Below are positions 1-64,000 of a DNA stretch of 64,000 bases, piece after piece. The notes beneath the pieces were generated by a model. The model was given only the letters and a program-made list of their open reading frames with translations. It did not search any database and was not told the DNA's origin. Positions within the stretch are counted from its first letter, which is position 1. Each line of letters opens with the position of its first letter. This stretch comes from a virus: positions 22,839 to 86,838 of the IMG/VR virus record IMGVR_UViG_3300049491_000357; one strand, written 5' to 3'. A program made the position numbers and the translations under genes.

Positions 1-958
1 CCGTTCGGAGGTCAGCGATATCCCGAGGCACAAAGATGTCGTAGAACAAGCTATCTGGTCGATCACTCGGACCAGGGGAAGCTACGCCGCCGTTTTGATT
101 GGTGTTGCGATCAAAGGCATTGGAGTTACGTCGAAACACGACCGCCAAAGGGATCGCGTACATGTACCCATCTACCGTACCAAGAGCGTTCGTAGGGATA
201 CCATCCCCTGCCCGCCAAAGACCTGCGTCCCCGGCTGCATCCTGGCTAACATAGGGGAAGATGGTTGCAACTCCATCCGGGGTTGCAGCGTTCGGAGGAA
301 CCGAGTTAGCCACCACCGTAGGGTCATTGATGACCAGAGGGAACGCGAAAGGATCGACTCCCTGGATGACTCGAAGTCGATATTGAATCTGTACTCGTTT
401 GGTAGACTCCGATCCCAACGTCGCATCTTTGATGTCATCAGGGAAATTCAGGAGGGCATCATCTGCGGGGGAGATCTTAACGTTACCGTCTCGCCAAATA
501 CGACCTGACGGGCTCTTACCGTCAAGAGAAGGAGCTGCCGTAAGCAGCCGTCGCCAAACCTCCAACACGACGAAGTCAGCTCGCTTAGCCCCGGGGCCAA
601 CAGGGGCAAGCCCCATATCGATCGTGTTCGTCCCGTCGTTTTTGCCTGTGTTTTGGACAGGGATGATCCACCCATTCACATGGGACAGAAGCGTAGGTGA
701 GGCGTAAAAATTCGCAGTGGGGGACGGAAGGAAGATGGCCTCCGACATGTCACTGGAGGCCAAAAAGTCCGCCGACAGCCACCCAGAGGGCATGGCCACA
801 CGAAGAGCTAGTTGTCCTGCACCCCCATCAACATCCTGCTGAAGGTTTAGCTCTGTGTCGAGAACTGGCTTTCCGGCCTGAAATACAGTCGTCTCCCACG
901 CACGACCATCCGGGTTCAGGTAGCCGCTTACACCAGGTCCGAAGTTTTTGGATCCCAT
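1..958 (-). CDS. Virion structural protein, fibre/baseplate-like, C-terminus outside window
   Basis: An open frame starts at an ATG at 958 and runs 319 codons without a stop to the left edge, so the C-terminus is missing. The N-terminus reads MGSKNFGPGVSGYLNPDGR and soon after has the stretch ETTVFQAGKPVLDTELNLQQD, which I associate with phage proteins that begin with a short attachment region and then a beta-rich body. The composition is rich in Pro, Gly, Asn and Asp with no membrane segment. It is the most downstream gene of the late cluster seen here, after other fibre-like proteins, so a distal tail or fibre role is inferred. A weak Shine-Dalgarno (AGGG) precedes the start. The exact family is not established. 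Confidence 0.75.
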   Translation of the reverse strand, partial: MGSKNFGPGVSGYLNPDGRAWETTVFQAGKPVLDTELNLQQDVDGGAGQLALRVAMPSGWLSADFLASSDMSEAIFLPSPTANFYASPTLLSHVNGWIIPVQNTGKNDGTNTIDMGLAPVGPGAKRADFVVLEVWRRLLTAAPSLDGKSPSGRIWRDGNVKISPADDALLNFPDDIKDATLGSESTKRVQIQYRLRVIQGVDPFAFPLVINDPTVVANSVPPNAATPDGVATIFPYVSQDAAGDAGLWRAGDGIPTNALGTVDGYMYAIPLAVVFRRNSNAFDRNTNQNGGVASPGPSDRPDSLFYDIFVPRDIADLRT

Positions 959-983
959 GTTTTACACCCTGGCTTCTGTAACA

Positions 984-1019
984 GAAGACCTTCGATGATG
1001 GTCGATGCATACGGTCTTC
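984..1019. repeat. 7-bp inverted repeat between two fibre-like genes
   Basis: GAAGACC (984-990) and GGTCTTC (1013-1019) are perfect complements separated by 22 nt. The right arm overlaps the stop codon of the upstream gene. A small palindrome TTCTGTAACAGAA lies beside the left arm. There is no U-run, so an intrinsic terminator is not supported; a weak mRNA hairpin in the 59-nt intergenic gap is the most that can be said. Confidence 0.35.
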
Positions 1020-1677
1020 ATACGACGCCGACTAAGAAGGAAAGCCGCCAGACGATCGTGAGCGTCGAAGTTGCAGGCTTGTTGATGACAGGAAACGTCA
1101 AGTAGTTGACCAACGTCTCTTTGGTGGTGAGGTCTACGGTAGGGTTGTACGGACCGTTTGGAGGAGAAACGGGGTTCTTGATCGACAGGTTCGTAGAGAC
1201 GTTACCCCCGATGATCCCCATCTCAACCAAAGGTCCAACCGCCTCGGCTTCCGTGAACGTTGTTTGGAAGTCGACGACATTGGTCGGGATGGCTACCGGA
1301 AGCCCACCCCCGTCGATGAACTGAGTATTCGAGAAGGTTTTTCGAGTGATCTCAGCGTACAGGGCTCGTTGGGTGTTCGTTGGAGCCGGAGGAGCCATGG
1401 GGTTCCACCCGGTATCTCCTGTACCCACAGCCAAGCAAAAACACCCGTGAGGGGGTTCCTGCGAGTCCTTCATCAGACGTGCGATCAGGATCGAAGCATC
1501 CTTGACGACAAGATTCCGCTTCTCCCACTCATGTTGAAGCTCACCTGTAGCCCCGTCATGCATCTTGATGAAAACGTCTCCCCGAATGTAGAATCGGGCG
1601 TTTTCATCGTACTTTGGAGATAGGACTACCCCCAAGTTACCTTCAGTGGTTGGAGAAAAAGCCTCGACATTTTTCAT
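1018..1677 (-). CDS. Tail-fibre-like beta protein (paralogue of the 8534-9094 product)
   Basis: The frame is open further upstream, but the ATG at 1677 (MKNVEAFSPTTEG, 219 aa) is the best start: an AGAGGGA Shine-Dalgarno lies about 7 nt before it, and the longer form would overlap the preceding gene heavily. The body follows a pattern seen in small phage fibre or tail-tip proteins: an N-terminal strand pair around a charged loop, a segment NLVVKDAS, then a LAVGTGDTG turn followed by an Asn/Thr/Ala-rich linker and a hydrophobic C-terminus rich in Thr-Leu-Thr alternation. The protein encoded at 8534-9094 has the same segment order, so the two look like distant paralogues. The receptor-binding or fibre role is inferred from composition and neighbourhood. 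Confidence 0.75.
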   Translation of the reverse strand: MKNVEAFSPTTEGNLGVVLSPKYDENARFYIRGDVFIKMHDGATGELQHEWEKRNLVVKDASILIARLMKDSQEPPHGCFCLAVGTGDTGWNPMAPPAPTNTQRALYAEITRKTFSNTQFIDGGGLPVAIPTNVVDFQTTFTEAEAVGPLVEMGIIGGNVSTNLSIKNPVSPPNGPYNPTVDLTTKETLVNYLTFPVINKPATSTLTIVWRLSFLVGVV

Positions 1678-1726
1678 CTGTATTTCCCTCTGTGCATCTG
1701 AAGGGTCCGATAAGAGGAACCGCGGT

Positions 1727-2905
1727 TCAGGGCTGTAGAATGATGGTTGTGGTGGGTCCTGGGGGGATAGGCCCCAGATTGTTGGCGCAGATGAAGACAG
1801 GAGGCGTGGCCATACTCGTGTTGTCAAACAATAGCCAGGCTGAATTGTTGAGCAGTGATACAAAAGATGGGTCCCAAGGCTCGGTAAACGTAGCTGTGCA
1901 TGGCCCATCCACAGCTTGAGGGCCAACATCCACATGTTGAACCTGAAGGTTTGTCCGCGCCTCAACCAACCTGGGGAAGGCAGCCCACAGCACAGTCTGG
2001 CTGTTCAGAGAGCCTGCCAGAGCTGCGGAAGTCCCGAATGTGTAGAGGACCGGGGGGTCCGCCATCACGGGAAACGCGTAAACATCAAACGCCTTCGTAC
2101 AGACCTCAACCGAGTCGACCTGGATGATCGAGTCGCTGACCGCAGCATCCAGAGCGGGGCTGAAGTAAACGAGACCTGCGTGATCCGTCAGAAGGCCGCT
2201 TTGAACTTCGCCCGAAAACTTGGCAATTGGGATGGATGTTGCCAGCGTAGGCTCAATCCACTGAAGCTTCTGGGTCGCAGGCACGACCGTCAGACCAGAG
2301 ATTGCCGAAACAATCCCGGGACCGACCGTCGTGACGTACCACTCAGCCGCCGTCATGTCTGTCCCCAAGAGGAGCACAACCGCCCGAGGGTTAGAAGCCC
2401 CCTGTTCGGACGTAACCGACGTAACGGGGACCACGTTGCCTTGGATATCCGTGACCAGGTACGAGGCAGGGTCAAGAATCGCAACGTTCAACAACATCGG
2501 TTCCGAGAACACCAGACGAAGGCGAGTTTTTCGAACGCCGACCGGCAAGTACTGGGGAATCGATGGGACGCCTGTAAACGTGGCAGTTTTGAAGAGCGGG
2601 TTGAGAATGGCACCCGACTGGCTCAAAGCCGCCGTTACGGTAACCGTGTACACCCCGAACAGCTGAACCGACGTTATCAGCCTGATGGTTGTCGCATTGT
2701 AGACCTGTACGGCAACAACCGTTAGACCAGGGATTGAGTAATTCGCAGAGTCTAGGATTGGAGGGAACCCTAGATTCAGAGGGAGAGAGAATTGAACAAG
2801 GACCGTCGTGGGGTCTAGCGCCAAGGCCCCAATAACACGAAACGAATCTGCGGCACTCCCATAGGGGCTTGACCCGTACTCGTCTTGTCCAAAAGCTCCA
2901 GCCAT
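1727..2905 (-). CDS. Virion protein with bacterial Ig-like repeats
   Basis: This 392-residue protein starts MAGAFGQDEYGSSPYGS. It contains at least two Ig-like segments with the SbsA/Big-type signature: a strand pair, then a phrase such as RLRLVFSEPMLLNVA followed by DPASYLVTD, and an earlier equivalent VLVQFSLPLNL followed by DSANYSIPG. These FSEPM...YxV phrases are typical of surface and fibre proteins with tandem Ig folds. The remainder is beta-rich with no catalytic motif. It lies 16 nt downstream of the 1875-residue repeat protein, which carries the same type of Ig segments, so both probably belong to one distal appendage. Fibre assignment is inferred; the coding call is secure. Confidence 0.85.
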   Translation of the reverse strand: MAGAFGQDEYGSSPYGSAADSFRVIGALALDPTTVLVQFSLPLNLGFPPILDSANYSIPGLTVVAVQVYNATTIRLITSVQLFGVYTVTVTAALSQSGAILNPLFKTATFTGVPSIPQYLPVGVRKTRLRLVFSEPMLLNVAILDPASYLVTDIQGNVVPVTSVTSEQGASNPRAVVLLLGTDMTAAEWYVTTVGPGIVSAISGLTVVPATQKLQWIEPTLATSIPIAKFSGEVQSGLLTDHAGLVYFSPALDAAVSDSIIQVDSVEVCTKAFDVYAFPVMADPPVLYTFGTSAALAGSLNSQTVLWAAFPRLVEARTNLQVQHVDVGPQAVDGPCTATFTEPWDPSFVSLLNNSAWLLFDNTSMATPPVFICANNLGPIPPGPTTTIILQP

Positions 2906-2921
2906 AAGTCCATGTCCGATG

Positions 2922-5900
2922 TCATGAGTCGATGGAGATTAGCACAGAAGCCGTTGCTGGGTCACGAGTTAGTTTGTAGTCGTGGAACGCTCCGTCGTAC
3001 CAATCGAAGGGGATGCCACCCAACACTGCGAGAGTATTTTGGTCGACGAGCAACACATACCGTTCGCCTAGCGGAGTCGTCACGAAAGCAAGGCTCAACG
3101 TGAATCCAGCGGAAGACGAGAAACCAAGACGTACCTGAGAGTCCCCAAGGCCCAACGTGGTGTCCTGAAGAACCCGCATCCGGAATTTCACCTCTGTCAC
3201 CAGAGACAGAGAGTCCGGCAAAGACGTTGGGTTACGGTAAACCGTTCGAGTAGGGCCCGTTGTTGCGTAGGTCAGCACCCCAGAGAACGGAGTTGCTGAC
3301 ACGTTGGCGGGAACATCAGAGACGAGCTGCCATGCAGGCGTGTTTCCCGAGTTCTCAGGAAGAACAGCCCCGTCGTAAACCAGGCAGACCTCTTTCGTCC
3401 AGTACAACGTACCCCAGTCGGGGGTCTCACAAGAGTCACAGAATGGGGTGATGAGATTCTGTTCGCCGACACTCTTTTCGGTGACTACCAGGCTCGTATA
3501 GAGCACATCATCAGGGATTTTGAGGGTGTGTCGAACAGACCCGTCGTTGAACTTGAAGTCCCCGTCAAAGTTCATCAAGTCTTCGATGCTATTGAACGAA
3601 GAGACGAACTCAGTGGTAGGTGTTGGGACCTGTACATCAGTCGATTGCGTCGAGGGAACCAGCGGCGTCCCCTCATTCAAAAGCGTGTAGGCAACCAGAA
3701 GAGGGTTCTGGAAAAAGTCGGGAGTTGTTTGGGGAGGGATCCCCGTTGAGCTGCTCCAATAGTCGGTATGGCTGTGAGGGATGCTCGTGTAGAGGTGTTC
3801 CGGGGAAGCCATCACATTCCGCTGGTTAAGAATCTGATGGTGCGGGGCAATCCTCAGCTCAGACGGAGAACGGGTGATGCCATACCGGACGAAGTCCCAA
3901 AGAGTTGAGGACAAGTTCGTTGGGTCAAACGCTCCCCAAGCGATACAGGGGAGGCCCCCAGACAAGACTGTGGGTACACCAGCGCTTGACGGCGGGACTT
4001 CGAGTTCGTTGTACCCAATGGTGATGAGAGGCTGTGGCGTCGAGTCCAGAATAAGGGTGAGATTCCCATCAGGCACTCTTGCAATGCGGTACTTGTGGGG
4101 TACCGTCCAATCAACCTCCTGGGGGACTCGGTAGTTAACGATCGAGGGCTGCACCGGAAAGGTTATAACCGAGGAGACCGTGAGAGTTGTCGGGGTCACC
4201 GATCCAATCGTGTAGACCCCCTTGTTTGAGCCGTTGTCAATAACAAGTTGGTCTCCGACCAACACCCCTGCGACAACGAAATCAGCAAGGGGGTCATTCA
4301 GAACGTTCCCAACAACGGCTGCTCCAACTCCGTTTGCTGTCAGCGGGAGATGGTACCCAATCAGCGAGTCTGAGTCGGTTCCTTTCCAGAAACCTACCCA
4401 CTTTTGGGTGCTAGGCAGGACACGCCAGATGTTGGCGTAAAACCAATCTACGTTCGACGTTGCGCCCATAGAGATGGGTGTAGATGAACCCCAAGAGATA
4501 ATACCGGTGGCAGGCCCCACCACACCAGAGAAGTTGACGTAAGGTACTGTCCCCAGGAGTGCACCATCTGCCATGACGGTGATGGTGCCCCCAGTCTTGA
4601 CCATTCGGAGGATGTGGGGTTCATCGTCATCCCACTCAAATGGGAACTGCACCGGACCAGGGAGAAGGCTACCCTCAGAGTGGGGGGCAACGTATCTCAC
4701 TCCCGCGATGTCGAGGAACAAGAGCCCAAGATCTCGGCTTCCGTCGTAGACACTGCACTGAACCCCAGAAAAGCCGCCCGGATCAGGGGTGTGGGATCGG
4801 ACATGGCACTTGAACTCAAACATCCAGTCCGTGGTGGCGTCCACGATTCTAGCGTCAGTGCCGACACCAGCCACATCGTCTCGGAAGTACACCCGACCAT
4901 CCGTCAACGACGTGTCGTTGATACGCAGGGTCCGTCCAATCATCTCTACCGCTGAGCCACCAAGAGGGGTCCAGGGGGTGGGCAGGAAGTCTTGAGGGAA
5001 GCTTCGACCCCCATAGGAGAATTTCGGAGCTGCTTTTCCTGGGAAAAAACAGAGTTGGAGAAGGCGTTTACCGTCATCGATGGCAGCCATCACAGCATTG
5101 GGAGTAATCCCATGCGTCTCCGTAAGGAGCTGAACATTTACGTCCAGGATGACATCGCTGGATACCGCCAAAAGAGGCTCAATCCTTAGGAATCCTCTGA
5201 AGTCACCCCCTACCAACCCAACTGCTGCCTCCGTGGCTAGGTCCGTGGCGGAAGTGGAATCCACCTGGAGGGCGCTCGACGTTACAATGGACTCGTTTCC
5301 GTGGTAGCCCACTGGAGTCCATGGAGGGGTAGCCGTCTCGGGGAAGTCGTTGCCCTCGTAGGATACGAAAACACTGGGAGCGGTTTGGTAGGGGTTCGTC
5401 GGGAGAATGAGGTACCGGACGAAGTCCCACGTGCTCTGGTTGACTGCGGGCCGAGAAAGGCTTCCGAAGTATACGTTTTGAACTTGATTGAAGGGGTCGT
5501 TTAGCTCCTCCAGGAAGGGGAGTTCATCCTCCAATACGCGTAGATTCTCGACGATTTCCCCGTCAAAATAGACCCTAACTACCCCGTTGGCCTGGAAGAT
5601 GCGGAAACTGTGGAGAAGGGTCCAGTCTAGGTCCGCCGGAAGGCCAGTTGAGGTGTTACCCGAAAGCCCACCAGTCCAGGCAGTTACCTGAGACGGGTCG
5701 TTACCGAAGCCCCTCTTCAAGATACCAACCTGTTTGACGCCAGCCACCTCGACATAGCCAACGACGATTGCTTTTTTAGAGTCCGAGAATCCAACAGCCA
5801 AGCCCGACCATACACCCTCAAATACCGTCACTGCATTGATTTGGACTTGCCAAGTAGCTGCAAAAACGGCTGGGAAGGTGAGGTCGATGGGCCGCGCCCA

Positions 5901-8549
5901 GTAAAGGGGTTCACCACTGGGGAAGGGTCCTGTGGTGGTGTCCCCAACGACCAGTTGGTCGAAAACAATATTCGCTGTACCTGCCCCTTTTCGCTCCCAA
6001 GGTGCAGGAGATGCCTCAGGGAGCACAGTTGGCAGATAATTGATGAACGACGATTCAACCGTACGCTCCAAAGGAGGGTACGCAATGTGGTGGTAGGGCG
6101 AGTTGAAAAGCAGGAGGTTGGGGTCGTTCCAAAGAGCACTGTAGGCTCTCTCGTAGGCCCTGTACTTCAAGTCACGTTGGAGAGGCTGAGCCAACGTGGC
6201 CTGCATGTCATCAGCCGTGTAGTTGCTCGGCGTAATGAGCACGTTGTTGAACCGATAGTGGTGCCCCGCCACATCGTGGGGGTACCCTTGATCTCGATTC
6301 CAAGCGTTGAGTCGAAATTCCTTTGAATTGAGTCGACGAACTTCAACCGTAGGATTACAGAGGTAGGAGTAGTCCACCTTCACGTCGTCGGTAGACGACG
6401 GAGGGGCCGCCAAGACAATCTGCCCCAGAAGCCCGATAACGGCCAAAACTGGGGTGATGACGTTATTGATCCGAACCACTACATCTGCGGGGTCATCGGC
6501 AATTTCCCCGTTCCGTGGGTCGTAAACCTCCCAAGTTGTAGCGGCCTGCATTCCATCAGGGGAGTGCAGGTTGGCCTTTACTCGGATCTGCGTCGGAGAG
6601 AGCCACGCTGAGATCTGGAACGTCCCAGAGTTAGCTGCGCTGACCCCCAATATGATGTAGAGCCCGACCACAGTCGGAGAAAGAGAACCCCCCGTCAACG
6701 TCAACGTCGTAGGGTCATTGATGACCACCCCAAGACCCGTCTGAATCGTCAAGGGTGGCTTCGAGATGGGCCCACGATCAACGAAGATAGATCGTATGGT
6801 TAGAGGTACACTCGTCGTGAAAGCCGCTGCGTTATACGAGGGATCGAGCGGGTTGCCTGCAATGTCCTTCGGCGTACCTGAGGCATTGACGAAAACCTCG
6901 TAGAAGCCAACCCCAAAGCCGATCGTCTTCAAAAAGACAGAAGAGTCGTCCAGGGTCTCCACCGATTGAACGGTGACTGAGGTAGGACCAGAGATGGTGT
7001 ACTCAGCCGGATCTGTGAGAGCAAAGTCCGCCCTCATTGGCTGATCGAACGTAACAACAACCCCACCCTCCTCAGGTTCGAACTCGATCCCCAGTACCCT
7101 AGGCTGAGAGGATACGGCAGCGAACTCCGTGTGGAACGAGAGGGTCCCAGTCTGCTTTTTACGGAGGTCGTCCGCAGCCAGCTCATACCTCTTCCCATTC
7201 GTTGGCTTGCTAATGGTGAGGATGACGGCCTGAACTGCTCCCGACAATACCCACGTAAGTTGCCCATTTCGAGGGTCAGACGTGAAGAAGGGGAGGTCTA
7301 CAGCTAGACGAGTCGGAGTGAGGACGTCCTCAACCCGAGCCAGGACATTGGGGTTGTACTCAGAGTCCTCGAAAAATACGTAGTCCCCCACTTCCACAAA
7401 GCCCAAGGGAAGATCCCTGAGTTCTAGAAACTGAGAGTGGATTGGAAGTGACGGTGACTCAGCATCCGTAATCGTCAGAAGGTCTCGACGATGGATGATG
7501 GCCAAAGATTCATGTACGGTAAGACGCTCTCCAAGCGTGACTCCCGTCCCAGTGACGGGGGGAGCATCATCAATGACCCCCTGAACCCCCTTGACCTTTG
7601 CACGCTGGATGGGGGTTACACGGTCAATACGAATCGGGACACCCCCATCCACGGGCCGGAGACGATAACGAAGAAGATCAAGCGCATCTTCGATTCGAAT
7701 TTCAGTCGGGAATGTGAGGCGAAGCGTGAAGTCGTCCAAGGACTCCACGAAGATGGCCTCCAATGCCACCACTTCAGCGATCGAAAGACTTTCCTGGGGC
7801 CCTACCGTAAGGGATGCCACAGGGGTTGCCCCCTCTGTTACGACAAGGGACTCTGCGATCTGAACGACATTCTCAACCAGCAGCATCTCTGTGATGCTGA
7901 GGGTCTCTGAGACCACTACCTCGCCACCTTCTGTGGCATCAGAAAGTTCGGTGATGGTCAGAGACTCTGACAATGGAACAAGGAATGTCCCACCTGTCGG
8001 AACCATCGCTTCCGTGATGGTCAAAGACTCCGCAAGCCCAACAGGCGGAGCACCCTTCGTGCCTGTAACCCCCTCAGTGATCGTCAGAGACTCAGAGAAG
8101 TTATGTACGTTCGGGAAGAACGCCTTCTGGGTCTCCGTGATGGTAAGAGACTCGAAGATGTTGACCGGAGGATGAACGACTGGGGGGATAACTACACCCC
8201 CAATATCGAGCGTAAACGCCCCCAGCTTACCCGCAGAGAAGCTTGTGGCTTCAATCGTGTACGACCCAGGAGGCAGATGCGGAATCTGGATAAGAGCTTG
8301 AAATCCAGGCCCTGAGTCATCGTCTTCGTAAAGAACCGTTCCCGTGAAGCTGGTCCCCTGAAGCAGGTACAGGTAGGTGTCCGTGAACCCCGTACCCGTC
8401 ATCTGAATAACTACATCAGTGGCCCCATTGGTGACCGTGAACGTGTAGAACTTGGCGTATGCTGCCCTGTGCGTCGAGGAACAAGTTGCCGTCAACGCAT
8501 CCGAAATCGGACCGCCATTGACAGAAATAGGAGTCAGAGCACACGCCAC
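2922..8549 (-). CDS. Giant 1875-residue modular fibre/adhesin-like protein
   Basis: The modules I can see, in order, are: residues about 25-120, a PPC-like beta domain (TFTVTNGATDVVIQM, then YTIEATSFSAG, closing with FTLDIGG); about 128-255, seven short repeats of the ESLTITE type; about 270-640, Ig-like segments with phrases such as VVVTFDQPMRADFALTDPAEY; then several lectin-like or LamG-like blocks with the cue HSFRI...VRVYFDGE; and a copy of a beta module (LNDPLADFVVAGVLVGDQ) shared with the 2065-residue protein. The start is a GTG at 8549 with GAGG about 7 nt upstream, overlapping the previous gene by 16 nt. Lectin-like folds suggest glycan binding on the host surface, by inference. No protease or hydrolase motif was seen. 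Confidence 0.9.
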   Translation of the reverse strand: MACALTPISVNGGPISDALTATCSSTHRAAYAKFYTFTVTNGATDVVIQMTGTGFTDTYLYLLQGTSFTGTVLYEDDDSGPGFQALIQIPHLPPGSYTIEATSFSAGKLGAFTLDIGGVVIPPVVHPPVNIFESLTITETQKAFFPNVHNFSESLTITEGVTGTKGAPPVGLAESLTITEAMVPTGGTFLVPLSESLTITELSDATEGGEVVVSETLSITEMLLVENVVQIAESLVVTEGATPVASLTVGPQESLSIAEVVALEAIFVESLDDFTLRLTFPTEIRIEDALDLLRYRLRPVDGGVPIRIDRVTPIQRAKVKGVQGVIDDAPPVTGTGVTLGERLTVHESLAIIHRRDLLTITDAESPSLPIHSQFLELRDLPLGFVEVGDYVFFEDSEYNPNVLARVEDVLTPTRLAVDLPFFTSDPRNGQLTWVLSGAVQAVILTISKPTNGKRYELAADDLRKKQTGTLSFHTEFAAVSSQPRVLGIEFEPEEGGVVVTFDQPMRADFALTDPAEYTISGPTSVTVQSVETLDDSSVFLKTIGFGVGFYEVFVNASGTPKDIAGNPLDPSYNAAAFTTSVPLTIRSIFVDRGPISKPPLTIQTGLGVVINDPTTLTLTGGSLSPTVVGLYIILGVSAANSGTFQISAWLSPTQIRVKANLHSPDGMQAATTWEVYDPRNGEIADDPADVVVRINNVITPVLAVIGLLGQIVLAAPPSSTDDVKVDYSYLCNPTVEVRRLNSKEFRLNAWNRDQGYPHDVAGHHYRFNNVLITPSNYTADDMQATLAQPLQRDLKYRAYERAYSALWNDPNLLLFNSPYHHIAYPPLERTVESSFINYLPTVLPEASPAPWERKGAGTANIVFDQLVVGDTTTGPFPSGEPLYWARPIDLTFPAVFAATWQVQINAVTVFEGVWSGLAVGFSDSKKAIVVGYVEVAGVKQVGILKRGFGNDPSQVTAWTGGLSGNTSTGLPADLDWTLLHSFRIFQANGVVRVYFDGEIVENLRVLEDELPFLEELNDPFNQVQNVYFGSLSRPAVNQSTWDFVRYLILPTNPYQTAPSVFVSYEGNDFPETATPPWTPVGYHGNESIVTSSALQVDSTSATDLATEAAVGLVGGDFRGFLRIEPLLAVSSDVILDVNVQLLTETHGITPNAVMAAIDDGKRLLQLCFFPGKAAPKFSYGGRSFPQDFLPTPWTPLGGSAVEMIGRTLRINDTSLTDGRVYFRDDVAGVGTDARIVDATTDWMFEFKCHVRSHTPDPGGFSGVQCSVYDGSRDLGLLFLDIAGVRYVAPHSEGSLLPGPVQFPFEWDDDEPHILRMVKTGGTITVMADGALLGTVPYVNFSGVVGPATGIISWGSSTPISMGATSNVDWFYANIWRVLPSTQKWVGFWKGTDSDSLIGYHLPLTANGVGAAVVGNVLNDPLADFVVAGVLVGDQLVIDNGSNKGVYTIGSVTPTTLTVSSVITFPVQPSIVNYRVPQEVDWTVPHKYRIARVPDGNLTLILDSTPQPLITIGYNELEVPPSSAGVPTVLSGGLPCIAWGAFDPTNLSSTLWDFVRYGITRSPSELRIAPHHQILNQRNVMASPEHLYTSIPHSHTDYWSSSTGIPPQTTPDFFQNPLLVAYTLLNEGTPLVPSTQSTDVQVPTPTTEFVSSFNSIEDLMNFDGDFKFNDGSVRHTLKIPDDVLYTSLVVTEKSVGEQNLITPFCDSCETPDWGTLYWTKEVCLVYDGAVLPENSGNTPAWQLVSDVPANVSATPFSGVLTYATTGPTRTVYRNPTSLPDSLSLVTEVKFRMRVLQDTTLGLGDSQVRLGFSSSAGFTLSLAFVTTPLGERYVLLVDQNTLAVLGGIPFDWYDGAFHDYKLTRDPATASVLISIDS
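7767..8165 (-). repeat. Seven-unit ESLTITE-type coding repeat
   Basis: Seven units of about 60 nt encode an acidic heptad-like core: ESLTITE four times, then SETLSITE, ESLVVTE and ESLSIAE, each followed by a variable linker of 10-15 residues. The DNA cores (plus strand GTGATGGTCAGAGACTC and variants) are recognisably related but diverged, so this is an old protein repeat and not a recent expansion. It lies in the N-terminal part of the 1875-residue protein and is probably an extended stalk. Confidence 0.85.
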
Positions 8550-9094
8550 CTAGCGGCCTCAGCTAACGTGATGGTCGAAGTGTACGTCACAGACAAGGTG
8601 TCGTTCGTGTTGAGCGTCCTTGTTGCAAACTGGACCTCATGAGCCATGACCCCGCCGACATTCGCATCGAAAACAGCGGACTTCTGTACGCCTTGTGGGG
8701 GGATACCGAGGTACGTGAACATGTAGGCGATCGTCGTCTGATTCGCAGGGACGATAGGCAGCGTCACCGTAGCCAGGGCTCGGGTCAACCCGCTACCCGC
8801 CAGCTCTGCGGGCAAACTCGTGTCTGTCGCCAGAGGAGCCGCAGCATCGTTCGACAGACCGATGTAGTTGAACCCACCTCCAAGTGAACCACGGGTCGGA
8901 ACCGAAGCTGCCGTGGCATAAATGTAGGCGTGGATTCGAACGAGTCCCGCATTGGTGACGAGGTTGTCAACCACCTGATCTTCATCCACCTGACGGTACA
9001 CGTACAGCCCACGCTTCTCGTCGAAGTCGTATGCCTGCTCATGGTGGATTCGAACACGGGCCCTTGGACGAAGCGTTTCAGTGACGATATGCAT
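8534..9094 (-). CDS. Tail-fibre-like beta protein (186 aa)
   Basis: The ATG at 9094 (MHIVTETLRPRARV) is chosen because AAGGAGGAGG, an excellent Shine-Dalgarno, ends 6 nt upstream; the longer open frame would overlap the preceding gene. Segment order: a charged N-terminal strand pair, NLVTNAGLVRIHAY, a GFNYIGLSND turn followed by APLATDTSLPAELAG, and a C-terminal strand region FATRTLNTNDTLSVTYT. The layout (small-loop IGLSND, then alternating polar strands ending DTL-VT-T) is common in phage fibre or tail-tip proteins and is shared with the 1018-1677 gene and with the fragment at 63955-64000. The last 16 nt overlap the start of the giant fibre-like gene, suggesting translational coupling. Confidence 0.85.
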   Translation of the reverse strand: MHIVTETLRPRARVRIHHEQAYDFDEKRGLYVYRQVDEDQVVDNLVTNAGLVRIHAYIYATAASVPTRGSLGGGFNYIGLSNDAAAPLATDTSLPAELAGSGLTRALATVTLPIVPANQTTIAYMFTYLGIPPQGVQKSAVFDANVGGVMAHEVQFATRTLNTNDTLSVTYTSTITLAEAARWRVL

Positions 9095-9146
9095 AGCTGC
9101 CTCCTCCTTAGGAGGTGATGAAAGGGTTAGGGGTAGACGGCAAAGG

Positions 9147-9962
9147 TCAGAAGTCAAAAGAGTGATCTTCAGCCGAAACTGTCTTGTTGACCTTTGTGCC
9201 CAAACGGTCACGATCCCGAATACCCTGACAGTACATGCGGAAATCGTCGTAGTAGTACGACGACATGTACCAACGCATGGCATCAAGAATTTTCCCAAGG
9301 GGATCGTTGGGGATGTACTTGTCTTGGAAGAGGTACCTTAGACGATACAGGGTATGGGCAGGCCGGACAATGTCGAGAATTGCTCTGGTGGCAGAGTCGG
9401 CGGCGAAAAGATCCGGGGGGAACCCCCCGCCTATCGGGATAACCACGTCGACGTCAAAGCCGAACTGGTCGGAAATATCCAGCCCAGAAGCACCCTTTCG
9501 GATGAGGATGAAGTTCTCTCGGACAAGGATATCCCCCTTGATGAAGAGGCTGGCCACATCCCCCATAGACTTGGGGATTGAACCCTGGAAGTAGATGCGG
9601 ATGAGGTTGATGAGTACGTCCCGGAACTGATCGTCGGACCATTGAAGGTTGGGGATAGCCCCATTTTGGAAGAGGAAGTACCCGATGATCGAGTACAGGA
9701 AGTCCGACCGAGTGGTGTCTACGGTACGGTCCCAATCAACATCCTCAAGGGCCAGCTCTAGCCGTGCCAGTTCGACCGCTACCGCCTTCAACTCGTTCGT
9801 ATAGTTTGGGCCCTGGACAGCCGAGATATAGTTGCTGGCAAGCAAGTTGAGCAACGTGGTGAAAATTGGTTGGGCTCGCTGGAGAAGTCTGAGATTGTAC
9901 TCTTTTCCAGTTTGGGAGACGGTGTAATTGATCCGAGATGGGTCACGAACGAAACGAGCCAT
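9147..9962 (-). CDS. Baseplate-associated protein, helical, unnamed
   Basis: This 271-residue protein starts MARFVRDPSRINYTVSQTG. It is mostly helical, with a long Leu/Ala-rich helix pair (residues 20-80), a middle segment QWSDDQFRDVLINLIRIYFQG, and a C-terminal section VRPAHTLYRLRYLFQDKY. The VRPAHT...YR phrase near the C-terminus resembles the region where tail protein I / Mu gp48-type baseplate proteins join the fibre module, but I cannot assign it to either. It sits between the baseplate-J-like gene and the fibre genes, where such connectors usually lie. The context argument is stronger than the sequence argument. Confidence 0.85.
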   Translation of the reverse strand: MARFVRDPSRINYTVSQTGKEYNLRLLQRAQPIFTTLLNLLASNYISAVQGPNYTNELKAVAVELARLELALEDVDWDRTVDTTRSDFLYSIIGYFLFQNGAIPNLQWSDDQFRDVLINLIRIYFQGSIPKSMGDVASLFIKGDILVRENFILIRKGASGLDISDQFGFDVDVVIPIGGGFPPDLFAADSATRAILDIVRPAHTLYRLRYLFQDKYIPNDPLGKILDAMRWYMSSYYYDDFRMYCQGIRDRDRLGTKVNKTVSAEDHSFDF

Positions 9963-9966
9963 CAGA

Positions 9967-10143
9967 TCACCCGCACTTCCTGATGGGGTTCACCATCGAT
10001 GCTGCCAGGCACTGCACGCACACGCGACGGTGCTTCTCGACGTCCTTTGGCCACTCAGTCCATGGAGTCCCGACGACCCCGTTGATGACAGGGAGAGCCC
10101 TCTGATTCTGCCCATGCTTTTCGCAATCAATCGTGAGATTCAT
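9967..10143 (-). CDS. 58-residue Cys-rich small protein
   Basis: A short frame fits exactly between two genes: ATG at 10143, three nt after the upstream stop, and TGA at 9967-9969, four nt before the next ATG. The product begins MNLTIDCEKHGQ and contains C7, H10, C42, C45 and C57, with a VCVQC pair near the C-terminus. A C-x2-H plus C-x2-C arrangement is compatible with a small zinc knuckle. Such mini zinc proteins are often seen near phage baseplate genes, but no function is assigned. Tight packing on both sides and sensible composition are the main support. Confidence 0.75.
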   Translation of the reverse strand: MNLTIDCEKHGQNQRALPVINGVVGTPWTEWPKDVEKHRRVCVQCLAASMVNPIRKCG

Positions 10144-10146
10144 GGG

Positions 10147-13100
10147 TCAGTCCACTTCAGAGTAAGTGATCGTCAATTCCCCTAGGCTCAAGAACTCGAC
10201 TGCTGCTGCTGCGAAGTCCTTTGCCCCCTTGTCTCCACGAACGACATAGGAACACGCATAGCTGTGGTTGCCCGGGTCATCTGGGGGAAGAACGGTAGCC
10301 ACCAAGGCCACAACGATGTGATTGGCGGTTCGACGAAGCCTTTCAGCCGCTCTGGCTTCAGGGGTCGTAAATCCAGCAGCCGTGAGGGTTGCATCGTCTG
10401 AGTAGCCATTGATGACCGCACCATCAGCTCCAATGATGTATGCCTGATTTGGCCCCGATGCCACGGACGTAAGAACCGAGGCCATCGTCATAGCCACATC
10501 GTCTTGGAAGACCCCGTGGTGCTCAGTTGGGAGCCCACCCCCATCTGTCGTTGGGCTAGTCAATGGGTTGGTAAGGATGTACGCCCTTTGAGCCCCAATA
10601 TCAAGCGTTGCAAGACGAACGTGAGTCGAAAGGATCCCCTCTCGGATACGACGACTCCCATCAGAGTAGGCCATCTTAGCCAGGGGCACAATCTCGAAAT
10701 CAACTCCTGCGGAGGAGTCCACAGCGTTGATCACATCAGACTGGGCGGCACCCTGACCAATGAGTCTCTTGTCGAGATCGATCGAGACATTTGAACGAAT
10801 CCCAGGGTCTGTGCGGTCTTTCGTTGCCCCCTTCAAAAGCTGAACGGTGGTTTCAATGTCAATCGGATTGTCGATTGTTTGCTTCACCAAAACATCAGCC
10901 GTGACGTGACGTCGGACATTGACGACCTGCTGAAGCTGCTGGAGAAGGTCGTTGATGACGTACGTGACGTTGAAGTTTTCGTCGTGTACGTAGTCCACCG
11001 ACACTAGCTGACCGTTGGCGATAACAGAGCTAGCCGTTCGAACAATCTTGGCAGGCTTGGTGGCCGTTCCCTCCACGATGTCGAAGTCCGGGAGAGTCGT
11101 TTCTGGGCCGTTGTACTCAACCGTACGTGCCTGATTGAAGACCCTGATGGTCTTCGTGTTGATGCCGATCGAGTCAAGAGGCTCCTGGACGAAGCCAATC
11201 AACACGTGTTGTTCGTCGTTGACCGTAAACTGAGAACCCGAAGGCTTCCCAGCAAATTGCGTCACCTGGAGGTAGTCTTTGGCGATTGTGCTCTCACCCT
11301 CAAGAAGCGGGTCTTCTGTCTTGTACAGCAGATAGTTCGAGTTTGGGACGAGAGGGCCAGAAACAGCCCCCACCACAGAGACAACCCTGCGTACTGGTTG
11401 GAAGGTGAAGAAGAACTTGTTGATAGACCGGAAACGGTAGTCCGCCAATATGACGTCATCGATGAACGTCACCGGTTGGGGGATAGCCGTGTTTATCCTG
11501 AAGGTGTTGTAGTCAAGGATGATCACACCTGTCAGGTCGTAATCTGCCCCAAGTGTTGCGTTTCTGACCCCAAGACCTTGAGCCGGGTTGTTCAAGATCT
11601 CGATGATCGGATTCTGCGGCGTCACCCGAGAGTCGAGTACTCGGAATGTCAACGTCAACAGATCGATAACCTGACACAGGATGTCGCGAGCGATCTCGAA
11701 CTGGAAAGCAAAGTTCTCCGTGATTGTGCGTTCTCGGAGGCCCTGCACCCACAGGTCAACCTTGCCCCCAATGTGCTTCTTTCGAATCGGGTCCCAGTCA
11801 CGCATCATGAGCGAGTCCCCAGACTTCACGACTTTGGCCTTGATGATGCCACTCTGCTCAGCAGCCGTTTGGTAGTACCCACCTTCAGTGCCCGTGTCGA
11901 CCGAGGCAAAAGAAAGGATACACCATGCCGCTAGTTCGGCATTGGACTGGATGTCCGTACCAAAGACTGTGGCTTCGGTGTTCTTGACCAGCACCCCAGG
12001 GATGTTGATCGACTTGATCGATCCTGCTGGGCGGTTGCCGTTTTCTCCGATGGCTTCTGCCGATATGTCGACAGTCAGCTCATACAACTTGGTGTTGAAG
12101 TTGTAGTACGCATCCGCGTTAGCGGCGGAGATGATGTAGGACCCCCCGATGCGAAAGCGAACCGCTGGGAGGTTGTTTACTGTGTCGGTCTCGGTCGATA
12201 CGAACGAGCCCGCGGGGATAGGGATGTCAGCAGTCGGTCGGGTAGGGGTGTAAACAACTGCTTGCCCTACAGCAGCCCGTCCGGGGAGTCTGTCCTTGTT
12301 GACGTTTTTGGCCAGCTTGTCAAATTGCTGGTTGATGAGGTTTTGCGTTGCCTCATCGCTCGTGTACCCGACCGCAGCTCGAAGAGCGGTCTTGTAGGAC
12401 GACGCCGAAACAGGGTCCGAAATACCATCCCCATTGGCATCATCAATCTGAAGGAGAGTCAGGAAGCTCTGGCTACGATGGATGAAGTCAAGCAAGAACC
12501 AAAGACGATCCGCCTCCGACGAGAAAGGATCGATCGAGACATCACGCGTGGTCGAACCTGGGTTCAACGTGATAGCCTGATTGACTCTCACGATCGCGGT
12601 CACATAGTCCGTGACGATCTGAAGTCGTTGACGACTTGGAAGGTCTCGGATGCTGGTATCCAGCGTGAGAGGGGTCCCCAACACCTCTTGTGAGTAAGGG
12701 GTCTCTATCTCCTGTGATGTCGAGGGGTCGAAGTAAACCCCGGTGAAGACATAGTAGAGAGGGAGGGCAGAGTTGACGTTGACGAATTGATCGGAGTTGA
12801 TGATCCCAGCCCCGCCAGCACGATCATGCACAAACTTCGAAAACTTGGTGATGACGTAACTCTCGACAGTCGAGGTGAAACGAATGCTGTCGAAATAGGC
12901 GCTCACATCCTCGACAACATCGAGACGTGTGCCGAGGACATTTTCGAACTCGTCCTCTTCCTGCACCACAATACGAAGGTTTTGGAGCTTACCGTCACTC
13001 CAAGTGGTCTTCTCTGTGGTCGTGGAGAGAACATCCTCTTCAAAGGTAGAGTCCGCCTCCGTGATGAGGCTCTCGTTGATCCGGAAGTACCCCGTTGTCC

Positions 13101-13596
13101 CACCAGGCGAGGACGACGCGTAGAGGTTGAACCCTAGAAAGTCAGGGGTCGCAGTGATATTGCCCGAAGACCCACGGATTGGGAGAGGGATGGCGGAAAG
13201 CAGCGTGACGGTATTGCGGTTCCTACGAGCCCTAATCCCGCTAGGAATCTGAACCCCTACAAGCGAGATCTCCCGGACACGGGTAACGTTTACCGTAGCC
13301 GCAGGTGAGATCTTGCCAAGGATGTCAATGACCCGAAACTGAATGGTATTAACCCCAAGATCAAGGAGTTGCCCCTCAGGGTAGACGTTGGGGTTAGGGA
13401 AAGTGAACTTGTCGAGGTCCAGTTTGATGAGGTTAGGGTCTGTGACAAAGGCGCCCCCATTAACACTCACCTGGATGGTAGCGATGTTCAGCTCGACTTT
13501 ACCGTAGACAAAGATTGCCTCCTGGTTCGTCGAAAAGACGAGATTTGTAGTATAGCCGGAGCTATCGCGAAATTGGATTTGCGGTGTAGTGGCCAT
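10147..13596 (-). CDS. Baseplate wedge protein, J-like / gp6-like (1149 aa)
   Basis: The central part, about residues 440-620, carries the recognisable baseplate-J layout: an entry strand IPIPAGSFVSTETDT, then GENGNRPAGSIKSINIPG (about 515-535), then VKNTEATVFGTDIQSNAEL, matching the family pattern in which a GxxGN-PAG turn precedes a V-N...A-GGxD-ES-EE segment. A second half-domain (about 885-960) beginning VLVKQTIDNPIDIETTVQL resembles the C-terminal domain of J proteins. The N-terminal 150 residues look like Ig-type beta repeats. Known J/gp6 proteins form the wedge ring around the hub. The length is two to three times that of P2 J (about 300 aa), closer to T4-like wedges. It lies 3 nt downstream of the gp25-like gene, which is the expected partner. 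Confidence 0.85.
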   Translation of the reverse strand: MATTPQIQFRDSSGYTTNLVFSTNQEAIFVYGKVELNIATIQVSVNGGAFVTDPNLIKLDLDKFTFPNPNVYPEGQLLDLGVNTIQFRVIDILGKISPAATVNVTRVREISLVGVQIPSGIRARRNRNTVTLLSAIPLPIRGSSGNITATPDFLGFNLYASSSPGGTTGYFRINESLITEADSTFEEDVLSTTTEKTTWSDGKLQNLRIVVQEEDEFENVLGTRLDVVEDVSAYFDSIRFTSTVESYVITKFSKFVHDRAGGAGIINSDQFVNVNSALPLYYVFTGVYFDPSTSQEIETPYSQEVLGTPLTLDTSIRDLPSRQRLQIVTDYVTAIVRVNQAITLNPGSTTRDVSIDPFSSEADRLWFLLDFIHRSQSFLTLLQIDDANGDGISDPVSASSYKTALRAAVGYTSDEATQNLINQQFDKLAKNVNKDRLPGRAAVGQAVVYTPTRPTADIPIPAGSFVSTETDTVNNLPAVRFRIGGSYIISAANADAYYNFNTKLYELTVDISAEAIGENGNRPAGSIKSINIPGVLVKNTEATVFGTDIQSNAELAAWCILSFASVDTGTEGGYYQTAAEQSGIIKAKVVKSGDSLMMRDWDPIRKKHIGGKVDLWVQGLRERTITENFAFQFEIARDILCQVIDLLTLTFRVLDSRVTPQNPIIEILNNPAQGLGVRNATLGADYDLTGVIILDYNTFRINTAIPQPVTFIDDVILADYRFRSINKFFFTFQPVRRVVSVVGAVSGPLVPNSNYLLYKTEDPLLEGESTIAKDYLQVTQFAGKPSGSQFTVNDEQHVLIGFVQEPLDSIGINTKTIRVFNQARTVEYNGPETTLPDFDIVEGTATKPAKIVRTASSVIANGQLVSVDYVHDENFNVTYVINDLLQQLQQVVNVRRHVTADVLVKQTIDNPIDIETTVQLLKGATKDRTDPGIRSNVSIDLDKRLIGQGAAQSDVINAVDSSAGVDFEIVPLAKMAYSDGSRRIREGILSTHVRLATLDIGAQRAYILTNPLTSPTTDGGGLPTEHHGVFQDDVAMTMASVLTSVASGPNQAYIIGADGAVINGYSDDATLTAAGFTTPEARAAERLRRTANHIVVALVATVLPPDDPGNHSYACSYVVRGDKGAKDFAAAAVEFLSLGELTITYSEVD

Positions 13597-13599
13597 ACA

Positions 13600-14739
13600 T
13601 CATCCAGTGAGTGCGTACTTCTGAAGGGATTCTCGGAAAATCCCTTGAGCCTGGGTGGACCCAAGAAGGTCGTGGGGCAGAGGGACCCTGACCCCGCGAT
13701 CAATCTGAACGGGCTTCTGGGACCTGTTCTGTACAGTGGTATTGATGAAAATGACCGTGGGGTCTTGCTGGCTTTGTTGTAGGTCAACCGCCAGCAGACG
13801 AAAGGGAAACTCTTCGTCTGTAACGATTTGGCCCACAGCATCTTCCTGCTGCCGCTTGATGCTTTGCCACCGATTGAAAGCTGTGTAGATATCCGACACG
13901 ATGGTGTTCTGAAGGATGCCCCCCATCGTGAGCTTCTTACCGATTGACTCGGAAATGATCGTCCCATACCAGGTGTAGAATGGGTTCGTGCCTCGGACTG
14001 TGTAGAAAAGTTTGAGGTGCTCTTGGATGAGGAGCGCTTCGTCCGTTACCTGGATAACCTCCCCTGTAGTCCCGTAAACCCAGTCGTTCTCAACCCCCAG
14101 CCCACCACAACGACGGCACTCCTGCTGAAGTGTCACGTAGTTGATCTCAGCGTAGTCCCCAAACCCCTTCAAGGGCTCGTCAAATACAATGAGGCGTGTG
14201 GGTCGATCAAGGAGCGTGTTGGGGTCGTTAATCAACGTCCACCCCGGTACTACCTGCTTACCTCGCCAGTGTCTGGTGGTGGGGATCCCCAGAACAGACG
14301 CCAAAGGGGAGTCGGAGGGGATAAAAGCCGTTGCTTGTTTCCCCTCGCGGTCGGTTTGGAATCCTACCCTACGTTCATCGACGAAGAACTGGGCCCCACG
14401 AATCTGAGCTGAAAGTTGGGCCACAATCAGCTCGGGGGTGATCTTCAAACCCCCGTTGATGACCGCCACCTGCATCGGACCCTCATTGACCTGAATCCGG
14501 AATGTATCCGAGACCCCTGTTTGAACCTTGTAGGGGCCCTCTTTCGATCCCACCGTACGGGCTGGCGTAGCAACCCCCGGAGAAGGCACAGTGATCGCGC
14601 TGTTCAACCGAACCTCAACCGAGTTGGAAGAGGAAATCGGTCGTAGAGGTTGCACCACAGTACCTGAGGCATCGAGGTAGATTGCTTCCTCGACAACCCG
14701 ATGAGGGCAGACCTGGTCCAGCTTTCGATCGTAGCTCAT
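13600..14739 (-). CDS. Baseplate wedge protein with gp25/gpW-like C-terminal domain
   Basis: In this 379-residue protein, roughly residues 235-360 resemble the gp25/gpW wedge fold: EHLKLFYTVRGTNPFYTW, a GxxI-ES-G turn, QNTIVSDIYTAFNRWQ, then two strands, FPFRLLAVDLQQ and PTVIFINTTVQN. The N-terminal half is beta-rich and includes a Cys pair C208-x2-C211 (ECRRCGGLG) and a lone C11, possibly a zinc site. T4 gp25 is only about 130 aa, so here the domain is fused to a larger partner. It is adjacent to the J-like gene (3-nt gap), as gp25 is to gp6-type genes in many contractile tails. The similarity is moderate and judged by eye. Confidence 0.8.
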   Translation of the reverse strand: MSYDRKLDQVCPHRVVEEAIYLDASGTVVQPLRPISSSNSVEVRLNSAITVPSPGVATPARTVGSKEGPYKVQTGVSDTFRIQVNEGPMQVAVINGGLKITPELIVAQLSAQIRGAQFFVDERRVGFQTDREGKQATAFIPSDSPLASVLGIPTTRHWRGKQVVPGWTLINDPNTLLDRPTRLIVFDEPLKGFGDYAEINYVTLQQECRRCGGLGVENDWVYGTTGEVIQVTDEALLIQEHLKLFYTVRGTNPFYTWYGTIISESIGKKLTMGGILQNTIVSDIYTAFNRWQSIKRQQEDAVGQIVTDEEFPFRLLAVDLQQSQQDPTVIFINTTVQNRSQKPVQIDRGVRVPLPHDLLGSTQAQGIFRESLQKYALTG

Positions 14740-15476
14740 ACAGTCTCTCCTGGATCAATCGCCCCTGTGGTGCCTGTGTCTCTACCGTAAAGGTCATCTG
14801 GAGCACGATCAGGTCCAGCAGCATATGGTTTGAAGGGAGCGTAGATTTTCTTCCCCATCGCATCCTTGCCCTTGTCATCGTAGATGGCCCGATAGACAGG
14901 ATCGTTGATAAGGTCGGTGATAAGCTTGAAAACGTTTTCAAACGACCCCTCTACATCGCCTGCCGAAGCAACAAGAGTCAAGTAGTTGATCTCATCCTCA
15001 AGTTGCTCAGCATAGTCGACCGCCTTTCGGATCTTGTGTTCTAGGTAGTCCCTGCGAAAGTCGATCGTGTCATCCAGCCAAGCTCTTGCGTTTTCCATCA
15101 GCTCAGCAGACTTAGCGTCAGCCAGACCAGGCTTAGGCAAAACCTCCCCATTGGAGAGGAGCTGAGCAGGCGTCCCTTCGTCCCCAGCAAGCAGGTAGAC
15201 CGCTTGTGCTTTTGACCTGATGTTGAGGTCAAAGAACGGGTCACCCCCCAGGACTTCGTATGCCGCCACCAGTTTTCCGATGTAGCTGGTGTCGTCAGGA
15301 ACATATGTGGTGGGGACACCCCCTGAATCGAAGGCAAAGGCAAGAGAACCCACCCGAGTCTGCTCAAAAGCCAAGTGGTTGATCCTACCCGCCAAATCGG
15401 CCTTCTGGGCACGTGCGAACGCCACAAACCGTGTGAACAGGCTCGAATTGAACGTTCCCTTAAAATCCCAAGCCAA
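14736..15476 (-). CDS. Unnamed baseplate-cluster protein (246 aa)
   Basis: It starts MAWDFKGTFNSSLFTRFVAFARAQKAD and is helical in the first 70 and middle 100 residues, with an acidic stretch around YAEQLEDEINYLT. The C-terminal 50 residues are Gly/Asp/Pro-rich and probably flexible. No known domain is recognised. The stop codon overlaps the start of the gp25-like gene by 4 nt, indicating translational coupling and a shared assembly role in the baseplate wedge. Coding potential is strong because neighbours abut it on both sides. Confidence 0.85.
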   Translation of the reverse strand: MAWDFKGTFNSSLFTRFVAFARAQKADLAGRINHLAFEQTRVGSLAFAFDSGGVPTTYVPDDTSYIGKLVAAYEVLGGDPFFDLNIRSKAQAVYLLAGDEGTPAQLLSNGEVLPKPGLADAKSAELMENARAWLDDTIDFRRDYLEHKIRKAVDYAEQLEDEINYLTLVASAGDVEGSFENVFKLITDLINDPVYRAIYDDKGKDAMGKKIYAPFKPYAAGPDRAPDDLYGRDTGTTGAIDPGETV

Positions 15477-15517
15477 GGCTGAACTCCTCGGTAATAGTAA
15501 GCGTACAAGTGGGATCG

Positions 15518-17857
15518 TCAGAATATCGCCGAAAAGGCAGCCTCAAATGCAGCGACATCGACAGCTAGGTAAGCCAACGTGATGCTGGCTGTGTAGCCGC
15601 TTGGCCCAGAGGGGGGCTCGTTTTGAGCCACGTCCAGTGCATCGAACCACTGCCCCACATCTCCGGTGAGCCCCGTCACAGACAAGAAGTAAAAGCCAGC
15701 GGAAAGGCTCTCGATGTAGTTCAGGATTTCAATGAGGAACTGAATGAACCGCTCAAGCACATCAATTTTGCGGATCAACAACTCAATAAACGCCTTCAGC
15801 TCCTCAATGACCCCCTTGAAGGCATCATACAGGGCTTGGATTTTGGCCAATAGGTCATAGAGCAGTTGGCCTGACCAAGGCAAGATATCCCGAAGAAGGC
15901 TGAGCTGGATCCAGTTGGGAGGGACACCCTGGTACCCCAGAGCCAACAGGTAGTTTACAGCTCGTAGGACATTCTTACGGACGATGGGGTCACTGAAGGC
16001 TGACCCATAGGTTGCTGCGGTGTTTTGGTCTACTGTTGAAGTCCCAAACACATCGGTTGAGAACACATCCGTCTCAAGTGCTGCTGAAGCGGCCTTTCCA
16101 ACAGCGCTCTGTTCGAAGTCAACCTTCGTCAAAGCAAAGACAACTTGCTCCAAGGTAGTCAGACCAGTGAGCGTTCCTCCTGTGGTCGGCACACCGGCAG
16201 GCAGATTATTCTGCATGAGTTGCCGGAAATTCTCCGCGAGGGTCGAGTCCACCTCAAGGAAGACTCCCGCGAACTTCACCGCAAGACGTGCCGCTGCGTA
16301 CCGAACTCTTTTCAACTGCCAAGGCATCTGGGGTAGTTGACCCGTTGCCGGGTTCGCAACGTACTGTACAGACCCCAACTGGCCATCCAGGTCAATGACG
16401 GGCACCGAGGTGTAAGATCCAAGGGCCCCCGCCAAAGTGGTCAGGGAGTTCCGGCCGATGTCCGTAGTGGTCAGCGGAGGGAGAGGATCACCGTTGGCCG
16501 CAAACTGCGGCTTATACACAGTGTACCCCTGGGCATCCAAAACGTCATGCCCCAAAGCGTCCTTCAAAGGTGTTGCTGGGGGGAGAGGGAGATGGAAGTT
16601 GAGACTGAACGCGGTCAAGAAGAGGCGCCGAAGGACCTCAACCACATCGAACTTGGGATTGAACTTGGGTACCTTACCCCTGACGATCGGGGAAGGTCGA
16701 CCAACAATGACGGGATCATTGGGGTCTTTGGACGGCCACTCAAAGTACAACGTACCCCCATCGTTCATATTGGGGGTGATAGCGGTCAAGGGGTAAGAAA
16801 GACTCCCAATCGAAGCATTTTCAGCGAAAGACAAATTACCGCTGTATGCCCTGACACGATAGAAGTAGGTCTTGTCCACTTCGACATTGGTGTCGATGAA
16901 GCGGAATGTCCCGAGTTGACCCAAGAAGAACGAAGCAGGGTTGTTTCCAGGGGAGATAACAGCATACGCCTGGAATTTAATGAAGGGGTCCCCGTTTTGG
17001 TCCTTGACTTTGACCTTCCTTGGGATCTGTTTGTTGGCAGGCACCCCAGGAGCTGGACGAGGATTGATGAACCCCGTCATCACAGTCCCAGTGACTTGGC
17101 CCGCCTCAGCCGGGTCTCCAATCTGATCTGAACGAACCTCGTTGTTAAGAGGGATCGCCGAACGTTCAATGAGCCACTTAGGGGGAAAGAATTCTTGAGA
17201 TAGTTCTGTGGCCAACCCCTGGAAGGCAGGGTCAGCGGACGGTAGATTCGTCGGCAAAGACCACTCAATCGCCAGAGCCTTTACCTGATTCTTGAAGACC
17301 TTGGTGACGGCCAAGATTGGGTCACCCTTCTCCCCAACTGGAACCACCCTGACATTCGAGGGTGGTTGGTACTTGGGCTTCAAGAACTCCTGCCCGAAGA
17401 AGCGGAGGAGGATTTTAACCAGGGCAATCAGCTTAGCAGGGCCGTTAGCATCCGCGACGATGACAACGTATCCGCCCTTGAGTGCCCCCGCGATGGGTTG
17501 CGGGCGGTTAAAGTCCTGAGCATCAACCAACGACCCCTTCCATCGGAGTTTGAACCGTTGGAAACCACCTGCATGCCGAAGAAGCTTGGGGTCGAGAAAC
17601 AGGTCTGGGGTATCGAACAGAGCGTAGATGCCTGTCCGCTTCAAGGCTTCGATGAGCGTGTTGATCAGATTGAGGAGAGCCTCAAGAAGGGTCTTGAGAG
17701 GATTCCCAAAGTCCTTCAAAAACGCCTTGACCGTCTCTAGAAACGTTTTGATGACCTCCAGGTAGACCAAGAGGGTCTCAAGGATATTCCTAGCCTTTTT
17801 GAGCAGATCCTTCCCAGGGACCTGAATCGCTAGAGACTTCCAAGCGGGACCAGCCAT
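15518..17857 (-). CDS. 779-residue protein with amphipathic helical ends and an Fn3-like core
   Basis: Residues 15-75 form a continuous Leu/Ile/Lys-rich amphipathic helix series (KTFLETVKAFLKDF, LLEALLNLINTLIEAL), and residues about 665-725 repeat the style (AFKGVIEELKAFIELL, FIQFLIEILNYIE). Between them lies a beta region with an Fn3-like signature about 310-365, including FIDTNVEVDKTYFYRVRAY. The helices look like coiled-coil or membrane-active segments. It is placed between the 2065-residue modular protein and the wedge genes. I do not recognise the family. A role as baseplate-to-appendage connector is only inferred from position. Confidence 0.85.
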   Translation of the reverse strand: MAGPAWKSLAIQVPGKDLLKKARNILETLLVYLEVIKTFLETVKAFLKDFGNPLKTLLEALLNLINTLIEALKRTGIYALFDTPDLFLDPKLLRHAGGFQRFKLRWKGSLVDAQDFNRPQPIAGALKGGYVVIVADANGPAKLIALVKILLRFFGQEFLKPKYQPPSNVRVVPVGEKGDPILAVTKVFKNQVKALAIEWSLPTNLPSADPAFQGLATELSQEFFPPKWLIERSAIPLNNEVRSDQIGDPAEAGQVTGTVMTGFINPRPAPGVPANKQIPRKVKVKDQNGDPFIKFQAYAVISPGNNPASFFLGQLGTFRFIDTNVEVDKTYFYRVRAYSGNLSFAENASIGSLSYPLTAITPNMNDGGTLYFEWPSKDPNDPVIVGRPSPIVRGKVPKFNPKFDVVEVLRRLFLTAFSLNFHLPLPPATPLKDALGHDVLDAQGYTVYKPQFAANGDPLPPLTTTDIGRNSLTTLAGALGSYTSVPVIDLDGQLGSVQYVANPATGQLPQMPWQLKRVRYAAARLAVKFAGVFLEVDSTLAENFRQLMQNNLPAGVPTTGGTLTGLTTLEQVVFALTKVDFEQSAVGKAASAALETDVFSTDVFGTSTVDQNTAATYGSAFSDPIVRKNVLRAVNYLLALGYQGVPPNWIQLSLLRDILPWSGQLLYDLLAKIQALYDAFKGVIEELKAFIELLIRKIDVLERFIQFLIEILNYIESLSAGFYFLSVTGLTGDVGQWFDALDVAQNEPPSGPSGYTASITLAYLAVDVAAFEAAFSAIF

Positions 17858-18108
17858 ATCAGTAAGGACCCATACGTGAGCTTGTCCAGTTTCCGACGGA
17901 GAAGGTCAAGCTCTGCATTCGAGACCTCGATCGTGCCCCGAACCACTTCCTTCAGTTTCGTGTGGATGCCAAATTCGTTCTTGAACTGCCATTGAGCCCG
18001 TGGGGGGTCGGCATTTTCTTCCGAGCCCGATCCCTCCTCCGTTACGGGAGGGATCTTTTCGGTGTCTGGAGACTCGTCCTCCAATGTGGGATCTTCTGGG
18101 CCACTCAT
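17830..18108 (-). CDS. Small acidic-N-terminus protein (92 aa) with a hydrophobic tail
   Basis: The ATG at 18108 (MSGPEDPTLEDESPD) is preferred; a GTG two codons upstream at 18114 overlaps the previous stop and is the alternative. The first 40 residues are strongly acidic and Pro/Ser-rich, followed by a basic helical segment HTKLKEVVRGTIEVSNAELDLL and a hydrophobic end GSLLIWLVPLGSL, which could be a membrane anchor or a buried helix. The gene overlaps the start of the next gene by 28 nt. The acidic-linker plus C-terminal hydrophobic layout is not enough to assign a function. Confidence 0.75.
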   Translation of the reverse strand: MSGPEDPTLEDESPDTEKIPPVTEEGSGSEENADPPRAQWQFKNEFGIHTKLKEVVRGTIEVSNAELDLLRRKLDKLTYGSLLIWLVPLGSL

Positions 18109-18110
18109 CG

Positions 18111-21100
18111 TCACACCGTTGTCTGCACTGAAAGGATCTTCAAAAGGTCGTTGTACAGTTTGGTTGTAGCCGCAATGCGGTTAGCCACAGCGCGCTGGAT
18201 GACATACAAACTGCCTGTTTCAAGATTCGTTCTCGCGTCAATCCAAGCATACCTCTTGTCGTAGAGCTTGTCTCTAGTTTTCACGATGGCTTCAACTTTG
18301 ACGACAGGAGAGGCTGTGGGGCTGGTTACCACTGCGGTTCGGGCCGCCACCGCTGCCGCCCGTACGGGCAAGGTAGTCGAAGACAAGGGGTTTGCGTAAA
18401 TGAAGGGGTCGATAACCCCAGGAGGGACGAAGACATTGGTTGTAGCAGTGATGATCCCCAAAAAGCTCTGTGTGTCAGACGAAAAAGACTGAGCATCCGC
18501 TCGGATTTGGAAGAGGTCTTGAAGGGCCAACAGGCCCACCCCAAGAGTCTGCACGATGCGGTAGGTCACAGGACCAACGACAGGGAACGGGGTCGTTATG
18601 GTGAGCTGGGTGGGAGAAACGACAGAGTCCACCTGATAGAAGCCTGCATCAGCCCCCGTCTCAACGTAGACGAAGTGAGAAGCATTGACCCCAGCCGCGA
18701 TGAAGTCCTGAGAGAGATCCGTTAGCGTCGATCCGGCCACATTACCGGGATTGAGGGTCGGAGTAAGAAGATCCGTTAGCACCCCGTACGTTGTTGGAGG
18801 TAGAGGGTGCCCCTCAAAGAATCGGTCAATCGCGATGCTGACCGCATCTACAACAGACGGAGTGATGTCGTGGTCATTCACGGTGAGCACGTTAACCTCG
18901 GTCAACGTAGCCCCAGAAACCGCACTCCAGTTGGAGTAGGTGCACAGATGGTTCGACACACGATAATTCGTAGCCACCAAAAATGGCACGGGGTGGTCAA
19001 GCTGGAGTTGGGTGGGGGACAACCGAGCTACTACCTGACGGCGCACTCCGGCATTTGCTCCCGTCGTCAAAACCACCGTATGTCCAACCTGAATGGCAAC
19101 GCTCAACCCAGGGTCATCCAAGGTCGTGGCCGACGGAAACGTTGCCGTACCTGTAGCGAGGTTGGTGGTTGCTGTGATGACTGCATTTCCTACCGAGCTA
19201 GGATTCGGGAAAGCTGAGTCCACCGTGACGGTAGTGGGACCTACAGCCGTGATTCTACGGAAACCAGACCCTGCGTTTGGTCCGGTGATGAACTCCACCA
19301 GATCGAACACTTGAGGCAAGGGGGCCGGGAAGACACCCGTATAGGTCAAGACAGTGCCCGTCACCCCCACCGTAACACCCACAAGCGTAGTTGGAGTGGT
19401 AGTGTCCGACAGTACCGACGCGATTGCAGTGGCCTCTAGGGTGAGAGCAGAGACCTCTTGGGTAGGAGCGGGGCTCAGGATTGGGATGCTTTGATCATTG
19501 CAGTCAGATCCAGTCCCCCCATACAAGGCCGGGAATTTGTACGGGGTCTTCGCAACCTGAAGGATCCCCACAGAGTCCATCTCTAGAAACTCGCCTGCGT
19601 TGGGAGTTTGGATCTGCAAAGGGGCAGGAACCAACGGGGTAGACCCGTCAAATGGCGGGTATGGCTTCACATAGATGAGCTGCCCCTCATTTGAGTCCAC
19701 CGCGATATCAAACCCCTGTCGATAGAGCTTCCAGTACACCGTGTCGGGGGTTAGTCCCGTATTGCAGAGGTAAACCGTTGCCCCACGAGGGATGGGGATA
19801 GGAAGAGGCCCTACCTGAATCCGTTCCGGGGAAGCTAGTACAGCAGTCACCGTCAGAGGGGTAGCATCGGAAATCAAGACGACCCCGTCACGATTCGTGA
19901 TGACCACCTTCATCCCGACAGCAAAGGAAGGCCGGAAGAACGTTGAGGTTCCTTGAGCGTTATCGACAAATAGCGTGGTGTCGCCCGTTGCAGCGTCAGA
20001 CGTGATGTGTGCTCTGGGGAGTCGTCGGTAGATCGTATCGGAAAGAGAAGTCAGAGACTTCTGGGCCAAGTCCTCGATCCTGTCTCCCGTGTTAGCTCCC
20101 GTGTTGGCCCCACCCGTAGTCACCCCAAAAAGATGGGCTTTGGCTGTTGGGTACAGACGAGAAAACCCGGAGGGCTGGTACAACGCGAGGTACGTGCCCA
20201 CATACGTTAGAGCCAGGGGCGGAAAGGTAAACGTGACTGGATAATCCGAGATTTTGAAGACGTCATCAATCTCGTTCGTCACCGTTGCGTAGGAGGTCCT
20301 AACCGGATTGGTGACGCTCCCATCAAAACGAAAACGACCATTCACATCCCCAATGATCCGACCGTCTTCGTCTTCGAGAACATCCTCAAGTCGATTCGTG
20401 TTGTCGTTGAAGAACTTGAGATATGACCGGCTCACATAGTCGACGTTAGCCATGTGTCCCTCAGTAAAGAACAGAGACTCTCGTCCTTGTTGGTACAACG
20501 TAGGGGTAGAGGCATTTGAGGTTGTAGGTCCACCAGAAGGGGAACTTCCTTGTGCACTCTGTTGCAACTCTTGCAGAACCTCCCCAGAGAAGTTCGTCAG
20601 AGTCTCAACCCGATAGTAGAAAGAGTCCTCTGAGACCAAGGAATAGTCAGCTTTGAGTATCTGTCCTTCCAGCCCGTTTGAACTAGAAGGTGTGATCAAA
20701 GCCACATAGCTTGCCCGCAAACGAACACCAGCTTGTACGATGCGGTACCCGGTGTACAGAATGCTCAAAGACTCGTTTACCCGAAGCGTCTGAGCATAGG
20801 TCAGCGTTCCGCTGGCATCGAGTTTGTACTCTGACGGGCTGGACAGGATTTCCCCTGGCTGCCCTTCAGTCCGCCTGAAGACCGTCACCACCTCAGACCC
20901 CAAGGGGACGTTCTTCGTGAAGGCTTGGGTCACCCCATCCTCAATGATGGGCCGCACAGACCGCTTCAAAATCATCGAGTTTGGCGTGTACTGCCGCAGT
21001 GCATTCTGAGTGAAAACGACCGTGGTTACGCCATCTTTGAACGTTGCCCCAGACACGTAGTAGAAGTCATACGTGGTAGCATTGTCCGTGAATAGTATGA

Positions 21101-24100
21101 TTGTCCCTGTCGGGTAGTTGAGCGTTTGGTCTCCGGCCAGAAGCACGCGAGGCATACCCCTAGGCACTGTCTGGACCGAAGACATTTCGATCACGAAGTA
21201 ACTAGGGAACGAAGGCGAAGGCGAAGTTCGGACAAGCCCAGAAGACAGGTAAAGCCGCGGGTTCACAAAATCGTCCGCAAATGTCGCCCCAAAAGCCAAC
21301 GTGATCGTTGTCTGATCTGACCCCGGGTCGTAAACAGAGGACCCGATGAGGTAAACCTGTTCCTTCTCGATGCGAAGCAGGTAGTTGGGGGGGAATGTTG
21401 CCGTCTGATCCCCAACGAGTACGAATCCAGGAGCGCCACTAGAGATAGACACCTGAGCGGCAAAAATCGGAGGCTGAAGAACCGTGAAGGTCTTCTCTCC
21501 CCCAACCGCCTCGTACACGTAGTAGTCCACCAGGATGCGCTCATCGACTTCGACAACGTTCCCTGACGGGAGAGCGTTGGTCATGAACCCGACATTAGCT
21601 AGGAACTGAATCGTCGAGGTGGCACTGTGGATCGTGATCTGAGAGCTATCCTGCGGTCTGCCCCCACGAAAAACAGCAGGAGCAGGGTTGTCAGCTACGG
21701 TTCGTCCCGCAGGGTTGAACTGCACTGTGTCTGTGACCGCAAGACGAGGGTAGGGAAGAGTCAACTCTTTTCGGATGAGAAATCGGACGCGCTCTTCAAC
21801 TGGAGGCAAAACGCCAGTTGAAGTCACAGGTCGATAGGTGATGAACATCTCATCGTTCGTAAGCAAACGTTCGGTCAGCTCAACGAAACCAAGGTCTTTG
21901 CTGACCCTGTAGTCAATCTGTAGTTTTAGCGCACGCGCCCAAAAGACCGTCACCCCACTCGTGATATCAACCGTAGAGAAGTTTAGATCCCCCGTCTCCA
22001 GGGATACCTCAACCGTACCCGCAGGCAGCAGACCAGGAGCAGTGAAGACAGAGTTGGTAGCTACCTGTACAAGAGAGGCGAAAATCAAACCGAGCCGGAT
22101 TCTCGTCGTTGCGATGTAGTTCACCGGTACACGTAGCCGCCGTTCGATCTGGTAGTTAGCGCTAGGATAGGACGTAAACGCTCTATCGACCGTCAGCGTA
22201 CTAGCCTCGACAATCGTAACCGTACGATAGCTGTTGCTATCTGGCCCAGAGGTCAGCCGTACCGTATCCCCAGGGAGAACTCCATCCACAACAAAGTCTG
22301 TGGAGGTGTCAGTCATCGTTGTGGGGGTGTCAAAAACGCCTGGATTCACCCCAGTAAACACCACGACACTATTGACGATGGGCCCCAAACTACGGACTTT
22401 TTCGATCTTAGTGTTGGGATCGACCGGAACCGTCTCTTGGAAGAAACGATCGGCAATGACCTCACTGCCAGATCGAACTTCGTAAGGGGTTGCCCCAACA
22501 GGGATAGGAGAAGGTACGTCGGTCGTAAGGGTGGTGGCAGTGACAGTCGTAACACCATAGACCCCAGCCGCCGATCCAGTTGCGATGACCAGAAGGGCTC
22601 CTGGGGTCACCCCAGAGGTGATGAAGTTGACCGAAGTATCAGTCAGGGTACTGCCAACGAATGCTGTTGCAGTACTGTCGACAACAAGCGTCCCGAACTG
22701 ATCCGTGAGAGTCACGATCGCAGTAGCAGGGTCAAAAAACGCAGTCGACCCAAGACCCAAAGGGTTAAAGATCCCCGTCCCAGGGCCCGTCTCCAACTCA
22801 AGAAGTAGATTCTCTGGCCGAACAGGTACATCCTGTAGTTGGATTGTGCCGCCCGGCTCTTGGAACGGTACTAGTTGATTGACCTTCCGCTGAGCGAAAA
22901 GAAGCTGTTTTGCCTCATAGTCGAGGATATACCCAAGGCCAACAGGGGGAGCCGGGACCCCAAGATCTGGGAGAACGCCCGTGAAGCTCCCTGTTCCTTG
23001 CTCCACATAAATGGAGATAGGGTACCCAGGATCTTGCAAGGGGGTAGCGGGAAGAAGGACGTAGGGTACCTGAATGATGGGAGAGGCAAAGACAGCCCCT
23101 TGTGTCGTGTACAGAAGAGATACGTCTTTGACGGAGGGGTCCGTGCCGTCCAGATTGACAGGAGAGCGAAAGAACCGCATCGCTACGCCACGTTCAATGG
23201 GCAGGTCACCTCTTGTGACAGTAACCGTCGTTGCTCCGTATTGAGCTTGGTCTGCGGCTGAGAACTGCACCGCCCCATCGGTTCGAAGCTGCACCTCTCC
23301 GGCCGTCCCAACGTCAAAAACCGTGACCCGTCGAACGGAGGGGAACTGGTACCCTGAGGGCAACCGGAATATGAGATCTCCCCCAGGTGCGGGAACGGGT
23401 AGAACCGGAAGTGGTACGAGTACTGTTCCGCCAGGTGCGGAGGGGAGAGGGATCTTCCATCCGAAAAGCGTACCATCGTAGTACACAGGCTTCCCAGCGT
23501 TAGCCAGTACATCCCCAGAGTTGAGCTTGATGCGCCCCGTATTAAGCGCCCACTCAACGGTTCCGGCCACAGGATCTGGGGAGAACCCTCCCTCTGTTGC
23601 CACCTGGATAGGCGTCAGGTGAAATCCAAACCCAAGTCGGATGAGCGGGAACTGCCCAGCTCCCGGCAAAGGGTTCAGGATCAGAATGGTATCCTGAGTC
23701 AACCCAATGCGGCCAGAAGAATCCGTATAGTCGAAGTAGCTTTGCTGTTGGAACCTGACTTGTTGCCCAAGATAGGTAACCAAGTCAGCTGCCGCCCAGT
23801 TGAGATTCCCCGTTGCTTGAGACAGCTCAACTGATCCTGGGACTGGAGCACCGAAGGCCCCGTCATTGGGGACCAGAAGAACGTTAAACGTCGTCCCAGA
23901 TCCAGCCCCTACGGCCAACCTGAATGGGTCATCCACTAGTACCCCAATCGGGGGTAGTACCCTCAACCTGGCTGTATTGGCGTCAGACTGCAATTCCCCA
24001 ACGAGTGTCGGGCCAGATCCCGGTAGAGGCTTAAAGAGTCCGTCAGACCCATTATAGTCGAAGCGGCGGACCACCGCAGTCGTGGTCCCCTCATTTTTAG

Positions 24101-24308
24101 TCCACCCAAAGGTGGCCTGAACAAGAAGGCCCTCCGTTTGAACCACTACGAGGTAGTCCGTTCGAGAGACGCCTTCTACCCCTGGAGTGTAGTAGGCGTC
24201 AAAAGCCCCCTGGTCCTCAATGAAATCGTTAGGGGTGAAAGTAAACGGAGAGTTCGACGCCCCAACACGAGGGGGCTCCAAACAGTAACCCTTGTTGGAA
24301 AGTCCCAC
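18111..24308 (-). CDS. Giant 2065-residue modular beta-repeat virion protein
   Basis: The start is a GTG at 24308, 3 nt after the upstream stop. The product is built largely of beta modules. At least five copies of a roughly 70-residue unit can be seen, each with the consensus TDTS-DF--GV-PGD-V and ending with TTLTVD...YRI; examples are TMTDTSTDFVVDGVLPGDTV and TLTDLSQDFIAAGVNASHFV. The same unit occurs once in the 1875-residue protein. The C-terminal 150 residues become helical and basic (AVVTSPTASPVVKVEAIVKTRDK). Its position directly downstream of spike/hub genes suggests a long appendage or a baseplate scaffold. No enzymatic motif was seen. Confidence 0.9.
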   Translation of the reverse strand: MGLSNKGYCLEPPRVGASNSPFTFTPNDFIEDQGAFDAYYTPGVEGVSRTDYLVVVQTEGLLVQATFGWTKNEGTTTAVVRRFDYNGSDGLFKPLPGSGPTLVGELQSDANTARLRVLPPIGVLVDDPFRLAVGAGSGTTFNVLLVPNDGAFGAPVPGSVELSQATGNLNWAAADLVTYLGQQVRFQQQSYFDYTDSSGRIGLTQDTILILNPLPGAGQFPLIRLGFGFHLTPIQVATEGGFSPDPVAGTVEWALNTGRIKLNSGDVLANAGKPVYYDGTLFGWKIPLPSAPGGTVLVPLPVLPVPAPGGDLIFRLPSGYQFPSVRRVTVFDVGTAGEVQLRTDGAVQFSAADQAQYGATTVTVTRGDLPIERGVAMRFFRSPVNLDGTDPSVKDVSLLYTTQGAVFASPIIQVPYVLLPATPLQDPGYPISIYVEQGTGSFTGVLPDLGVPAPPVGLGYILDYEAKQLLFAQRKVNQLVPFQEPGGTIQLQDVPVRPENLLLELETGPGTGIFNPLGLGSTAFFDPATAIVTLTDQFGTLVVDSTATAFVGSTLTDTSVNFITSGVTPGALLVIATGSAAGVYGVTTVTATTLTTDVPSPIPVGATPYEVRSGSEVIADRFFQETVPVDPNTKIEKVRSLGPIVNSVVVFTGVNPGVFDTPTTMTDTSTDFVVDGVLPGDTVRLTSGPDSNSYRTVTIVEASTLTVDRAFTSYPSANYQIERRLRVPVNYIATTRIRLGLIFASLVQVATNSVFTAPGLLPAGTVEVSLETGDLNFSTVDITSGVTVFWARALKLQIDYRVSKDLGFVELTERLLTNDEMFITYRPVTSTGVLPPVEERVRFLIRKELTLPYPRLAVTDTVQFNPAGRTVADNPAPAVFRGGRPQDSSQITIHSATSTIQFLANVGFMTNALPSGNVVEVDERILVDYYVYEAVGGEKTFTVLQPPIFAAQVSISSGAPGFVLVGDQTATFPPNYLLRIEKEQVYLIGSSVYDPGSDQTTITLAFGATFADDFVNPRLYLSSGLVRTSPSPSFPSYFVIEMSSVQTVPRGMPRVLLAGDQTLNYPTGTIILFTDNATTYDFYYVSGATFKDGVTTVVFTQNALRQYTPNSMILKRSVRPIIEDGVTQAFTKNVPLGSEVVTVFRRTEGQPGEILSSPSEYKLDASGTLTYAQTLRVNESLSILYTGYRIVQAGVRLRASYVALITPSSSNGLEGQILKADYSLVSEDSFYYRVETLTNFSGEVLQELQQSAQGSSPSGGPTTSNASTPTLYQQGRESLFFTEGHMANVDYVSRSYLKFFNDNTNRLEDVLEDEDGRIIGDVNGRFRFDGSVTNPVRTSYATVTNEIDDVFKISDYPVTFTFPPLALTYVGTYLALYQPSGFSRLYPTAKAHLFGVTTGGANTGANTGDRIEDLAQKSLTSLSDTIYRRLPRAHITSDAATGDTTLFVDNAQGTSTFFRPSFAVGMKVVITNRDGVVLISDATPLTVTAVLASPERIQVGPLPIPIPRGATVYLCNTGLTPDTVYWKLYRQGFDIAVDSNEGQLIYVKPYPPFDGSTPLVPAPLQIQTPNAGEFLEMDSVGILQVAKTPYKFPALYGGTGSDCNDQSIPILSPAPTQEVSALTLEATAIASVLSDTTTPTTLVGVTVGVTGTVLTYTGVFPAPLPQVFDLVEFITGPNAGSGFRRITAVGPTTVTVDSAFPNPSSVGNAVITATTNLATGTATFPSATTLDDPGLSVAIQVGHTVVLTTGANAGVRRQVVARLSPTQLQLDHPVPFLVATNYRVSNHLCTYSNWSAVSGATLTEVNVLTVNDHDITPSVVDAVSIAIDRFFEGHPLPPTTYGVLTDLLTPTLNPGNVAGSTLTDLSQDFIAAGVNASHFVYVETGADAGFYQVDSVVSPTQLTITTPFPVVGPVTYRIVQTLGVGLLALQDLFQIRADAQSFSSDTQSFLGIITATTNVFVPPGVIDPFIYANPLSSTTLPVRAAAVAARTAVVTSPTASPVVKVEAIVKTRDKLYDKRYAWIDARTNLETGSLYVIQRAVANRIAATTKLYNDLLKILSVQTTV

Positions 24309-24311
24309 AGC

Positions 24312-24554
24312 TCACGCCCCAAAAGGACCAGAAGAAGCCTGAAGATCGATCCCATTCGCATCACACGTAAGGCGAACCAAGGCATCAAAGGTTTCCTCGG
24401 ATACTTGCACCTCGTGTGGAGATCCCCCCAAGTCGAAGACAGCAAATCGACGATGTTCACCTGGTACCAGGTCCCCATCAATGAGCTTTATGTCCCGAGA
24501 CTCTCTCAGGTCAGTTACTGGAACAAGCAAGGAGGTTACTTTGATGTCGTTCAT
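24312..24554 (-). CDS. Small acidic protein near the spike (80 aa)
   Basis: The sequence begins MNDIKVTSLLVPVTDLRESRD and has a GEHRRFAVFDLGG strand-turn followed by EVQVSEETFDALVRLT, a strand-helix layout. No domain is recognised. It overlaps the upstream gene by 4 nt and is followed 3 nt later by the giant modular gene, so it is firmly inside the operon. It may be a small baseplate accessory. Confidence 0.8.
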   Translation of the reverse strand: MNDIKVTSLLVPVTDLRESRDIKLIDGDLVPGEHRRFAVFDLGGSPHEVQVSEETFDALVRLTCDANGIDLQASSGPFGA

Positions 24555-25120
24555 ACGATCTTTCCGGTGCCGGAACCAGCACCAGGGGAAGGGCCAGAAG
24601 GTCCTACGATTGGTATCGGAGAAGTAAAAGCTGCAAAAGTCTTATCGAAAGCCAGCCCCAAAGCCAAGGCCATTTGAGCTGAGGTAGGACCGACCATACC
24701 CAACGTCGCAAAAGCCTGCTGAAAACTCGTGTATGCGGGAGGAGATGTAACACGTACTACACCGGATCCGGACCCTACTCCGACAACAGTGGCCAACAAA
24801 ATGCCTTGTACGAGGGCTGCCGATAGACCGTTAGCCAACCCGAGAGCCGTAAGGGGACTGAAAGGACCGTGTATACCAAACGACAAGAAGCTGGTCTGAA
24901 GATTGGCCAAAAGAAGGGGCTGAGGCACCAGAAGAGGCAAGGTAGCTACTCCGGTCCCGTTCGTTCCAGCTCCTGTGACGCTGACGGTTGCTTTAGTAGA
25001 CCAAATCGATACCCCCAGAGCTACCCCCTGGGCAAACTTTGGCATGACCACCCCTATGTGCCCAGTCGCAACCAAGTTTGTGCCCAAAATAATGGCTACC
25101 GCAGGTGGAGCGAGCGGCAT
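24551..25120 (-). CDS. Spike-adjacent protein with internal duplication (189 aa)
   Basis: Two halves of about 70-80 residues resemble each other. Each contains a Gly/Ser-rich valine strand (VSVTGAGTNGTGVATL, and VVGVGSGSGVVRV) followed by a helix pair with the cue LxSFGIxGPxSPLTALGLANGL in the first copy and FATLGMVGPTSAQMALALGL in the second. A Pro/Gly/Ser-rich tail ends the protein. It shares one nucleotide with the stop of the central spike gene (TGATG). Position and the compact Gly-rich duplicate fold suggest a spike-associated protein. It is not PAAR by motif, so this remains an inference. Confidence 0.8.
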   Translation of the reverse strand: MPLAPPAVAIILGTNLVATGHIGVVMPKFAQGVALGVSIWSTKATVSVTGAGTNGTGVATLPLLVPQPLLLANLQTSFLSFGIHGPFSPLTALGLANGLSAALVQGILLATVVGVGSGSGVVRVTSPPAYTSFQQAFATLGMVGPTSAQMALALGLAFDKTFAAFTSPIPIVGPSGPSPGAGSGTGKIV

Positions 25121-27315
25121 CAGTTAGACATGACCGTGAGAGAGCCAAGTAGTGGCGTACCTGTGATGGGGTCCAACGTTGGAGTGCCAGGAGGAAGGGA
25201 GGGTATTCCTCGACAGACGCCCAGAACAGCCGAGGGTCCCCCAAGCTGAATGAGAGGAGCCACCATCGAAACGAGAGCCCCTGAGGTCAAGGTGATGGCC
25301 AAGCCAGCCGTCAACGTGAGTGCAGCTCCGGCCGTTATTGATACCGCTCCAGCACCCGCCGTGATTGCTACAGCACCTGCTGCAGCGGTCATCGTCAAAG
25401 CCCCACCCCCAACGTTGACGAGGTACCCACCCGCTCCGATGTTCGTTACCTGTCCACCCACTCCGATGTTCGTTACCTGTCCACCCGCAGCGATGGTTTC
25501 GATCAAACCACCAGCTAGAATGGTAGACACTTTACCCCCAGCGATGATCGTCTCCAGTACAACCAGAGCATGATTGTACTGGGTCTTACCCGCAACAAGG
25601 ATGTCCATGCTGCTGAGCATCGCTGAGTAACCTTGCAGAGCGTTTACGTTGATTCGATCTGCCTGGAGAGCATACCCACCATTGACCGTCGTGCTCTTAG
25701 CCCCATTGATCGTTTCAATGAAGTCCCCAGAGGTGGCCAGCCCATAGTTGCCCTGAATGTCTTCGCTTTTAGCGAAGCCGTCTTCGTTAGCCACTCCAGA
25801 TTGGTAGTTGACCGCAACACCAGAGTGGAACGTAATATCGATGGCGTTACCGGTGTCCTTGTTGTGTCCAACTTCGGCTTTGATACCGCCTTGCAGAAAT
25901 GCCTGGATACTCGTGTTGTTTTTGTCTGAACCCCCGATGAACATCTTGAGGGCCCCCAACAAGTTCATCTCCACAGAGATACCAGAGTCGTCAGGATACC
26001 TTTCGACTGTAGGCTTGGGAACGTTGATGTATACTTTGCCTTGTTTTTCAACAGACACCGCGAAAGGATTGTCGTCCGTAGCTCCGTAAGGGCACCAAAT
26101 GCGAAAGAGGTATGCTGCTGCTGACGTGAGAGTATTGGTGTCCCCTTTTGCTGCCCGCTCTACCTCGGACAGCAAGAATTTCCCCGGGCCATCCGTCGAA
26201 AAACTCTGCCACAGTTCTGGCTGAAGAACTTTGCCGTATTGCTTAAGCCCTTGAGTTCCAGTCGTGTCGTTACCTACGACAGTCCCGTAGACCCGCTCGA
26301 TGAACGGGCGTCGTTTCACGATCGCAAAACCATCAACCTCAGACAGCACCTCTTGCACGAGATCCGTGTCGTGGGCCATCTCCATACGGTCTTCTGTAAA
26401 GGCGTTCCCAGGACCTGCTTCCCCATCCTCGATCCCCGTAGCGTAAACAGTTGAGGGGTAGAAGACCCTCTTACCATTGGAGTATGTTGTTGGGGGGTAA
26501 GTGGCGGTATCATTGAAAAAGTCGAGCACGACCCCAGACGAGTTTGCGTACTTCGTTGGGGAATCAGGGATGCCAGGCCCAAGAGCTTTAAGCTCATCCG
26601 AACCAAAGTAACGATCTGCTTCTCCCTTGAGCTGACGACCCGTTTTGAAGATGTCCTGAGGGAGAAAGTTCTCAATACGACGAGCCGGACCCGAAGTGTA
26701 CTTGATGCCCGAGGTAGAGTCGAAGCGATGGATAGCTTGCGTGACAAGCGTTCGCTCAGCATCTCGAAGTTCAATGAGGTCACCTGCCCGGTTACTCATC
26801 CGAACATCTTTAGCTAGGACAAACTCAGCACCATCAGAGGACATGCCCCCCACATTACCGGACCGGAGCTTTAGACGCTTGTGTCGAACCGTTCGGCCGA
26901 TGAACTGGTCGTAGATGCTCTTTTCAGCGGGATCTGTAGGGACATCTGAAGGGTTCGTAGGCGAGAAAGGGTCATAACGAAGCCCGCTTTTGTTGCCCAC
27001 GGGGATGAACCCAAGGATCACGGGCTCCCACACCTGTTTGTGCTTCATCCGATAGGCCAAGACAACAAGGGAGTTGACCTCGGGAACCCCTCCCCAAAAA
27101 GACCTTGGGCCACACATCGCCTGAGTGAGATCAACCTCCGGGACTGTTTGTCCACCGCGAGTGATGACCTTGACATCACCCTTCATGTTGATCTCGTCGA
27201 TCCGCGTAAGAATTCCTACATGGAGCCCTTGGGGGAAACCATTGTCTCCGAATCCCTTTCCAGGCGTATGCCCAGTGGGGTACTTTTTTCGGAAGTCTCC
27301 TACACGGATAGTCAT
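25120..27315 (-). CDS. Central spike / gp5-VgrG-like baseplate protein (731 aa)
   Basis: Residues about 30-120 are compatible with the OB-fold of spike proteins: GLHVGILTRIDEINMKGDVKV, then GVPEVNSLVVLAYR and VILGFIPVG, the usual pattern of a gp5/VgrG barrel with a loop binding the hub. The C-terminal 150 residues are a hydrophobic-Gly repeat, with units such as GGQVTNIGV, GGQVTNIGA and later AGAVSITAGAA, the periodicity of a trimeric beta-helix needle. No lysozyme domain is seen here; a lysozyme-like domain lies in the gene at 30745-32937. The hub-like gene is immediately upstream. The spike call rests on layout and context. Confidence 0.8.
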   Translation of the reverse strand: MTIRVGDFRKKYPTGHTPGKGFGDNGFPQGLHVGILTRIDEINMKGDVKVITRGGQTVPEVDLTQAMCGPRSFWGGVPEVNSLVVLAYRMKHKQVWEPVILGFIPVGNKSGLRYDPFSPTNPSDVPTDPAEKSIYDQFIGRTVRHKRLKLRSGNVGGMSSDGAEFVLAKDVRMSNRAGDLIELRDAERTLVTQAIHRFDSTSGIKYTSGPARRIENFLPQDIFKTGRQLKGEADRYFGSDELKALGPGIPDSPTKYANSSGVVLDFFNDTATYPPTTYSNGKRVFYPSTVYATGIEDGEAGPGNAFTEDRMEMAHDTDLVQEVLSEVDGFAIVKRRPFIERVYGTVVGNDTTGTQGLKQYGKVLQPELWQSFSTDGPGKFLLSEVERAAKGDTNTLTSAAAYLFRIWCPYGATDDNPFAVSVEKQGKVYINVPKPTVERYPDDSGISVEMNLLGALKMFIGGSDKNNTSIQAFLQGGIKAEVGHNKDTGNAIDITFHSGVAVNYQSGVANEDGFAKSEDIQGNYGLATSGDFIETINGAKSTTVNGGYALQADRINVNALQGYSAMLSSMDILVAGKTQYNHALVVLETIIAGGKVSTILAGGLIETIAAGGQVTNIGVGGQVTNIGAGGYLVNVGGGALTMTAAAGAVAITAGAGAVSITAGAALTLTAGLAITLTSGALVSMVAPLIQLGGPSAVLGVCRGIPSLPPGTPTLDPITGTPLLGSLTVMSN
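25434..25486 (-). repeat. 27-nt tandem duplication in the spike beta-helix
   Basis: Two 26-bp copies starting CTCCGATGTTCGTTACCTGT are identical at 25434-25459 and 25461-25486, giving a 27-nt period. The unit encodes GGQVTNIGV/A, one nine-residue rung of the C-terminal needle. Nucleotide identity implies recent duplication or gene conversion. Confidence 0.9.
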
Positions 27316-27333
27316 AAAAGGTACGGCTTTAGG

Positions 27334-30300
27334 TCAAAGCTGTTGGAGTTTGAATTTGTCGTCTGTGATCTGCTGGATGAGCTTCGCTTGGGAAGCTTGG
27401 GCGTTAGCCAACTGCGTTTGCAACGAAGGGGAGGTGATGATCTGTGCTCCACCTTTTTGGGACTCAATGTCCTTTTGCAGTCGCTGGATCTCTGTGTTGG
27501 TGGCACCCAGTTCTTTCTCTGCCATTTTGATCTGGCCCTCTATTAGGGCTCGATCCGTGTTTTTCTTGAGATTGGTCCCGAAGTCTGACCACTGCTTAAC
27601 GAGGTCAGACTTCGCAGAGTTTGCTTGAGCCGCGAAGGCTGCCGGGTCCCCGACTGCCAACCGATTGGCTGGGTTGAAAGGGGGACTTAGTTCAGGGTCA
27701 GGGTTACCCGGTTGCCCGAATCGGACTTCCTCTGCGGAAGGAAATTTGATGTCCAGAGTTTCACCCCTGAGGGCTGACTCTAGTGCTTCATGGGGGGTAT
27801 CTAGGGCCTCATACAAACTGAAGAGGAACTGATCAATCTGGAGTAGAGCATTCTTCCCGCCAAAGGCTGCCCGGTATTGTTCGTCCGTAACGGGGGTACT
27901 CCCCCTGATGGCGTCCTGGATAAGCTGATTTCCTCCAATGACAGTTGGAGGAAGAACTCGTGCCGTCCCAGCTCCCCCAGGCAAGGTGCTGCTGTCAGGA
28001 GCTACACCGCCCATCGTATTTACGTTCAACGGTTTAAGCTGGTACCCAACATTCATGAAGGCCAAGTCGGACCGGCCTGAAAGACACGAACATTGTGAGT
28101 CTTGTTGCCCAGGGTCTCGTACAATGTTCAGTTCCGCGATCGTCAAGGCACGGCTTAGCTGACCAGCTTCCACCGAGAGGGGCATGCCTTTTTGCTCTGG
28201 GGAGCCGAGCGGAGCAGAGTCCACAAAGTTGGTGCCTGCCCCGATGAACGACTGTTGAATGGACCCAGCAGTTGGTTCGTTTTGCGTACCAGCTGTTTGA
28301 AGATCCTCAGGCTGAAGACGGGTGATGGCGTCAATGGGGTTGGCGTACGTCGTTGTGAGGGTAGTGATGCCCTGGGATTGGGCTGAAAGGCTTGCAAACA
28401 GGTCTCCCGCCAGAGCCACCTGAAGGTCTACCGAAGCCGCCTTGTTCTTCTGATTTGGGTCATACACAAGACGCCCATCACGAAGAGCCAAACCACGCCC
28501 ATATCGGAAGTGCCCTACAACCTCAAAGCCACGCTCGTCTGACACTGGGCGCAACATTCCGGTTGACCCACTGCCAAACAGATTTGCCGTAGTGGCACTC
28601 CCGTCGTACTGAACCGTGACGTTCTTGTTGGGGATGAACGTCACTTCTCCAAAAACCTTGCTTTGATCGTGGACGTAAATGAACACGCCAGCAGAGTTCA
28701 GCCCGTATTGGTACCGGTTGTTGAGTAGGCTATCTCGTGCCTTGTCCACCTCAGAGGCAACGTTCTTTTTTCCAATGTCCGCCTGAAGCTGTTGGAAAGC
28801 CTGTTTGGCTACAACTGGGGTGATCGTTTTCTTGATGTAGTTGCTGACGTTTTTCGCACTCTGCCCTGCGTTGGCCCCAAGTTGATCCTTGGGTGGCGCA
28901 AACGGGCGTGTGTAGATCATGTTGACGTTGGGGTACCCAACAACACGTCCAGTCTTAGGGTGCCGCAAAATCAGAGGGGCGTAAGGATTGTCCTTGGCGA
29001 AAGACTGGAGCTGATCAATCGTCGGAGGGGTGGTGGCCGCCAACCCAACGTTGACGGTAAACTTTCCGCTTTGGGCGAGTTGCCTAGACGTGTACTTGAA
29101 CGGGAGGAGGCTTGAAGGTGATGGAGTCGCCTTTTGATTGCTCTCAGCATTTTTTGTCCCAGGCTGAGGCTTTTTGGAAGCGGCCTCCTTCGCCGTGGGA
29201 CCCGTATAGCTGGTCATGTAGATACGCCCAATACCTCGGGGGGCCAAGAACTTTTGCCTCTTTGCCGTCAAGGTCAAAGTAGTCGTAGCTCTGCCGCCAA
29301 ACGCGAGATTGTGCGAGATCCCTTGGATGTACCAAATCTGATCAAGAGGGGCTACGTAGATAGGGAACCCCAACCGAAGCTCAGGACGCATCGGGATGGT
29401 GACTGTTGCTCTGTGCCGCTTCGAGTTGATGCGGTCTAGGATGTCCATCCCGTGGTAGAACATGAGCTGTGTGTCGCCCATGAACTCGGAGTTGAACGTG
29501 TGCGTTCGCCATCCGTACTTCCGAAGAAGATGGTAGTCCGTAACTGAGGTAAACGGCGTGACATCCTCTGGGAACCCATAGTCTACGTTGCCCCCAAACG
29601 AACCCTGCATCGTAAGCTGGGTGACTACCTCAGCCTCAGACTCCGAGAAGTCCCAGTTGATTACATCAATGTCCTGGATCCAGGACACCGGCTTGTTGGA
29701 GAGAATGTCTAGGTTGTAGAATGGGGGCTTAAAGACAATGTCCCCCGTCACATCCATGAAGAACTCGTACCCGATGGCCTCTTTTGCGGCGTTAGCAAGT
29801 TCCAACTTGGTCTGGAATTCGCTGGACCAAAAGTTGACCTGCCCTGCCTGGCTAAACTGAGTTCGAAACGCCACAACTGACTTGTCGGTCGGGTCAAACA
29901 CCATTTGACCGGCGTTAGGTCCTCCGTTGGCGTTACGAACCGCAGTAGAGGCAAAGGGCTTTGAGAACTCCCCTTTCTTCTGCTTATTGAACGACTCGTA
30001 GAGGGTATCCCCACGGACAGCAACGCCGTTCGTGCCGTACAGAAGTAGGTTCGAGCGGACACGAGAGAACCTTTGCTCCCAGTACGCCATGATGTCACCA
30101 AGAGCTTCAGTGAACACCTGTCGTTGACCGTTCTCTTTGACCAAGCTGACGAGCGATCCAGACCCTACAACAACGTCCCCGAATGCCTGTTGGGCACAAG
30201 ACCAAATCACATCGAACGGATTCATACCAAAGAACACGTTCCCGAAGATGTTTCGGCCTTCCTGCCCGGCTGCGGCTGTAAGGGCAGGGTTGACACTCAT

Positions 30301-30741
30301 CTTGCACAACTCCCACCACTTTAGGATGTCGTTGGCTTGGATACTTACTGTGTGCTCACCGTTGTCGTAGGAGTTACCCACCTCAGTGACAATACCCCAA
30401 AAGACCGGATAATATTGAGGGACACCTTCAACTAGGTAGAACCCTTTGGCAAAGACCTCAATCTCCATCATGGGAGAGATGAGGGGATTCCCTTCAAAGT
30501 AGAAGTCGTCCACGGAGTGTCGTGGGATCGCCATGCTGACCGAAGCCGATCCAGGAGCGGACTCAACTGAAAGGTCGATCGTGACGTTGGTGATGTAGGA
30601 GTTGAAGTCAAACTTACGTCGACAACTAGGGCAACCAATAACATCCGACTCCCCATTGATGTAGACAAGCACATCCGGCCCATGGACAATGGTTGGCCGA
30701 ATGTTCGGCTGGTATGTACCCTGAAAAGGTCCGCGAGGCAT
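27334..30741 (-). CDS. Baseplate hub protein, gp27/gpD-like (1135 aa)
   Basis: Early segments GPDVLVYINGESDVIGC, an Ig/barrel region SYITNVTIDLSVESAPG, then EIEVFAKGFY and QYYPVFWGIVTEVGNSY follow the hub order: strand, conserved FWGIVTEV, then ISIQANDILKWWE. Further on, ELRLGFPIYVAPLDQIWYI and ISHNLAFGGRATTTLTLT match the closing part of the gpD/gp27 barrel. There is an early CxxC at residues 37-40 (GCPSCRRKF). The C-terminal ~75 residues form a coiled coil (KMAEKELGATNTEIQRLQKD). Known hubs (T4 gp27) are about 390 aa, so this one is nearly three times larger. It is placed between the tube-like-domain genes and the spike, as expected. Confidence 0.85.
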   Translation of the reverse strand: MPRGPFQGTYQPNIRPTIVHGPDVLVYINGESDVIGCPSCRRKFDFNSYITNVTIDLSVESAPGSASVSMAIPRHSVDDFYFEGNPLISPMMEIEVFAKGFYLVEGVPQYYPVFWGIVTEVGNSYDNGEHTVSIQANDILKWWELCKMSVNPALTAAAGQEGRNIFGNVFFGMNPFDVIWSCAQQAFGDVVVGSGSLVSLVKENGQRQVFTEALGDIMAYWEQRFSRVRSNLLLYGTNGVAVRGDTLYESFNKQKKGEFSKPFASTAVRNANGGPNAGQMVFDPTDKSVVAFRTQFSQAGQVNFWSSEFQTKLELANAAKEAIGYEFFMDVTGDIVFKPPFYNLDILSNKPVSWIQDIDVINWDFSESEAEVVTQLTMQGSFGGNVDYGFPEDVTPFTSVTDYHLLRKYGWRTHTFNSEFMGDTQLMFYHGMDILDRINSKRHRATVTIPMRPELRLGFPIYVAPLDQIWYIQGISHNLAFGGRATTTLTLTAKRQKFLAPRGIGRIYMTSYTGPTAKEAASKKPQPGTKNAESNQKATPSPSSLLPFKYTSRQLAQSGKFTVNVGLAATTPPTIDQLQSFAKDNPYAPLILRHPKTGRVVGYPNVNMIYTRPFAPPKDQLGANAGQSAKNVSNYIKKTITPVVAKQAFQQLQADIGKKNVASEVDKARDSLLNNRYQYGLNSAGVFIYVHDQSKVFGEVTFIPNKNVTVQYDGSATTANLFGSGSTGMLRPVSDERGFEVVGHFRYGRGLALRDGRLVYDPNQKNKAASVDLQVALAGDLFASLSAQSQGITTLTTTYANPIDAITRLQPEDLQTAGTQNEPTAGSIQQSFIGAGTNFVDSAPLGSPEQKGMPLSVEAGQLSRALTIAELNIVRDPGQQDSQCSCLSGRSDLAFMNVGYQLKPLNVNTMGGVAPDSSTLPGGAGTARVLPPTVIGGNQLIQDAIRGSTPVTDEQYRAAFGGKNALLQIDQFLFSLYEALDTPHEALESALRGETLDIKFPSAEEVRFGQPGNPDPELSPPFNPANRLAVGDPAAFAAQANSAKSDLVKQWSDFGTNLKKNTDRALIEGQIKMAEKELGATNTEIQRLQKDIESQKGGAQIITSPSLQTQLANAQASQAKLIQQITDDKFKLQQL

Positions 30742-30744
30742 CAG

Positions 30745-32937
30745 TCATTTCCCAGGAGGGGCTTTGGGCCCAGAGGTTTTCGGCTTACCTAGAGTGGTGG
30801 AGATGAACTCGCCCTTCTCAGGTTGCTTGGATAGCCCAAAACTGGACTCCGTTTCTGCGGCGGCAAAAGGCGAAAATGGGGTCCCAGTCAGGTCTGTTTT
30901 CTCCAAGAGTTTCTGCCTGTACGCCAATTCCACATCAGAGAGCGGCCGAGAAGGAGTACCTGAAGCGCTAAGCGTCGCGGAGTCCGTTGGGATAGTATTT
31001 TGACCACGTTGGAAATTCGTCGCGAAGAGCGAAGAGGCCCCGTAGTTTTCTTTGGGGTCAGGGATTCGGTCTAGTTCGAACTTGGCTCGCACGGTGAAGG
31101 AGTAGTCATACTCCAACGAGAACGGTTTGTCGTCGGTCTCGTTGACATTTAGCGAGTCAAACGAACCGATGTACAACACGTTGTCGTAGTAGATGTACAC
31201 GGAGCCTACAAGGGCCAAATTGTTGGCTGTAGGGTCCTTACGGGCAAAGTCCTCCAACCAGATCGTTCCGTTGTTACGGTAGATCAAATAGAGGGAGAGG
31301 AAGTTTTGGTAGGAGGCAGAGAAGTTTCTCGCCATCCGGGTTAGCCCTGGGGACGTCCCAGAGGCCCCATTGGGAGACCCCCCGATGTCTAGGGAGAAGA
31401 ATCCGGCCAACTTACCAGATGCCGTCAACTTTGCCTGAGCCTCTCCCCAGTGCTCAACAAGGGGGCCAGGACCATTTCGACCGTAGCTACCGTCAGCTAT
31501 GATCTTCTCTTCCGATACTTTGAAGCTGGTTGGATTGACCAACATTCGTAGTGGGGGTGTACGACGCATCTGCTCAATGGCAATCTGAAGGGCCAAGATG
31601 TAGTCCTTCTGAGCACCCTGAAGCTGTTGCCCTAGCTCAGATAGGTTAAGGTCTCGGTCTGCTGCCTTATCGGCGTCCTTAGCTGCCTTGCTGGCCGCAT
31701 CTGACCCTTTCCCCGCCCATGACGTCGGAGAACCATTCGGGTCGACAGGTGGGGCCTGCACGCTCAAAGAACAGGCATCATTGTAGTACGAGTACTTGGT
31801 GAATCTGTTGGTGGAAGCGGTGTACGCCGCCTGATTTGTTTTTGGTGTGATACCCTGTTCAGTTATAAAGGCAGGGGGACTAGCCTTTCCAGAAAGGGCT
31901 GCCTTCGTCCACCCTACCCGATTTCGGTAGTCCACAGAGTACTCACGAAATGCACACGAATCTGGGGCATTGGTCGGAAGGCCACTAACATCCCACGAAG
32001 GGCCGCCCGCCTTCTTGACCCCCGCCGACGCCTCCTTCAACAGGGCTGGGAAAAGACCCTCCTTCGGGGACTTACTGGTTCCATGATAGTAGATCTCAAC
32101 GGACTCCCCGTAGTACCCGCCTTGGGCCAAAGACGTCATGTAACCCATGACGTCTCCCGACTGTGCCGCCGCCCTTGTGTTTGGGTTCCCGTATACGTGC
32201 CGGATCATTGCAACCGCCCCGGTGGCGGTACTTTCGTAGGTGTTGAAGTATGATCCGTTCTTATTCAAGAACGTACCAGGTTTGGCTTTAGGGTAGTTCC
32301 CAATGAATCCAGGGTTATTGTTTGGCCACGCCCCACTGGTCTCACGCATCGACTGTGCTGTGATGAAGAGCATTTCAGTGGGGGAAGGCTCGTGTCCAAA
32401 TACCTTCACGTAAGCATCATGGAAAATGTGATACATCTCACCAGGCGAGTGTTTGGTGATCACGGGCGGCCCCATGTCCTCACCCGTAGCTCCAGGTTGG
32501 ATTGGGATACCCGTTGTATTAGCCCCCCCAGAGGGCTGGATCTGGTACCCCGGTACGGTAACAATGTACCCCGCAGAGGCGGAGGATGCTGCGGATACCC
32601 CACTATTTTGAGGAAGCGGTTCTGAGACATCTACGTTCTGAGCAAGGCCGTTCCTGTTGGCAACGGTAGCTGAACGGTCCAGTAGTCTCCCCGTAACATT
32701 GGCCGAAGGCGGCAAAAGACCAATGATGAATAGCTTAGTATCCCGTGAGCTTCGACGGGGTACGTCAGTCAGGGGGATGAACTGGCTCGCCAGAGAGTCA
32801 GACTCTGCATTCCAGTTCGCACGCTGGAATGTCAGCAGGTCGTATAGTTCCGGAGGAAAGAAATCAGCAAGCCCCTCGATCTGTTCGTAGGTTCGAGCGG
32901 AAGGGGGTGCTGGGGAGGGGGCTGTGTTGTCAGCCAC
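30745..32937 (-). CDS. Tail protein with lysozyme-like domain and a CIS-tube-like C-terminal domain
   Basis: Residues about 160-310 look like a lysozyme superfamily domain: PSPTEMLFITAQSMRETSG with a candidate catalytic Glu at 199, then NNNPGFIGNYP, and later TGAVAMIRHVYGNP; the E...NNNPG-IGN arrangement is typical of phage muramidases. Residues about 450-640 begin LRMLVNPTSFKVSEEK and end FDSLNVNETDDKPFSLEYDY, the layout I associate with contractile-injection-system tube-initiator (CIS_tube-type) proteins. The next gene repeats this second domain. The protein is therefore likely to sit at the tube base and to cut peptidoglycan during infection. Linkers are Ala/Gly/Pro-rich. The enzymatic claim rests on one Glu and motif shape. 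Confidence 0.8.
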   Translation of the reverse strand: MADNTAPSPAPPSARTYEQIEGLADFFPPELYDLLTFQRANWNAESDSLASQFIPLTDVPRRSSRDTKLFIIGLLPPSANVTGRLLDRSATVANRNGLAQNVDVSEPLPQNSGVSAASSASAGYIVTVPGYQIQPSGGANTTGIPIQPGATGEDMGPPVITKHSPGEMYHIFHDAYVKVFGHEPSPTEMLFITAQSMRETSGAWPNNNPGFIGNYPKAKPGTFLNKNGSYFNTYESTATGAVAMIRHVYGNPNTRAAAQSGDVMGYMTSLAQGGYYGESVEIYYHGTSKSPKEGLFPALLKEASAGVKKAGGPSWDVSGLPTNAPDSCAFREYSVDYRNRVGWTKAALSGKASPPAFITEQGITPKTNQAAYTASTNRFTKYSYYNDACSLSVQAPPVDPNGSPTSWAGKGSDAASKAAKDADKAADRDLNLSELGQQLQGAQKDYILALQIAIEQMRRTPPLRMLVNPTSFKVSEEKIIADGSYGRNGPGPLVEHWGEAQAKLTASGKLAGFFSLDIGGSPNGASGTSPGLTRMARNFSASYQNFLSLYLIYRNNGTIWLEDFARKDPTANNLALVGSVYIYYDNVLYIGSFDSLNVNETDDKPFSLEYDYSFTVRAKFELDRIPDPKENYGASSLFATNFQRGQNTIPTDSATLSASGTPSRPLSDVELAYRQKLLEKTDLTGTPFSPFAAAETESSFGLSKQPEKGEFISTTLGKPKTSGPKAPPGK

Positions 32938-33724
32938 TTCTCGTTCCTCCCGTTGAAGCGTTGGCTACGCCGATAGTTGGACCCGCCGCCCCAGATCCAG
33001 TAGCGGACACAGGTACAGCTCCGTTGGGGTTTGTCCTGAGTGCGTTTTGCGTTTGAAACTGTGGGACTTGGATACCAGTAGGCACAAAGCTCCGACGGAC
33101 CCCCTGCACATTCGCCTGATCCCTGGGGACTACCTGTCCAGGGATCTTCACCAACGTCTGTTTGACCTTGAAGCTCCAAGACAACTTGAAAGCGAACGGG
33201 CTCTCTTCCGTCTCCTCGTAGTCGAACGAACGGAAGTACCCAAGGAACGTTCCCCGATCGTACATCAGCATCACATTGCCCTGGAGGACGATATTCCCGA
33301 ACGGGTCGTATACGCTACCGTTATTGTGGAACACGTCATAGAGATCACGGAACCGATCCCAGGCAATCGTTCGTTGGCGCAACACAGAGGTCACCCCTGT
33401 GTAGATGTTCATAAACGCCCCTGTGGACCCATCCGCCGAGATCTCAGATAGGTCGTCGGGCCAATGCTGTTCGACGAAGCCACCACGCGTCTGAAATCGC
33501 TCAATCTTCTTGGTGTGAGTCTCTGAAAGAGACGAGGGGTTGACATGCATCACAAGAGCATGCGGAAGAAGAGCTTTGGTGCCGTCGAATGGACTGGTGA
33601 TCTGGAACGCCATCGGGATGGGGCCCCGACGAGCCTCAGCCCCATGCTGGTACCTTGGAGGACCAGGAGCATCCAACCGAGGACTGTTGGGGTTAGGCGA
33701 ACGGATAATAGGAGTTCCAGCCAT
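32930..33724 (-). CDS. CIS-tube-like tail protein (264 aa)
   Basis: The key segments are ALVMHVNPSSLSETHTKKIE (residues 56-75), FVEQHWPDDLSEISADGSTG, then FRDLYDVFHNNGSVYDPFG, FLGYFRSFDYEETEESPFAF and LSWSFKVKQT. These parallel the C-terminal half of the gene just downstream: NPTS, LVEHWGEAQAKLTASG, YLIYRNNGTIWL, FDSLNVNETDDKPFSLEY. It is thus a paralogue of that domain and a candidate tube-initiator or baseplate cap protein. The start is the ATG at 33724, directly after the expected tape-measure end, without a strong Shine-Dalgarno. The next gene overlaps by 8 nt. Confidence 0.85.
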   Translation of the reverse strand: MAGTPIIRSPNPNSPRLDAPGPPRYQHGAEARRGPIPMAFQITSPFDGTKALLPHALVMHVNPSSLSETHTKKIERFQTRGGFVEQHWPDDLSEISADGSTGAFMNIYTGVTSVLRQRTIAWDRFRDLYDVFHNNGSVYDPFGNIVLQGNVMLMYDRGTFLGYFRSFDYEETEESPFAFKLSWSFKVKQTLVKIPGQVVPRDQANVQGVRRSFVPTGIQVPQFQTQNALRTNPNGAVPVSATGSGAAGPTIGVANASTGGTRSG

Positions 33725-36700
33725 GGGTCTAATCTGTTCTTCATGGCAGCCATGTGCTCAACCACGACATTTTGAGCTGTGGCTTCGACGAACTGCTTAA
33801 GATCCCCCTTCAAGGACAACTCCACTCGCACCTGACCACCTCCGCCCCCTCCTCCTCCGGCGGGAACGATACGTTCCCCCTTGCCAATGGACGTAAGACC
33901 CTCCCCTGGGGCAGGACTGATCTTAGCCAAACCTCCAGCCACAGACGATACCATACCTCCAGCTGCGTTGGCTTTAATGCCATACTCATCCTCATGTTTG
34001 CCCGCATACTCCCCAGCAAACTTCATAGCAGACTTGGGATCACTGACCCCACCTTCAGCGAAGTCATCCTTCCACCCCTTCACCTTGTCTGAGAAGGCGA
34101 GCATGGCGAATTCAAAGAGAGCCACTCGAAGAGAGTTGAGGGTTGATTCCTCAATCATCTTCGCCATTTGATTCTCCATGAAGGACTTGTTCAGTTTGAT
34201 GCCCTTGTTCTTGAGGACGTTCTCAATCTCACCCAAAGTCCCCAGGGTTGCCTCCTGTGCTTCCACCCCAGTTTCCATGACTCCAGTCTGAGTTTCAGGA
34301 GCAGCGGTGCCTCCAAATGTGGCTTTGATGGCATCTTCGACATGAGTGTCGTGGGTGTATGCTGTAGAGTTTGTGGTTAGCGCCTTCCCAGCCTCTTCTG
34401 TGTTGGGGAGTGCCTTTGCAACACCATCTCCAACAGCGGCTGACTGTTCCTCTTTGGTGAGAGCAGAGGGGCCGCCCACTTTTGCTGTATCCCCCAATAG
34501 CTTAACAAGGTCTGTGGGCATCATTCCACCAAGAGCGGACTCACGCGCTTTGGCTCGATCACCCCCAAAGTCAGAATCAATGTCTCCCTCCCCATAACGA
34601 TCTTCAAGAGTCTTCTGAACCAATGCTTGTTTCTGATCTAGGGCGTCAGCTTCTTTCCTCAACGCATCGCTTTTGGCTTTAGCTCTAGCTGCTTCAGGCC
34701 CAGTAGCCCCATATGCCTCTCGATCAACATCCTCAGCCTCAGCTCGTTTGGATGCCCCAGCTTCCCCCTTCGCCATCTTAGATAGCTTCTCAACCTCCTT
34801 GAAAGCATCCGTTTGCTTCAGCGCTTTATTTTGATCCCGCCAATCCTTGTTATCTTTAACGGCAGCAAGGATTGCAGGATCTTTTGTCTTTTGAGCCTCC
34901 ATTTTTGTCTTAGAGGAAGAACTGGCCCCAGGCAATCCGGTAAGAGTTTCCCAGATACCAATGATCGCTTCGTAGAAGGTGTGCATCATCCAGTCGATGA
35001 ACACCTGAAGTTGCTCCATGATACTCTGGACCCGAGTGCCCATTCGCTTGTTAGCTTCCTCCTGGGCATCTTTCCCGTCGGCTGTATCTTTTGTGGCTTG
35101 GTCCATGGTGTCGTAGATCTTGGTCCAAGAAGCATCCTTCGCTTCTTGTGCCGACATCTTCCCCCGTTTGACCAACTCCTCTCGTTGCTCCGCAATCTGC
35201 TCTGCCATATTTTGGTATAGCTGACGCGTTTCATCATCTAGTCCAGCCAAGGAGTCACCGGCTATACTACCCAAATGTCCCTCATCGCTACCAAAACGTG
35301 TAGTTTCGGCATACTTGTGTTCAGCCGCAGCCACCACGCTAACTTTGGAGAGTGCTCTGGCATTTCCTACCAAACCCCCCTTAGCCATTCTCTTCTCGGC
35401 GTTCAGGCTGGAGACGGCCTCCTTCAGGGTGCCTACCTTTGACTTATCCCCTGACTCAGCGACCTTTTTGATCATATCTCGAACAGCGTCTTTACCCGCC
35501 GGGCCAGCTTCAAGAGCCTTCTTGACATCCTGGACAGTGCCCCCACCAGCATCTGCAATAGCCTTCGCGATGGAGCTGTTTTTTGATGCAATGTCCTCCG
35601 CAACAAGTTTGGCAGTCTTGGCAGGCCCTGCGAGTAGGGAGGACTTGACCTTGTCTTGGAAGCTAGCTCCCTTGTATGCATTCATAGCGGACTGCATGAA
35701 TTTCTGAGCATTTCGTGGGCTCATCACCTTACCAAGCTTACCCAAAAGCTTGACCGCATCTTCAAGACGAGTGTTGTATAGACTAAGGTCAGCGGACACT
35801 CCTCGGATCATGGCGTAAAACTTATTGCTGGCGATCCCAGAATCTTCAGCACTTCTCGTAATCATGCGAAACGAATCAACCGTCTGACCGAGACTTTGCC
35901 CCAGCTCAGTCATCATCTCAGCCTGGAAGCCCGTAACCTCCTGCAAAGAGATACCCATCGAGCGGGAGTATGCCACCGCTGCTTGAGTCACTGAGCCAAA
36001 ATCCTTAGAAAACGCAGCGGACTTCTGGTTTAGTTGCCCAAACTGCTGCTCCAACGCCGTAAGCTGCACACCTTCCGCCTGAAGACTAGAAAGCACTTCT
36101 TTATGAGTGTCCGCAGAGATCCCCCAATCCAAGTTATTGGACGCATTGTAAGCTGACTCACGGATGTTTCTCAGTGAGTCATCCATCTTACTCAAGCCTT
36201 CCTCAACATTACCCATCGATCCCGAAAACCACTGAGCTGTTCCAGCAGAAGCCAAGATGTCCTTGTTGAACTCTTTGACCATGGCCTCGGCGTCAACGAA
36301 CATCTTCACGAGCCCGAAGATCGAACCCCCCAAAGTGCCCAGAAGTGGCCCGAGTTTGGATACGGTTGAAATGACCGGCCCCATCTTGCCTGCGATTGCC
36401 CCAAGCCCCTTAAGGGCTGCCCCCATCGCTGCTTCAGGTCCCCCACCCTTTGCTTGAAGTGCAGCACCCTTGGCGGACAACGACCCACCAACCTTGCTCA
36501 GCTTCCCACCAAGGTGTCCCCCGGCTGCCTTGAGGCCCCTGCCAGCAAGCTTAGCAAAGCTCTTCCCCGCCCCTTCAACATCCTTGTGCAACAAGGCTGA
36601 AAGCGGTTCAGCCAGCTCCTTACCAGCCTCAAGAGCGGCCTTCGTGAGTTCATTGCCACTGAACTCGAACTTCAGGTCATTGACCTTGTCGGAGAGGTCT

Positions 36701-37146
36701 TCAGCCTTTCTTTGGATAGACTCGAAACTCTTTTGAGCTGCTTCAGTTCGCTTTTTATACGCCTCGACAGCCTTCTTCGACTCATCCAACGCAACTTGAT
36801 GGGTTGCCTTCTCTGCCTCAGACAGCTTCTCAAAGTCTCTCGTCTGTTGGCGAAGGAGCTTCGACTTCTCCTTGAACAGACTCTCCTCTTGCTTGTATGC
36901 TTTTCGAGAAACAAGGAGCTGTGCGTTGTACAGCTTCAGAGACTTCTCGGCCTTCTTGACAAGTTTAGGAACCTTGTTGAAGCCGTCAGACATCTTGGAC
37001 AAGAAGCCGCCAATAGCCCCCTGGCCCTCTTTTTGTGCCCTCTTGGCACTCTTTTCCATGTCGTGAAACGACTTCTCATACGACCGACGAAACTTGTCGG
37101 CCTTCATCTCTACGCTTAGAGATAGCGTAATGTCTTCGGTAGCCAT
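33550..37146 (-). CDS. Tape measure protein (about 1198 aa, anomalous 3' end)
   Basis: The N-terminal 200 residues are coiled coil rich in Lys/Glu/Ala (KLVKKAEKSLKLYNAQLLVS). A hydrophobic stretch around 270-300 (GPLLGTLGGSIFGLVKMF) could be the membrane-active part, then helical and Ala/Lys/Glu-rich blocks follow. The C-terminus carries the phrase PAPGEGLTSIGKGERIVPAG, a Gly run, and VRVELSLKGDLKQFVEATAQ, which is typical of tape-measure C-termini. The frame then continues 58 codons into the 32930-33724 gene with a sequence that looks like out-of-frame translation. A TAG one base out of frame at 33729-33731 may be the original stop. The start is ATG 37146 sharing one base with the previous stop; GTG 37149 is also possible. 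Confidence 0.9.
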   Translation of the reverse strand: MATEDITLSLSVEMKADKFRRSYEKSFHDMEKSAKRAQKEGQGAIGGFLSKMSDGFNKVPKLVKKAEKSLKLYNAQLLVSRKAYKQEESLFKEKSKLLRQQTRDFEKLSEAEKATHQVALDESKKAVEAYKKRTEAAQKSFESIQRKAEDLSDKVNDLKFEFSGNELTKAALEAGKELAEPLSALLHKDVEGAGKSFAKLAGRGLKAAGGHLGGKLSKVGGSLSAKGAALQAKGGGPEAAMGAALKGLGAIAGKMGPVISTVSKLGPLLGTLGGSIFGLVKMFVDAEAMVKEFNKDILASAGTAQWFSGSMGNVEEGLSKMDDSLRNIRESAYNASNNLDWGISADTHKEVLSSLQAEGVQLTALEQQFGQLNQKSAAFSKDFGSVTQAAVAYSRSMGISLQEVTGFQAEMMTELGQSLGQTVDSFRMITRSAEDSGIASNKFYAMIRGVSADLSLYNTRLEDAVKLLGKLGKVMSPRNAQKFMQSAMNAYKGASFQDKVKSSLLAGPAKTAKLVAEDIASKNSSIAKAIADAGGGTVQDVKKALEAGPAGKDAVRDMIKKVAESGDKSKVGTLKEAVSSLNAEKRMAKGGLVGNARALSKVSVVAAAEHKYAETTRFGSDEGHLGSIAGDSLAGLDDETRQLYQNMAEQIAEQREELVKRGKMSAQEAKDASWTKIYDTMDQATKDTADGKDAQEEANKRMGTRVQSIMEQLQVFIDWMMHTFYEAIIGIWETLTGLPGASSSSKTKMEAQKTKDPAILAAVKDNKDWRDQNKALKQTDAFKEVEKLSKMAKGEAGASKRAEAEDVDREAYGATGPEAARAKAKSDALRKEADALDQKQALVQKTLEDRYGEGDIDSDFGGDRAKARESALGGMMPTDLVKLLGDTAKVGGPSALTKEEQSAAVGDGVAKALPNTEEAGKALTTNSTAYTHDTHVEDAIKATFGGTAAPETQTGVMETGVEAQEATLGTLGEIENVLKNKGIKLNKSFMENQMAKMIEESTLNSLRVALFEFAMLAFSDKVKGWKDDFAEGGVSDPKSAMKFAGEYAGKHEDEYGIKANAAGGMVSSVAGGLAKISPAPGEGLTSIGKGERIVPAGGGGGGGGQVRVELSLKGDLKQFVEATAQNVVVEHMAAMKNRLDPWLELLLSVRLTPTVLGWMLLVLQGTSMGLRLVGAPSRWRSRSPVHSTAPKLFFRMLL

Positions 37147-38429
37147 CACTGTCTCCAGGGCTTGCCCGGCGTTTTAACCGGAGGCAGGGGAATTGCGGTC
37201 TCAGGATCCTTGTCAGAGGTTCCCACAGTTGTCGACACACCAGGGGCAATACCCCAACGATCCATAAAGCGTTCCATCTTTTCGCTTTCCTCTGGCGTTG
37301 GCTGTACAAAACCCTGAGATACTCGTTGTGCTTCGATTTGCTTTTGGCGAGCAATTCTCTCTTGCACCTGTGCCCTGGTAAGCCCAATCGTATCAGACCC
37401 CCCATAGATAGTCTGACCACGGAATGACTCCTCAGAGGCTTTCGCTGCTGCAACAAGTTGTTCGCGTTGTGCCGCAACACGGTCTTTGATCCGCTGCTCA
37501 TGAGCATCAACAACTTCATCGTGCCAGTCTTTTTCGCCCTTCAGGGACTTGGCCACCTGATCTGCAAGCTGCTCTGTTGTTTGAGCGAGAAGAACTACCT
37601 GCCCATCACGAAGAGTTGGCCCTTCGTCCAAAGAGATACCCTCATAGACATGCCGAAGAAGGCGATCTTTTCTAGCAATCTTGTCCTGCATCTCTTTGCG
37701 GTGGCGATCATGATCTCGGTTGTAGATCTTCTGAATGCCCTTGCCTGCCATACACGACCCAACAAATTTCGCGTTTTCCCACTCCCGCTCTGCGGCAGCC
37801 GACGTGTCTTCAAAGTAGTTGATGGCTCGCCATGTAAGCTGAGCCCAGTTCAACCCCAGGTCAGCCGTCCCCGCTATACCAGTCACCGCCGCCAATGAGA
37901 GGTCCAACCCGTGAAGCTGAGCCCACCTGTAGCGAGAATAGTTTTCCATCGCATACGCCTCAACAAGCACCGTAGCGTTTGAGGCTCGACGGTTTAGTTC
38001 CGACAAATGACGGATGACCTTGGCCCTGGCTGTGGGCTGCATGTCACGAAACATGTTGGCGATTTTCGGCATCCACCTTTGCCGGTCCACGAGTACATTC
38101 TGACCATCCACCATGAATACACCAAACGCCAAAAAGAGGTCCCAAAACCTAGAGGTCACCCTACCTTCGTTGGCGAATCCGCCCATCAGGCGAGTCAATT
38201 CAAACTCGTGCTGATTGAGGCTCTTGAACACAAAGAGGACGTCGTTGATTTCCGCGGTACTCGTCAAGAATCCGCGAAAGAGCACTGATGTAACATCCTT
38301 GTATACCTCAGGATTAACTTCTGGGGCCTGAGGGATGACCGTGCGAAGGTCGTCAGGGTCATCCTCTCCCTCCGACTTGCGGCGGAGTTTTTCTTGTTCT
38401 TCTCCGTATTGCTCCGCAGTCTGAGTCAT
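37146..38429 (-). CDS. Tail assembly protein, chaperone-position, 427 aa
   Basis: The N-terminal 40 residues are highly charged (EKLRRKSEGEDDPDD), followed by TSVLFRGFLTSTAEINDVLF and FKSLNQHEFELTRLMGG, a helical layout like phage tail assembly chaperones. The C-terminal third is Gln/Lys/Glu-rich (KDRVAAQREQLVAAAKASEE). The order tube, two intermediate genes and tape measure is the same as in lambda-like and myovirus tails, where the intermediates are assembly chaperones. There is an 8-nt gap to the upstream gene and no overlap or slippery site that would imply a programmed frameshift. Assigned by position and helical charge pattern only. Confidence 0.8.
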   Translation of the reverse strand: MTQTAEQYGEEQEKLRRKSEGEDDPDDLRTVIPQAPEVNPEVYKDVTSVLFRGFLTSTAEINDVLFVFKSLNQHEFELTRLMGGFANEGRVTSRFWDLFLAFGVFMVDGQNVLVDRQRWMPKIANMFRDMQPTARAKVIRHLSELNRRASNATVLVEAYAMENYSRYRWAQLHGLDLSLAAVTGIAGTADLGLNWAQLTWRAINYFEDTSAAAEREWENAKFVGSCMAGKGIQKIYNRDHDRHRKEMQDKIARKDRLLRHVYEGISLDEGPTLRDGQVVLLAQTTEQLADQVAKSLKGEKDWHDEVVDAHEQRIKDRVAAQREQLVAAAKASEESFRGQTIYGGSDTIGLTRAQVQERIARQKQIEAQRVSQGFVQPTPEESEKMERFMDRWGIAPGVSTTVGTSDKDPETAIPLPPVKTPGKPWRQ

Positions 38430-38437
38430 AGGTCACC

Positions 38438-39523
38438 TCAGATTTTGGAGGGCGGGCGGAACTTCGGATTCACACCACCCAAGGAACTTGGGTGGGAGTC
38501 CAAAATCCCAGAAAGTTGTTCGTTGGCTTGTTGTTCTGTGAGCAAAGCCATGGGGCGTAGTTCCACCGCTTCAGACCGAACCACAGGAACCCCATGCAAC
38601 GTGTGATCTGCCAACACCCCTGCTACATCAGCATCCCCCTCTAGAGCCGCCAACTCAGCCGCTCTAGACGAGACGGACGTTTGCTTGGGGGCCTGATGAG
38701 TTGGGGTGGGCTGATGGGTTTGGGCAGGGGCCGGAAGAGGGGCTTTAGGGACAATACGCTCAGGCGGCGGAACAGGCACTTGTTGATGCAAGGGCTTGCG
38801 GTTGGCCATGATGCTGGCTGCTGATACCACCCCAGGCTCAGGCTCAGGCTCTGGGGGTGAAGCTTCTTTTGTCGGTTCCGGTTGAGCCGCTGCTTCCTCT
38901 TCTCGACGCACCTTGTCGAGAATCTCCTCAGCATGTTTCATCTCTGCCAAGGTAGACTTTCGAATCAAACCATAGTCGTCAAGAATCTTGGCAAAAAGAG
39001 TGGAGGGTAGGTCATCTTCCAACTCCACAGCTTCCCCTAGAAGGCGACGAATGCGCTCCTCCACCGACTCCTCAGCTTGGGCAAACTGAATTCCCTCTCT
39101 GGCAGCAGTTGATGCCTTCAGGGTGCAGTCTCCAATTTTAAGGTACGTTAGGTGGATAGCGTCAGGACCCCAAGACGAAAGGATCTTGTCCATCAGCCAC
39201 TTGTGGCGTTCGACTCGGACCTTGCGCGTTGACCCTGGTTTTTTGGGATCAGGCTCCTCATCATCGATGAAGTCTACAGCTCTTAGATCCACACCATCAA
39301 ACTCAACCAAACCTCGGGCCACATGTTCCCCTTGGTACACGTTGAGGTATGTGAGATCTTCAAGTCCCTTACAGGAAGCAAGAACTGCCTCTACTTCCGT
39401 TGGTCGAAGATTGCGAACTACAAGGCTGTGACCAAGAATTTCGAACGGCTCCTCGGTGACACCCATATCGAGTGCCTTACCAAGGGAATTGATGAGGTCT
39501 CTCGCTGAAACACTGCTACCCAT
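38438..39523 (-). CDS. Tail assembly chaperone-like protein (361 aa)
   Basis: Residues about 20-100 contain EEPFEILGHSLVVRNLRPTE, VEAVLASCKGLEDLTYLNVY and LVEFDGVDLRAVDFIDDEE, then KWLMDKILSSWGPDAIHLTY and LGDCT-like ends. This layout (short beta entry, helices, DGVDL turn) fits phage tail chaperones. Residues about 200-300 are a Pro/Glu/Gln-rich disordered linker (PEPTKEASPPEPEPEPGV). A GGAGATCAAA Shine-Dalgarno precedes ATG 39523. It lies just after the tail-tube gene and a 121-nt structured gap. Confidence 0.85.
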   Translation of the reverse strand: MGSSVSARDLINSLGKALDMGVTEEPFEILGHSLVVRNLRPTEVEAVLASCKGLEDLTYLNVYQGEHVARGLVEFDGVDLRAVDFIDDEEPDPKKPGSTRKVRVERHKWLMDKILSSWGPDAIHLTYLKIGDCTLKASTAAREGIQFAQAEESVEERIRRLLGEAVELEDDLPSTLFAKILDDYGLIRKSTLAEMKHAEEILDKVRREEEAAAQPEPTKEASPPEPEPEPGVVSAASIMANRKPLHQQVPVPPPERIVPKAPLPAPAQTHQPTPTHQAPKQTSVSSRAAELAALEGDADVAGVLADHTLHGVPVVRSEAVELRPMALLTEQQANEQLSGILDSHPSSLGGVNPKFRPPSKI

Positions 39524-39550
39524 TTTGATCTCCTTTGATTTGATCTAAAT

Positions 39551-39631
39551 GGGGGTTCGGTATTTCGTTTGAGACCTACACCTGCTCAAAAGAAGTGTAT
39601 TGGTTTGATCTCATCTGAACTACCGACCCCC
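39551..39631 (-). promoter_or_regulatory. Nested inverted repeats between tail-tube and chaperone genes
   Basis: The 121-nt gap 39524-39644 holds an outer pair, GGGGGTTCGGTA (39551-39562) and TACCGACCCCC (39621-39631), complementary with one bulged base, and an inner perfect pair TTTGAG (39568-39573) / CTCAAA (39585-39590). TTTGATCT also occurs three times nearby. The minus-strand mRNA would fold into a long branched stem just after the tube gene. Attenuation, mRNA stabilisation or processing are possible. No U-run follows, so a simple terminator is not supported. Confidence 0.55.
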
Positions 39632-39644
39632 AGTAAACGCCGAC

Positions 39645-40361
39645 TCAGAACGTAGGCGCCGCAGCACCACCAGAGCCGAACCGAACCGAGAAGCCCTTGC
39701 CCGCAGCACCATTGGCCGCAATCGGAGCCAACCCAGTATCGATGAACTCACCGTACTGACCAAGCCCATCGATGATGTCGGTCACAGTCACGGAGGAGTT
39801 CTCAGAGACCATCGCAGCATCCGACGTAAAGCTCGCCCCATACGAGTTGAACCAGCAACCCTCAAAGTACGTGAAGAGGGCTGTGATTGGAGTCAGAATG
39901 TTGTCCGCAGTACCAGAAGTACCACCCGAACCTGGCTGGATTGTGGCGCCCGGAGTCGAGTTGCCATCCAGCTTGCCCGCGATTTCCGAGAAGACCAGTT
40001 CCTGCTTGATGTCGAACGGCCAACGGTGGTGACGCAAAGACCGAACGAGTCCGTCAATGCCTCCCTTGTATCCAACCATCTGGAAGAGGTTGGCTGTGTA
40101 TAGGAGCGTCTTGTTGAGAGTCAGGGTCATCGGTTCAGTGACGCCTGGCACCAACTCAGCGATCATATCGCCAAAGCCAACACCACGAACTGGGTCAATC
40201 GTACGAGACTCGTCGAAGCCGAACTCGCTGATCGCTCCAAGCTGCTGAAAGCCCTTGGCCCCCGTGGAGTAGCCGAACACCTTGTTCTTTTGAGAGACAG
40301 CCGAACGAGTGTTCGGGGCCGTTCCCATCCTGTAAATGTAATTTTTGTTGTCGACAGGCAT
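39645..40361 (-). CDS. Tail tube protein (238 aa)
   Basis: Position and size (238 aa) fit the tube subunit of contractile tails. It begins MPVDNKNYIYRMGTAPNTRS and contains GAISEFGFDESRTIDPVRGV, EPMTLTLNKTLLYTANLFQM, SLRHHRWPFDIKQELVFSE and FEGCWFNSYGASFTSDAA, an alternating strand/turn pattern like the tube fold. It ends with a Gly/Ala-rich tail. The gene precedes two chaperone-position genes and the tape measure, the canonical order. It stands apart from the sheath by a 6.4-kb block, whereas sheath and tube are usually adjacent. A nested repeat follows its stop. Confidence 0.7.
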   Translation of the reverse strand: MPVDNKNYIYRMGTAPNTRSAVSQKNKVFGYSTGAKGFQQLGAISEFGFDESRTIDPVRGVGFGDMIAELVPGVTEPMTLTLNKTLLYTANLFQMVGYKGGIDGLVRSLRHHRWPFDIKQELVFSEIAGKLDGNSTPGATIQPGSGGTSGTADNILTPITALFTYFEGCWFNSYGASFTSDAAMVSENSSVTVTDIIDGLGQYGEFIDTGLAPIAANGAAGKGFSVRFGSGGAAAPTF

Positions 40362-40379
40362 CTGATGTCTCCCTTGTTC

Positions 40380-41216
40380 TCAGAGCTTGGCATTGGCGAA
40401 GAGAGCGTAAAGACCCTCACACTTCTTCGCCAACTTTTGAAGGTCACCTGTGACCCACGGTTCAGCAATGTCCACCTGACGAAGTACGTCCTGGAGGTTT
40501 GCCGTAACAAGATGCAAGTCAGTGCGAGCTTTCGAAGCATTGAACTTCCTGCCAGCAGTCACGAGTGCATCGATCTTGACATCCGTCTCAGCCACCTGGG
40601 AGATGATCTCCTCAGCTAGCTTGAGATTTGCCTGGAACGTAGCAAAACTCGCACTCTTACCAAGAGGGTGAGTGACTGCCGAAGGTGGGGTATACGCCCC
40701 GGGGTCCTCGACGGTGTCCACCTTTGGTGCACCCATACCGTAGAACGCATCGTTCTTCGATTGGTCCCCAACCTCAAGAAGCTTGATTGAGGCAACCGAG
40801 GTTTGCAGTGCTGTGGCGCCCTCTGGTGTGGGGTTGGACGCCAAGTTCTGAATGACTTGCTCAATCTCTGCGAGCTTGTTGACGAATGCAGCCTTGTCCA
40901 TGTGGTATGTACCTCGAAGTGGAACGACGTCTCGATCAGTTGCCTCGATAAGTGAAGTAGTGGAAGGGAGGACGGCTGACCAACGAGACCTTTTCGGAGT
41001 CAGGAACTGGAAAAGGGCGTCCGTGTTCAGGACCACCATGACCTTCCCCTCCTTCAAAAACTCGTCAAGAGCATTTCGACGTGTTTGAAGACCAGGGATG
41101 AGTTTTGTGACCAGTTGAAGAATTGAGGTCGCACCAAGTGCGTAGCGAACTCCATCAGGGGTTTCTACGTAGTCGATGACACCATCAGTGCCGATGGTCA
41201 CAGATGATTGAGGCAC
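40380..41216 (-). CDS. Unnamed protein in the sheath-tube insert (278 aa)
   Basis: The start is GTG 41216 (MPQSSVTIGTDGVIDYVETP). The N-terminus is beta-like; residues about 120-270 are helical and Ala/Lys-rich with IEQVIQNLASNPTPEG and VKIDALVTAGRKFNASKA. No domain is recognised. It is the last gene of the 6.4-kb block between sheath and tube and sits 18 nt before the tube gene. The helical second half could be a scaffold or assembly partner, but no function is claimed. Confidence 0.85.
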   Translation of the reverse strand: MPQSSVTIGTDGVIDYVETPDGVRYALGATSILQLVTKLIPGLQTRRNALDEFLKEGKVMVVLNTDALFQFLTPKRSRWSAVLPSTTSLIEATDRDVVPLRGTYHMDKAAFVNKLAEIEQVIQNLASNPTPEGATALQTSVASIKLLEVGDQSKNDAFYGMGAPKVDTVEDPGAYTPPSAVTHPLGKSASFATFQANLKLAEEIISQVAETDVKIDALVTAGRKFNASKARTDLHLVTANLQDVLRQVDIAEPWVTGDLQKLAKKCEGLYALFANAKL

Positions 41217-41246
41217 ACCCTACACAACGTACGAAAGGATTTTCAG

Positions 41247-42095
41247 TCAAACCCTCAGAAATACCTGCAAAAGGTGCTCGGGAAGAATTACCGTTCCACC
41301 CAAAGGGGAACGAAGCCAGTCCTCATCCACCGACCAGTCGGACGGAAACCCCATTGCGACCTCCATCTCGTTCAAAATAGCTGCCGCTTTCATCAGGTCA
41401 AAAGCTACAAATGGGCTCTTCCGACTGGCCAATACAGCTCTTCGGCCATCATCAGACTCTGGCCCCAACACAAGCCCCCGAAGCCAGCCATTGCTGTACA
41501 GAGCAGTCCAGACACGAAGAAGAGAGGACTCTTTTGTTGTGGCGAACACAAAACCGTTCGTTCCTGTGTCGATCACTCGGTAAGTGACAGGAAACAGCTG
41601 CCCCTCAAGGGTGCCCGATTGCAGGTACGTTCGAACAGACTGAATAGCGGCCATCAACCAACCCTCATTCATCGGGTCAGGGGCCTCTGTGAGCTGATAG
41701 ACCAGGTGCCCTACCTCCAAGCTAGCGTGACCTAGCACCGTAAATCCCCGACGATGAAGAAGGTCTAGGGTAAAGACAAATCCTGGGGTTCGCTCTAGGA
41801 TTGCCAGGTCCCTATGTAGGAATAGAGCCATCGCAACAATGGTGTCCATCCCCTCGATGCGATGGGTGACGAATCTCTCAGGTAGAGGTCTACCCAAGAT
41901 CAAGTCTTCGTAAAAAACAGACAGAGCCCCGGGAGAGGCGGCGTTAAATCCTTCTCCATGGTGGTTGTAGGCGAAAGATTTAACATCCCTCACTTGCTCC
42001 CTAGTGGCCCCCGTCTCGAAAGTCACCAAGTCGGATGAGACCGCAGGAGCCTTAGGGTCAATGCTGATACTAAGCTGAACAGAGATGGCTTTCAC
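41247..42095 (-). CDS. Unnamed protein with HHGEG, GMDT and HRD motifs (282 aa)
   Basis: A conserved-looking cluster lies in residues 40-100: FAYNHHGEGFN, PGALSVFYEDLILGRPLP, EGMDTIVAMALFLHRDLA. The His-His pair, the Asp of GMDT and the HRD are spaced like metal-binding residues of a hydrolase, and residues 105-175 have LDLLHRRGFTVLGHASLEVG. I cannot place it in a family. The start is GTG 42095, directly abutting the preceding stop. It lies in the sheath-tube insert with the helicase. A metal-dependent hydrolase or nuclease is a hypothesis only. Confidence 0.85.
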   Translation of the reverse strand: MKAISVQLSISIDPKAPAVSSDLVTFETGATREQVRDVKSFAYNHHGEGFNAASPGALSVFYEDLILGRPLPERFVTHRIEGMDTIVAMALFLHRDLAILERTPGFVFTLDLLHRRGFTVLGHASLEVGHLVYQLTEAPDPMNEGWLMAAIQSVRTYLQSGTLEGQLFPVTYRVIDTGTNGFVFATTKESSLLRVWTALYSNGWLRGLVLGPESDDGRRAVLASRKSPFVAFDLMKAAAILNEMEVAMGFPSDWSVDEDWLRSPLGGTVILPEHLLQVFLRV

Positions 42096-42605
42096 TCAGC
42101 AAGGTATACACCCAGTTGGAGGTGCCTGGGGCTGAACTTGCATAGGAAAATCTGGGTACACACGGATGACCCTGTACTGCCAAGTTTCCATGGGACACGG
42201 GGGAGGAGAGTCGTAATTCTCCCGTCCGTCGAGTGCCGCCACATAGTGGGACAAGGCCAGGAAGATGTTGCGTGGCAACTCAGCCGTTTCCGCTTCCCAG
42301 GACTGTATCTCCGGGACAGTGACCCCCAAAAAAGTTGCAGCCTCCGTCTCAGACCATGGGATAGCAAATCTCAAGAATTGGAAAGACTGCCCTCGAATGA
42401 GCCCTGTTTGAGCCAAAGTAGATCCCGCCCGCAACTCCGCCTGATGGGTATGCCTGGGGTCAAATACTGGACCCCAGGCACGAAGTATTGCAGGCAGCTG
42501 GGCTACAAAGTAGACGTTTGTGTTGCCCACCCGCATGAGATAATCAACAAGGATTTGGCATGCGTCTACGACGATTGGCAGACAGGGATCGTCACAGCAA
42601 GCCAT
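42096..42605 (-). CDS. HTH-like protein with Cys-rich ends (169 aa)
   Basis: The middle section ETEAATFLGVTVPEIQSW is a plausible helix-turn-helix (helix, FLGVT turn, recognition helix VPEIQSWEAE), followed by another helix NIFLALSHYVAALDG. The termini are Cys-rich: MACCDDPC at the start and PPTGCIPC at the end. It may be a DNA-binding regulator or, given Cys pairs, bind zinc. It sits 3 nt after the AA-type gene at 42609-43220. HTH in a virion cluster is unusual, so the call is tentative. Confidence 0.8.
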   Translation of the reverse strand: MACCDDPCLPIVVDACQILVDYLMRVGNTNVYFVAQLPAILRAWGPVFDPRHTHQAELRAGSTLAQTGLIRGQSFQFLRFAIPWSETEAATFLGVTVPEIQSWEAETAELPRNIFLALSHYVAALDGRENYDSPPPCPMETWQYRVIRVYPDFPMQVQPQAPPTGCIPC

Positions 42606-42608
42606 CTA

Positions 42609-43220
42609 CTATCTCCGGAATCGCTGGTACTCTTTTTCGGCCCAGGCAAGCTGCTTTGGGGAAAGCAGTCCTTTGTAGCGAACCAACCGTTGTAGCATGT
42701 CCGCGAAGATGCTTGCATTTGGAGACCTCGACTGGGAAAGCGCCTCCAGCATCTCGATCTGCCGCTCCTGCTCAGATTTTGCCTGCTCAGGATTGTTCTC
42801 GATGTACTTCTTCTGCTCCTCACGAACGGTAGTCATCTGCTCCGACTTCTGCCGTTCTTCCTTCGAGTCCTCAAAGATCTCGATGGCGTCCTCGATTCGT
42901 GAGCGGAGGTTGTCCCTCCAATTCATCGTGCGGTGGACACGCTGCATCTTGCCCGCGATTGGACGATCGGTCTTCAGGTTGATGAGGGTCACACGAATCG
43001 AGTCTTCCCCCTCACCACGAGCGTTGGCCCCATCAAAGATCGAAGTCTGGACCTTGATGACGTTGTTCGGCTCATCGTCGTCAGGCGTCAGGATATAGAC
43101 CCACTCACCCCAGCGGCTCTTCTCTTTCCGAGGACTGAGGGCACGGAAGCCACGACGAATGGCCTTGTCCATGTCCTCCATGGTGATTTGGGTAAACGTT
43201 GCTGCCGCTGTAACGATCAC
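42609..43220 (-). CDS. Unnamed helicase-linked protein (203 aa)
   Basis: The start is GTG 43220, whose first bases overlap the helicase stop (GTGA), preceded by a strong GGAGGTG. The first 120 residues are beta-like with WGEWVYILTPDDDEPNNVIK and SIRVTLINLKTDRPIAGKM; the next 60 are charged helical (SRIEDAIEIFEDSKEERQKS). A longer upstream frame is rejected because it would overlap the helicase gene heavily. Tight coupling suggests that it works with, or is co-produced with, the helicase. No known domain. Confidence 0.85.
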   Translation of the reverse strand: MIVTAAATFTQITMEDMDKAIRRGFRALSPRKEKSRWGEWVYILTPDDDEPNNVIKVQTSIFDGANARGEGEDSIRVTLINLKTDRPIAGKMQRVHRTMNWRDNLRSRIEDAIEIFEDSKEERQKSEQMTTVREEQKKYIENNPEQAKSEQERQIEMLEALSQSRSPNASIFADMLQRLVRYKGLLSPKQLAWAEKEYQRFRR

Positions 43221-46200
43221 GACGCACCTCCACTGAAGTCGTAAGAGTACCCTTCGGGACCCTCCTCTGGGTCGGGACCCATATCCTGGAAGGCACTCAC
43301 GGCCCAATCGCCTTGGGAGGCAGTCTTTGGCGTCCCATCCTCGCTCTCGCTTTGGATGTTCTCCCCTGGTTTGAGGTCCGCCTCGTACACAAAGGAGCTG
43401 ATGCCTGCCGGTTTCCCACCCAGAGAATTGGGGCATACGATCCGAAGGTTTTTTGCGGCACGAGTCAAAGCAACGTACCCCAGACGGCGTTCGTCCTCCC
43501 AACGCTCCTGTTCCTTCACCGGATCGGGAGGAGGATCTCCAGGCTTTGGTTTGAACTCGATAGGGAACTTACCCCTTGGCATCTGAACATAGACGTTCTT
43601 CCACTGGGCTCCCTTGACCGAGTGGACAGTCCCAACATAGACACCCGGGGGCCGTCGCCGTTGCTCGGGCGGGAGAGCCTCTTGCTCCTTGTTCCACTTG
43701 TCTGTGTCAGTACGAAGGTCACGCATTCTAGTTGCGTACCTGGACATTTTATTGGCGAACCCGATCGGCGTCGTGGGGGGAGAAAGGGAGTCCCCTTCAT
43801 CCGTGGGGTCAGGTTCCGCCAACTGGTAGAGGAAAGAGACGTTACCAAGGCCCTTGGTCTCGTCCTTCTCCTCGTCCTTCTCCTCGTCCTCGTTATCGTC
43901 GTCAGGCTCATCTCCGCCCATGGCGTTACGAAGATTCGTCTTGAGACTCTCACGGAAGGTTTGATCCACTACCTGGCCATCTTCAAACGTAACACCCTTG
44001 ATCTCCAGGATGTCATCGAAAAGATCTGTGGTCTTGTAGTCAGGGTCACTTGTTCGAACCTTCATGTCTTGAAGGGTGTAGAGAAGGTCTTTGACCTTCT
44101 CCTCAAACTTGTAGCCCTTCCCTGTTCGAGTGAGCTTGGCCAAAGCAGTGGCCAAAATCCGCACGAAGGTGATGTCCTCAAGGGCAGCCAGCGGATTGAT
44201 GCTCTTAGCACTAGTTCCTTTGATACGAGCATACTGGGAAAAGCACTCTTCGATCGCCTCAGGGGCTTTCTTGGGGTCGCTGAGGAAGAACCGATTTGGG
44301 TTGTTGATGACAGCACCAAGAGACTTCTGAGCCTTCTCGAAGTCTGTCCCTGTCACGAGCTGCACATACCCGAGAACCGCAGCCGTTTCAGGGGACCCCA
44401 AGAACGAACCTGACCCTCGGCGAGCATAGGGGATCCCACGGATGATACAGGCCGTCTCGTATGAGTTCAGCTCCTTGTTCGTTCGACACAGGATGGCGTT
44501 GTCTGTGAGGTCCCCCCCGAGGACTTGGTCTTGCTTGATTTCGTTGATCGTGGAAATGGCAGCATCAGCCTCATCCGCAGGTCTACTGACTCGAATGCTC
44601 CCAACCCCACGTTTCCGATCAGGGGCAGGAACTTGGGGGATAGGAACGTTCCCCTCGTTTTGGGAGATGAGATTGTTGGCAGCGTCAACGATCTCGGGTT
44701 CGCAACGGTAATTTGTGCGAATCACACGAGTCTTCCAACCCTCTTTCTCGAAAATATCCTTGAAAAGCGAAGCCTTGGCTCCCTGGAAAGAGTTGATCGC
44801 CTGCTTGTCATCTCCGACGATCCAAACGGACTTCCCGTCAGCACCATCTGTGATGTGCTCGGACATCATATCGATGATGTCCGCCATGAGCCCGTTTCGG
44901 TCTTGGGCTTCGTCCACAATGATGTGGTCGAACATGCCTTGAACCTTGCGGCGTACAGCTGGGTCTCGCTTCAAGATGTCTCGGTACATCTTGAGCATGT
45001 CCGTGAAGTCTCCCAGCCGTTGGCCGTTCGCCCGGAACCTCGCCATGAAGCCTTCGTACGCCTTCGTTTGGCAAGGGGGCTTCCAGTTAGGGGTAACGCC
45101 CTTCAACCCCTCATAGATCTCATACCACTGGGCAGTCAGTTTCTCCTCTTGGGTGGTGGCTTCCGCAGCCGCTTGTTGTGGTGAGATGTCATTTCCAGAC
45201 CACTTCGTCTTGTTCATCACAGCGGTCTTCAACTTGGGCGCAGGACCGAGCTTTTCCTTGTAGCAGTCCTCCCAAATCTTCTGGACAGCGTAGGCGATTT
45301 TTTCGCCCCCTTGAACGAACCCTGGCCCCAAGGCGTTCTTTTCAGAACCCGTCCCAAACTCCGAGACGAACCGTCGGAAAAGAGAGTGCATGGTCCCCAC
45401 GGACATTTGTTGTAGGGCATCCGCTCCAGCAGAACGTCCGATCTTCTCCTTCAGTTCAGAGGCTGCTTTGCTGTTGAAGCTCGTGACAAGGATCCGGCTG
45501 GGATTCGCCCGCCTGTCACTCACAAGATAGTCCACCCTTGCTACCAAGGTGGTGGACTTCCCAGAGCCAGCTCCAGCAAAGACACCAACACGACCATCTG
45601 TGAGGGCAGCCGCTCGCTGCTCATCGTCGAGCTTTCGAAGAGACTCAGGGACGTTTTGGGGATTGTCTGGGTCACTCGTGACAGCCGCAGCCGTCGCCGC
45701 AGCCACACCAATGACCTCAGATCGAGTCAGGGGCTTGTCTTCCTCCCCTGACTTGACGATCGCCTTCTTGGCCGTTTCTGTGGCGGCCACCTCAATCTCT
45801 CCCAGACGCTCGGCCCGAGCGTCTGAGGCAGCCACAGCTCGCTCAGATGCAAGGTCACCACCATCTTGACGAACTCGATCCCCAAGAAGCTTTGTCGTTG
45901 CGTCAGTGGCCCCCTTCGTGGCTTCCTGTACAGGGTTGATGATGGCAGTGCCAGGCTGCACCACCGCAGACGCCTCATCAATCCAAGCCTCTAGTCGCTT
46001 GTTCTTCAGAACGAGGGCGGAGAACTTGTTGAGGGCAGCATCGGCATCCTCAATCATCGAGGCTTCGATTGCTTCCTGTACCTCACGACGAGCTTTCGTT
46101 GACGTCCCAAAGACAGCCTTCGTTGTCGTGGTCCCACCCTTGGAGAGGACCGTACGAAGTTTCAACGCTCGAACTGAGGCCCCCTTGGGCGTCGGAGGCG

Positions 46201-46495
46201 GACGCATAGCCGCTTCAAGCAAAGCAATACTGGCCTTTGAGACCAAGTTCGACTTGATGAATGATGTAATCACATCAAGATTCTGACGCTCAGCGAAACG
46301 TAGAAGGGTTAGCCCTTTTTGAAGGGTCTGAGACTCTTCTGGGTTGGGATCTCCCGACTCATCGAGGTACCGCATGAAGGTATCAAGAGCGAACAAAAAT
46401 ACCACATAGTCCGCAATGACCAACTCTTGAAGGCCAATATCCTCTTCCTCAAGATTGGCTTTTCTCGACGGGGCTGAGTAGTCGTAGGTGAGCAT
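43217..46495 (-). CDS. SF1 helicase, UvrD/Rep-type (1092 aa)
   Basis: All core motifs are present in order: Q-like LDDEQRAAALT (about 290), Walker A GAGSGKSTT (about 307-315), Ia TSFNSKAASELKEKIG, II IIVDEAQDRN (DEAQ, about 525), III VGDDKQAINSFQGA, IV RTNYRCEPEIVDAAN, V TVHSVKGAQWKNVYV, VI YVALTRAAKNL. It is therefore probably an active 3'-5' DNA translocase. An extra N-terminal region of about 290 residues, helical and Ala/Glu/Lys-rich, precedes the core and is not part of standard UvrD/Rep (about 670-720 aa). An acidic stretch DEPDDDNEDEEKDEEKDE lies at about 850. ATG 46495 is favoured over an upstream start by GAGGT about 8 nt upstream. Confidence 0.95.
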   Translation of the reverse strand: MLTYDYSAPSRKANLEEEDIGLQELVIADYVVFLFALDTFMRYLDESGDPNPEESQTLQKGLTLLRFAERQNLDVITSFIKSNLVSKASIALLEAAMRPPPTPKGASVRALKLRTVLSKGGTTTTKAVFGTSTKARREVQEAIEASMIEDADAALNKFSALVLKNKRLEAWIDEASAVVQPGTAIINPVQEATKGATDATTKLLGDRVRQDGGDLASERAVAASDARAERLGEIEVAATETAKKAIVKSGEEDKPLTRSEVIGVAAATAAAVTSDPDNPQNVPESLRKLDDEQRAAALTDGRVGVFAGAGSGKSTTLVARVDYLVSDRRANPSRILVTSFNSKAASELKEKIGRSAGADALQQMSVGTMHSLFRRFVSEFGTGSEKNALGPGFVQGGEKIAYAVQKIWEDCYKEKLGPAPKLKTAVMNKTKWSGNDISPQQAAAEATTQEEKLTAQWYEIYEGLKGVTPNWKPPCQTKAYEGFMARFRANGQRLGDFTDMLKMYRDILKRDPAVRRKVQGMFDHIIVDEAQDRNGLMADIIDMMSEHITDGADGKSVWIVGDDKQAINSFQGAKASLFKDIFEKEGWKTRVIRTNYRCEPEIVDAANNLISQNEGNVPIPQVPAPDRKRGVGSIRVSRPADEADAAISTINEIKQDQVLGGDLTDNAILCRTNKELNSYETACIIRGIPYARRGSGSFLGSPETAAVLGYVQLVTGTDFEKAQKSLGAVINNPNRFFLSDPKKAPEAIEECFSQYARIKGTSAKSINPLAALEDITFVRILATALAKLTRTGKGYKFEEKVKDLLYTLQDMKVRTSDPDYKTTDLFDDILEIKGVTFEDGQVVDQTFRESLKTNLRNAMGGDEPDDDNEDEEKDEEKDETKGLGNVSFLYQLAEPDPTDEGDSLSPPTTPIGFANKMSRYATRMRDLRTDTDKWNKEQEALPPEQRRRPPGVYVGTVHSVKGAQWKNVYVQMPRGKFPIEFKPKPGDPPPDPVKEQERWEDERRLGYVALTRAAKNLRIVCPNSLGGKPAGISSFVYEADLKPGENIQSESEDGTPKTASQGDWAVSAFQDMGPDPEEGPEGYSYDFSGGAS

Positions 46496-46511
46496 CCTGA
46501 TTACCTCAATC

Positions 46512-46754
46512 CTATAGGAGAAAAGCAAAAAAGCTACTTGCTAGGAGCCAATACCCCTTCATCAATGAGTCTCCCCAGCAAGCTTTTGTGAGTGCTTCTC
46601 GTCGATTTGCCTCACAAGCCTCGGAACGAATTCGAGTCCCTGGGAATTGGCCACGATACGACTCGGCCGTGACTCCATGCACCGCCTTGAGATGGCGGGC
46701 CAGAGTCACGGCCGAGTGTTCGCACAGAAGACATAGAACGTGGTCTTCGGGCAT
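46512..46754 (-). CDS. Ros/MucR-like C2H2 zinc-finger protein (80 aa)
   Basis: Residues 8-26 read CLLCEHSAVTLARHLKAVH: C8-x2-C11-x9-H21-x4-H26. This is followed by GVTAESYRGQFPG, matching the Ros/MucR finger ending HHGLTPEEYRAKWG-type. The C-terminal end is hydrophobic (WLLASSFFAFLL), possibly a dimer or membrane segment. Members of this family act as transcriptional regulators in alphaproteobacteria and many phages. The gene stands just before the helicase and just after the sheath gene. A perfect 15-bp inverted repeat lies inside it. Confidence 0.85.
   Translation of the reverse strand: MPEDHVLCLLCEHSAVTLARHLKAVHGVTAESYRGQFPGTRIRSEACEANRREALTKACWGDSLMKGYWLLASSFFAFLL
46661..46717. promoter_or_regulatory. 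Perfect 15-bp inverted repeat inside the zinc-finger gene
   Basis: ACTCGGCCGTGACTC (46661-46675) and GAGTCACGGCCGAGT (46703-46717) are perfect complements with a 27-nt loop. On the minus-strand mRNA the stem lies in the codons for the finger residues. It could be an operator for autoregulation, a strong mRNA hairpin, or chance constraint by codons; no other coding region in the window shows a comparable arm length by eye. Confidence 0.8.
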
Positions 46755-46786
46755 CTAAGTCCGAAGCTAGCCTTGGACTATGTCTG

Positions 46787-49700
46787 TCAGTCCTTTATTC
46801 TTATTTCTGCCTGCCCTAAGATTCTTGCCCTGAGGTTGAAAGTCAGAATGATGTACAAAAGTGGGAAGATTGGCTGGTAGTACGCCTCAAACCTCATGAC
46901 CGTGGGGTCATCAGGGTCGATCGAGGATGTGATACCCGTGAAGGCCCCAACGATCTCCGCCTGAAGCAGTCCCTTGAAGAGGGTCGTCATCGTGACGTTA
47001 ACCTCGTTCGTTCGGCTAGCCAAGAACTTCGTCCCAATGAAGGCATCAAGGACAATACGGCTCTGCTGCTGGACGAAGTCAGCGATCTGCGTGACTGTTG
47101 GAAGTCGCGTCAGAACGTTGCTCATGTTGGTGGTGAGACCCTGTCGAACCCGGATGATGGGGTCAAGGTCCTCAAGCAGGGTGATACCTGCCACCGCCGT
47201 CTGGTTTGCCTCAACAGGGTCGAGGATGCGTGGGATCCGAGTGAATCCAACGATGTTACGCCGCGTGTATGGGGTTGCCACGTCCACGGCTGGCGAGACC
47301 ACAGCTCCTGACATCGCCGCAGCGAAGAAGGTGCCGTCGACAAGCTGTTCGAAGTTCTGACCCAATTCGTCAGTCAAAGTGATGACCGCCGAATCCGGGT
47401 AGAACGCTACCATACGATTCGAGTTGAGAGCCCGTGCGATAGCCTGAGCACTCAAAGGGGTCGTCCCAGAGGCGAACCCAATGAAGCCCATACGTTCTGC
47501 TTGAGCCCGAATCGTGCTCTGGGTCTCGACGTGCTGTGTGAGGTACGAGTACACCGCAGTCGAGGTTGCCAGAGGCACCAAGAGGTCAGGCTTGATGTTG
47601 CCCGGCAGCGGAGTGGCCAGCCCATCGATTGCCGCGATGAAGCTCTGGTCACTCGCTTGGTTCGTGTTCGGAACCTTGAGGACCTGCTTCACCCCAACGA
47701 GAAGGGCTCCGTTGAGGATCGCAAGGTACGCACCCAACGTTGCACGGTTTTCGCCGGAGGCTTTCCCAAAGGTCGCTTCGATCGTCTTGAGCTGACGGTA
47801 GAGGCGGGTCGAAAAGTCCTGCTTCAAGTACAGGTAACTGATGAAGTAGAAGTCACCGACCTTGGGTTCAACCCCACCTGGGTTGAACGTCTGGAGTGAA
47901 GCGGTGTCATTCACCGCAACCCCAACCGTGTTGTACACGAGGGTCTCCAAACCTGGAACCGCGTAGAACGGTCGGCTTGGATCCACCATGAAGGTCGGCG
48001 AGACCGTCATGGTGAACGAGCCACCATTCGTGTAGAGACCCGTTGAGGCAGGGAGCACCGTAAACCGGAGGCCCGTGACTGCATCGGTGTACGTCTGCCC
48101 AGGGATACCCGTTCCCGCCGAACCCGAGGGGTTGTTCGACGAGACAGTGTAGATCTGCTGAGCATCTTCCCCGTTATCACCATCCGTACCAGGAGTGATC
48201 TTCGTTCCCGTGGTCACGTTGAAGGCAGAGTTTGCTGCATTCAAGAAGGCAACCGAGGAGGTCGTGAGACCTACTGTGATCGACTCAAACGTGATGTAGG
48301 TCGCGCCATCGAGGGTGGTTGCGTACGCAAACCCATCCACTTGGAAGCCAACCGTGTCCATCAGGACATCAACGACTTCTTGGGGGTTCACGAGAGTCTG
48401 CGACGCAGAGTCATTTTGGTTGAAACCAAGGGTGGCATTTGCGTTGCCATCCAAGATAACCAAACTGCTGGTTGCATCATTGACCGTCGAGAGGAGACGG
48501 AGGTGGTCGAGATTCAGCAGAGTACCTGCTGATGCAACACCCGGGGTCACCGCGTTGACGGCAGCAGCCACAGCCGCTGTGGTTACAGCCACACCAGCAG
48601 GCAATGTGGCTGCGTAGTCTGTCCCGTTCACCCTGTACTTGAAGGTGTCGTTGAGGCCCGTCGTGATGTTGAACGGACCAGCGATTGACCCAAGCAGGGT
48701 GGCGGCCTTGTTGATTGCACCCGTGGTTCCTGCTGAGCCCTGGAAGGCTGTGAAGCCCAAGACCTGCTCAACATTACCCGACTCAATGCGGACAGTTGAA
48801 ACCACATCCAGACCACCAGGGAGAGCCCCAGGGGTCGTCGTGCTCTTGATGATGAACACGATGTCGCCCGTGAGGGGGCCAATCTGGAGGTACGAGGCAA
48901 CAACCGAACCAACCGCAACGTTGATGTCGCTGACGATTTGGGCCGGTGTGCGGTTACCCGCAGTCAGGGCAACCGGATAGACTGTCCCATCAACACTGAC
49001 ATTCAACGTACTCAGAGCGGGGATCGTGATCTTCCCCGTGTCGATACCCGTCTGGATCGGCACAACGTGCCCACCAATCAGGTAGGCGGGAGCCGCCGTC
49101 GCGAGGTTGGTTGTGTAGGTGACCCCGTTGAGCTGCGTTGTCCAGGTTGCCGAGGTTGGGCTGAAGAACGAGTAGGGACCCTGACCCTTGATGGTGTAAG
49201 CTGCGTTTTTCGCAACATCCATCGAGAAGAGGACCGTAACTGTCTCAGAAACCGGGGTCCCAGCACCCGTGTGGAATGCGTCGGGGATCTGCTCAACACC
49301 ACGAGGCCACTGCACAATCTGAGGCAGACCCGTCTTCGACCCAAATCGGGTCTGAAGGAGGTTCGCGTTTTGCGTCGTGGAGAAGACCGTGTACTGTCCA
49401 GCCCCCACAGGTCCAGGCACCGTGCAGGTGAGGAGGTAGGTGTCGTCAACGATCCGGTTGTAGTAGAACGTTGCAAACGCGAACCAATCGGGCGGGACGG
49501 GGTCCTTGAGGGTGACAAGACGATTCACACCGTCAACCGAGATCACCGTTGCAGCTGGTCGATTCAGTGCGTCTCGGAGGTTGCGGCCAACACGAACCAC
49601 CACCAGATCAGGGCGATTCGTAACAACGTCCTGCTTGCCGTTGGTGATCGAGTTGTAGAGCGGTAGCCCCAACGTCGTATCACGCCCGTTACCCGTCGTA

Positions 49701-51052
49701 GGCACTTCGGGCAAGTAGAACTGCGTGGTCGAAACGACAGCAGGGATCGTCGTGTTATTGACGAACCGATCACACTCCCCAAGGTACAGTTTGTCATCGC
49801 TCAACGAAGGGGTGACCTGGGTGTTGTCGAAGGGTTCCGAACCAGGCGTCGTATTCCCAGACGTGACCTGGACGCTGGTGCCCCAGTGCACAACCGACAC
49901 ATCCTCACTTGGGTTTTGGATGACGAAATCCTGCCCCTGGATGTAGTCCGAACGACCTGGTGCAATACCACACCGAAGCACCGTCGTAACGAAGGTGTTC
50001 GGGAGATAGTCGAACGTGTCCTGCCAGGTGTTCGCCCAGTAAGTCACTGTGACGGTCGAACCGAGCGTCGGAGCGAACGATAGGGTAACGGTACCGTTGG
50101 CACCGTCCACCGCAGTGGGGATCGTCTGGATGTTGTTGACCTTGACGACCACCTTTGAGGTGTCGGTCGTTGTGAGACCACCCCCAGAACCGTCCACGAT
50201 GGGGCGGTTGAAGACCTGGAAGGTCTTCTGGCGATTGGTCTTCGTCCCAGGTTGGAAACCAAGAGGTCCGTTTGCGGTGCCAGCCTCGATCTCGATCTCC
50301 TGTGTCGCCGTGAACAACAGGTGATCCAAACCCTGGTTGTCGGTGAAGACGGCGGTTGAGAAGTTCGGGATGAGCGCCGCATCAATCTGCGTCTTCATCC
50401 CGTTGGCAGTAGTCGAACCTGCCGCAAAGATGACCGTGTAGGAGGTGCCGTTCACCTTTAGAGTGAACGTGTCGTTCGACCCCGTAACGATGGCGAAAGG
50501 AGAGAAACCGGGCGTCGTAAGCTGAGCTGCCGTCGAAGTCACCTGTGCCGACACGTCATCCGTGAAGGCAGTGTCCCCTCGATGGAAGAAGTACGTCACC
50601 CGAACCAGGTCGGTCGGCTGCGTCGGGATCTGAAGTGTGACGAGACCCTTCTGGCCATTGACCGCACCCACAGAAACGGGCACACCGTTCACCGTCACTG
50701 TGACGGTTCGGATGTCGTTGGTTACTCGTCCGAAGCCCTGCCCATCAACGATGGGGTAGTTACGAACACGAAACGTCGTACGTGTCCCATCTTGTGCTCC
50801 AAGGATGGGGTTCAAAGGGTTCGTAGCATCTACGATCCAAGACAAGCTCACATCTTCATTGTTGATCTGCTGATCAACAGTGGCAGACGAGCCACGAACG
50901 ATCTCCACGTCGTTCTGGGTCAGTTCTTCCTGACCCACACCAATCACCACAGGGATACGCAATCCCGCAGTGAAGTTGGTGAGATTCGCTTCAGTCAATG
51001 TTCGGGTGTATGCACCCGGCGGGACGTACCCGACGAAAGGCCCCTGAGCCAT
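46787..51052 (-). CDS. Tail sheath protein, oversized (1421 aa)
   Basis: The N-terminus GPFVGYVPPGAYTRTLTEAN is the sheath start signature, and the C-terminus DDPTVMRFEAYYQPIFPLLY, ILTFNLRAR is the conserved sheath end. T4 gp18 has 659 residues; here about 750 are added. Inserted beta modules include NYPIVDGQG (about 99), FNRPIVDGSG (about 281) and LGLPLYNSITNGKQD (about 465), each followed by strand TVTVNG- or VVVKVNN-type, and three flagellin-like units beginning NDTFTLKVNGTSY (about 193), LNVSVDGTVYPVAL and NDTFKYRVNGTDY. The sheath contracts to drive the tube. ATG 51052 has GAGGAGATC upstream. Confidence 0.9.
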   Translation of the reverse strand: MAQGPFVGYVPPGAYTRTLTEANLTNFTAGLRIPVVIGVGQEELTQNDVEIVRGSSATVDQQINNEDVSLSWIVDATNPLNPILGAQDGTRTTFRVRNYPIVDGQGFGRVTNDIRTVTVTVNGVPVSVGAVNGQKGLVTLQIPTQPTDLVRVTYFFHRGDTAFTDDVSAQVTSTAAQLTTPGFSPFAIVTGSNDTFTLKVNGTSYTVIFAAGSTTANGMKTQIDAALIPNFSTAVFTDNQGLDHLLFTATQEIEIEAGTANGPLGFQPGTKTNRQKTFQVFNRPIVDGSGGGLTTTDTSKVVVKVNNIQTIPTAVDGANGTVTLSFAPTLGSTVTVTYWANTWQDTFDYLPNTFVTTVLRCGIAPGRSDYIQGQDFVIQNPSEDVSVVHWGTSVQVTSGNTTPGSEPFDNTQVTPSLSDDKLYLGECDRFVNNTTIPAVVSTTQFYLPEVPTTGNGRDTTLGLPLYNSITNGKQDVVTNRPDLVVVRVGRNLRDALNRPAATVISVDGVNRLVTLKDPVPPDWFAFATFYYNRIVDDTYLLTCTVPGPVGAGQYTVFSTTQNANLLQTRFGSKTGLPQIVQWPRGVEQIPDAFHTGAGTPVSETVTVLFSMDVAKNAAYTIKGQGPYSFFSPTSATWTTQLNGVTYTTNLATAAPAYLIGGHVVPIQTGIDTGKITIPALSTLNVSVDGTVYPVALTAGNRTPAQIVSDINVAVGSVVASYLQIGPLTGDIVFIIKSTTTPGALPGGLDVVSTVRIESGNVEQVLGFTAFQGSAGTTGAINKAATLLGSIAGPFNITTGLNDTFKYRVNGTDYAATLPAGVAVTTAAVAAAVNAVTPGVASAGTLLNLDHLRLLSTVNDATSSLVILDGNANATLGFNQNDSASQTLVNPQEVVDVLMDTVGFQVDGFAYATTLDGATYITFESITVGLTTSSVAFLNAANSAFNVTTGTKITPGTDGDNGEDAQQIYTVSSNNPSGSAGTGIPGQTYTDAVTGLRFTVLPASTGLYTNGGSFTMTVSPTFMVDPSRPFYAVPGLETLVYNTVGVAVNDTASLQTFNPGGVEPKVGDFYFISYLYLKQDFSTRLYRQLKTIEATFGKASGENRATLGAYLAILNGALLVGVKQVLKVPNTNQASDQSFIAAIDGLATPLPGNIKPDLLVPLATSTAVYSYLTQHVETQSTIRAQAERMGFIGFASGTTPLSAQAIARALNSNRMVAFYPDSAVITLTDELGQNFEQLVDGTFFAAAMSGAVVSPAVDVATPYTRRNIVGFTRIPRILDPVEANQTAVAGITLLEDLDPIIRVRQGLTTNMSNVLTRLPTVTQIADFVQQQSRIVLDAFIGTKFLASRTNEVNVTMTTLFKGLLQAEIVGAFTGITSSIDPDDPTVMRFEAYYQPIFPLLYIILTFNLRARILGQAEIRIKD

Positions 51053-51198
51053 AGTAGAGATCTCCTCAGTGAGTGAAATTTGATACAGATATTAGGGATT
51101 CGACTCTCTCTTATCCCTTTGAGGCGGATCCGATTTGCGTATGGGTCTGGGTCTGGGTATCTTCTATCCTAGGGGCACAAGAAGATTACTCAACTCCC
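51053..51198 (-). promoter_or_regulatory. 146-nt sheath leader with a 6-bp hairpin
   Basis: AGGGAT (51094-51099) and ATCCCT (51113-51118) form a 6-bp stem with a 13-nt loop upstream of the sheath ATG. A tandem GGGTCT-type repeat (TGGGTCTGGGTCTGGGTA) lies near 51142-51160. No sigma-70-like or T4-late-type TATAAATA box is evident. It is the longest non-coding gap before a major virion gene and could hold a phage late promoter of unknown consensus. Confidence 0.4.
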
Positions 51199-51636
51199 TT
51201 AGCGGGAGGCACGACTTGTCTGAACTGCGGTAAGAATCTTCTTTGCCCTGTCTTTTCGACTGGCCAACCCAGTGTCGGTCATGGGCTCGTACTCGATGTA
51301 CCCCTCACCTTGGTGCCGGATGAGGGCATGGGTCGCACCCTTTGTTCGAGCTTCGTTCTTCACCTTCTTACGATCCTCATAAGAAGCCCAACGATTTGTA
51401 GCCGAACGCCCGACCGCTTGGTCGGCTGTAGGGTAATCTTCCTTGTGGACTCCTGAGTTGCCAACCTTCTCGGTGGGAACCTGGAACCCAAATGCGAATC
51501 CTTCCCCCTCAAGACATCGGGGAGCGTCTTCACCACACGATGGACACACGAAGGTAGGGTACTCAGCCATCTTCAACATGCGTTCGAATCGACAGTTGCA
51601 GACTTCATTTTGACACTCAAAAACGTAGCGTGGCAT
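51199..51636 (-). CDS. FmdB-like zinc-ribbon protein (145 aa)
   Basis: The first 40 residues read as an FmdB/zinc-ribbon: MPRYVFECQNEVCNCRF, then YPTFVCPSCGEDAPRC, with CxxxxCxC and CPSC pairs (C8, C13/C15, C31, C34). The remaining 100 residues are basic and helical (YEDRKKVKNEARTKGATHAL). FmdB-like ribbons are common small proteins in bacteria and phages, with uncertain roles. The start is the ATG at 51636; the frame extends further but overlaps the upstream gene. It stands directly before the sheath gene. Confidence 0.85.
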   Translation of the reverse strand: MPRYVFECQNEVCNCRFERMLKMAEYPTFVCPSCGEDAPRCLEGEGFAFGFQVPTEKVGNSGVHKEDYPTADQAVGRSATNRWASYEDRKKVKNEARTKGATHALIRHQGEGYIEYEPMTDTGLASRKDRAKKILTAVQTSRASR

Positions 51637-51661
51637 AGGGGGCTCTGATTTGATGAGAGGG

Positions 51662-52798
51662 TTACTTAATTCGTTCGTAATCGTTGTTGCGGCCAGCAAT
51701 TATGGGGAACGTTGCCATGAACATACCAGGGGTTTGCACAACCAAACCGGCCGAACTTGTGGTCTTCTCTGTAGAGACCTTCGATATAGCCAAGGGCAGC
51801 GGGATGTGCATTTCCCAGTCGGATCGAAACTGGAGGCTCAAGGACGCCTGGTAGTAGTTGAGGTCCCCCGTCTCGTCGTAAATTTCTTCACTTTCGCCCC
51901 CGATAGAGATGTCCACTATCTCTATTCCTTCGAACTCCAACAGGGCCTTCTTTTCTGCCCACAGATACATGACCACAAGGTCAGCCAACTCCTCTGTGGC
52001 TACAGCATCAAGAGAGATGACATCGAGGTCGAAACTTACTTCGAACTTACCCCCATAGGCCAAAGCGGCATCGGTTCGGTCAGGACTAACCGCAATCGCA
52101 ACCTTATCTCCAACCTTTGACCGTTTACCAAAGGCCAGCACAACACCAGGAAGCGTAGTGAAGTCGCTTGTATTCCATTGGTACTTAAACGGGCCTCTGC
52201 TCTCCTCCGAAAACCTGTAGTCCGCAGCCACAAGGTCATTTGGGTTGAAACGTACCAAGAATTGAACGGCCCCTGTCTGGTAATCGATGGTGTAGTCGAC
52301 CCCATCCTTGAGGAGAACGCGTTGGTTCAACCACAAACGCACAGTTCCCTGCAAAGGGACATTTTGAAGCTGAGCCTCTCGCTCAATTCCCGACTGAAAA
52401 TGAGCGAGAGGCTCTTCGGTCACAGTGCGTAGAGGGTCTACGGCAAACGAACCGAAGCCCTGAGGGTTCTCAGGCACCTCCAAGATCTCCAAGTAGTAGA
52501 TCCCAGGGGGCGTGGGCATCTGTCCATTGTTGGCCCGCACCGCATTAAGGTCCTCTCGGACCCACTCAATAGGGTAGACAGGCTCCCCAACGTAAGAGAG
52601 CATCACAAAGCTCTCGACGTTACCCATGAAGTTGTCCCCCGACAAGGACACCTTATTGGCGCTTGACCCCTTCACGATGATCCCCATCTGGGGACGTTCT
52701 TTGAAAGAGAAACGGTTTTGGATGTTCGGGGCAACCTTCGAGTAAATCGGATGCCTGCTGAAGCTGTCCTGTAGCTCCAACACCAAACGACGCTTCAA
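51662..52798 (-). CDS. Tail-terminator/neck-like virion protein (378 aa or 386)
   Basis: The product starts at TTG 52798 if a conventional codon is required, but an ATT at 52822 is 4 nt from a strong AGAGGTG Shine-Dalgarno and extends it by 8 residues (IYYYLVSA), while TTG has none. Conserved-looking phrases are DSFSRHPIYSKVAPNIQNRF, VGEPVYPIEWVREDL, TVTEEPLAHFQSGIEREAQL and LADLVVMYLWAEKKALLEFE, with DYTIDYQTGAVQFLVRFNPN in a beta region. It is placed between the actin-like gene and the FmdB-like/sheath genes, where neck or terminator proteins sit. Function is inferred from position. Confidence 0.85.
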   Translation of the reverse strand: MKRRLVLELQDSFSRHPIYSKVAPNIQNRFSFKERPQMGIIVKGSSANKVSLSGDNFMGNVESFVMLSYVGEPVYPIEWVREDLNAVRANNGQMPTPPGIYYLEILEVPENPQGFGSFAVDPLRTVTEEPLAHFQSGIEREAQLQNVPLQGTVRLWLNQRVLLKDGVDYTIDYQTGAVQFLVRFNPNDLVAADYRFSEESRGPFKYQWNTSDFTTLPGVVLAFGKRSKVGDKVAIAVSPDRTDAALAYGGKFEVSFDLDVISLDAVATEELADLVVMYLWAEKKALLEFEGIEIVDISIGGESEEIYDETGDLNYYQASLSLQFRSDWEMHIPLPLAISKVSTEKTTSSAGLVVQTPGMFMATFPIIAGRNNDYERIK

Positions 52799-52836
52799 AG
52801 CGGAGACAAGATAGTAGTAAATGACCCACCTCTTTT

Positions 52837-52854
52837 CAGGTCACTCAGGTCACT
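52837..52854. repeat. 9-bp tandem repeat giving two in-frame stops
   Basis: CAGGTCACT is present twice without a gap at 52837-52845 and 52846-52854. The repeat puts a second in-frame TGA (52841-52843) nine bases after the stop of the actin-like gene (52850-52852). Confidence 0.7.
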
Positions 52855-53860
52855 CAGAGTACTCTTCACCGGCCAACACAAGAAGCCCCTCCGCAACAGC
52901 GGTCATAGGGTCACTGGCCATGCGGATCTCAGAGATGGGGATCGGAAAACCACGCTTGTTAACCAGAGCGTACTCTTCTCGGAAAACCTCTTCGAACCCC
53001 CCTGCCTTGGTGGTTCCACCCGAAATGACGAACGGGATGGGGTCTGGGAGGCTGATCGTATTGGCCGCCTGTCGGAACTGGGCTGCGATGTTCTCCAGAC
53101 AGTACCTAATGAGAGCCCTGACGTAGAGAACGATGGCTTCTTCTTCTCGGTTCTTGGGGTTGAGAAGGTCGACCCCTTTTTCCTTCACGGCACACATACG
53201 TGAAGCGGTTGAACCTAGGGCTTTTGCCGCGTGATTGTCGATGTAGTCCCCACCCCGAGCGAGCGAGAACTCCAACCCCTTCACGGTTTGATAAGCCAAG
53301 GCAACATTGCACATACCTGAGCCGAAGCTGACAGCCAGTCCGCTAAACTGCTCAGCAGCACACTGGCTGTAGATGATCGCCATTGCTTCATTCATCGGAT
53401 GGGGGGTGTACCCGTGCTCCGATAGAATCTTGCGGAAAACCTCTGTGTGGTAAACCACATCCTGGTTGGGGTCATCCAGTGGGGAGGCAGGCACGCTGTA
53501 GTAGCAGTGCTCTCGCTCCGTAATCGGCTCGGAGAGAACGTTGAAGATGAGCAACGACAAGATCTTTTGTGCTGACATCTCTCCGGCCGCAATAACCCCA
53601 CGGCTAAGAGGTCGACGCACTTCCTGTTTGAAGAGGTTGGCCATCGTGAGAGCTGAGTCGCCCAACACGACCAATGACCCCTCCTCCTCAACGTACGAGA
53701 CCTTGGACAGCTTCAGGGTTTTCTTCGCCTCAAGCTCAAGATCAATGAAAGCGTCTCGAACACGCTTTGTCGTTGTACGCCCGGCTTCAGTTGTACGGGC
53801 TGACACGATATTCATCGTGCCAATATCGAGTCCTACCCCAGGCTTGTTCTCAGATGCCAT
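52850..53860 (-). CDS. Actin-like ATPase (336 aa)
   Basis: The actin/Hsp70/ParM core is visible: phosphate-1 GVGLDIGTMNIVSA (D12, G14), phosphate-2 region LAVSFGSGMCNVAL (177-188), connect-1-like NEAMAIIYSQ (157-166), and adenosine loop PFVISGGTTKAGGF (276-289). In phosphate-2 the usual D-x-G-x-G is SFGSG, so S178 replaces the usual Asp. The start is ATG 53860 with GGAGATC upstream; a longer form would overlap the preceding gene. Phage actin-like proteins are known to form filaments in DNA segregation or positioning. This one sits directly after a Dps-like gene in a virion cluster, so a filament or assembly role is possible but unproven. Confidence 0.9.
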   Translation of the reverse strand: MASENKPGVGLDIGTMNIVSARTTEAGRTTTKRVRDAFIDLELEAKKTLKLSKVSYVEEEGSLVVLGDSALTMANLFKQEVRRPLSRGVIAAGEMSAQKILSLLIFNVLSEPITEREHCYYSVPASPLDDPNQDVVYHTEVFRKILSEHGYTPHPMNEAMAIIYSQCAAEQFSGLAVSFGSGMCNVALAYQTVKGLEFSLARGGDYIDNHAAKALGSTASRMCAVKEKGVDLLNPKNREEEAIVLYVRALIRYCLENIAAQFRQAANTISLPDPIPFVISGGTTKAGGFEEVFREEYALVNKRGFPIPISEIRMASDPMTAVAEGLLVLAGEEYSE

Positions 53861-53888
53861 TTTTGATCTCCATCTAATGTAGTGATTT

Positions 53889-54623
53889 TTACTTCTTCCA
53901 CGCCGAGTCATTCGGCAGGGGGATACCCGAGGATGAGAACTTCATCGTCGTATCGAGCTGAGTGCGTTGCTTGAACAGATAGATCAACGTCTCGTGTTCA
54001 TCCGCATATCCTTGCAGTAGGTTGTCTGTCCCAGGCGTAAGTACATCTTGGGCCTTCAAAGCGGCGTAGGCGAGGTCAAAGACCTCCATGAACCCCAGCA
54101 CAGCCAAGAAGGAGCATTGAACCATGACTTCGGCAGAAGCCGAAGTTGAGTTTGGGGCCTCACGGTAGATGACCTGCGTGTACCTTTGCATCATATTGAC
54201 TTGATGCAAAGGTTCGACCAAGGAAGGGACCCCCAAGCCAACCGCTCGTTCGGCAAGCCCATCCACCATCTCAAAAGTAGTATTGTAGGCTCGATCAAAA
54301 AGCTGATGGTCGGCGTAAAACTGCGGCCCACTTGTCGCCCAATGATGGGATTGGTGCAGTTGAGCCTCTGCCCTAAGAACAGCCAAAAGAACAGCTAGCT
54401 CTGCTGCCTTCGACCCTTTTTGGAAAAGAGGCAACGACTGACCAAAGAACTGCCGAAGGGCCTGCTTGAACACATCTGCCTGATTGGCCCGAACTCCCAA
54501 AGAAGCTGTTTTGGCCTGCTTTCGGGAGACTTCAGGCTGAGCGGGTAGATACGGAGGTCCGTCCCGAAAAGGGTCAAACGCAAGCGGGTCGACCAGAATT
54601 GTTCGATCCGAAGGAGCAGTCAC
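53889..54623 (-). CDS. Dps/ferritin-like protein (244 aa)
   Basis: The start is GTG 54623 overlapping the previous stop. The core reads AEAQLHQSHHWATSGPQFYADHQLFDRAY, then MVDGLAERAVGLG, and EHETLIYLFKQRTQL at the end. With H94 as reference, H106, D110, D121 and E125 are at +12, +16, +27 and +31, exactly the ligand spacing of Listeria innocua Dps (His31, His43, Asp47, Asp58, Glu62). This suggests an intact intersubunit ferroxidase site and iron or peroxide handling. An N-terminal extension of about 75 residues precedes the Dps core (Dps is about 155-170 aa). It could bind DNA or protein or be a virion component. It is followed by the actin-like gene after 28 nt. Confidence 0.9.
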   Translation of the reverse strand: MTAPSDRTILVDPLAFDPFRDGPPYLPAQPEVSRKQAKTASLGVRANQADVFKQALRQFFGQSLPLFQKGSKAAELAVLLAVLRAEAQLHQSHHWATSGPQFYADHQLFDRAYNTTFEMVDGLAERAVGLGVPSLVEPLHQVNMMQRYTQVIYREAPNSTSASAEVMVQCSFLAVLGFMEVFDLAYAALKAQDVLTPGTDNLLQGYADEHETLIYLFKQRTQLDTTMKFSSSGIPLPNDSAWKK

Positions 54624-54889
54624 TTCTCTGCCTTGGCATCAGACTTCAGTTCCTTGGTCACATCCCCCATGTTGAACTTCTCGGGCTTTGCCGAGAAGGA
54701 CTTGCCCGAGTACGGGGACTTGACCGTTGTCTTCTTCTCCGTGAGGTAGAAGTCTTTACCCGAGTCGGGGTCCGTGTACTTGAACAGGGTGGGCACCGAA
54801 GTCTTTGGCGTCGCCTGCTGCTTCTTGGCGGCAAGACGACCCACAAGGTCATTGGTCTGGGTCAGGATGGAAGCTTGACGAGGGTGCAT
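54620..54889 (-). CDS. Small basic protein (89 aa)
   Basis: It starts at ATG 54889 after AGGAGAC (5 nt spacing). The sequence has a Gln/Thr/Ala N-terminus, then PTLFKYTDPDSGKDFYLTEK, TVKSPYSGKSFSAKPEKF and an EL-SDAKAE end. It is Lys/Ser/Thr-rich, of beta-hairpin type in the middle, with no cysteine. It overlaps the Dps-like gene by 4 nt (GTGA). No family was recognised. Confidence 0.8.
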   Translation of the reverse strand: MHPRQASILTQTNDLVGRLAAKKQQATPKTSVPTLFKYTDPDSGKDFYLTEKKTTVKSPYSGKSFSAKPEKFNMGDVTKELKSDAKAEK

Positions 54890-54923
54890 GGAAGTCTCCT
54901 AAGAGTCAGGTTACGCAAGAGGA

Positions 54924-55481
54924 TTATTCCCCCTTGCGTATCTTTCGTAGGGCAGACCGTGCATCTGTGACGCTGCCCCCCTCTGTTTGACCTTCCGATA
55001 CCGTGACCCTGGCCTCCTGGCTGTCGCTTCGGATCTGAGAAGGGATGAAGGTGGGGGTGTCCACCTCGACGACGGCAACAGCTGGTCTCCCAGGGGCGGG
55101 TACACCCGTTGAGGGGCCTACCTTAGATGGGGCGGAGAACATCGGGATCTGCCCAGATCGGAGAAGATTCAACACGTCTTCGATTTTTGCCTGCTGGGCC
55201 AACGTTTGGTGCAACTCTGCGTTTTCCTTTTCCAACGTAGCAATACGCGCCTTTAGTTGGGCAATCTCCTCCGTCGGAGGTCTGACATGAGGAGCCACAA
55301 TAGGAGAGGAAGAACTAAGCTTGAACACCCTTCTCTGGCTAATTGCTCGCCAGAGGTCTTTTGACGCTGTCGCTTTTTCACCGGGGATCCAAACAGCAAC
55401 CCCATGAGCAACATCAAGCCCGATATCAGGGAGCTGCACGGTCTCAGGGACGAGACCAACCACTTGAACGTCACCCATCAT
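54924..55481 (-). CDS. Coiled-coil virion-cluster protein (185 aa)
   Basis: The start is ATG 55481 (or the next ATG, 55478), 7 nt after the upstream stop. An N-terminal beta segment QVVGLVPETVQLPDIGLDVA is followed by a heptad coiled coil EEIAQLKARIATLEKENAEL, HQTLAQQAKIEDVLNLLR at about residues 78-118, then Pro/Val/Ser-rich linkers and a basic end SALRKIRKGE. The layout (short beta cap, coil, flexible tail) suits an assembly or fibre linker. No specific function. Confidence 0.8.
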   Translation of the reverse strand: MMGDVQVVGLVPETVQLPDIGLDVAHGVAVWIPGEKATASKDLWRAISQRRVFKLSSSSPIVAPHVRPPTEEIAQLKARIATLEKENAELHQTLAQQAKIEDVLNLLRSGQIPMFSAPSKVGPSTGVPAPGRPAVAVVEVDTPTFIPSQIRSDSQEARVTVSEGQTEGGSVTDARSALRKIRKGE

Positions 55482-55488
55482 TTGGCTG

Positions 55489-55977
55489 TCATTTCCCTGT
55501 AAGTGTTTTTGCAATCTCCCGACGTAGCAGATCAGGAAGTGTCTTCTTAGCCCATGCCTTAGTCTCTCGTCGAGCCAATTCCACAAAATTAGATGGCTTC
55601 CTACCGGGATGGATCCACTTACCATCAGCCATCGACTTTGCAGTAGCCGATCGGAAGATCAACTTCCCCGACTCCGTGATGATAGGGATAGGAGCCTTGG
55701 CTCGTTTGAGCCAGAGCATTTGCCGGGACTTTTGCCCCTCAACCATGGGACGCCACGCAGGGTGCAAAACCGTCAGCAAGATAGACGATTTCTTGACCTC
55801 AATCTTCATCGCCTTCGAAAAGGCCCTCTTGGCATCATTTGAGAACCCTGTCTGAGAGAGTTGAATTCGAAGACGCCTAAGAAATTGTCGTTCAACCTTC
55901 TTCAGAACGGTTGCGACATCCCCCTTCAGTTCTCCTGTGAGGGGCTTCTTGTATATCGCTTTGACGCCAGACTTCAT
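55489..55977 (-). CDS. Neck/tail-completion-like protein, HK97 gp10-type (162 aa)
   Basis: The N-terminal section is basic and helical (KPLTGELKGDVATVLKKVER), then a strand region VKKSSILLTVLHPAWRPMVEG, APIPIITESGKL, then WIHPGRKPSNFVELARRETK and a helical end. The HPG...F segment followed by a C-terminal helix resembles HK97 gp10 / minor tail or tail-completion proteins that join the tail to the connector. It overlaps the 450-aa upstream gene by 4 nt. Family membership is by eye and moderate. Confidence 0.85.
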   Translation of the reverse strand: MKSGVKAIYKKPLTGELKGDVATVLKKVERQFLRRLRIQLSQTGFSNDAKRAFSKAMKIEVKKSSILLTVLHPAWRPMVEGQKSRQMLWLKRAKAPIPIITESGKLIFRSATAKSMADGKWIHPGRKPSNFVELARRETKAWAKKTLPDLLRREIAKTLTGK

Positions 55978-57326
55978 AAGTAAGTCGTATTTTCCCAGGT
56001 GATCGTACGACCTCTCAACTCACGCTCGTCTGGGATATTGGGCTTCTCCGTGATTGGCGTCGGCCCATTATTGGGGAACTCAGGAAGGATTCTCCCAGCC
56101 GCCACCCGAAGAGGATCCCCCATGGGGACCTTCAATCGCACGTCCTGTTCATCGATGTGCCCGATATTGAAGTGCTGTTGAAGGACCATGCCTCGTGAGG
56201 ATGGGAATCTAACAGCACCCACAGAGTATCGTTCACCGTTGAGCTTCACCAAGAAGTCGCGTTGAGACAAGATGGGGGTTGGTCCCGTCCACACCTCGTA
56301 GGTATGTTCGACGGTTCGTCCCTTGTCTTTCTGCGCAATCCTACGCTCAGCATCATCAGGGGCGATGATGGCATCGTAGGGGCCCTCATACCCCCCAACG
56401 ATTGCAGTGCCGAAACAGATGAGGCAGTCGTTTTGAGGCTGCTTGTGGTACGAGTCCCCCACGCACGGACAGTCAATACCCACGTTTTTACGCAAGAAAA
56501 AGCGTACTCGCTCTCCCCCCTGCTCCAGGATCCAACGGTTCCGACGAACGGCTTCCCGCCACTGCCAATCAAGCTTCTCGACCTCAAAGCTTGACACTGC
56601 CACAGCCCGCTCAAGTGGAGTCTCCACCAAATCCGCAGCAGTGCAGCTACAGGGATCACACCCAGCAGGCAAACCCACCGTGGTGACTCGGTAGAAGACC
56701 CTCTGCATGAGGTCTGTCTTGAGGAGAGACTTCATCCTCCGGTAAGAGCAAGTGACTTTGAAACCAGGTTCAGGGGTCACCGCAGGATCAAGGTTTTGAA
56801 GCGTGACGTTGTTGTAATGCGTCACATCAATCTCGACTTCCCCCGAGAAGCCATCAACCGACTTGATGCGGGCTAGTTGATCTCCAACAAATACCTGCAC
56901 ATCGGAAGGTTCATCCGCGTAGGTACCTTGAGACCCAGACTTGACGATGGGCCCATTGCGAACTTGGAAAACGAAGCGGGGCCAGTAGTTCTGGACAGAG
57001 TTCACCCCCTCAATACGAAATTGATCCGTGACATCCTCAGTCACGAACTCAATGTCTGTCCGATCTTTCCAGTATGTCGTCTGGACAAGGAAGTCAGTCA
57101 GACGGGTAAACGGCCCGTACTCCGAGTCAAAGCTCCGATAGATGTTGACACCCAGGACACGAAACCGGCTATTCAAAGCCAGGATGCTGGGTTCATCCCA
57201 TTGGAGATCAAACGACCCTGGTTGCCACCCACTCGTCAAGAACAAGTTGAGGGGGGCAACAGGCAGAGCTACCCTCGTCAGCTCTAGATCCGAGGGTACC
57301 CTGTCTCGGTTTGAGGCGTAAGACAT
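55974..57326 (-). CDS. Virion protein with Fn3-like domain and Cys-rich zinc-ribbon (450 aa)
   Basis: Residues about 24-90 form an Fn3-like unit (LFLTSGWQPGSFDLQWDEPS, VLGVNIYRSFD, TTYWKDRT). A Cys set C223, C226, C228 (AGCDPCSC) and C286, C288, C301, C304 (CPCVGDSYH...DCLICFGT) is a probable zinc-ribbon pair. Segment VGGYEGPYDAIIAPDDAERR follows. The neck position, next to the gp10-like gene, suggests a head-tail connector accessory. Its start codon ATG 57326 lies inside a 13-bp hairpin (57317-57347), so translation may be controlled. Confidence 0.85.
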   Translation of the reverse strand: MSYASNRDRVPSDLELTRVALPVAPLNLFLTSGWQPGSFDLQWDEPSILALNSRFRVLGVNIYRSFDSEYGPFTRLTDFLVQTTYWKDRTDIEFVTEDVTDQFRIEGVNSVQNYWPRFVFQVRNGPIVKSGSQGTYADEPSDVQVFVGDQLARIKSVDGFSGEVEIDVTHYNNVTLQNLDPAVTPEPGFKVTCSYRRMKSLLKTDLMQRVFYRVTTVGLPAGCDPCSCTAADLVETPLERAVAVSSFEVEKLDWQWREAVRRNRWILEQGGERVRFFLRKNVGIDCPCVGDSYHKQPQNDCLICFGTAIVGGYEGPYDAIIAPDDAERRIAQKDKGRTVEHTYEVWTGPTPILSQRDFLVKLNGERYSVGAVRFPSSRGMVLQQHFNIGHIDEQDVRLKVPMGDPLRVAAGRILPEFPNNGPTPITEKPNIPDERELRGRTITWENTTYL

Positions 57327-57347
57327 GATTGCTGATCATGCCTTACG
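57317..57347 (-). promoter_or_regulatory. Translation-start hairpin with 13-bp stem
   Basis: On the plus strand CGTAAGACATGAT (57317-57329) and ATCATGCCTTACG (57335-57347) form an inverted repeat with one mismatch and a 5-nt loop. In the minus-strand mRNA the mismatch becomes a G-U pair, giving a continuous 13-bp stem. The ATG of the 450-aa gene (57326-57324) is in one arm and the only Shine-Dalgarno-like AAGG is in the other, so both would be sequestered. Confidence 0.75.
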
Positions 57348-57360
57348 ACAAGAGGAAGTG

Positions 57361-57657
57361 TCAGGCCACCGGAGGAGGATTCTTGTCCCCGCTACTGTGG
57401 GCCACAATCTGTCCCGTTTGCCCGTCGATCTCGATGGGGGTTCCCGGCGGGAGTCCACGTTCCAGCAAAATGCGGTTGAAAACGCGTGCCTTCTCGTCGT
57501 CGATTTGCTTCGCACTGACCAAGATCGTCACCCGTCGTTGCTCCAGCTCCAAGAGTGCATCAGCAGCGTCATAACGTGCTGCCGTCAAGTCGGCCAGCTG
57601 CTTGACCGTCTCTGGGTCCACAGGATCATTGATGGTCTTCTTATTTTCGTCGCTCAT
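57361..57657 (-). CDS. Small charged helical protein (98 aa)
   Basis: The sequence starts MSDENKKTINDPVDPETVKQ with helix LADLTAARYDAADALLELEQ, then QIDDEKARVFNRILLERGLP and PGTPIEIDGQTGQIV, a helical hairpin with a short beta end. A good AAAGGAG precedes the ATG at 57657. It may be an assembly chaperone or scaffold-type protein because of its size and location before the neck genes. The next gene to the right reads on the other strand. Confidence 0.85.
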   Translation of the reverse strand: MSDENKKTINDPVDPETVKQLADLTAARYDAADALLELEQRRVTILVSAKQIDDEKARVFNRILLERGLPPGTPIEIDGQTGQIVAHSSGDKNPPPVA

Positions 57658-57732
57658 TCGATTTTCTCCTTTGATCGGTCAGACCCCTTACCTTAGTACG
57701 AGTACCCATACAAGGGAAAGGACTAAATTCAC
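57658..57732. promoter_or_regulatory. 75-nt divergent intergenic region
   Basis: This gap separates the start of the 98-aa minus-strand gene and the start of the only plus-strand gene. It holds an AAAGGAG Shine-Dalgarno for the minus gene and AAAGGA for the plus gene. The pair GTACGAGTAC is a short palindrome. If the plus gene is expressed, a promoter for it must be here or further left; none is certain. Confidence 0.4.
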
Positions 57733-58011
57733 GTGCATTCGCTTCAGAAGCGGCTTGACTCCCGTACTAACGGTGCCCTATCGGCATTCAATCGAAATGT
57801 AAGCAGCATGGGCCTGAAGGGCCACATCACCATAGCCCCCCTCCCTGCGGGAGACGCGATCTTCATCTTCACGGGGTACAAGGACGGTCACACGAAGTTC
57901 TTTCGTAGCGTCTTGGTCAAGCACGCCGAGGACCTAGCCGCCGAGGTAGCTACTTCAGAAGAGATTCGAACGATGCGCAAACAGAAGACTCGCAAGGTGA
58001 CTTGGTCTTAA
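57733..58011 (+). CDS. Lone plus-strand small protein (92 aa)
   Basis: This is the only gene read left to right. The start is GTG 57733 with AAAGGA about 10 nt upstream; ATG 57808 (67 aa) is the alternative. The sequence includes GLKGHITIAPLPAGDAIFIF, TGYKDGHTKFFRSVLVKHAE and a basic Arg/Lys tail MRKQKTRKVTWS, a compact alpha/beta layout with a DNA- or RNA-binding-like basic end. No minus-strand gene occupies these bases. Its stop (TAA 58009-58011) overlaps the stop of the convergent gene at 58008 in a shared TTAA. No family is recognised. Confidence 0.75.
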   Translation: MHSLQKRLDSRTNGALSAFNRNVSSMGLKGHITIAPLPAGDAIFIFTGYKDGHTKFFRSVLVKHAEDLAAEVATSEEIRTMRKQKTRKVTWS

Positions 58012-58643
58012 GCGTCCGATCGGTCAAACAACCCAGACAGCTTCTGGATATCAACCCGAAGATCTCCGACCCAAGATTGCAGGGCCTCAAAGAGGCCAAG
58101 CTGTGTTGCGTCCAAAATCTCAGTCCGGTCAAGGTCCTTGGCGAGGAGAAGGAGGAGAAACTGTACCTCCTTCTCGAACTCGATCGCATACGACTTTGCT
58201 CGGACGTACCGAGTTAGCTCACCTAGAAGGCGTTCGACCTCTCGTGTCGCCCCAGGCTGGGAGACTGGCCTAGAGAGGCCCCTCAGCCAGGTATTGGCGG
58301 CAAGACCGACCTCCTTCAGGAGGGTGTTAGACCGTACAGTCTGACGTGCCCATTCCTCGATCTGGTCTGTTGGTCGAATCGGCCAAGGACCATGAAGAGT
58401 ACCAGGCACTTTTTGTACGCTCTTAGGTAGAGTGAGGTTGTTCTCCCCACATTTATTGAGCCAGTAGATATAGAAGGCCCCGTAACTCAACCCACGGGCT
58501 GCTTTTTCTTCGGTTCGTGACACCTCTCGCCAAAGAGTGACGGCCTGTTCATCCACAGACGCCTCAATCTCAGGGGGAAGACGAAATTTAGAGCCGCCTT
58601 GGAGTTTGAATCGGGCAGCAACCTTTTCTACAACGGAGGTCAT
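58008..58643 (-). CDS. Helical protein of unknown function (211 aa)
   Basis: The start is ATG 58643, overlapping the previous stop (ATGA). It is helical throughout, with RFKLQGGSKFRLPPEIEASV at the start, AFYIYWLNKCGENNLTLPKS, and a long LGELTRYVRAKSYAIEFEKE / LLLLLAKDLDRTEILDATQL pair. Gly-rich loop GTLHGPWPIRP may be a hinge. The final 18 residues end in DRSDA. It lies with the zinc-finger gene at 58640-59065 in the small-gene block at the right. Function unknown. Confidence 0.85.
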   Translation of the reverse strand: MTSVVEKVAARFKLQGGSKFRLPPEIEASVDEQAVTLWREVSRTEEKAARGLSYGAFYIYWLNKCGENNLTLPKSVQKVPGTLHGPWPIRPTDQIEEWARQTVRSNTLLKEVGLAANTWLRGLSRPVSQPGATREVERLLGELTRYVRAKSYAIEFEKEVQFLLLLLAKDLDRTEILDATQLGLFEALQSWVGDLRVDIQKLSGLFDRSDA

Positions 58644-59065
58644 AGCTTCTTGAGGTCTCTGATAAGAGTACCACCGACAACCCACCCACGATCTCTGTAC
58701 CGCTTCCTAAGGGCAAGCAAGAAGAATCCGAATGTGCTGACGTCTATATCGGCGCACTCCAATGAGTATAGTTGGTGTGCGGAAAAAAGGTCCGGGCAGT
58801 TTGACTCATGCTGCCCGTCGTCACGTCGACACAGCATACACCGTCGAGGTTTGCCACAAGACTGTCTGAGCGCCTCCATACGACGTGTCAGCAGAAGTCC
58901 ACGGGGGTCGGAGCGATCTTTCCACTCAAGGCAAGTTCGACGGTGCTTTTTCTGGGCAGCAATAGAAGGTGGTTCGAACCCACAAACACACGTGAAAAGT
59001 CTGGCGGACCTTGGCTCAACTAGTTTGGAAGATGAGTCCTTGGCCCGAAAAAGAGGGTAGCCCAC
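58640..59065 (-). CDS. Two-cluster Cys/His zinc-binding protein (141 aa)
   Basis: The start is GTG 59065 after AGGGAG. Residues C26, C28, H41 and C45 (FTCVCGFE...KKHRRTC) are a first finger; C70, C76, C79, H86, C90 (SCGKPRRCMLCRRDDGQHES) are a second. A C-terminal basic helix FLLALRKRYRDRGWVVGG follows. The double-finger layout suggests nucleic-acid or protein binding. The stop overlaps the next start (ATGA). Function is unknown. Confidence 0.85.
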   Translation of the reverse strand: MGYPLFRAKDSSSKLVEPRSARLFTCVCGFEPPSIAAQKKHRRTCLEWKDRSDPRGLLLTRRMEALRQSCGKPRRCMLCRRDDGQHESNCPDLFSAHQLYSLECADIDVSTFGFFLLALRKRYRDRGWVVGGTLIRDLKKL

Positions 59066-59073
59066 GCTACTCC

Positions 59074-59307
59074 CTACACCGACTTCTGTCGATTTCTCTC
59101 CTTACATCGAGCACACGGCAAAAAGTAGACGAACGCCTGTTTTTCAGACCCTACCGCAATGAGTCTGCCCTTCCAAATTCGAATGCCGACAAGCGTCTGA
59201 CCCAAGGCCCGAAACTTCGACTGGGCATCTTCAGCAGCCTTGATGGCCGCCCCCATAGCCCTCAGGTCCAATGAGTCGTCAGCGTCAACCGGAACCCCAA
59301 GGATCAT
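59074..59307 (-). CDS. Small protein with C-terminal CxxC (77 aa)
   Basis: It starts at ATG 59307, overlapping the stop of the preceding gene (ATGA). Helix LRAMGAAIKAAEDAQSKFRA is followed by strand TLVGIRIWKGRLIAVGSEKQ, AFVYFLPCARC and a basic tail KERNRQKSV. The PCARC pair with Lys/Arg could bind zinc. No function is assigned. Confidence 0.8.
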   Translation of the reverse strand: MILGVPVDADDSLDLRAMGAAIKAAEDAQSKFRALGQTLVGIRIWKGRLIAVGSEKQAFVYFLPCARCKERNRQKSV

Positions 59308-60203
59308 ATGCCCATGAATTTGCGGGGGGACAAAACACCACGTCCCACATAGGGACCAAAGGCTGAGCGAATACCCATCCCATAGCGAGGCTGTTGAAGC
59401 CCACGAATGATATTGACCGTTGCTTTGGCCTTTTCAATCTGCTTGTCGAACTGCTCACTTGCGGATGAGGCAGCAGACTCGTACTTACTAGCCTTGTCAA
59501 TACTGAGGCTGATGCCTCCGATCGAGTAATCGAACTCGTCTGCAATCCAGTTGATCCGAACAGCATTCAGGGCCCAGTACATTGCCCCAGTGAGCAACAA
59601 ACTCTTCCATGCCGGATATTGGCCGCCCATCTGGTCCAAGCTTTGGAACGCGGTATACGGTGGATAAAGAGCAATGGAGTTCATGCTTTGCTCAAGGTAC
59701 TCCTTCAACTCATCGTCAAGCCAGATGTACCCAAAGACCTTGTTGAACTGTCGGACCGTCTCTTCGTGAGTGGGAGGCCGGAAGTGGTAGTTCCGATCAG
59801 GGTTGTTGTCACGAAGAAGGGTGCGGAGCCGACGCACAAGATCTGCTTCAGTGACCGTCAGAGGGCTCGTCACCAAAGAGGCACTCGTCACCTGATCAAT
59901 GATATTGAACTCTTGCACGACTCTTTGAATAGGCCCGCTAACCGTTTCTCGGAACTGCCAACGAATTCGATAAGCACCAAGGTTCGCATCGAGAGGGATG
60001 ATGATGCTTGCAAAGTACTCTCCGACCGAAGGGTTGGCAGGAGTTCTCTGGGGGCTCCCAAGAAGTACCTCCGAACCGGTCGTGAAGTCGTACATAGCGT
60101 AGGAAATCTCAGCGGCGTTAACCGGAGTCCCGTTGGCGTTCGTAAGGAAAATGTCGAGCCCACCACGACCAAGTTGCTGCCCTTTGTAGAATGCCGTGCT
60201 CAT
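59304..60203 (-). CDS. Connector/neck-type virion protein with beta N-terminus (299 aa)
   Basis: Residues 10-105 form a beta sandwich: GRGGLDIFLTNANGTPVNAA, then VGEYFASIIIPLDANLGAYR and FRETVSGPIQRVVQEFNII. Residues 115-300 are helical: TVTEADLVRRLRTLLRDNNP, LKEYLEQSMNSIALYPPY, SLLLTGAMYWALNAVRINWI and a C-terminal Arg/Gly-rich tail. The DNNPDRNYHFRPPTHEE hinge is distinct. The layout fits a connector or neck protein joining capsid-related and tail genes. Moderate confidence in the role. Confidence 0.85.
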   Translation of the reverse strand: MSTAFYKGQQLGRGGLDIFLTNANGTPVNAAEISYAMYDFTTGSEVLLGSPQRTPANPSVGEYFASIIIPLDANLGAYRIRWQFRETVSGPIQRVVQEFNIIDQVTSASLVTSPLTVTEADLVRRLRTLLRDNNPDRNYHFRPPTHEETVRQFNKVFGYIWLDDELKEYLEQSMNSIALYPPYTAFQSLDQMGGQYPAWKSLLLTGAMYWALNAVRINWIADEFDYSIGGISLSIDKASKYESAASSASEQFDKQIEKAKATVNIIRGLQQPRYGMGIRSAFGPYVGRGVLSPRKFMGI

Positions 60204-60212
60204 GATTTCACC

Positions 60213-61070
60213 TTAGCAGTCCCATCCAAACTTATGCTTGCGTTTCGGGTCACAGGGAGTCCTCATCGCTGCATCCAAGACACGGAAGTACTCGGTATAG
60301 GTCTCGACCCCACAGCCAGGCGATTTCTCCCAAGACCAAACGATCGCCCAGTTACCTGGCTGACCGCACTCCCCAGCCACCCCTGTCGCATAGAAGCACC
60401 CATCAGACGTCATACCAGGAGTTCTACTTTCCGCCCCTCGAAGCTGCTGATACCCGCCAGGCAACACCTGGTAAATGGCGAAAGAGATACACGAAGGGAT
60501 GCTGGAAGGGCAAAGAACAAGGCCCCCAGCTCCAAGTGTCTGCATGTACGAGAACGTCTGCTGAGGGCGTGTGGGACAACAGATGGGGCGAGGTACGCAA
60601 ATCAGCTCCAGGTTCCCTACAAGGGAACCAACCCCATTGATTGGATTAGGGCCATTCCAAACCAGTTGCCCCTGCCCGATGGTTGCCCCACCCATCAAAT
60701 GTACAATGACCGCAGAAGCACTTGGTGTGCTGGAACCTGTGGTCGTACCTGCCAGCAAGACCTGCCCAATGCTGAGCTGCCCCGACCCATAGGCAGTCCC
60801 AGAGCACAGTATGGTGGTGTAGGTAGATACAACAACAGCCGCCCCGAACGCTTCCTGAGAAGTAATGCCGGTAGGGGCAAGTACGGTTGCTACGAAAGGA
60901 GCCCCAAACGCCTCTTCACTGGGGATACTCGTTGGAGCTACCGTGATGATGCTCGTGTTGAGCACCGTGGCTGCCCCGAACGCTTCCTCCGAAGCAATAC
61001 CGGAGACCCCAAGGATCAAGACCTCCAGGGGAGTGCCAAATGCTTCAGCGGAGGGGATCCAAGTAGCCAT
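60213..61070 (-). CDS. EAFG-repeat virion protein with a Cys-rich C-terminal half (285 aa)
   Basis: The first 80 residues are four repeats of the type IPS-EAFG-P/A: IPSAEAFGTP, IASEEAFGAA, IPSEEAFGAP, ITSQEAFGAA, each followed by a hydrophobic stretch. Residues about 160-285 have many Cys (ICVPRPICCPTRPQ, SIPSCIS, VAGECGQPGN, GCGVETY, PCDPKRK, DC), probably disulfide- or zinc-stabilised, with NWAIVWSWEK. The ATG at 61070 overlaps the previous gene by 26 nt in another frame. Probable fibre or decoration protein. Confidence 0.85.
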   Translation of the reverse strand: MATWIPSAEAFGTPLEVLILGVSGIASEEAFGAATVLNTSIITVAPTSIPSEEAFGAPFVATVLAPTGITSQEAFGAAVVVSTYTTILCSGTAYGSGQLSIGQVLLAGTTTGSSTPSASAVIVHLMGGATIGQGQLVWNGPNPINGVGSLVGNLELICVPRPICCPTRPQQTFSYMQTLGAGGLVLCPSSIPSCISFAIYQVLPGGYQQLRGAESRTPGMTSDGCFYATGVAGECGQPGNWAIVWSWEKSPGCGVETYTEYFRVLDAAMRTPCDPKRKHKFGWDC

Positions 61071-61280
61071 AAATGATCTCTAATGGTTGGTCCACAACAA
61101 AGCTTTGCACAGGTACTCCAAACACCTCTTCGGACGGGACACCAGGAGGGCTTATGACGGAGGACGTCAAGACAAACTCCTGTACAGGTGTTCCCATTGC
61201 TTCTGCCGTTGGGATGTACGGAGGGTTCAAGTACAGGACAAATGTAACGAACCCAAATCCTTCCTCACTTGGGATACCTG
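60841..61280 (-). repeat. Repeat array crossing the boundary of two genes
   Basis: Seven units of an IPSEEAFG-type repeat, about 60-75 nt each, run continuously. The first three are at the C-terminus of the 475-residue protein (IPSEEGFG, IPTAEAMG, VPSEEVFG) and the next four are at the N-terminus of the 285-residue protein. The two genes use different frames and overlap by 26 nt inside the array. Confidence 0.85.
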
Positions 61281-62472
61281 TGGGGAAGATATCATGCGAA
61301 ACGATGATGTTGAACGTGATCGACGGAGCCGCTGCAAGGGTCAACCTTGCATTCAAGTCAGCCTGAGCCGACGAATTCAGTTGCGCACTGGACGAAAGAG
61401 ATGTCGTCGGATTAAACGTCGTACTCGGACTGAAACTCAAGCTTGACTGAGCTGGGTACGTTACGGTACCCGCCGCATTTAGCTGAGTTGCTCCAACCCA
61501 CGAAGCTCCCGAGTTGAAGGTGGAAGACAGGTCAATTGATAGCCCCACAGATGCAGTGAACCCAGCACTTTGACCAAATGTCGTAGACCCTAGAGCGTCG
61601 ACCACATTGGAGCCCACATGGCTCGAAGTTGCTGTGAGGTTGGTAGCCCCCACAGCATCCAAGACACTAGACACCGAAAGCCCTGTGTTCGTTGCGGCAC
61701 TGAGGGACCCTACAAATGCCGCCTCACAGGTACTCGTGTGCCCGGCCGAAGCCCCCACGCTAAAGGAGGCTGGAATGTCCATTACCGCGTAGGTGGACCA
61801 CCCAGCTACTGCCGCAAAGGCATTTTGAACACTATAGTCTGTTGAAACACTTTCTGTCTGAGAAGCTGTGCTTTGGGTAGTGATGTCCCCCACAGCATCC
61901 AAGTTGCCTGTTTCTGAGACATCCGCTGTCTGAGACAGTGCAAGATCTGGGTACCCGTCAATCGATCCTGAACTCGTGATCTGAGGGAACGTTCCAAAAG
62001 TAAGCGTTGAGCTGTACGTATCTGGGACATTGTACAGCCGAACGTCTGCAACATTCGGGTCCGGGGGGACTCGAAGCCAGACGTCGAATCGTGTGGAGTA
62101 TCGATCCGACACGAAAATCACAGACGTGAGCGTTAGCTTAGGGGCCGCCGAAACGACAATCGCATTGACCAGGCCGATTGTCGGAGTAAGGGCGAGGACT
62201 GGGGACGAAACAGCAGTGATCCCAGGTGCAACTGGGGGGACTCCAATCAGGACGTCATTAGGCCCAATCGTTGGGCTGGTGACGAACGTTGTAGTGCGGG
62301 GAGCCAGTGTTGGGGTAGCTGGGACCCCAATGAAGTTCGTGATGGTCGCAGCAACGACCACAGAAATGATGGGGGAGAGAATAGACGTGACCCCAGTTTC
62401 GACGCTAGGGGCTCTCACCCTAACGTCCGCCGGTTCAATCTCTCCGCTGAAGAGTCGGACATCAGCCGACAT
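61045..62472 (-). CDS. Ser/Thr/Ala-rich fibrous virion protein (475 aa)
   Basis: The first 150 residues have alternating Val/Thr/Pro segments (VPATPTLAPRTTTFVTSPTI, VAPGITAVSSPVLALTPT) and one DVRLYNVPDTYS strand. The middle 200 residues are low complexity, Ser/Thr/Ala/Val-rich (SQTADVSETGN, TSSHVGSNVVDALGSTTF, QSSLSFSPSTTFNPTTSL), typical of an extended beta fibre. The last 100 residues carry three EAFG-like repeats. No enzyme motif is seen. It may form a fibre or a capsid decoration. Confidence 0.85.
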   Translation of the reverse strand: MSADVRLFSGEIEPADVRVRAPSVETGVTSILSPIISVVVAATITNFIGVPATPTLAPRTTTFVTSPTIGPNDVLIGVPPVAPGITAVSSPVLALTPTIGLVNAIVVSAAPKLTLTSVIFVSDRYSTRFDVWLRVPPDPNVADVRLYNVPDTYSSTLTFGTFPQITSSGSIDGYPDLALSQTADVSETGNLDAVGDITTQSTASQTESVSTDYSVQNAFAAVAGWSTYAVMDIPASFSVGASAGHTSTCEAAFVGSLSAATNTGLSVSSVLDAVGATNLTATSSHVGSNVVDALGSTTFGQSAGFTASVGLSIDLSSTFNSGASWVGATQLNAAGTVTYPAQSSLSFSPSTTFNPTTSLSSSAQLNSSAQADLNARLTLAAAPSITFNIIVSHDIFPTGIPSEEGFGFVTFVLYLNPPYIPTAEAMGTPVQEFVLTSSVISPPGVPSEEVFGVPVQSFVVDQPLEIIYGYLDPLR

Positions 62473-62485
62473 GATCTAACCCCTT

Positions 62486-62944
62486 CTAAGTAGGGGAGAT
62501 CACAAGAGAACTCCCAACAATAGTTGGATCTGGCTGCTGATCCGTGACACGAACATAGTAGGGGCCGTTAGAGGGCACTACAAACAGGTAGTTGCCCCCC
62601 AGATCCGAAACCGTGCTCTGCACATAGGCATTGGATCCCTGTAGGAACAAGTCTACCTGACAGTTCCCGAGAGGCACCCCCGCATTATCTCGGGTCACCC
62701 CGATGACCTGCCAGAACACTTGAGGTTTGGGGGACCTGAACTGTGGATAGGGGCCATCATTCGTAACCCCCCACCCCTTGAGAGCACCTGTTGCACGAAG
62801 AGCACTATTGCCCACAGGATTTGCGGAGGGCCCCTGTGCACCCCCGTACTGCAAGTTGCCTTGAGGAGCCCCAGGGGCACCAAGTCCACCCCCACCAAAG
62901 TGAGGGGAACGTCCACCAATCCCTGAGGTCCAAAAGGTAGGCAT
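62486..62944 (-). CDS. Virion protein with carboxypeptidase-regulatory-like Ig fold (152 aa)
   Basis: The first 60 residues are Gly/Pro/Gln-rich and probably flexible (GGRSPHFGGGGLGAPGAPQG). Residues about 70-140 form an Ig-like/CarboxypepD-reg layout: WQVIGVTRDNAGVPLGNCQV, then DLFLQGSNAYVQSTVSDLGG, NYLFVVPSNGPYYVRVTDQ. Such folds appear in capsid or fibre accessory proteins. The gene stands 3 nt after the fused gene and 13 nt before the fibrous protein. Confidence 0.85.
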   Translation of the reverse strand: MPTFWTSGIGGRSPHFGGGGLGAPGAPQGNLQYGGAQGPSANPVGNSALRATGALKGWGVTNDGPYPQFRSPKPQVFWQVIGVTRDNAGVPLGNCQVDLFLQGSNAYVQSTVSDLGGNYLFVVPSNGPYYVRVTDQQPDPTIVGSSLVISPT

Positions 62945-62947
62945 CAG

Positions 62948-63955
62948 CTAAGTCCCATCTGAGGAAACTGCCTGTAAATTGAGCGATTCCACCATGTATT
63001 GGTGCACAGTGAGCGAGCCCGTGGCCACCGTCTGCGTAAAGAACAGGTCGAGGGTGTTCGCCGCCGTGGAGTCGAAGCCTGTACCGACGGCAGGAGCCGC
63101 GTTCCAAGGTAGGATGGCCGACACGACACCCTTTGGTGCAGTCGCAGGCACACCAAGGATGTCTTCACAGGTCCAAGTGCCCTGCCCAAAAAGCGTAGCC
63201 GCAACACCAGAACCAATCGAACGACAGGTCAGCAGGAGGTCCAACTTCCAACCAACGTTGGTATGGGCTGCCACCGTATCAAGCAGGATTGCCTGAGAGT
63301 CAAAGGCAACAACAGCACCCACACGGACGTCGAATCGGGCAGTTCCAGGGGTCGTGATAACGCTGCTGATACGACCAGAAGCCGTGATGCGAAGCATGCG
63401 GCCTACATAGAAGTAGTTGTTGGGGAGCGTGATCTTCGCTGCCGTTGGGATCGCGGTTGCTGCTGCCGCTGCCGTGAGGGTAGGGCCGTCAGTTGTCGAG
63501 TTGACGAGAGTTTCCTGCCAGGTCTGAAGGGACATTTGAATTCTCCGTAAGGGGATCGAGATCACGAGGGAAGGACAGCTTGCTGTTACACCAGCAGCGA
63601 AAGCCGTGGTACCAACGGTTGCATCACAACCTTGGTCGATGGTGCCTACTGTACCATCATGTACAGGAGTCTCATCAGATTTCAAGAGGCGATACCACCT
63701 AACGTCAACGGTGTTGAGGATGACTGCGGAACTGATTGCATTGGCCGTCTTTGTGCCGCTGATTGCCGCCGCAAAAGCCACAGGACTCAGATTCAACCGA
63801 ACAGCTTTGGTCTGGTCCGTCACCACCACGTCAGGACTCGCGGGCTGACCGGATCCACCACCATAGAAGTCCATGAAGCCTCCACCCAGGACGTCGAGGG
63901 CTGCATCAAGGGCTGCATTCTTAGCAACAGCAGAGTAAGTCGGATTTCGAGCCAT
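62948..63955 (-). CDS. Two-family fused virion protein with an internal start (335 aa)
   Basis: The first 140 codons read as a complete member of a phage family starting MARNPTYSAVAKNAALDAAL, with DVVVTDQTKAVRLNLSPVAF and ending SLVISIPLR, the usual end of that family. Then an ATG at 63535 (MSLQTWQETLVNSTTDGPT, 195 aa) begins a second family ending TVHQYMVESLN, with ACGGAG 7-8 nt upstream. No stop lies between them, so translation would yield both a fusion and the separate second protein. Both families occur next to each other in phage structural clusters. Capsid decoration or fibre roles are inferred. Confidence 0.85.
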   Translation of the reverse strand: MARNPTYSAVAKNAALDAALDVLGGGFMDFYGGGSGQPASPDVVVTDQTKAVRLNLSPVAFAAAISGTKTANAISSAVILNTVDVRWYRLLKSDETPVHDGTVGTIDQGCDATVGTTAFAAGVTASCPSLVISIPLRRIQMSLQTWQETLVNSTTDGPTLTAAAAATAIPTAAKITLPNNYFYVGRMLRITASGRISSVITTPGTARFDVRVGAVVAFDSQAILLDTVAAHTNVGWKLDLLLTCRSIGSGVAATLFGQGTWTCEDILGVPATAPKGVVSAILPWNAAPAVGTGFDSTAANTLDLFFTQTVATGSLTVHQYMVESLNLQAVSSDGT

Positions 63956-64000
63956 CAGCTTTGCACAGCGGTCACAGTCACATTCAAGGTGTCCCCGGAC
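63955..64000 (-). CDS. C-terminal fragment of an upstream fibre-like protein
   Basis: The last 14 codons of a gene outside the window read SGDTLNVTVTAVQS, ending in TGA at 63955-63957, which overlaps the next ATG (ATGA). The DTL-VT-T alternation resembles the end of the small fibre proteins at 8534-9094. Only its C-terminus is visible. Confidence 0.6.
   Translation of the reverse strand, partial: SGDTLNVTVTAVQS

Follow-up and report, generated by a model that had tools for sequence, protein, structure and literature searches.

A Dps-family gene beside a volactin-like actin gene in the tail operon of one lineage of jumbo phages

The dps gene and its operon

The window, by which we mean the whole 64,000-nucleotide stretch that was analyzed, belongs to an IMG/VR virus record of 86,838 bp and carries on its minus strand a dps gene (53889..54623) that encodes a protein of 244 amino acids from a GTG start codon. 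The first-pass annotation, made from the sequence alone, had given exactly these coordinates and left the strand (54623..53889) unstated. The GTG start overlaps the stop codon (GTGA) of an 89-residue open reading frame (ORF) that abuts dps upstream (54620..54889, minus strand). A scan for promoters and terminators around dps found sites no more numerous than in shuffled sequence.

Immediately downstream, 28 nt past the dps stop codon, begins the gene for an actin-like protein of the volactin family (52850..53860, minus strand), assigned by Pfam (PF25216, E = 3.7e-70) and by synteny, with a Met start at 53860 and a GGAGA Shine-Dalgarno sequence before it. This immediate neighbor had been missed previously. 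Beyond it, on the same strand, lie the genes for a conserved operon protein of 378 amino acids with weak DUF2460 similarity (51662..52798), for a zinc-ribbon operon protein (51199..51699; Pfam Zn_ribbon_8, E = 6e-6, below the cut-off) that is kept in 102 loci, and for a large protein of 1421 amino acids (46787..51052) that its relatives identify as the tail sheath. Two members of its family match the tail-sheath group PHROG 2839 (at best with E = 1e-23), and tblastn leads to proteins annotated as tail sheath in Tunturi_5 and phage G; the sheath protein has no direct match in the PDB. A gene for a UvrD-like helicase of 1103 amino acids (43217-46528, minus strand; PHROG 1967, E = 2e-80) adjoins the sheath gene downstream, within the tail region.

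The gene had been described as lying between neck and sheath genes. The sheath half of that description stands, downstream of dps and by way of relatives, and the neck half is weakly supported: a possible head-tail connector of 299 amino acids (59304..60203, minus strand) matches a connector family (PHROG 17327) at E = 0.003 and other matches on that side are to virion structural PHROGs (E = 0.004 and 1e-12). The AlphaFold2 model of the 299-residue upstream protein (pLDDT 69, pTM 0.40) was too poor to give it a neck identity. Since dps sits in the structural (tail) region, the protein is probably synthesized late, as had been supposed.

Dps fold and ferroxidase ligands

The reading of the protein as Dps-like was borne out by Pfam, PHROG, AlphaFold2, and PDB matches, which make it a true member of the Dps family. 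It passed the Pfam Ferritin model (PF00210) with 25.6 bits against a cut-off of 24.5 and matched the phage Dps family PHROG 3636 (E = 6e-13), while a profile of 59 sequences, compared with the PDB, matched solely Dps-family chains and Dps-derived scaffolds, at an E value of about 1e-14 to Dps. Against the NCBIfam equivalogs for bacterial Dps (NF006975, NF052461, and NF041388), it scored 24 to 28 bits, far under the cut-offs of 114 to 300, and we therefore regard it as a relative of Dps rather than as an orthologue of bacterial Dps. A scan of cellular genomes (84,980 species) returned one weak relative only, from a MAG. The dN/dS ratio of close pairs, 0.07 to 0.19, indicates purifying selection.

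A fold other than a four-helix bundle had been named as grounds for abandoning this assignment. The AlphaFold2 model predicts the bundle, with helices at residues 74-96, 102-129, 164-191, and 197-226 and a pLDDT mostly above 90 (about 95 in the core), together with a Dps-type BC-loop helix at 138-152 and a further confident helix at 46-66. The top Foldseek matches of this model are all Dps, with a probability of 1.00, and its helix A begins at residue 74, in agreement with the N-terminal extension of 75 residues noted earlier. The identity of the enzyme as a Dps-type mini-ferritin is well supported. Among BFVD models, Dps-like domains also occur within proteins of uncultured tailed phages that are annotated as prohead protease or ParB.

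The ferroxidase ligand segment, found by alignment to Listeria innocua Dps (PDB 1qgh_A), spans residues 94-125 (54249..54344, minus strand), counting the GTG codon as residue 1. Its proposed ligands H94, H106, D110, D121, and E125 do correspond to His31, His43, Asp47, Asp58, and Glu62 of the reference, ungapped and at a constant offset of 63. BLASTP aligns the two proteins across this segment with E = 9e-7 and places a gap of one residue immediately ahead of the Trp; the ungapped register was read from the two sequences and is backed by the model and the family alignment. Of the 365 ORFs of the window, dps alone has the spaced pattern H-x11-H-x3-D-x10-D-x3-E. The pattern is missing from all 11,838 non-Dps ORFs taken from the window and related loci, and shuffling the Dps protein 200,000 times reproduced it twice; these ORF counts and shuffles rule out a chance match.

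Four of the ligands are invariant in all 55 distinct operon-linked relatives, and the fifth is Asp or Glu in 48 of them and Met, Gln, or Ala in the other 7. The same four are invariant in 19 unlinked relatives, where the fifth is Gln in 15, so that four ligands are invariant in 74/74 proteins; mean identity within the linked family is 42%. Together with the dN/dS values, this conservation is the pattern expected of a functional ferroxidase site and, as far as sequence can tell, points to a protein that is probably active.

Position in the operon and the N-terminal tag

Scans of IMG/VR with the neighbor protein and with Dps yielded 132 loci; their contigs measure up to 529 kb. In the lineage to which the window belongs, one of jumbo phages with a contractile tail, 51 distinct contigs extend far enough upstream to be judged. 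In 50 of these, dps immediately precedes the volactin-like actin gene, and the sheath gene (about 1,400 to 1,550 codons) follows about 3 kb downstream of dps. The gap between dps and the actin gene is mostly below 50 nt; it is wider in eight contigs, and in one of these, L002, it is occupied by an HNH-like endonuclease gene. HNH-like endonuclease genes directly upstream of the actin gene are found in two different phages (L002, 1199-2050; L056, 6933-7889).

Both genes are single-copy: one such Dps was counted per genome in 20/20 records, and one volactin-like gene in 15/15. Protein distances co-vary, with a Mantel r of 0.65 between Dps and volactin and of 0.67 between Dps and sheath (0/2000 permutations as high); for volactin and sheath, r is 0.63. 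For this lineage, the fixed position and the co-inheritance rule out a host-derived auxiliary gene of sporadic occurrence. In the Dps tree, a set with weak support holds 54 of the 55 linked proteins and also one unlinked protein. Because the linked proteins nearly form one group, relocation into the tail operon may have been a single event, within the weak support that this tree gives.

In a sister lineage, whose actin is 51 to 59% identical to that of the window, the operon is kept but dps is absent from it (0/23); at least six genomes of that lineage, among them the 485-kb LR745208, have a Dps located elsewhere. A volactin-family protein like that of the window (52850-53860) is also encoded, once per genome, in the tail operon of the sister lineage. 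One sister-lineage Dps forms the N terminus of a long ORF in which KLAH.HPEFR.DLLP segments recur (L146, 238-1980). At locus L024, dps is missing, although a homologue of the 89-residue upstream ORF is present (86 amino acids). The same locus holds a homologue of a 450-residue operon protein that is enlarged to 877 amino acids by an apparent intein with a homing-endonuclease domain (3729-6362). As neither L024 nor the sister lineage has dps at this place, the gene is not required for building the tail.

These observations also bear on whether the ferritin fold serves here only as a building block of the tail or neck, its metal site being a relic or a structural feature. The constant place of the gene within the tail operon and the loss of the fifth ligand in 7 of the 55 linked proteins would suit such a role, but it leaves unexplained why four ligands stay invariant throughout the 74 proteins at so low an identity and why L024 and the sister lineage keep the rest of the operon without dps there. 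We consider it improbable.

The N-terminal extension carries a conserved motif at residues 9-27 (ILVDPLAFDPFRDGPPYLP; 54543..54599, minus strand), found in 52 of the 55 volactin-linked Dps proteins. This tag has the consensus hW.DP..[YF]D....GPPYLP and is followed by a variable linker; the window copy has Leu at the tag position that is Trp in most relatives. The GPPYLP part is likewise present in 52/55 linked proteins and absent from unlinked ones, and the linked copies that the tag search left unmatched are those of L002, L039, and L118, the last being truncated by the contig end. A DNA scan of 18 genomes found GPPYLP in 13, always once and within dps. A general sorting signal common to many phage proteins is ruled out by this confinement of the tag pattern to dps.

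Over the 55 relatives, the extension has a median net charge of -2 and its conserved motif part one of -3; the linker of the window copy has a net charge of +6. A Lys/Arg-rich tail of the DNA-binding type is not conserved in the family. A Dps that condenses DNA, packing or protecting the phage genome by its N-terminal tail as in Escherichia coli, would draw on family membership and on the basic linker of the window copy; against the acidic conserved part of the extension and the want of a conserved basic tail across the relatives, it appears very improbable. An acidic conserved motif followed by a variable linker suggests protein docking over DNA binding, and the tag may be the docking element for a putative partner from the same operon.

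The chief rival to a tethered cage is an ordinary soluble Dps of late infection, which would guard phage and host DNA inside the cell from iron and peroxide chemistry, the operon setting the timing of its synthesis and the motif acting locally by capping the cage or stabilizing the subunit. Dps proteins are known from Lactobacillus phages (PMC6669764) and from gut "Gratiaviridae" and others (PMC8008677), and a protective role of this kind has been proposed for the Lactobacillus and gut phages. The Dps genes of other phages lie in nucleotide-metabolism or mixed regions, and those of the sister lineage lie elsewhere in its genomes, which also agrees with a soluble protein. However, timing alone cannot account for a position fixed in 50/51 contigs combined with a tag confined to the linked proteins, and we give a soluble Dps a real but lesser chance.

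Proposed role and comparison with known systems

We favor, with a probability of roughly 0.55, a working ferroxidase cage that is made with the tail proteins and tethered through its N-terminal tag to a phage partner encoded in the operon. A predicted cage of 12 Dps subunits would oxidize Fe(II), probably with H2O2, at sites between subunits composed of His/His/Asp and Asp/Glu. Translation of dps would go along with that of the tail-morphogenesis proteins, after the 89-residue protein and before the volactin-like actin and the sheath. The tag and linker would then tether the cage to its operon partner, where it could scavenge iron and peroxide at the assembling tail or particle, and the cage might be retained on the virion. 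We infer that the subunits form a cage with ferroxidase activity, that this cage docks, and where it does so; the tail-operon position and the tag suggest a site of action within or upon the virus particle during its assembly. A more specific version, in which the WxDP..GPPYLP tag fixes the cage to the tail or neck, the particle carries a ferroxidase and maybe also an iron core, and a phage actin takes part in tail assembly, is unlikely in our estimate.

Phage Dps is usually regarded as a host-derived helper against oxidative stress. Phage Dps itself is already known; the novelty lies in a gene that keeps one place in the tail operon, in a tag specific to the lineage, and in the association with a volactin-like actin. 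In the open-access literature, we found no earlier report of Dps in jumbo-phage structural modules. Phage tails have reportedly been proposed to contain iron in what is called the "Ferrojan horse" idea. With dps fixed in a tail-building operon of jumbo phages and its metal site intact, a virion-borne iron enzyme becomes a testable question. The job of the actin-like protein in these tail operons is a second one; the literature searched held no phage role for a volactin-family protein. Among 50,697 phage records, there was no cultured relative carrying this operon, and the volactin-like actin was encoded only by the uncultured LR745208 and LR756511.

Known phage Dps proteins of the PHROG 3636 type come from Lactobacillus phages Lb338-1 and Semele, Salmonella phage 7-11, Aeromonas phage LAh_6, cyanophage S-SRM01, Escherichia phage SU10, and "Gratiaviridae." They have the Dps domain and the ligand region in common with the window protein, but identity is at most 40% and the alignment is confined to the domain. 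In the cultured phages that we checked, dps lies among nucleotide-metabolism and replication genes or miscellaneous genes, outside a tail operon; the unlinked Dps of the sister lineage and of cultured phages are either outside the tail module or without the tag. The Dps of SU10 is encoded by a middle gene, yet mass spectrometry detected the protein in the phage sample (PMC4281155).

Short unlinked Dps proteins of jumbo phages (L109, L121, L122, L123, L129, and L133, among others) are about 30 to 40% identical to the window protein and have the four invariant ligands in common with it, but they are 164 to 206 amino acids long, lack the tag, have Gln as the fifth ligand in 15/19, and come from contigs without volactin. 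At the loci named, the unlinked dps adjoins a phage-encoded Cpn60-like chaperonin gene. Bacterial Dps proteins (L. innocua, 1qgh; Nostoc Dps4, 5hjh; Pseudomonas aeruginosa PA0962, 8ff9) share with the window protein the four-helix bundle, the BC helix, and the five ligand positions, whereas identity is about 20% and the window protein has an additional N-terminal extension of about 73 to 75 residues with the acidic tag. The DNA-condensing Dps of the E. coli type is distinguished by a basic, Lys-rich N-terminal tail, a feature that this family does not have. Finally, the neighbor of dps is a member of the Pfam Volactin family, like volactin of Haloferax volcanii, an actin that makes dynamic filaments (PMC10869688), but it is encoded in a phage tail operon.
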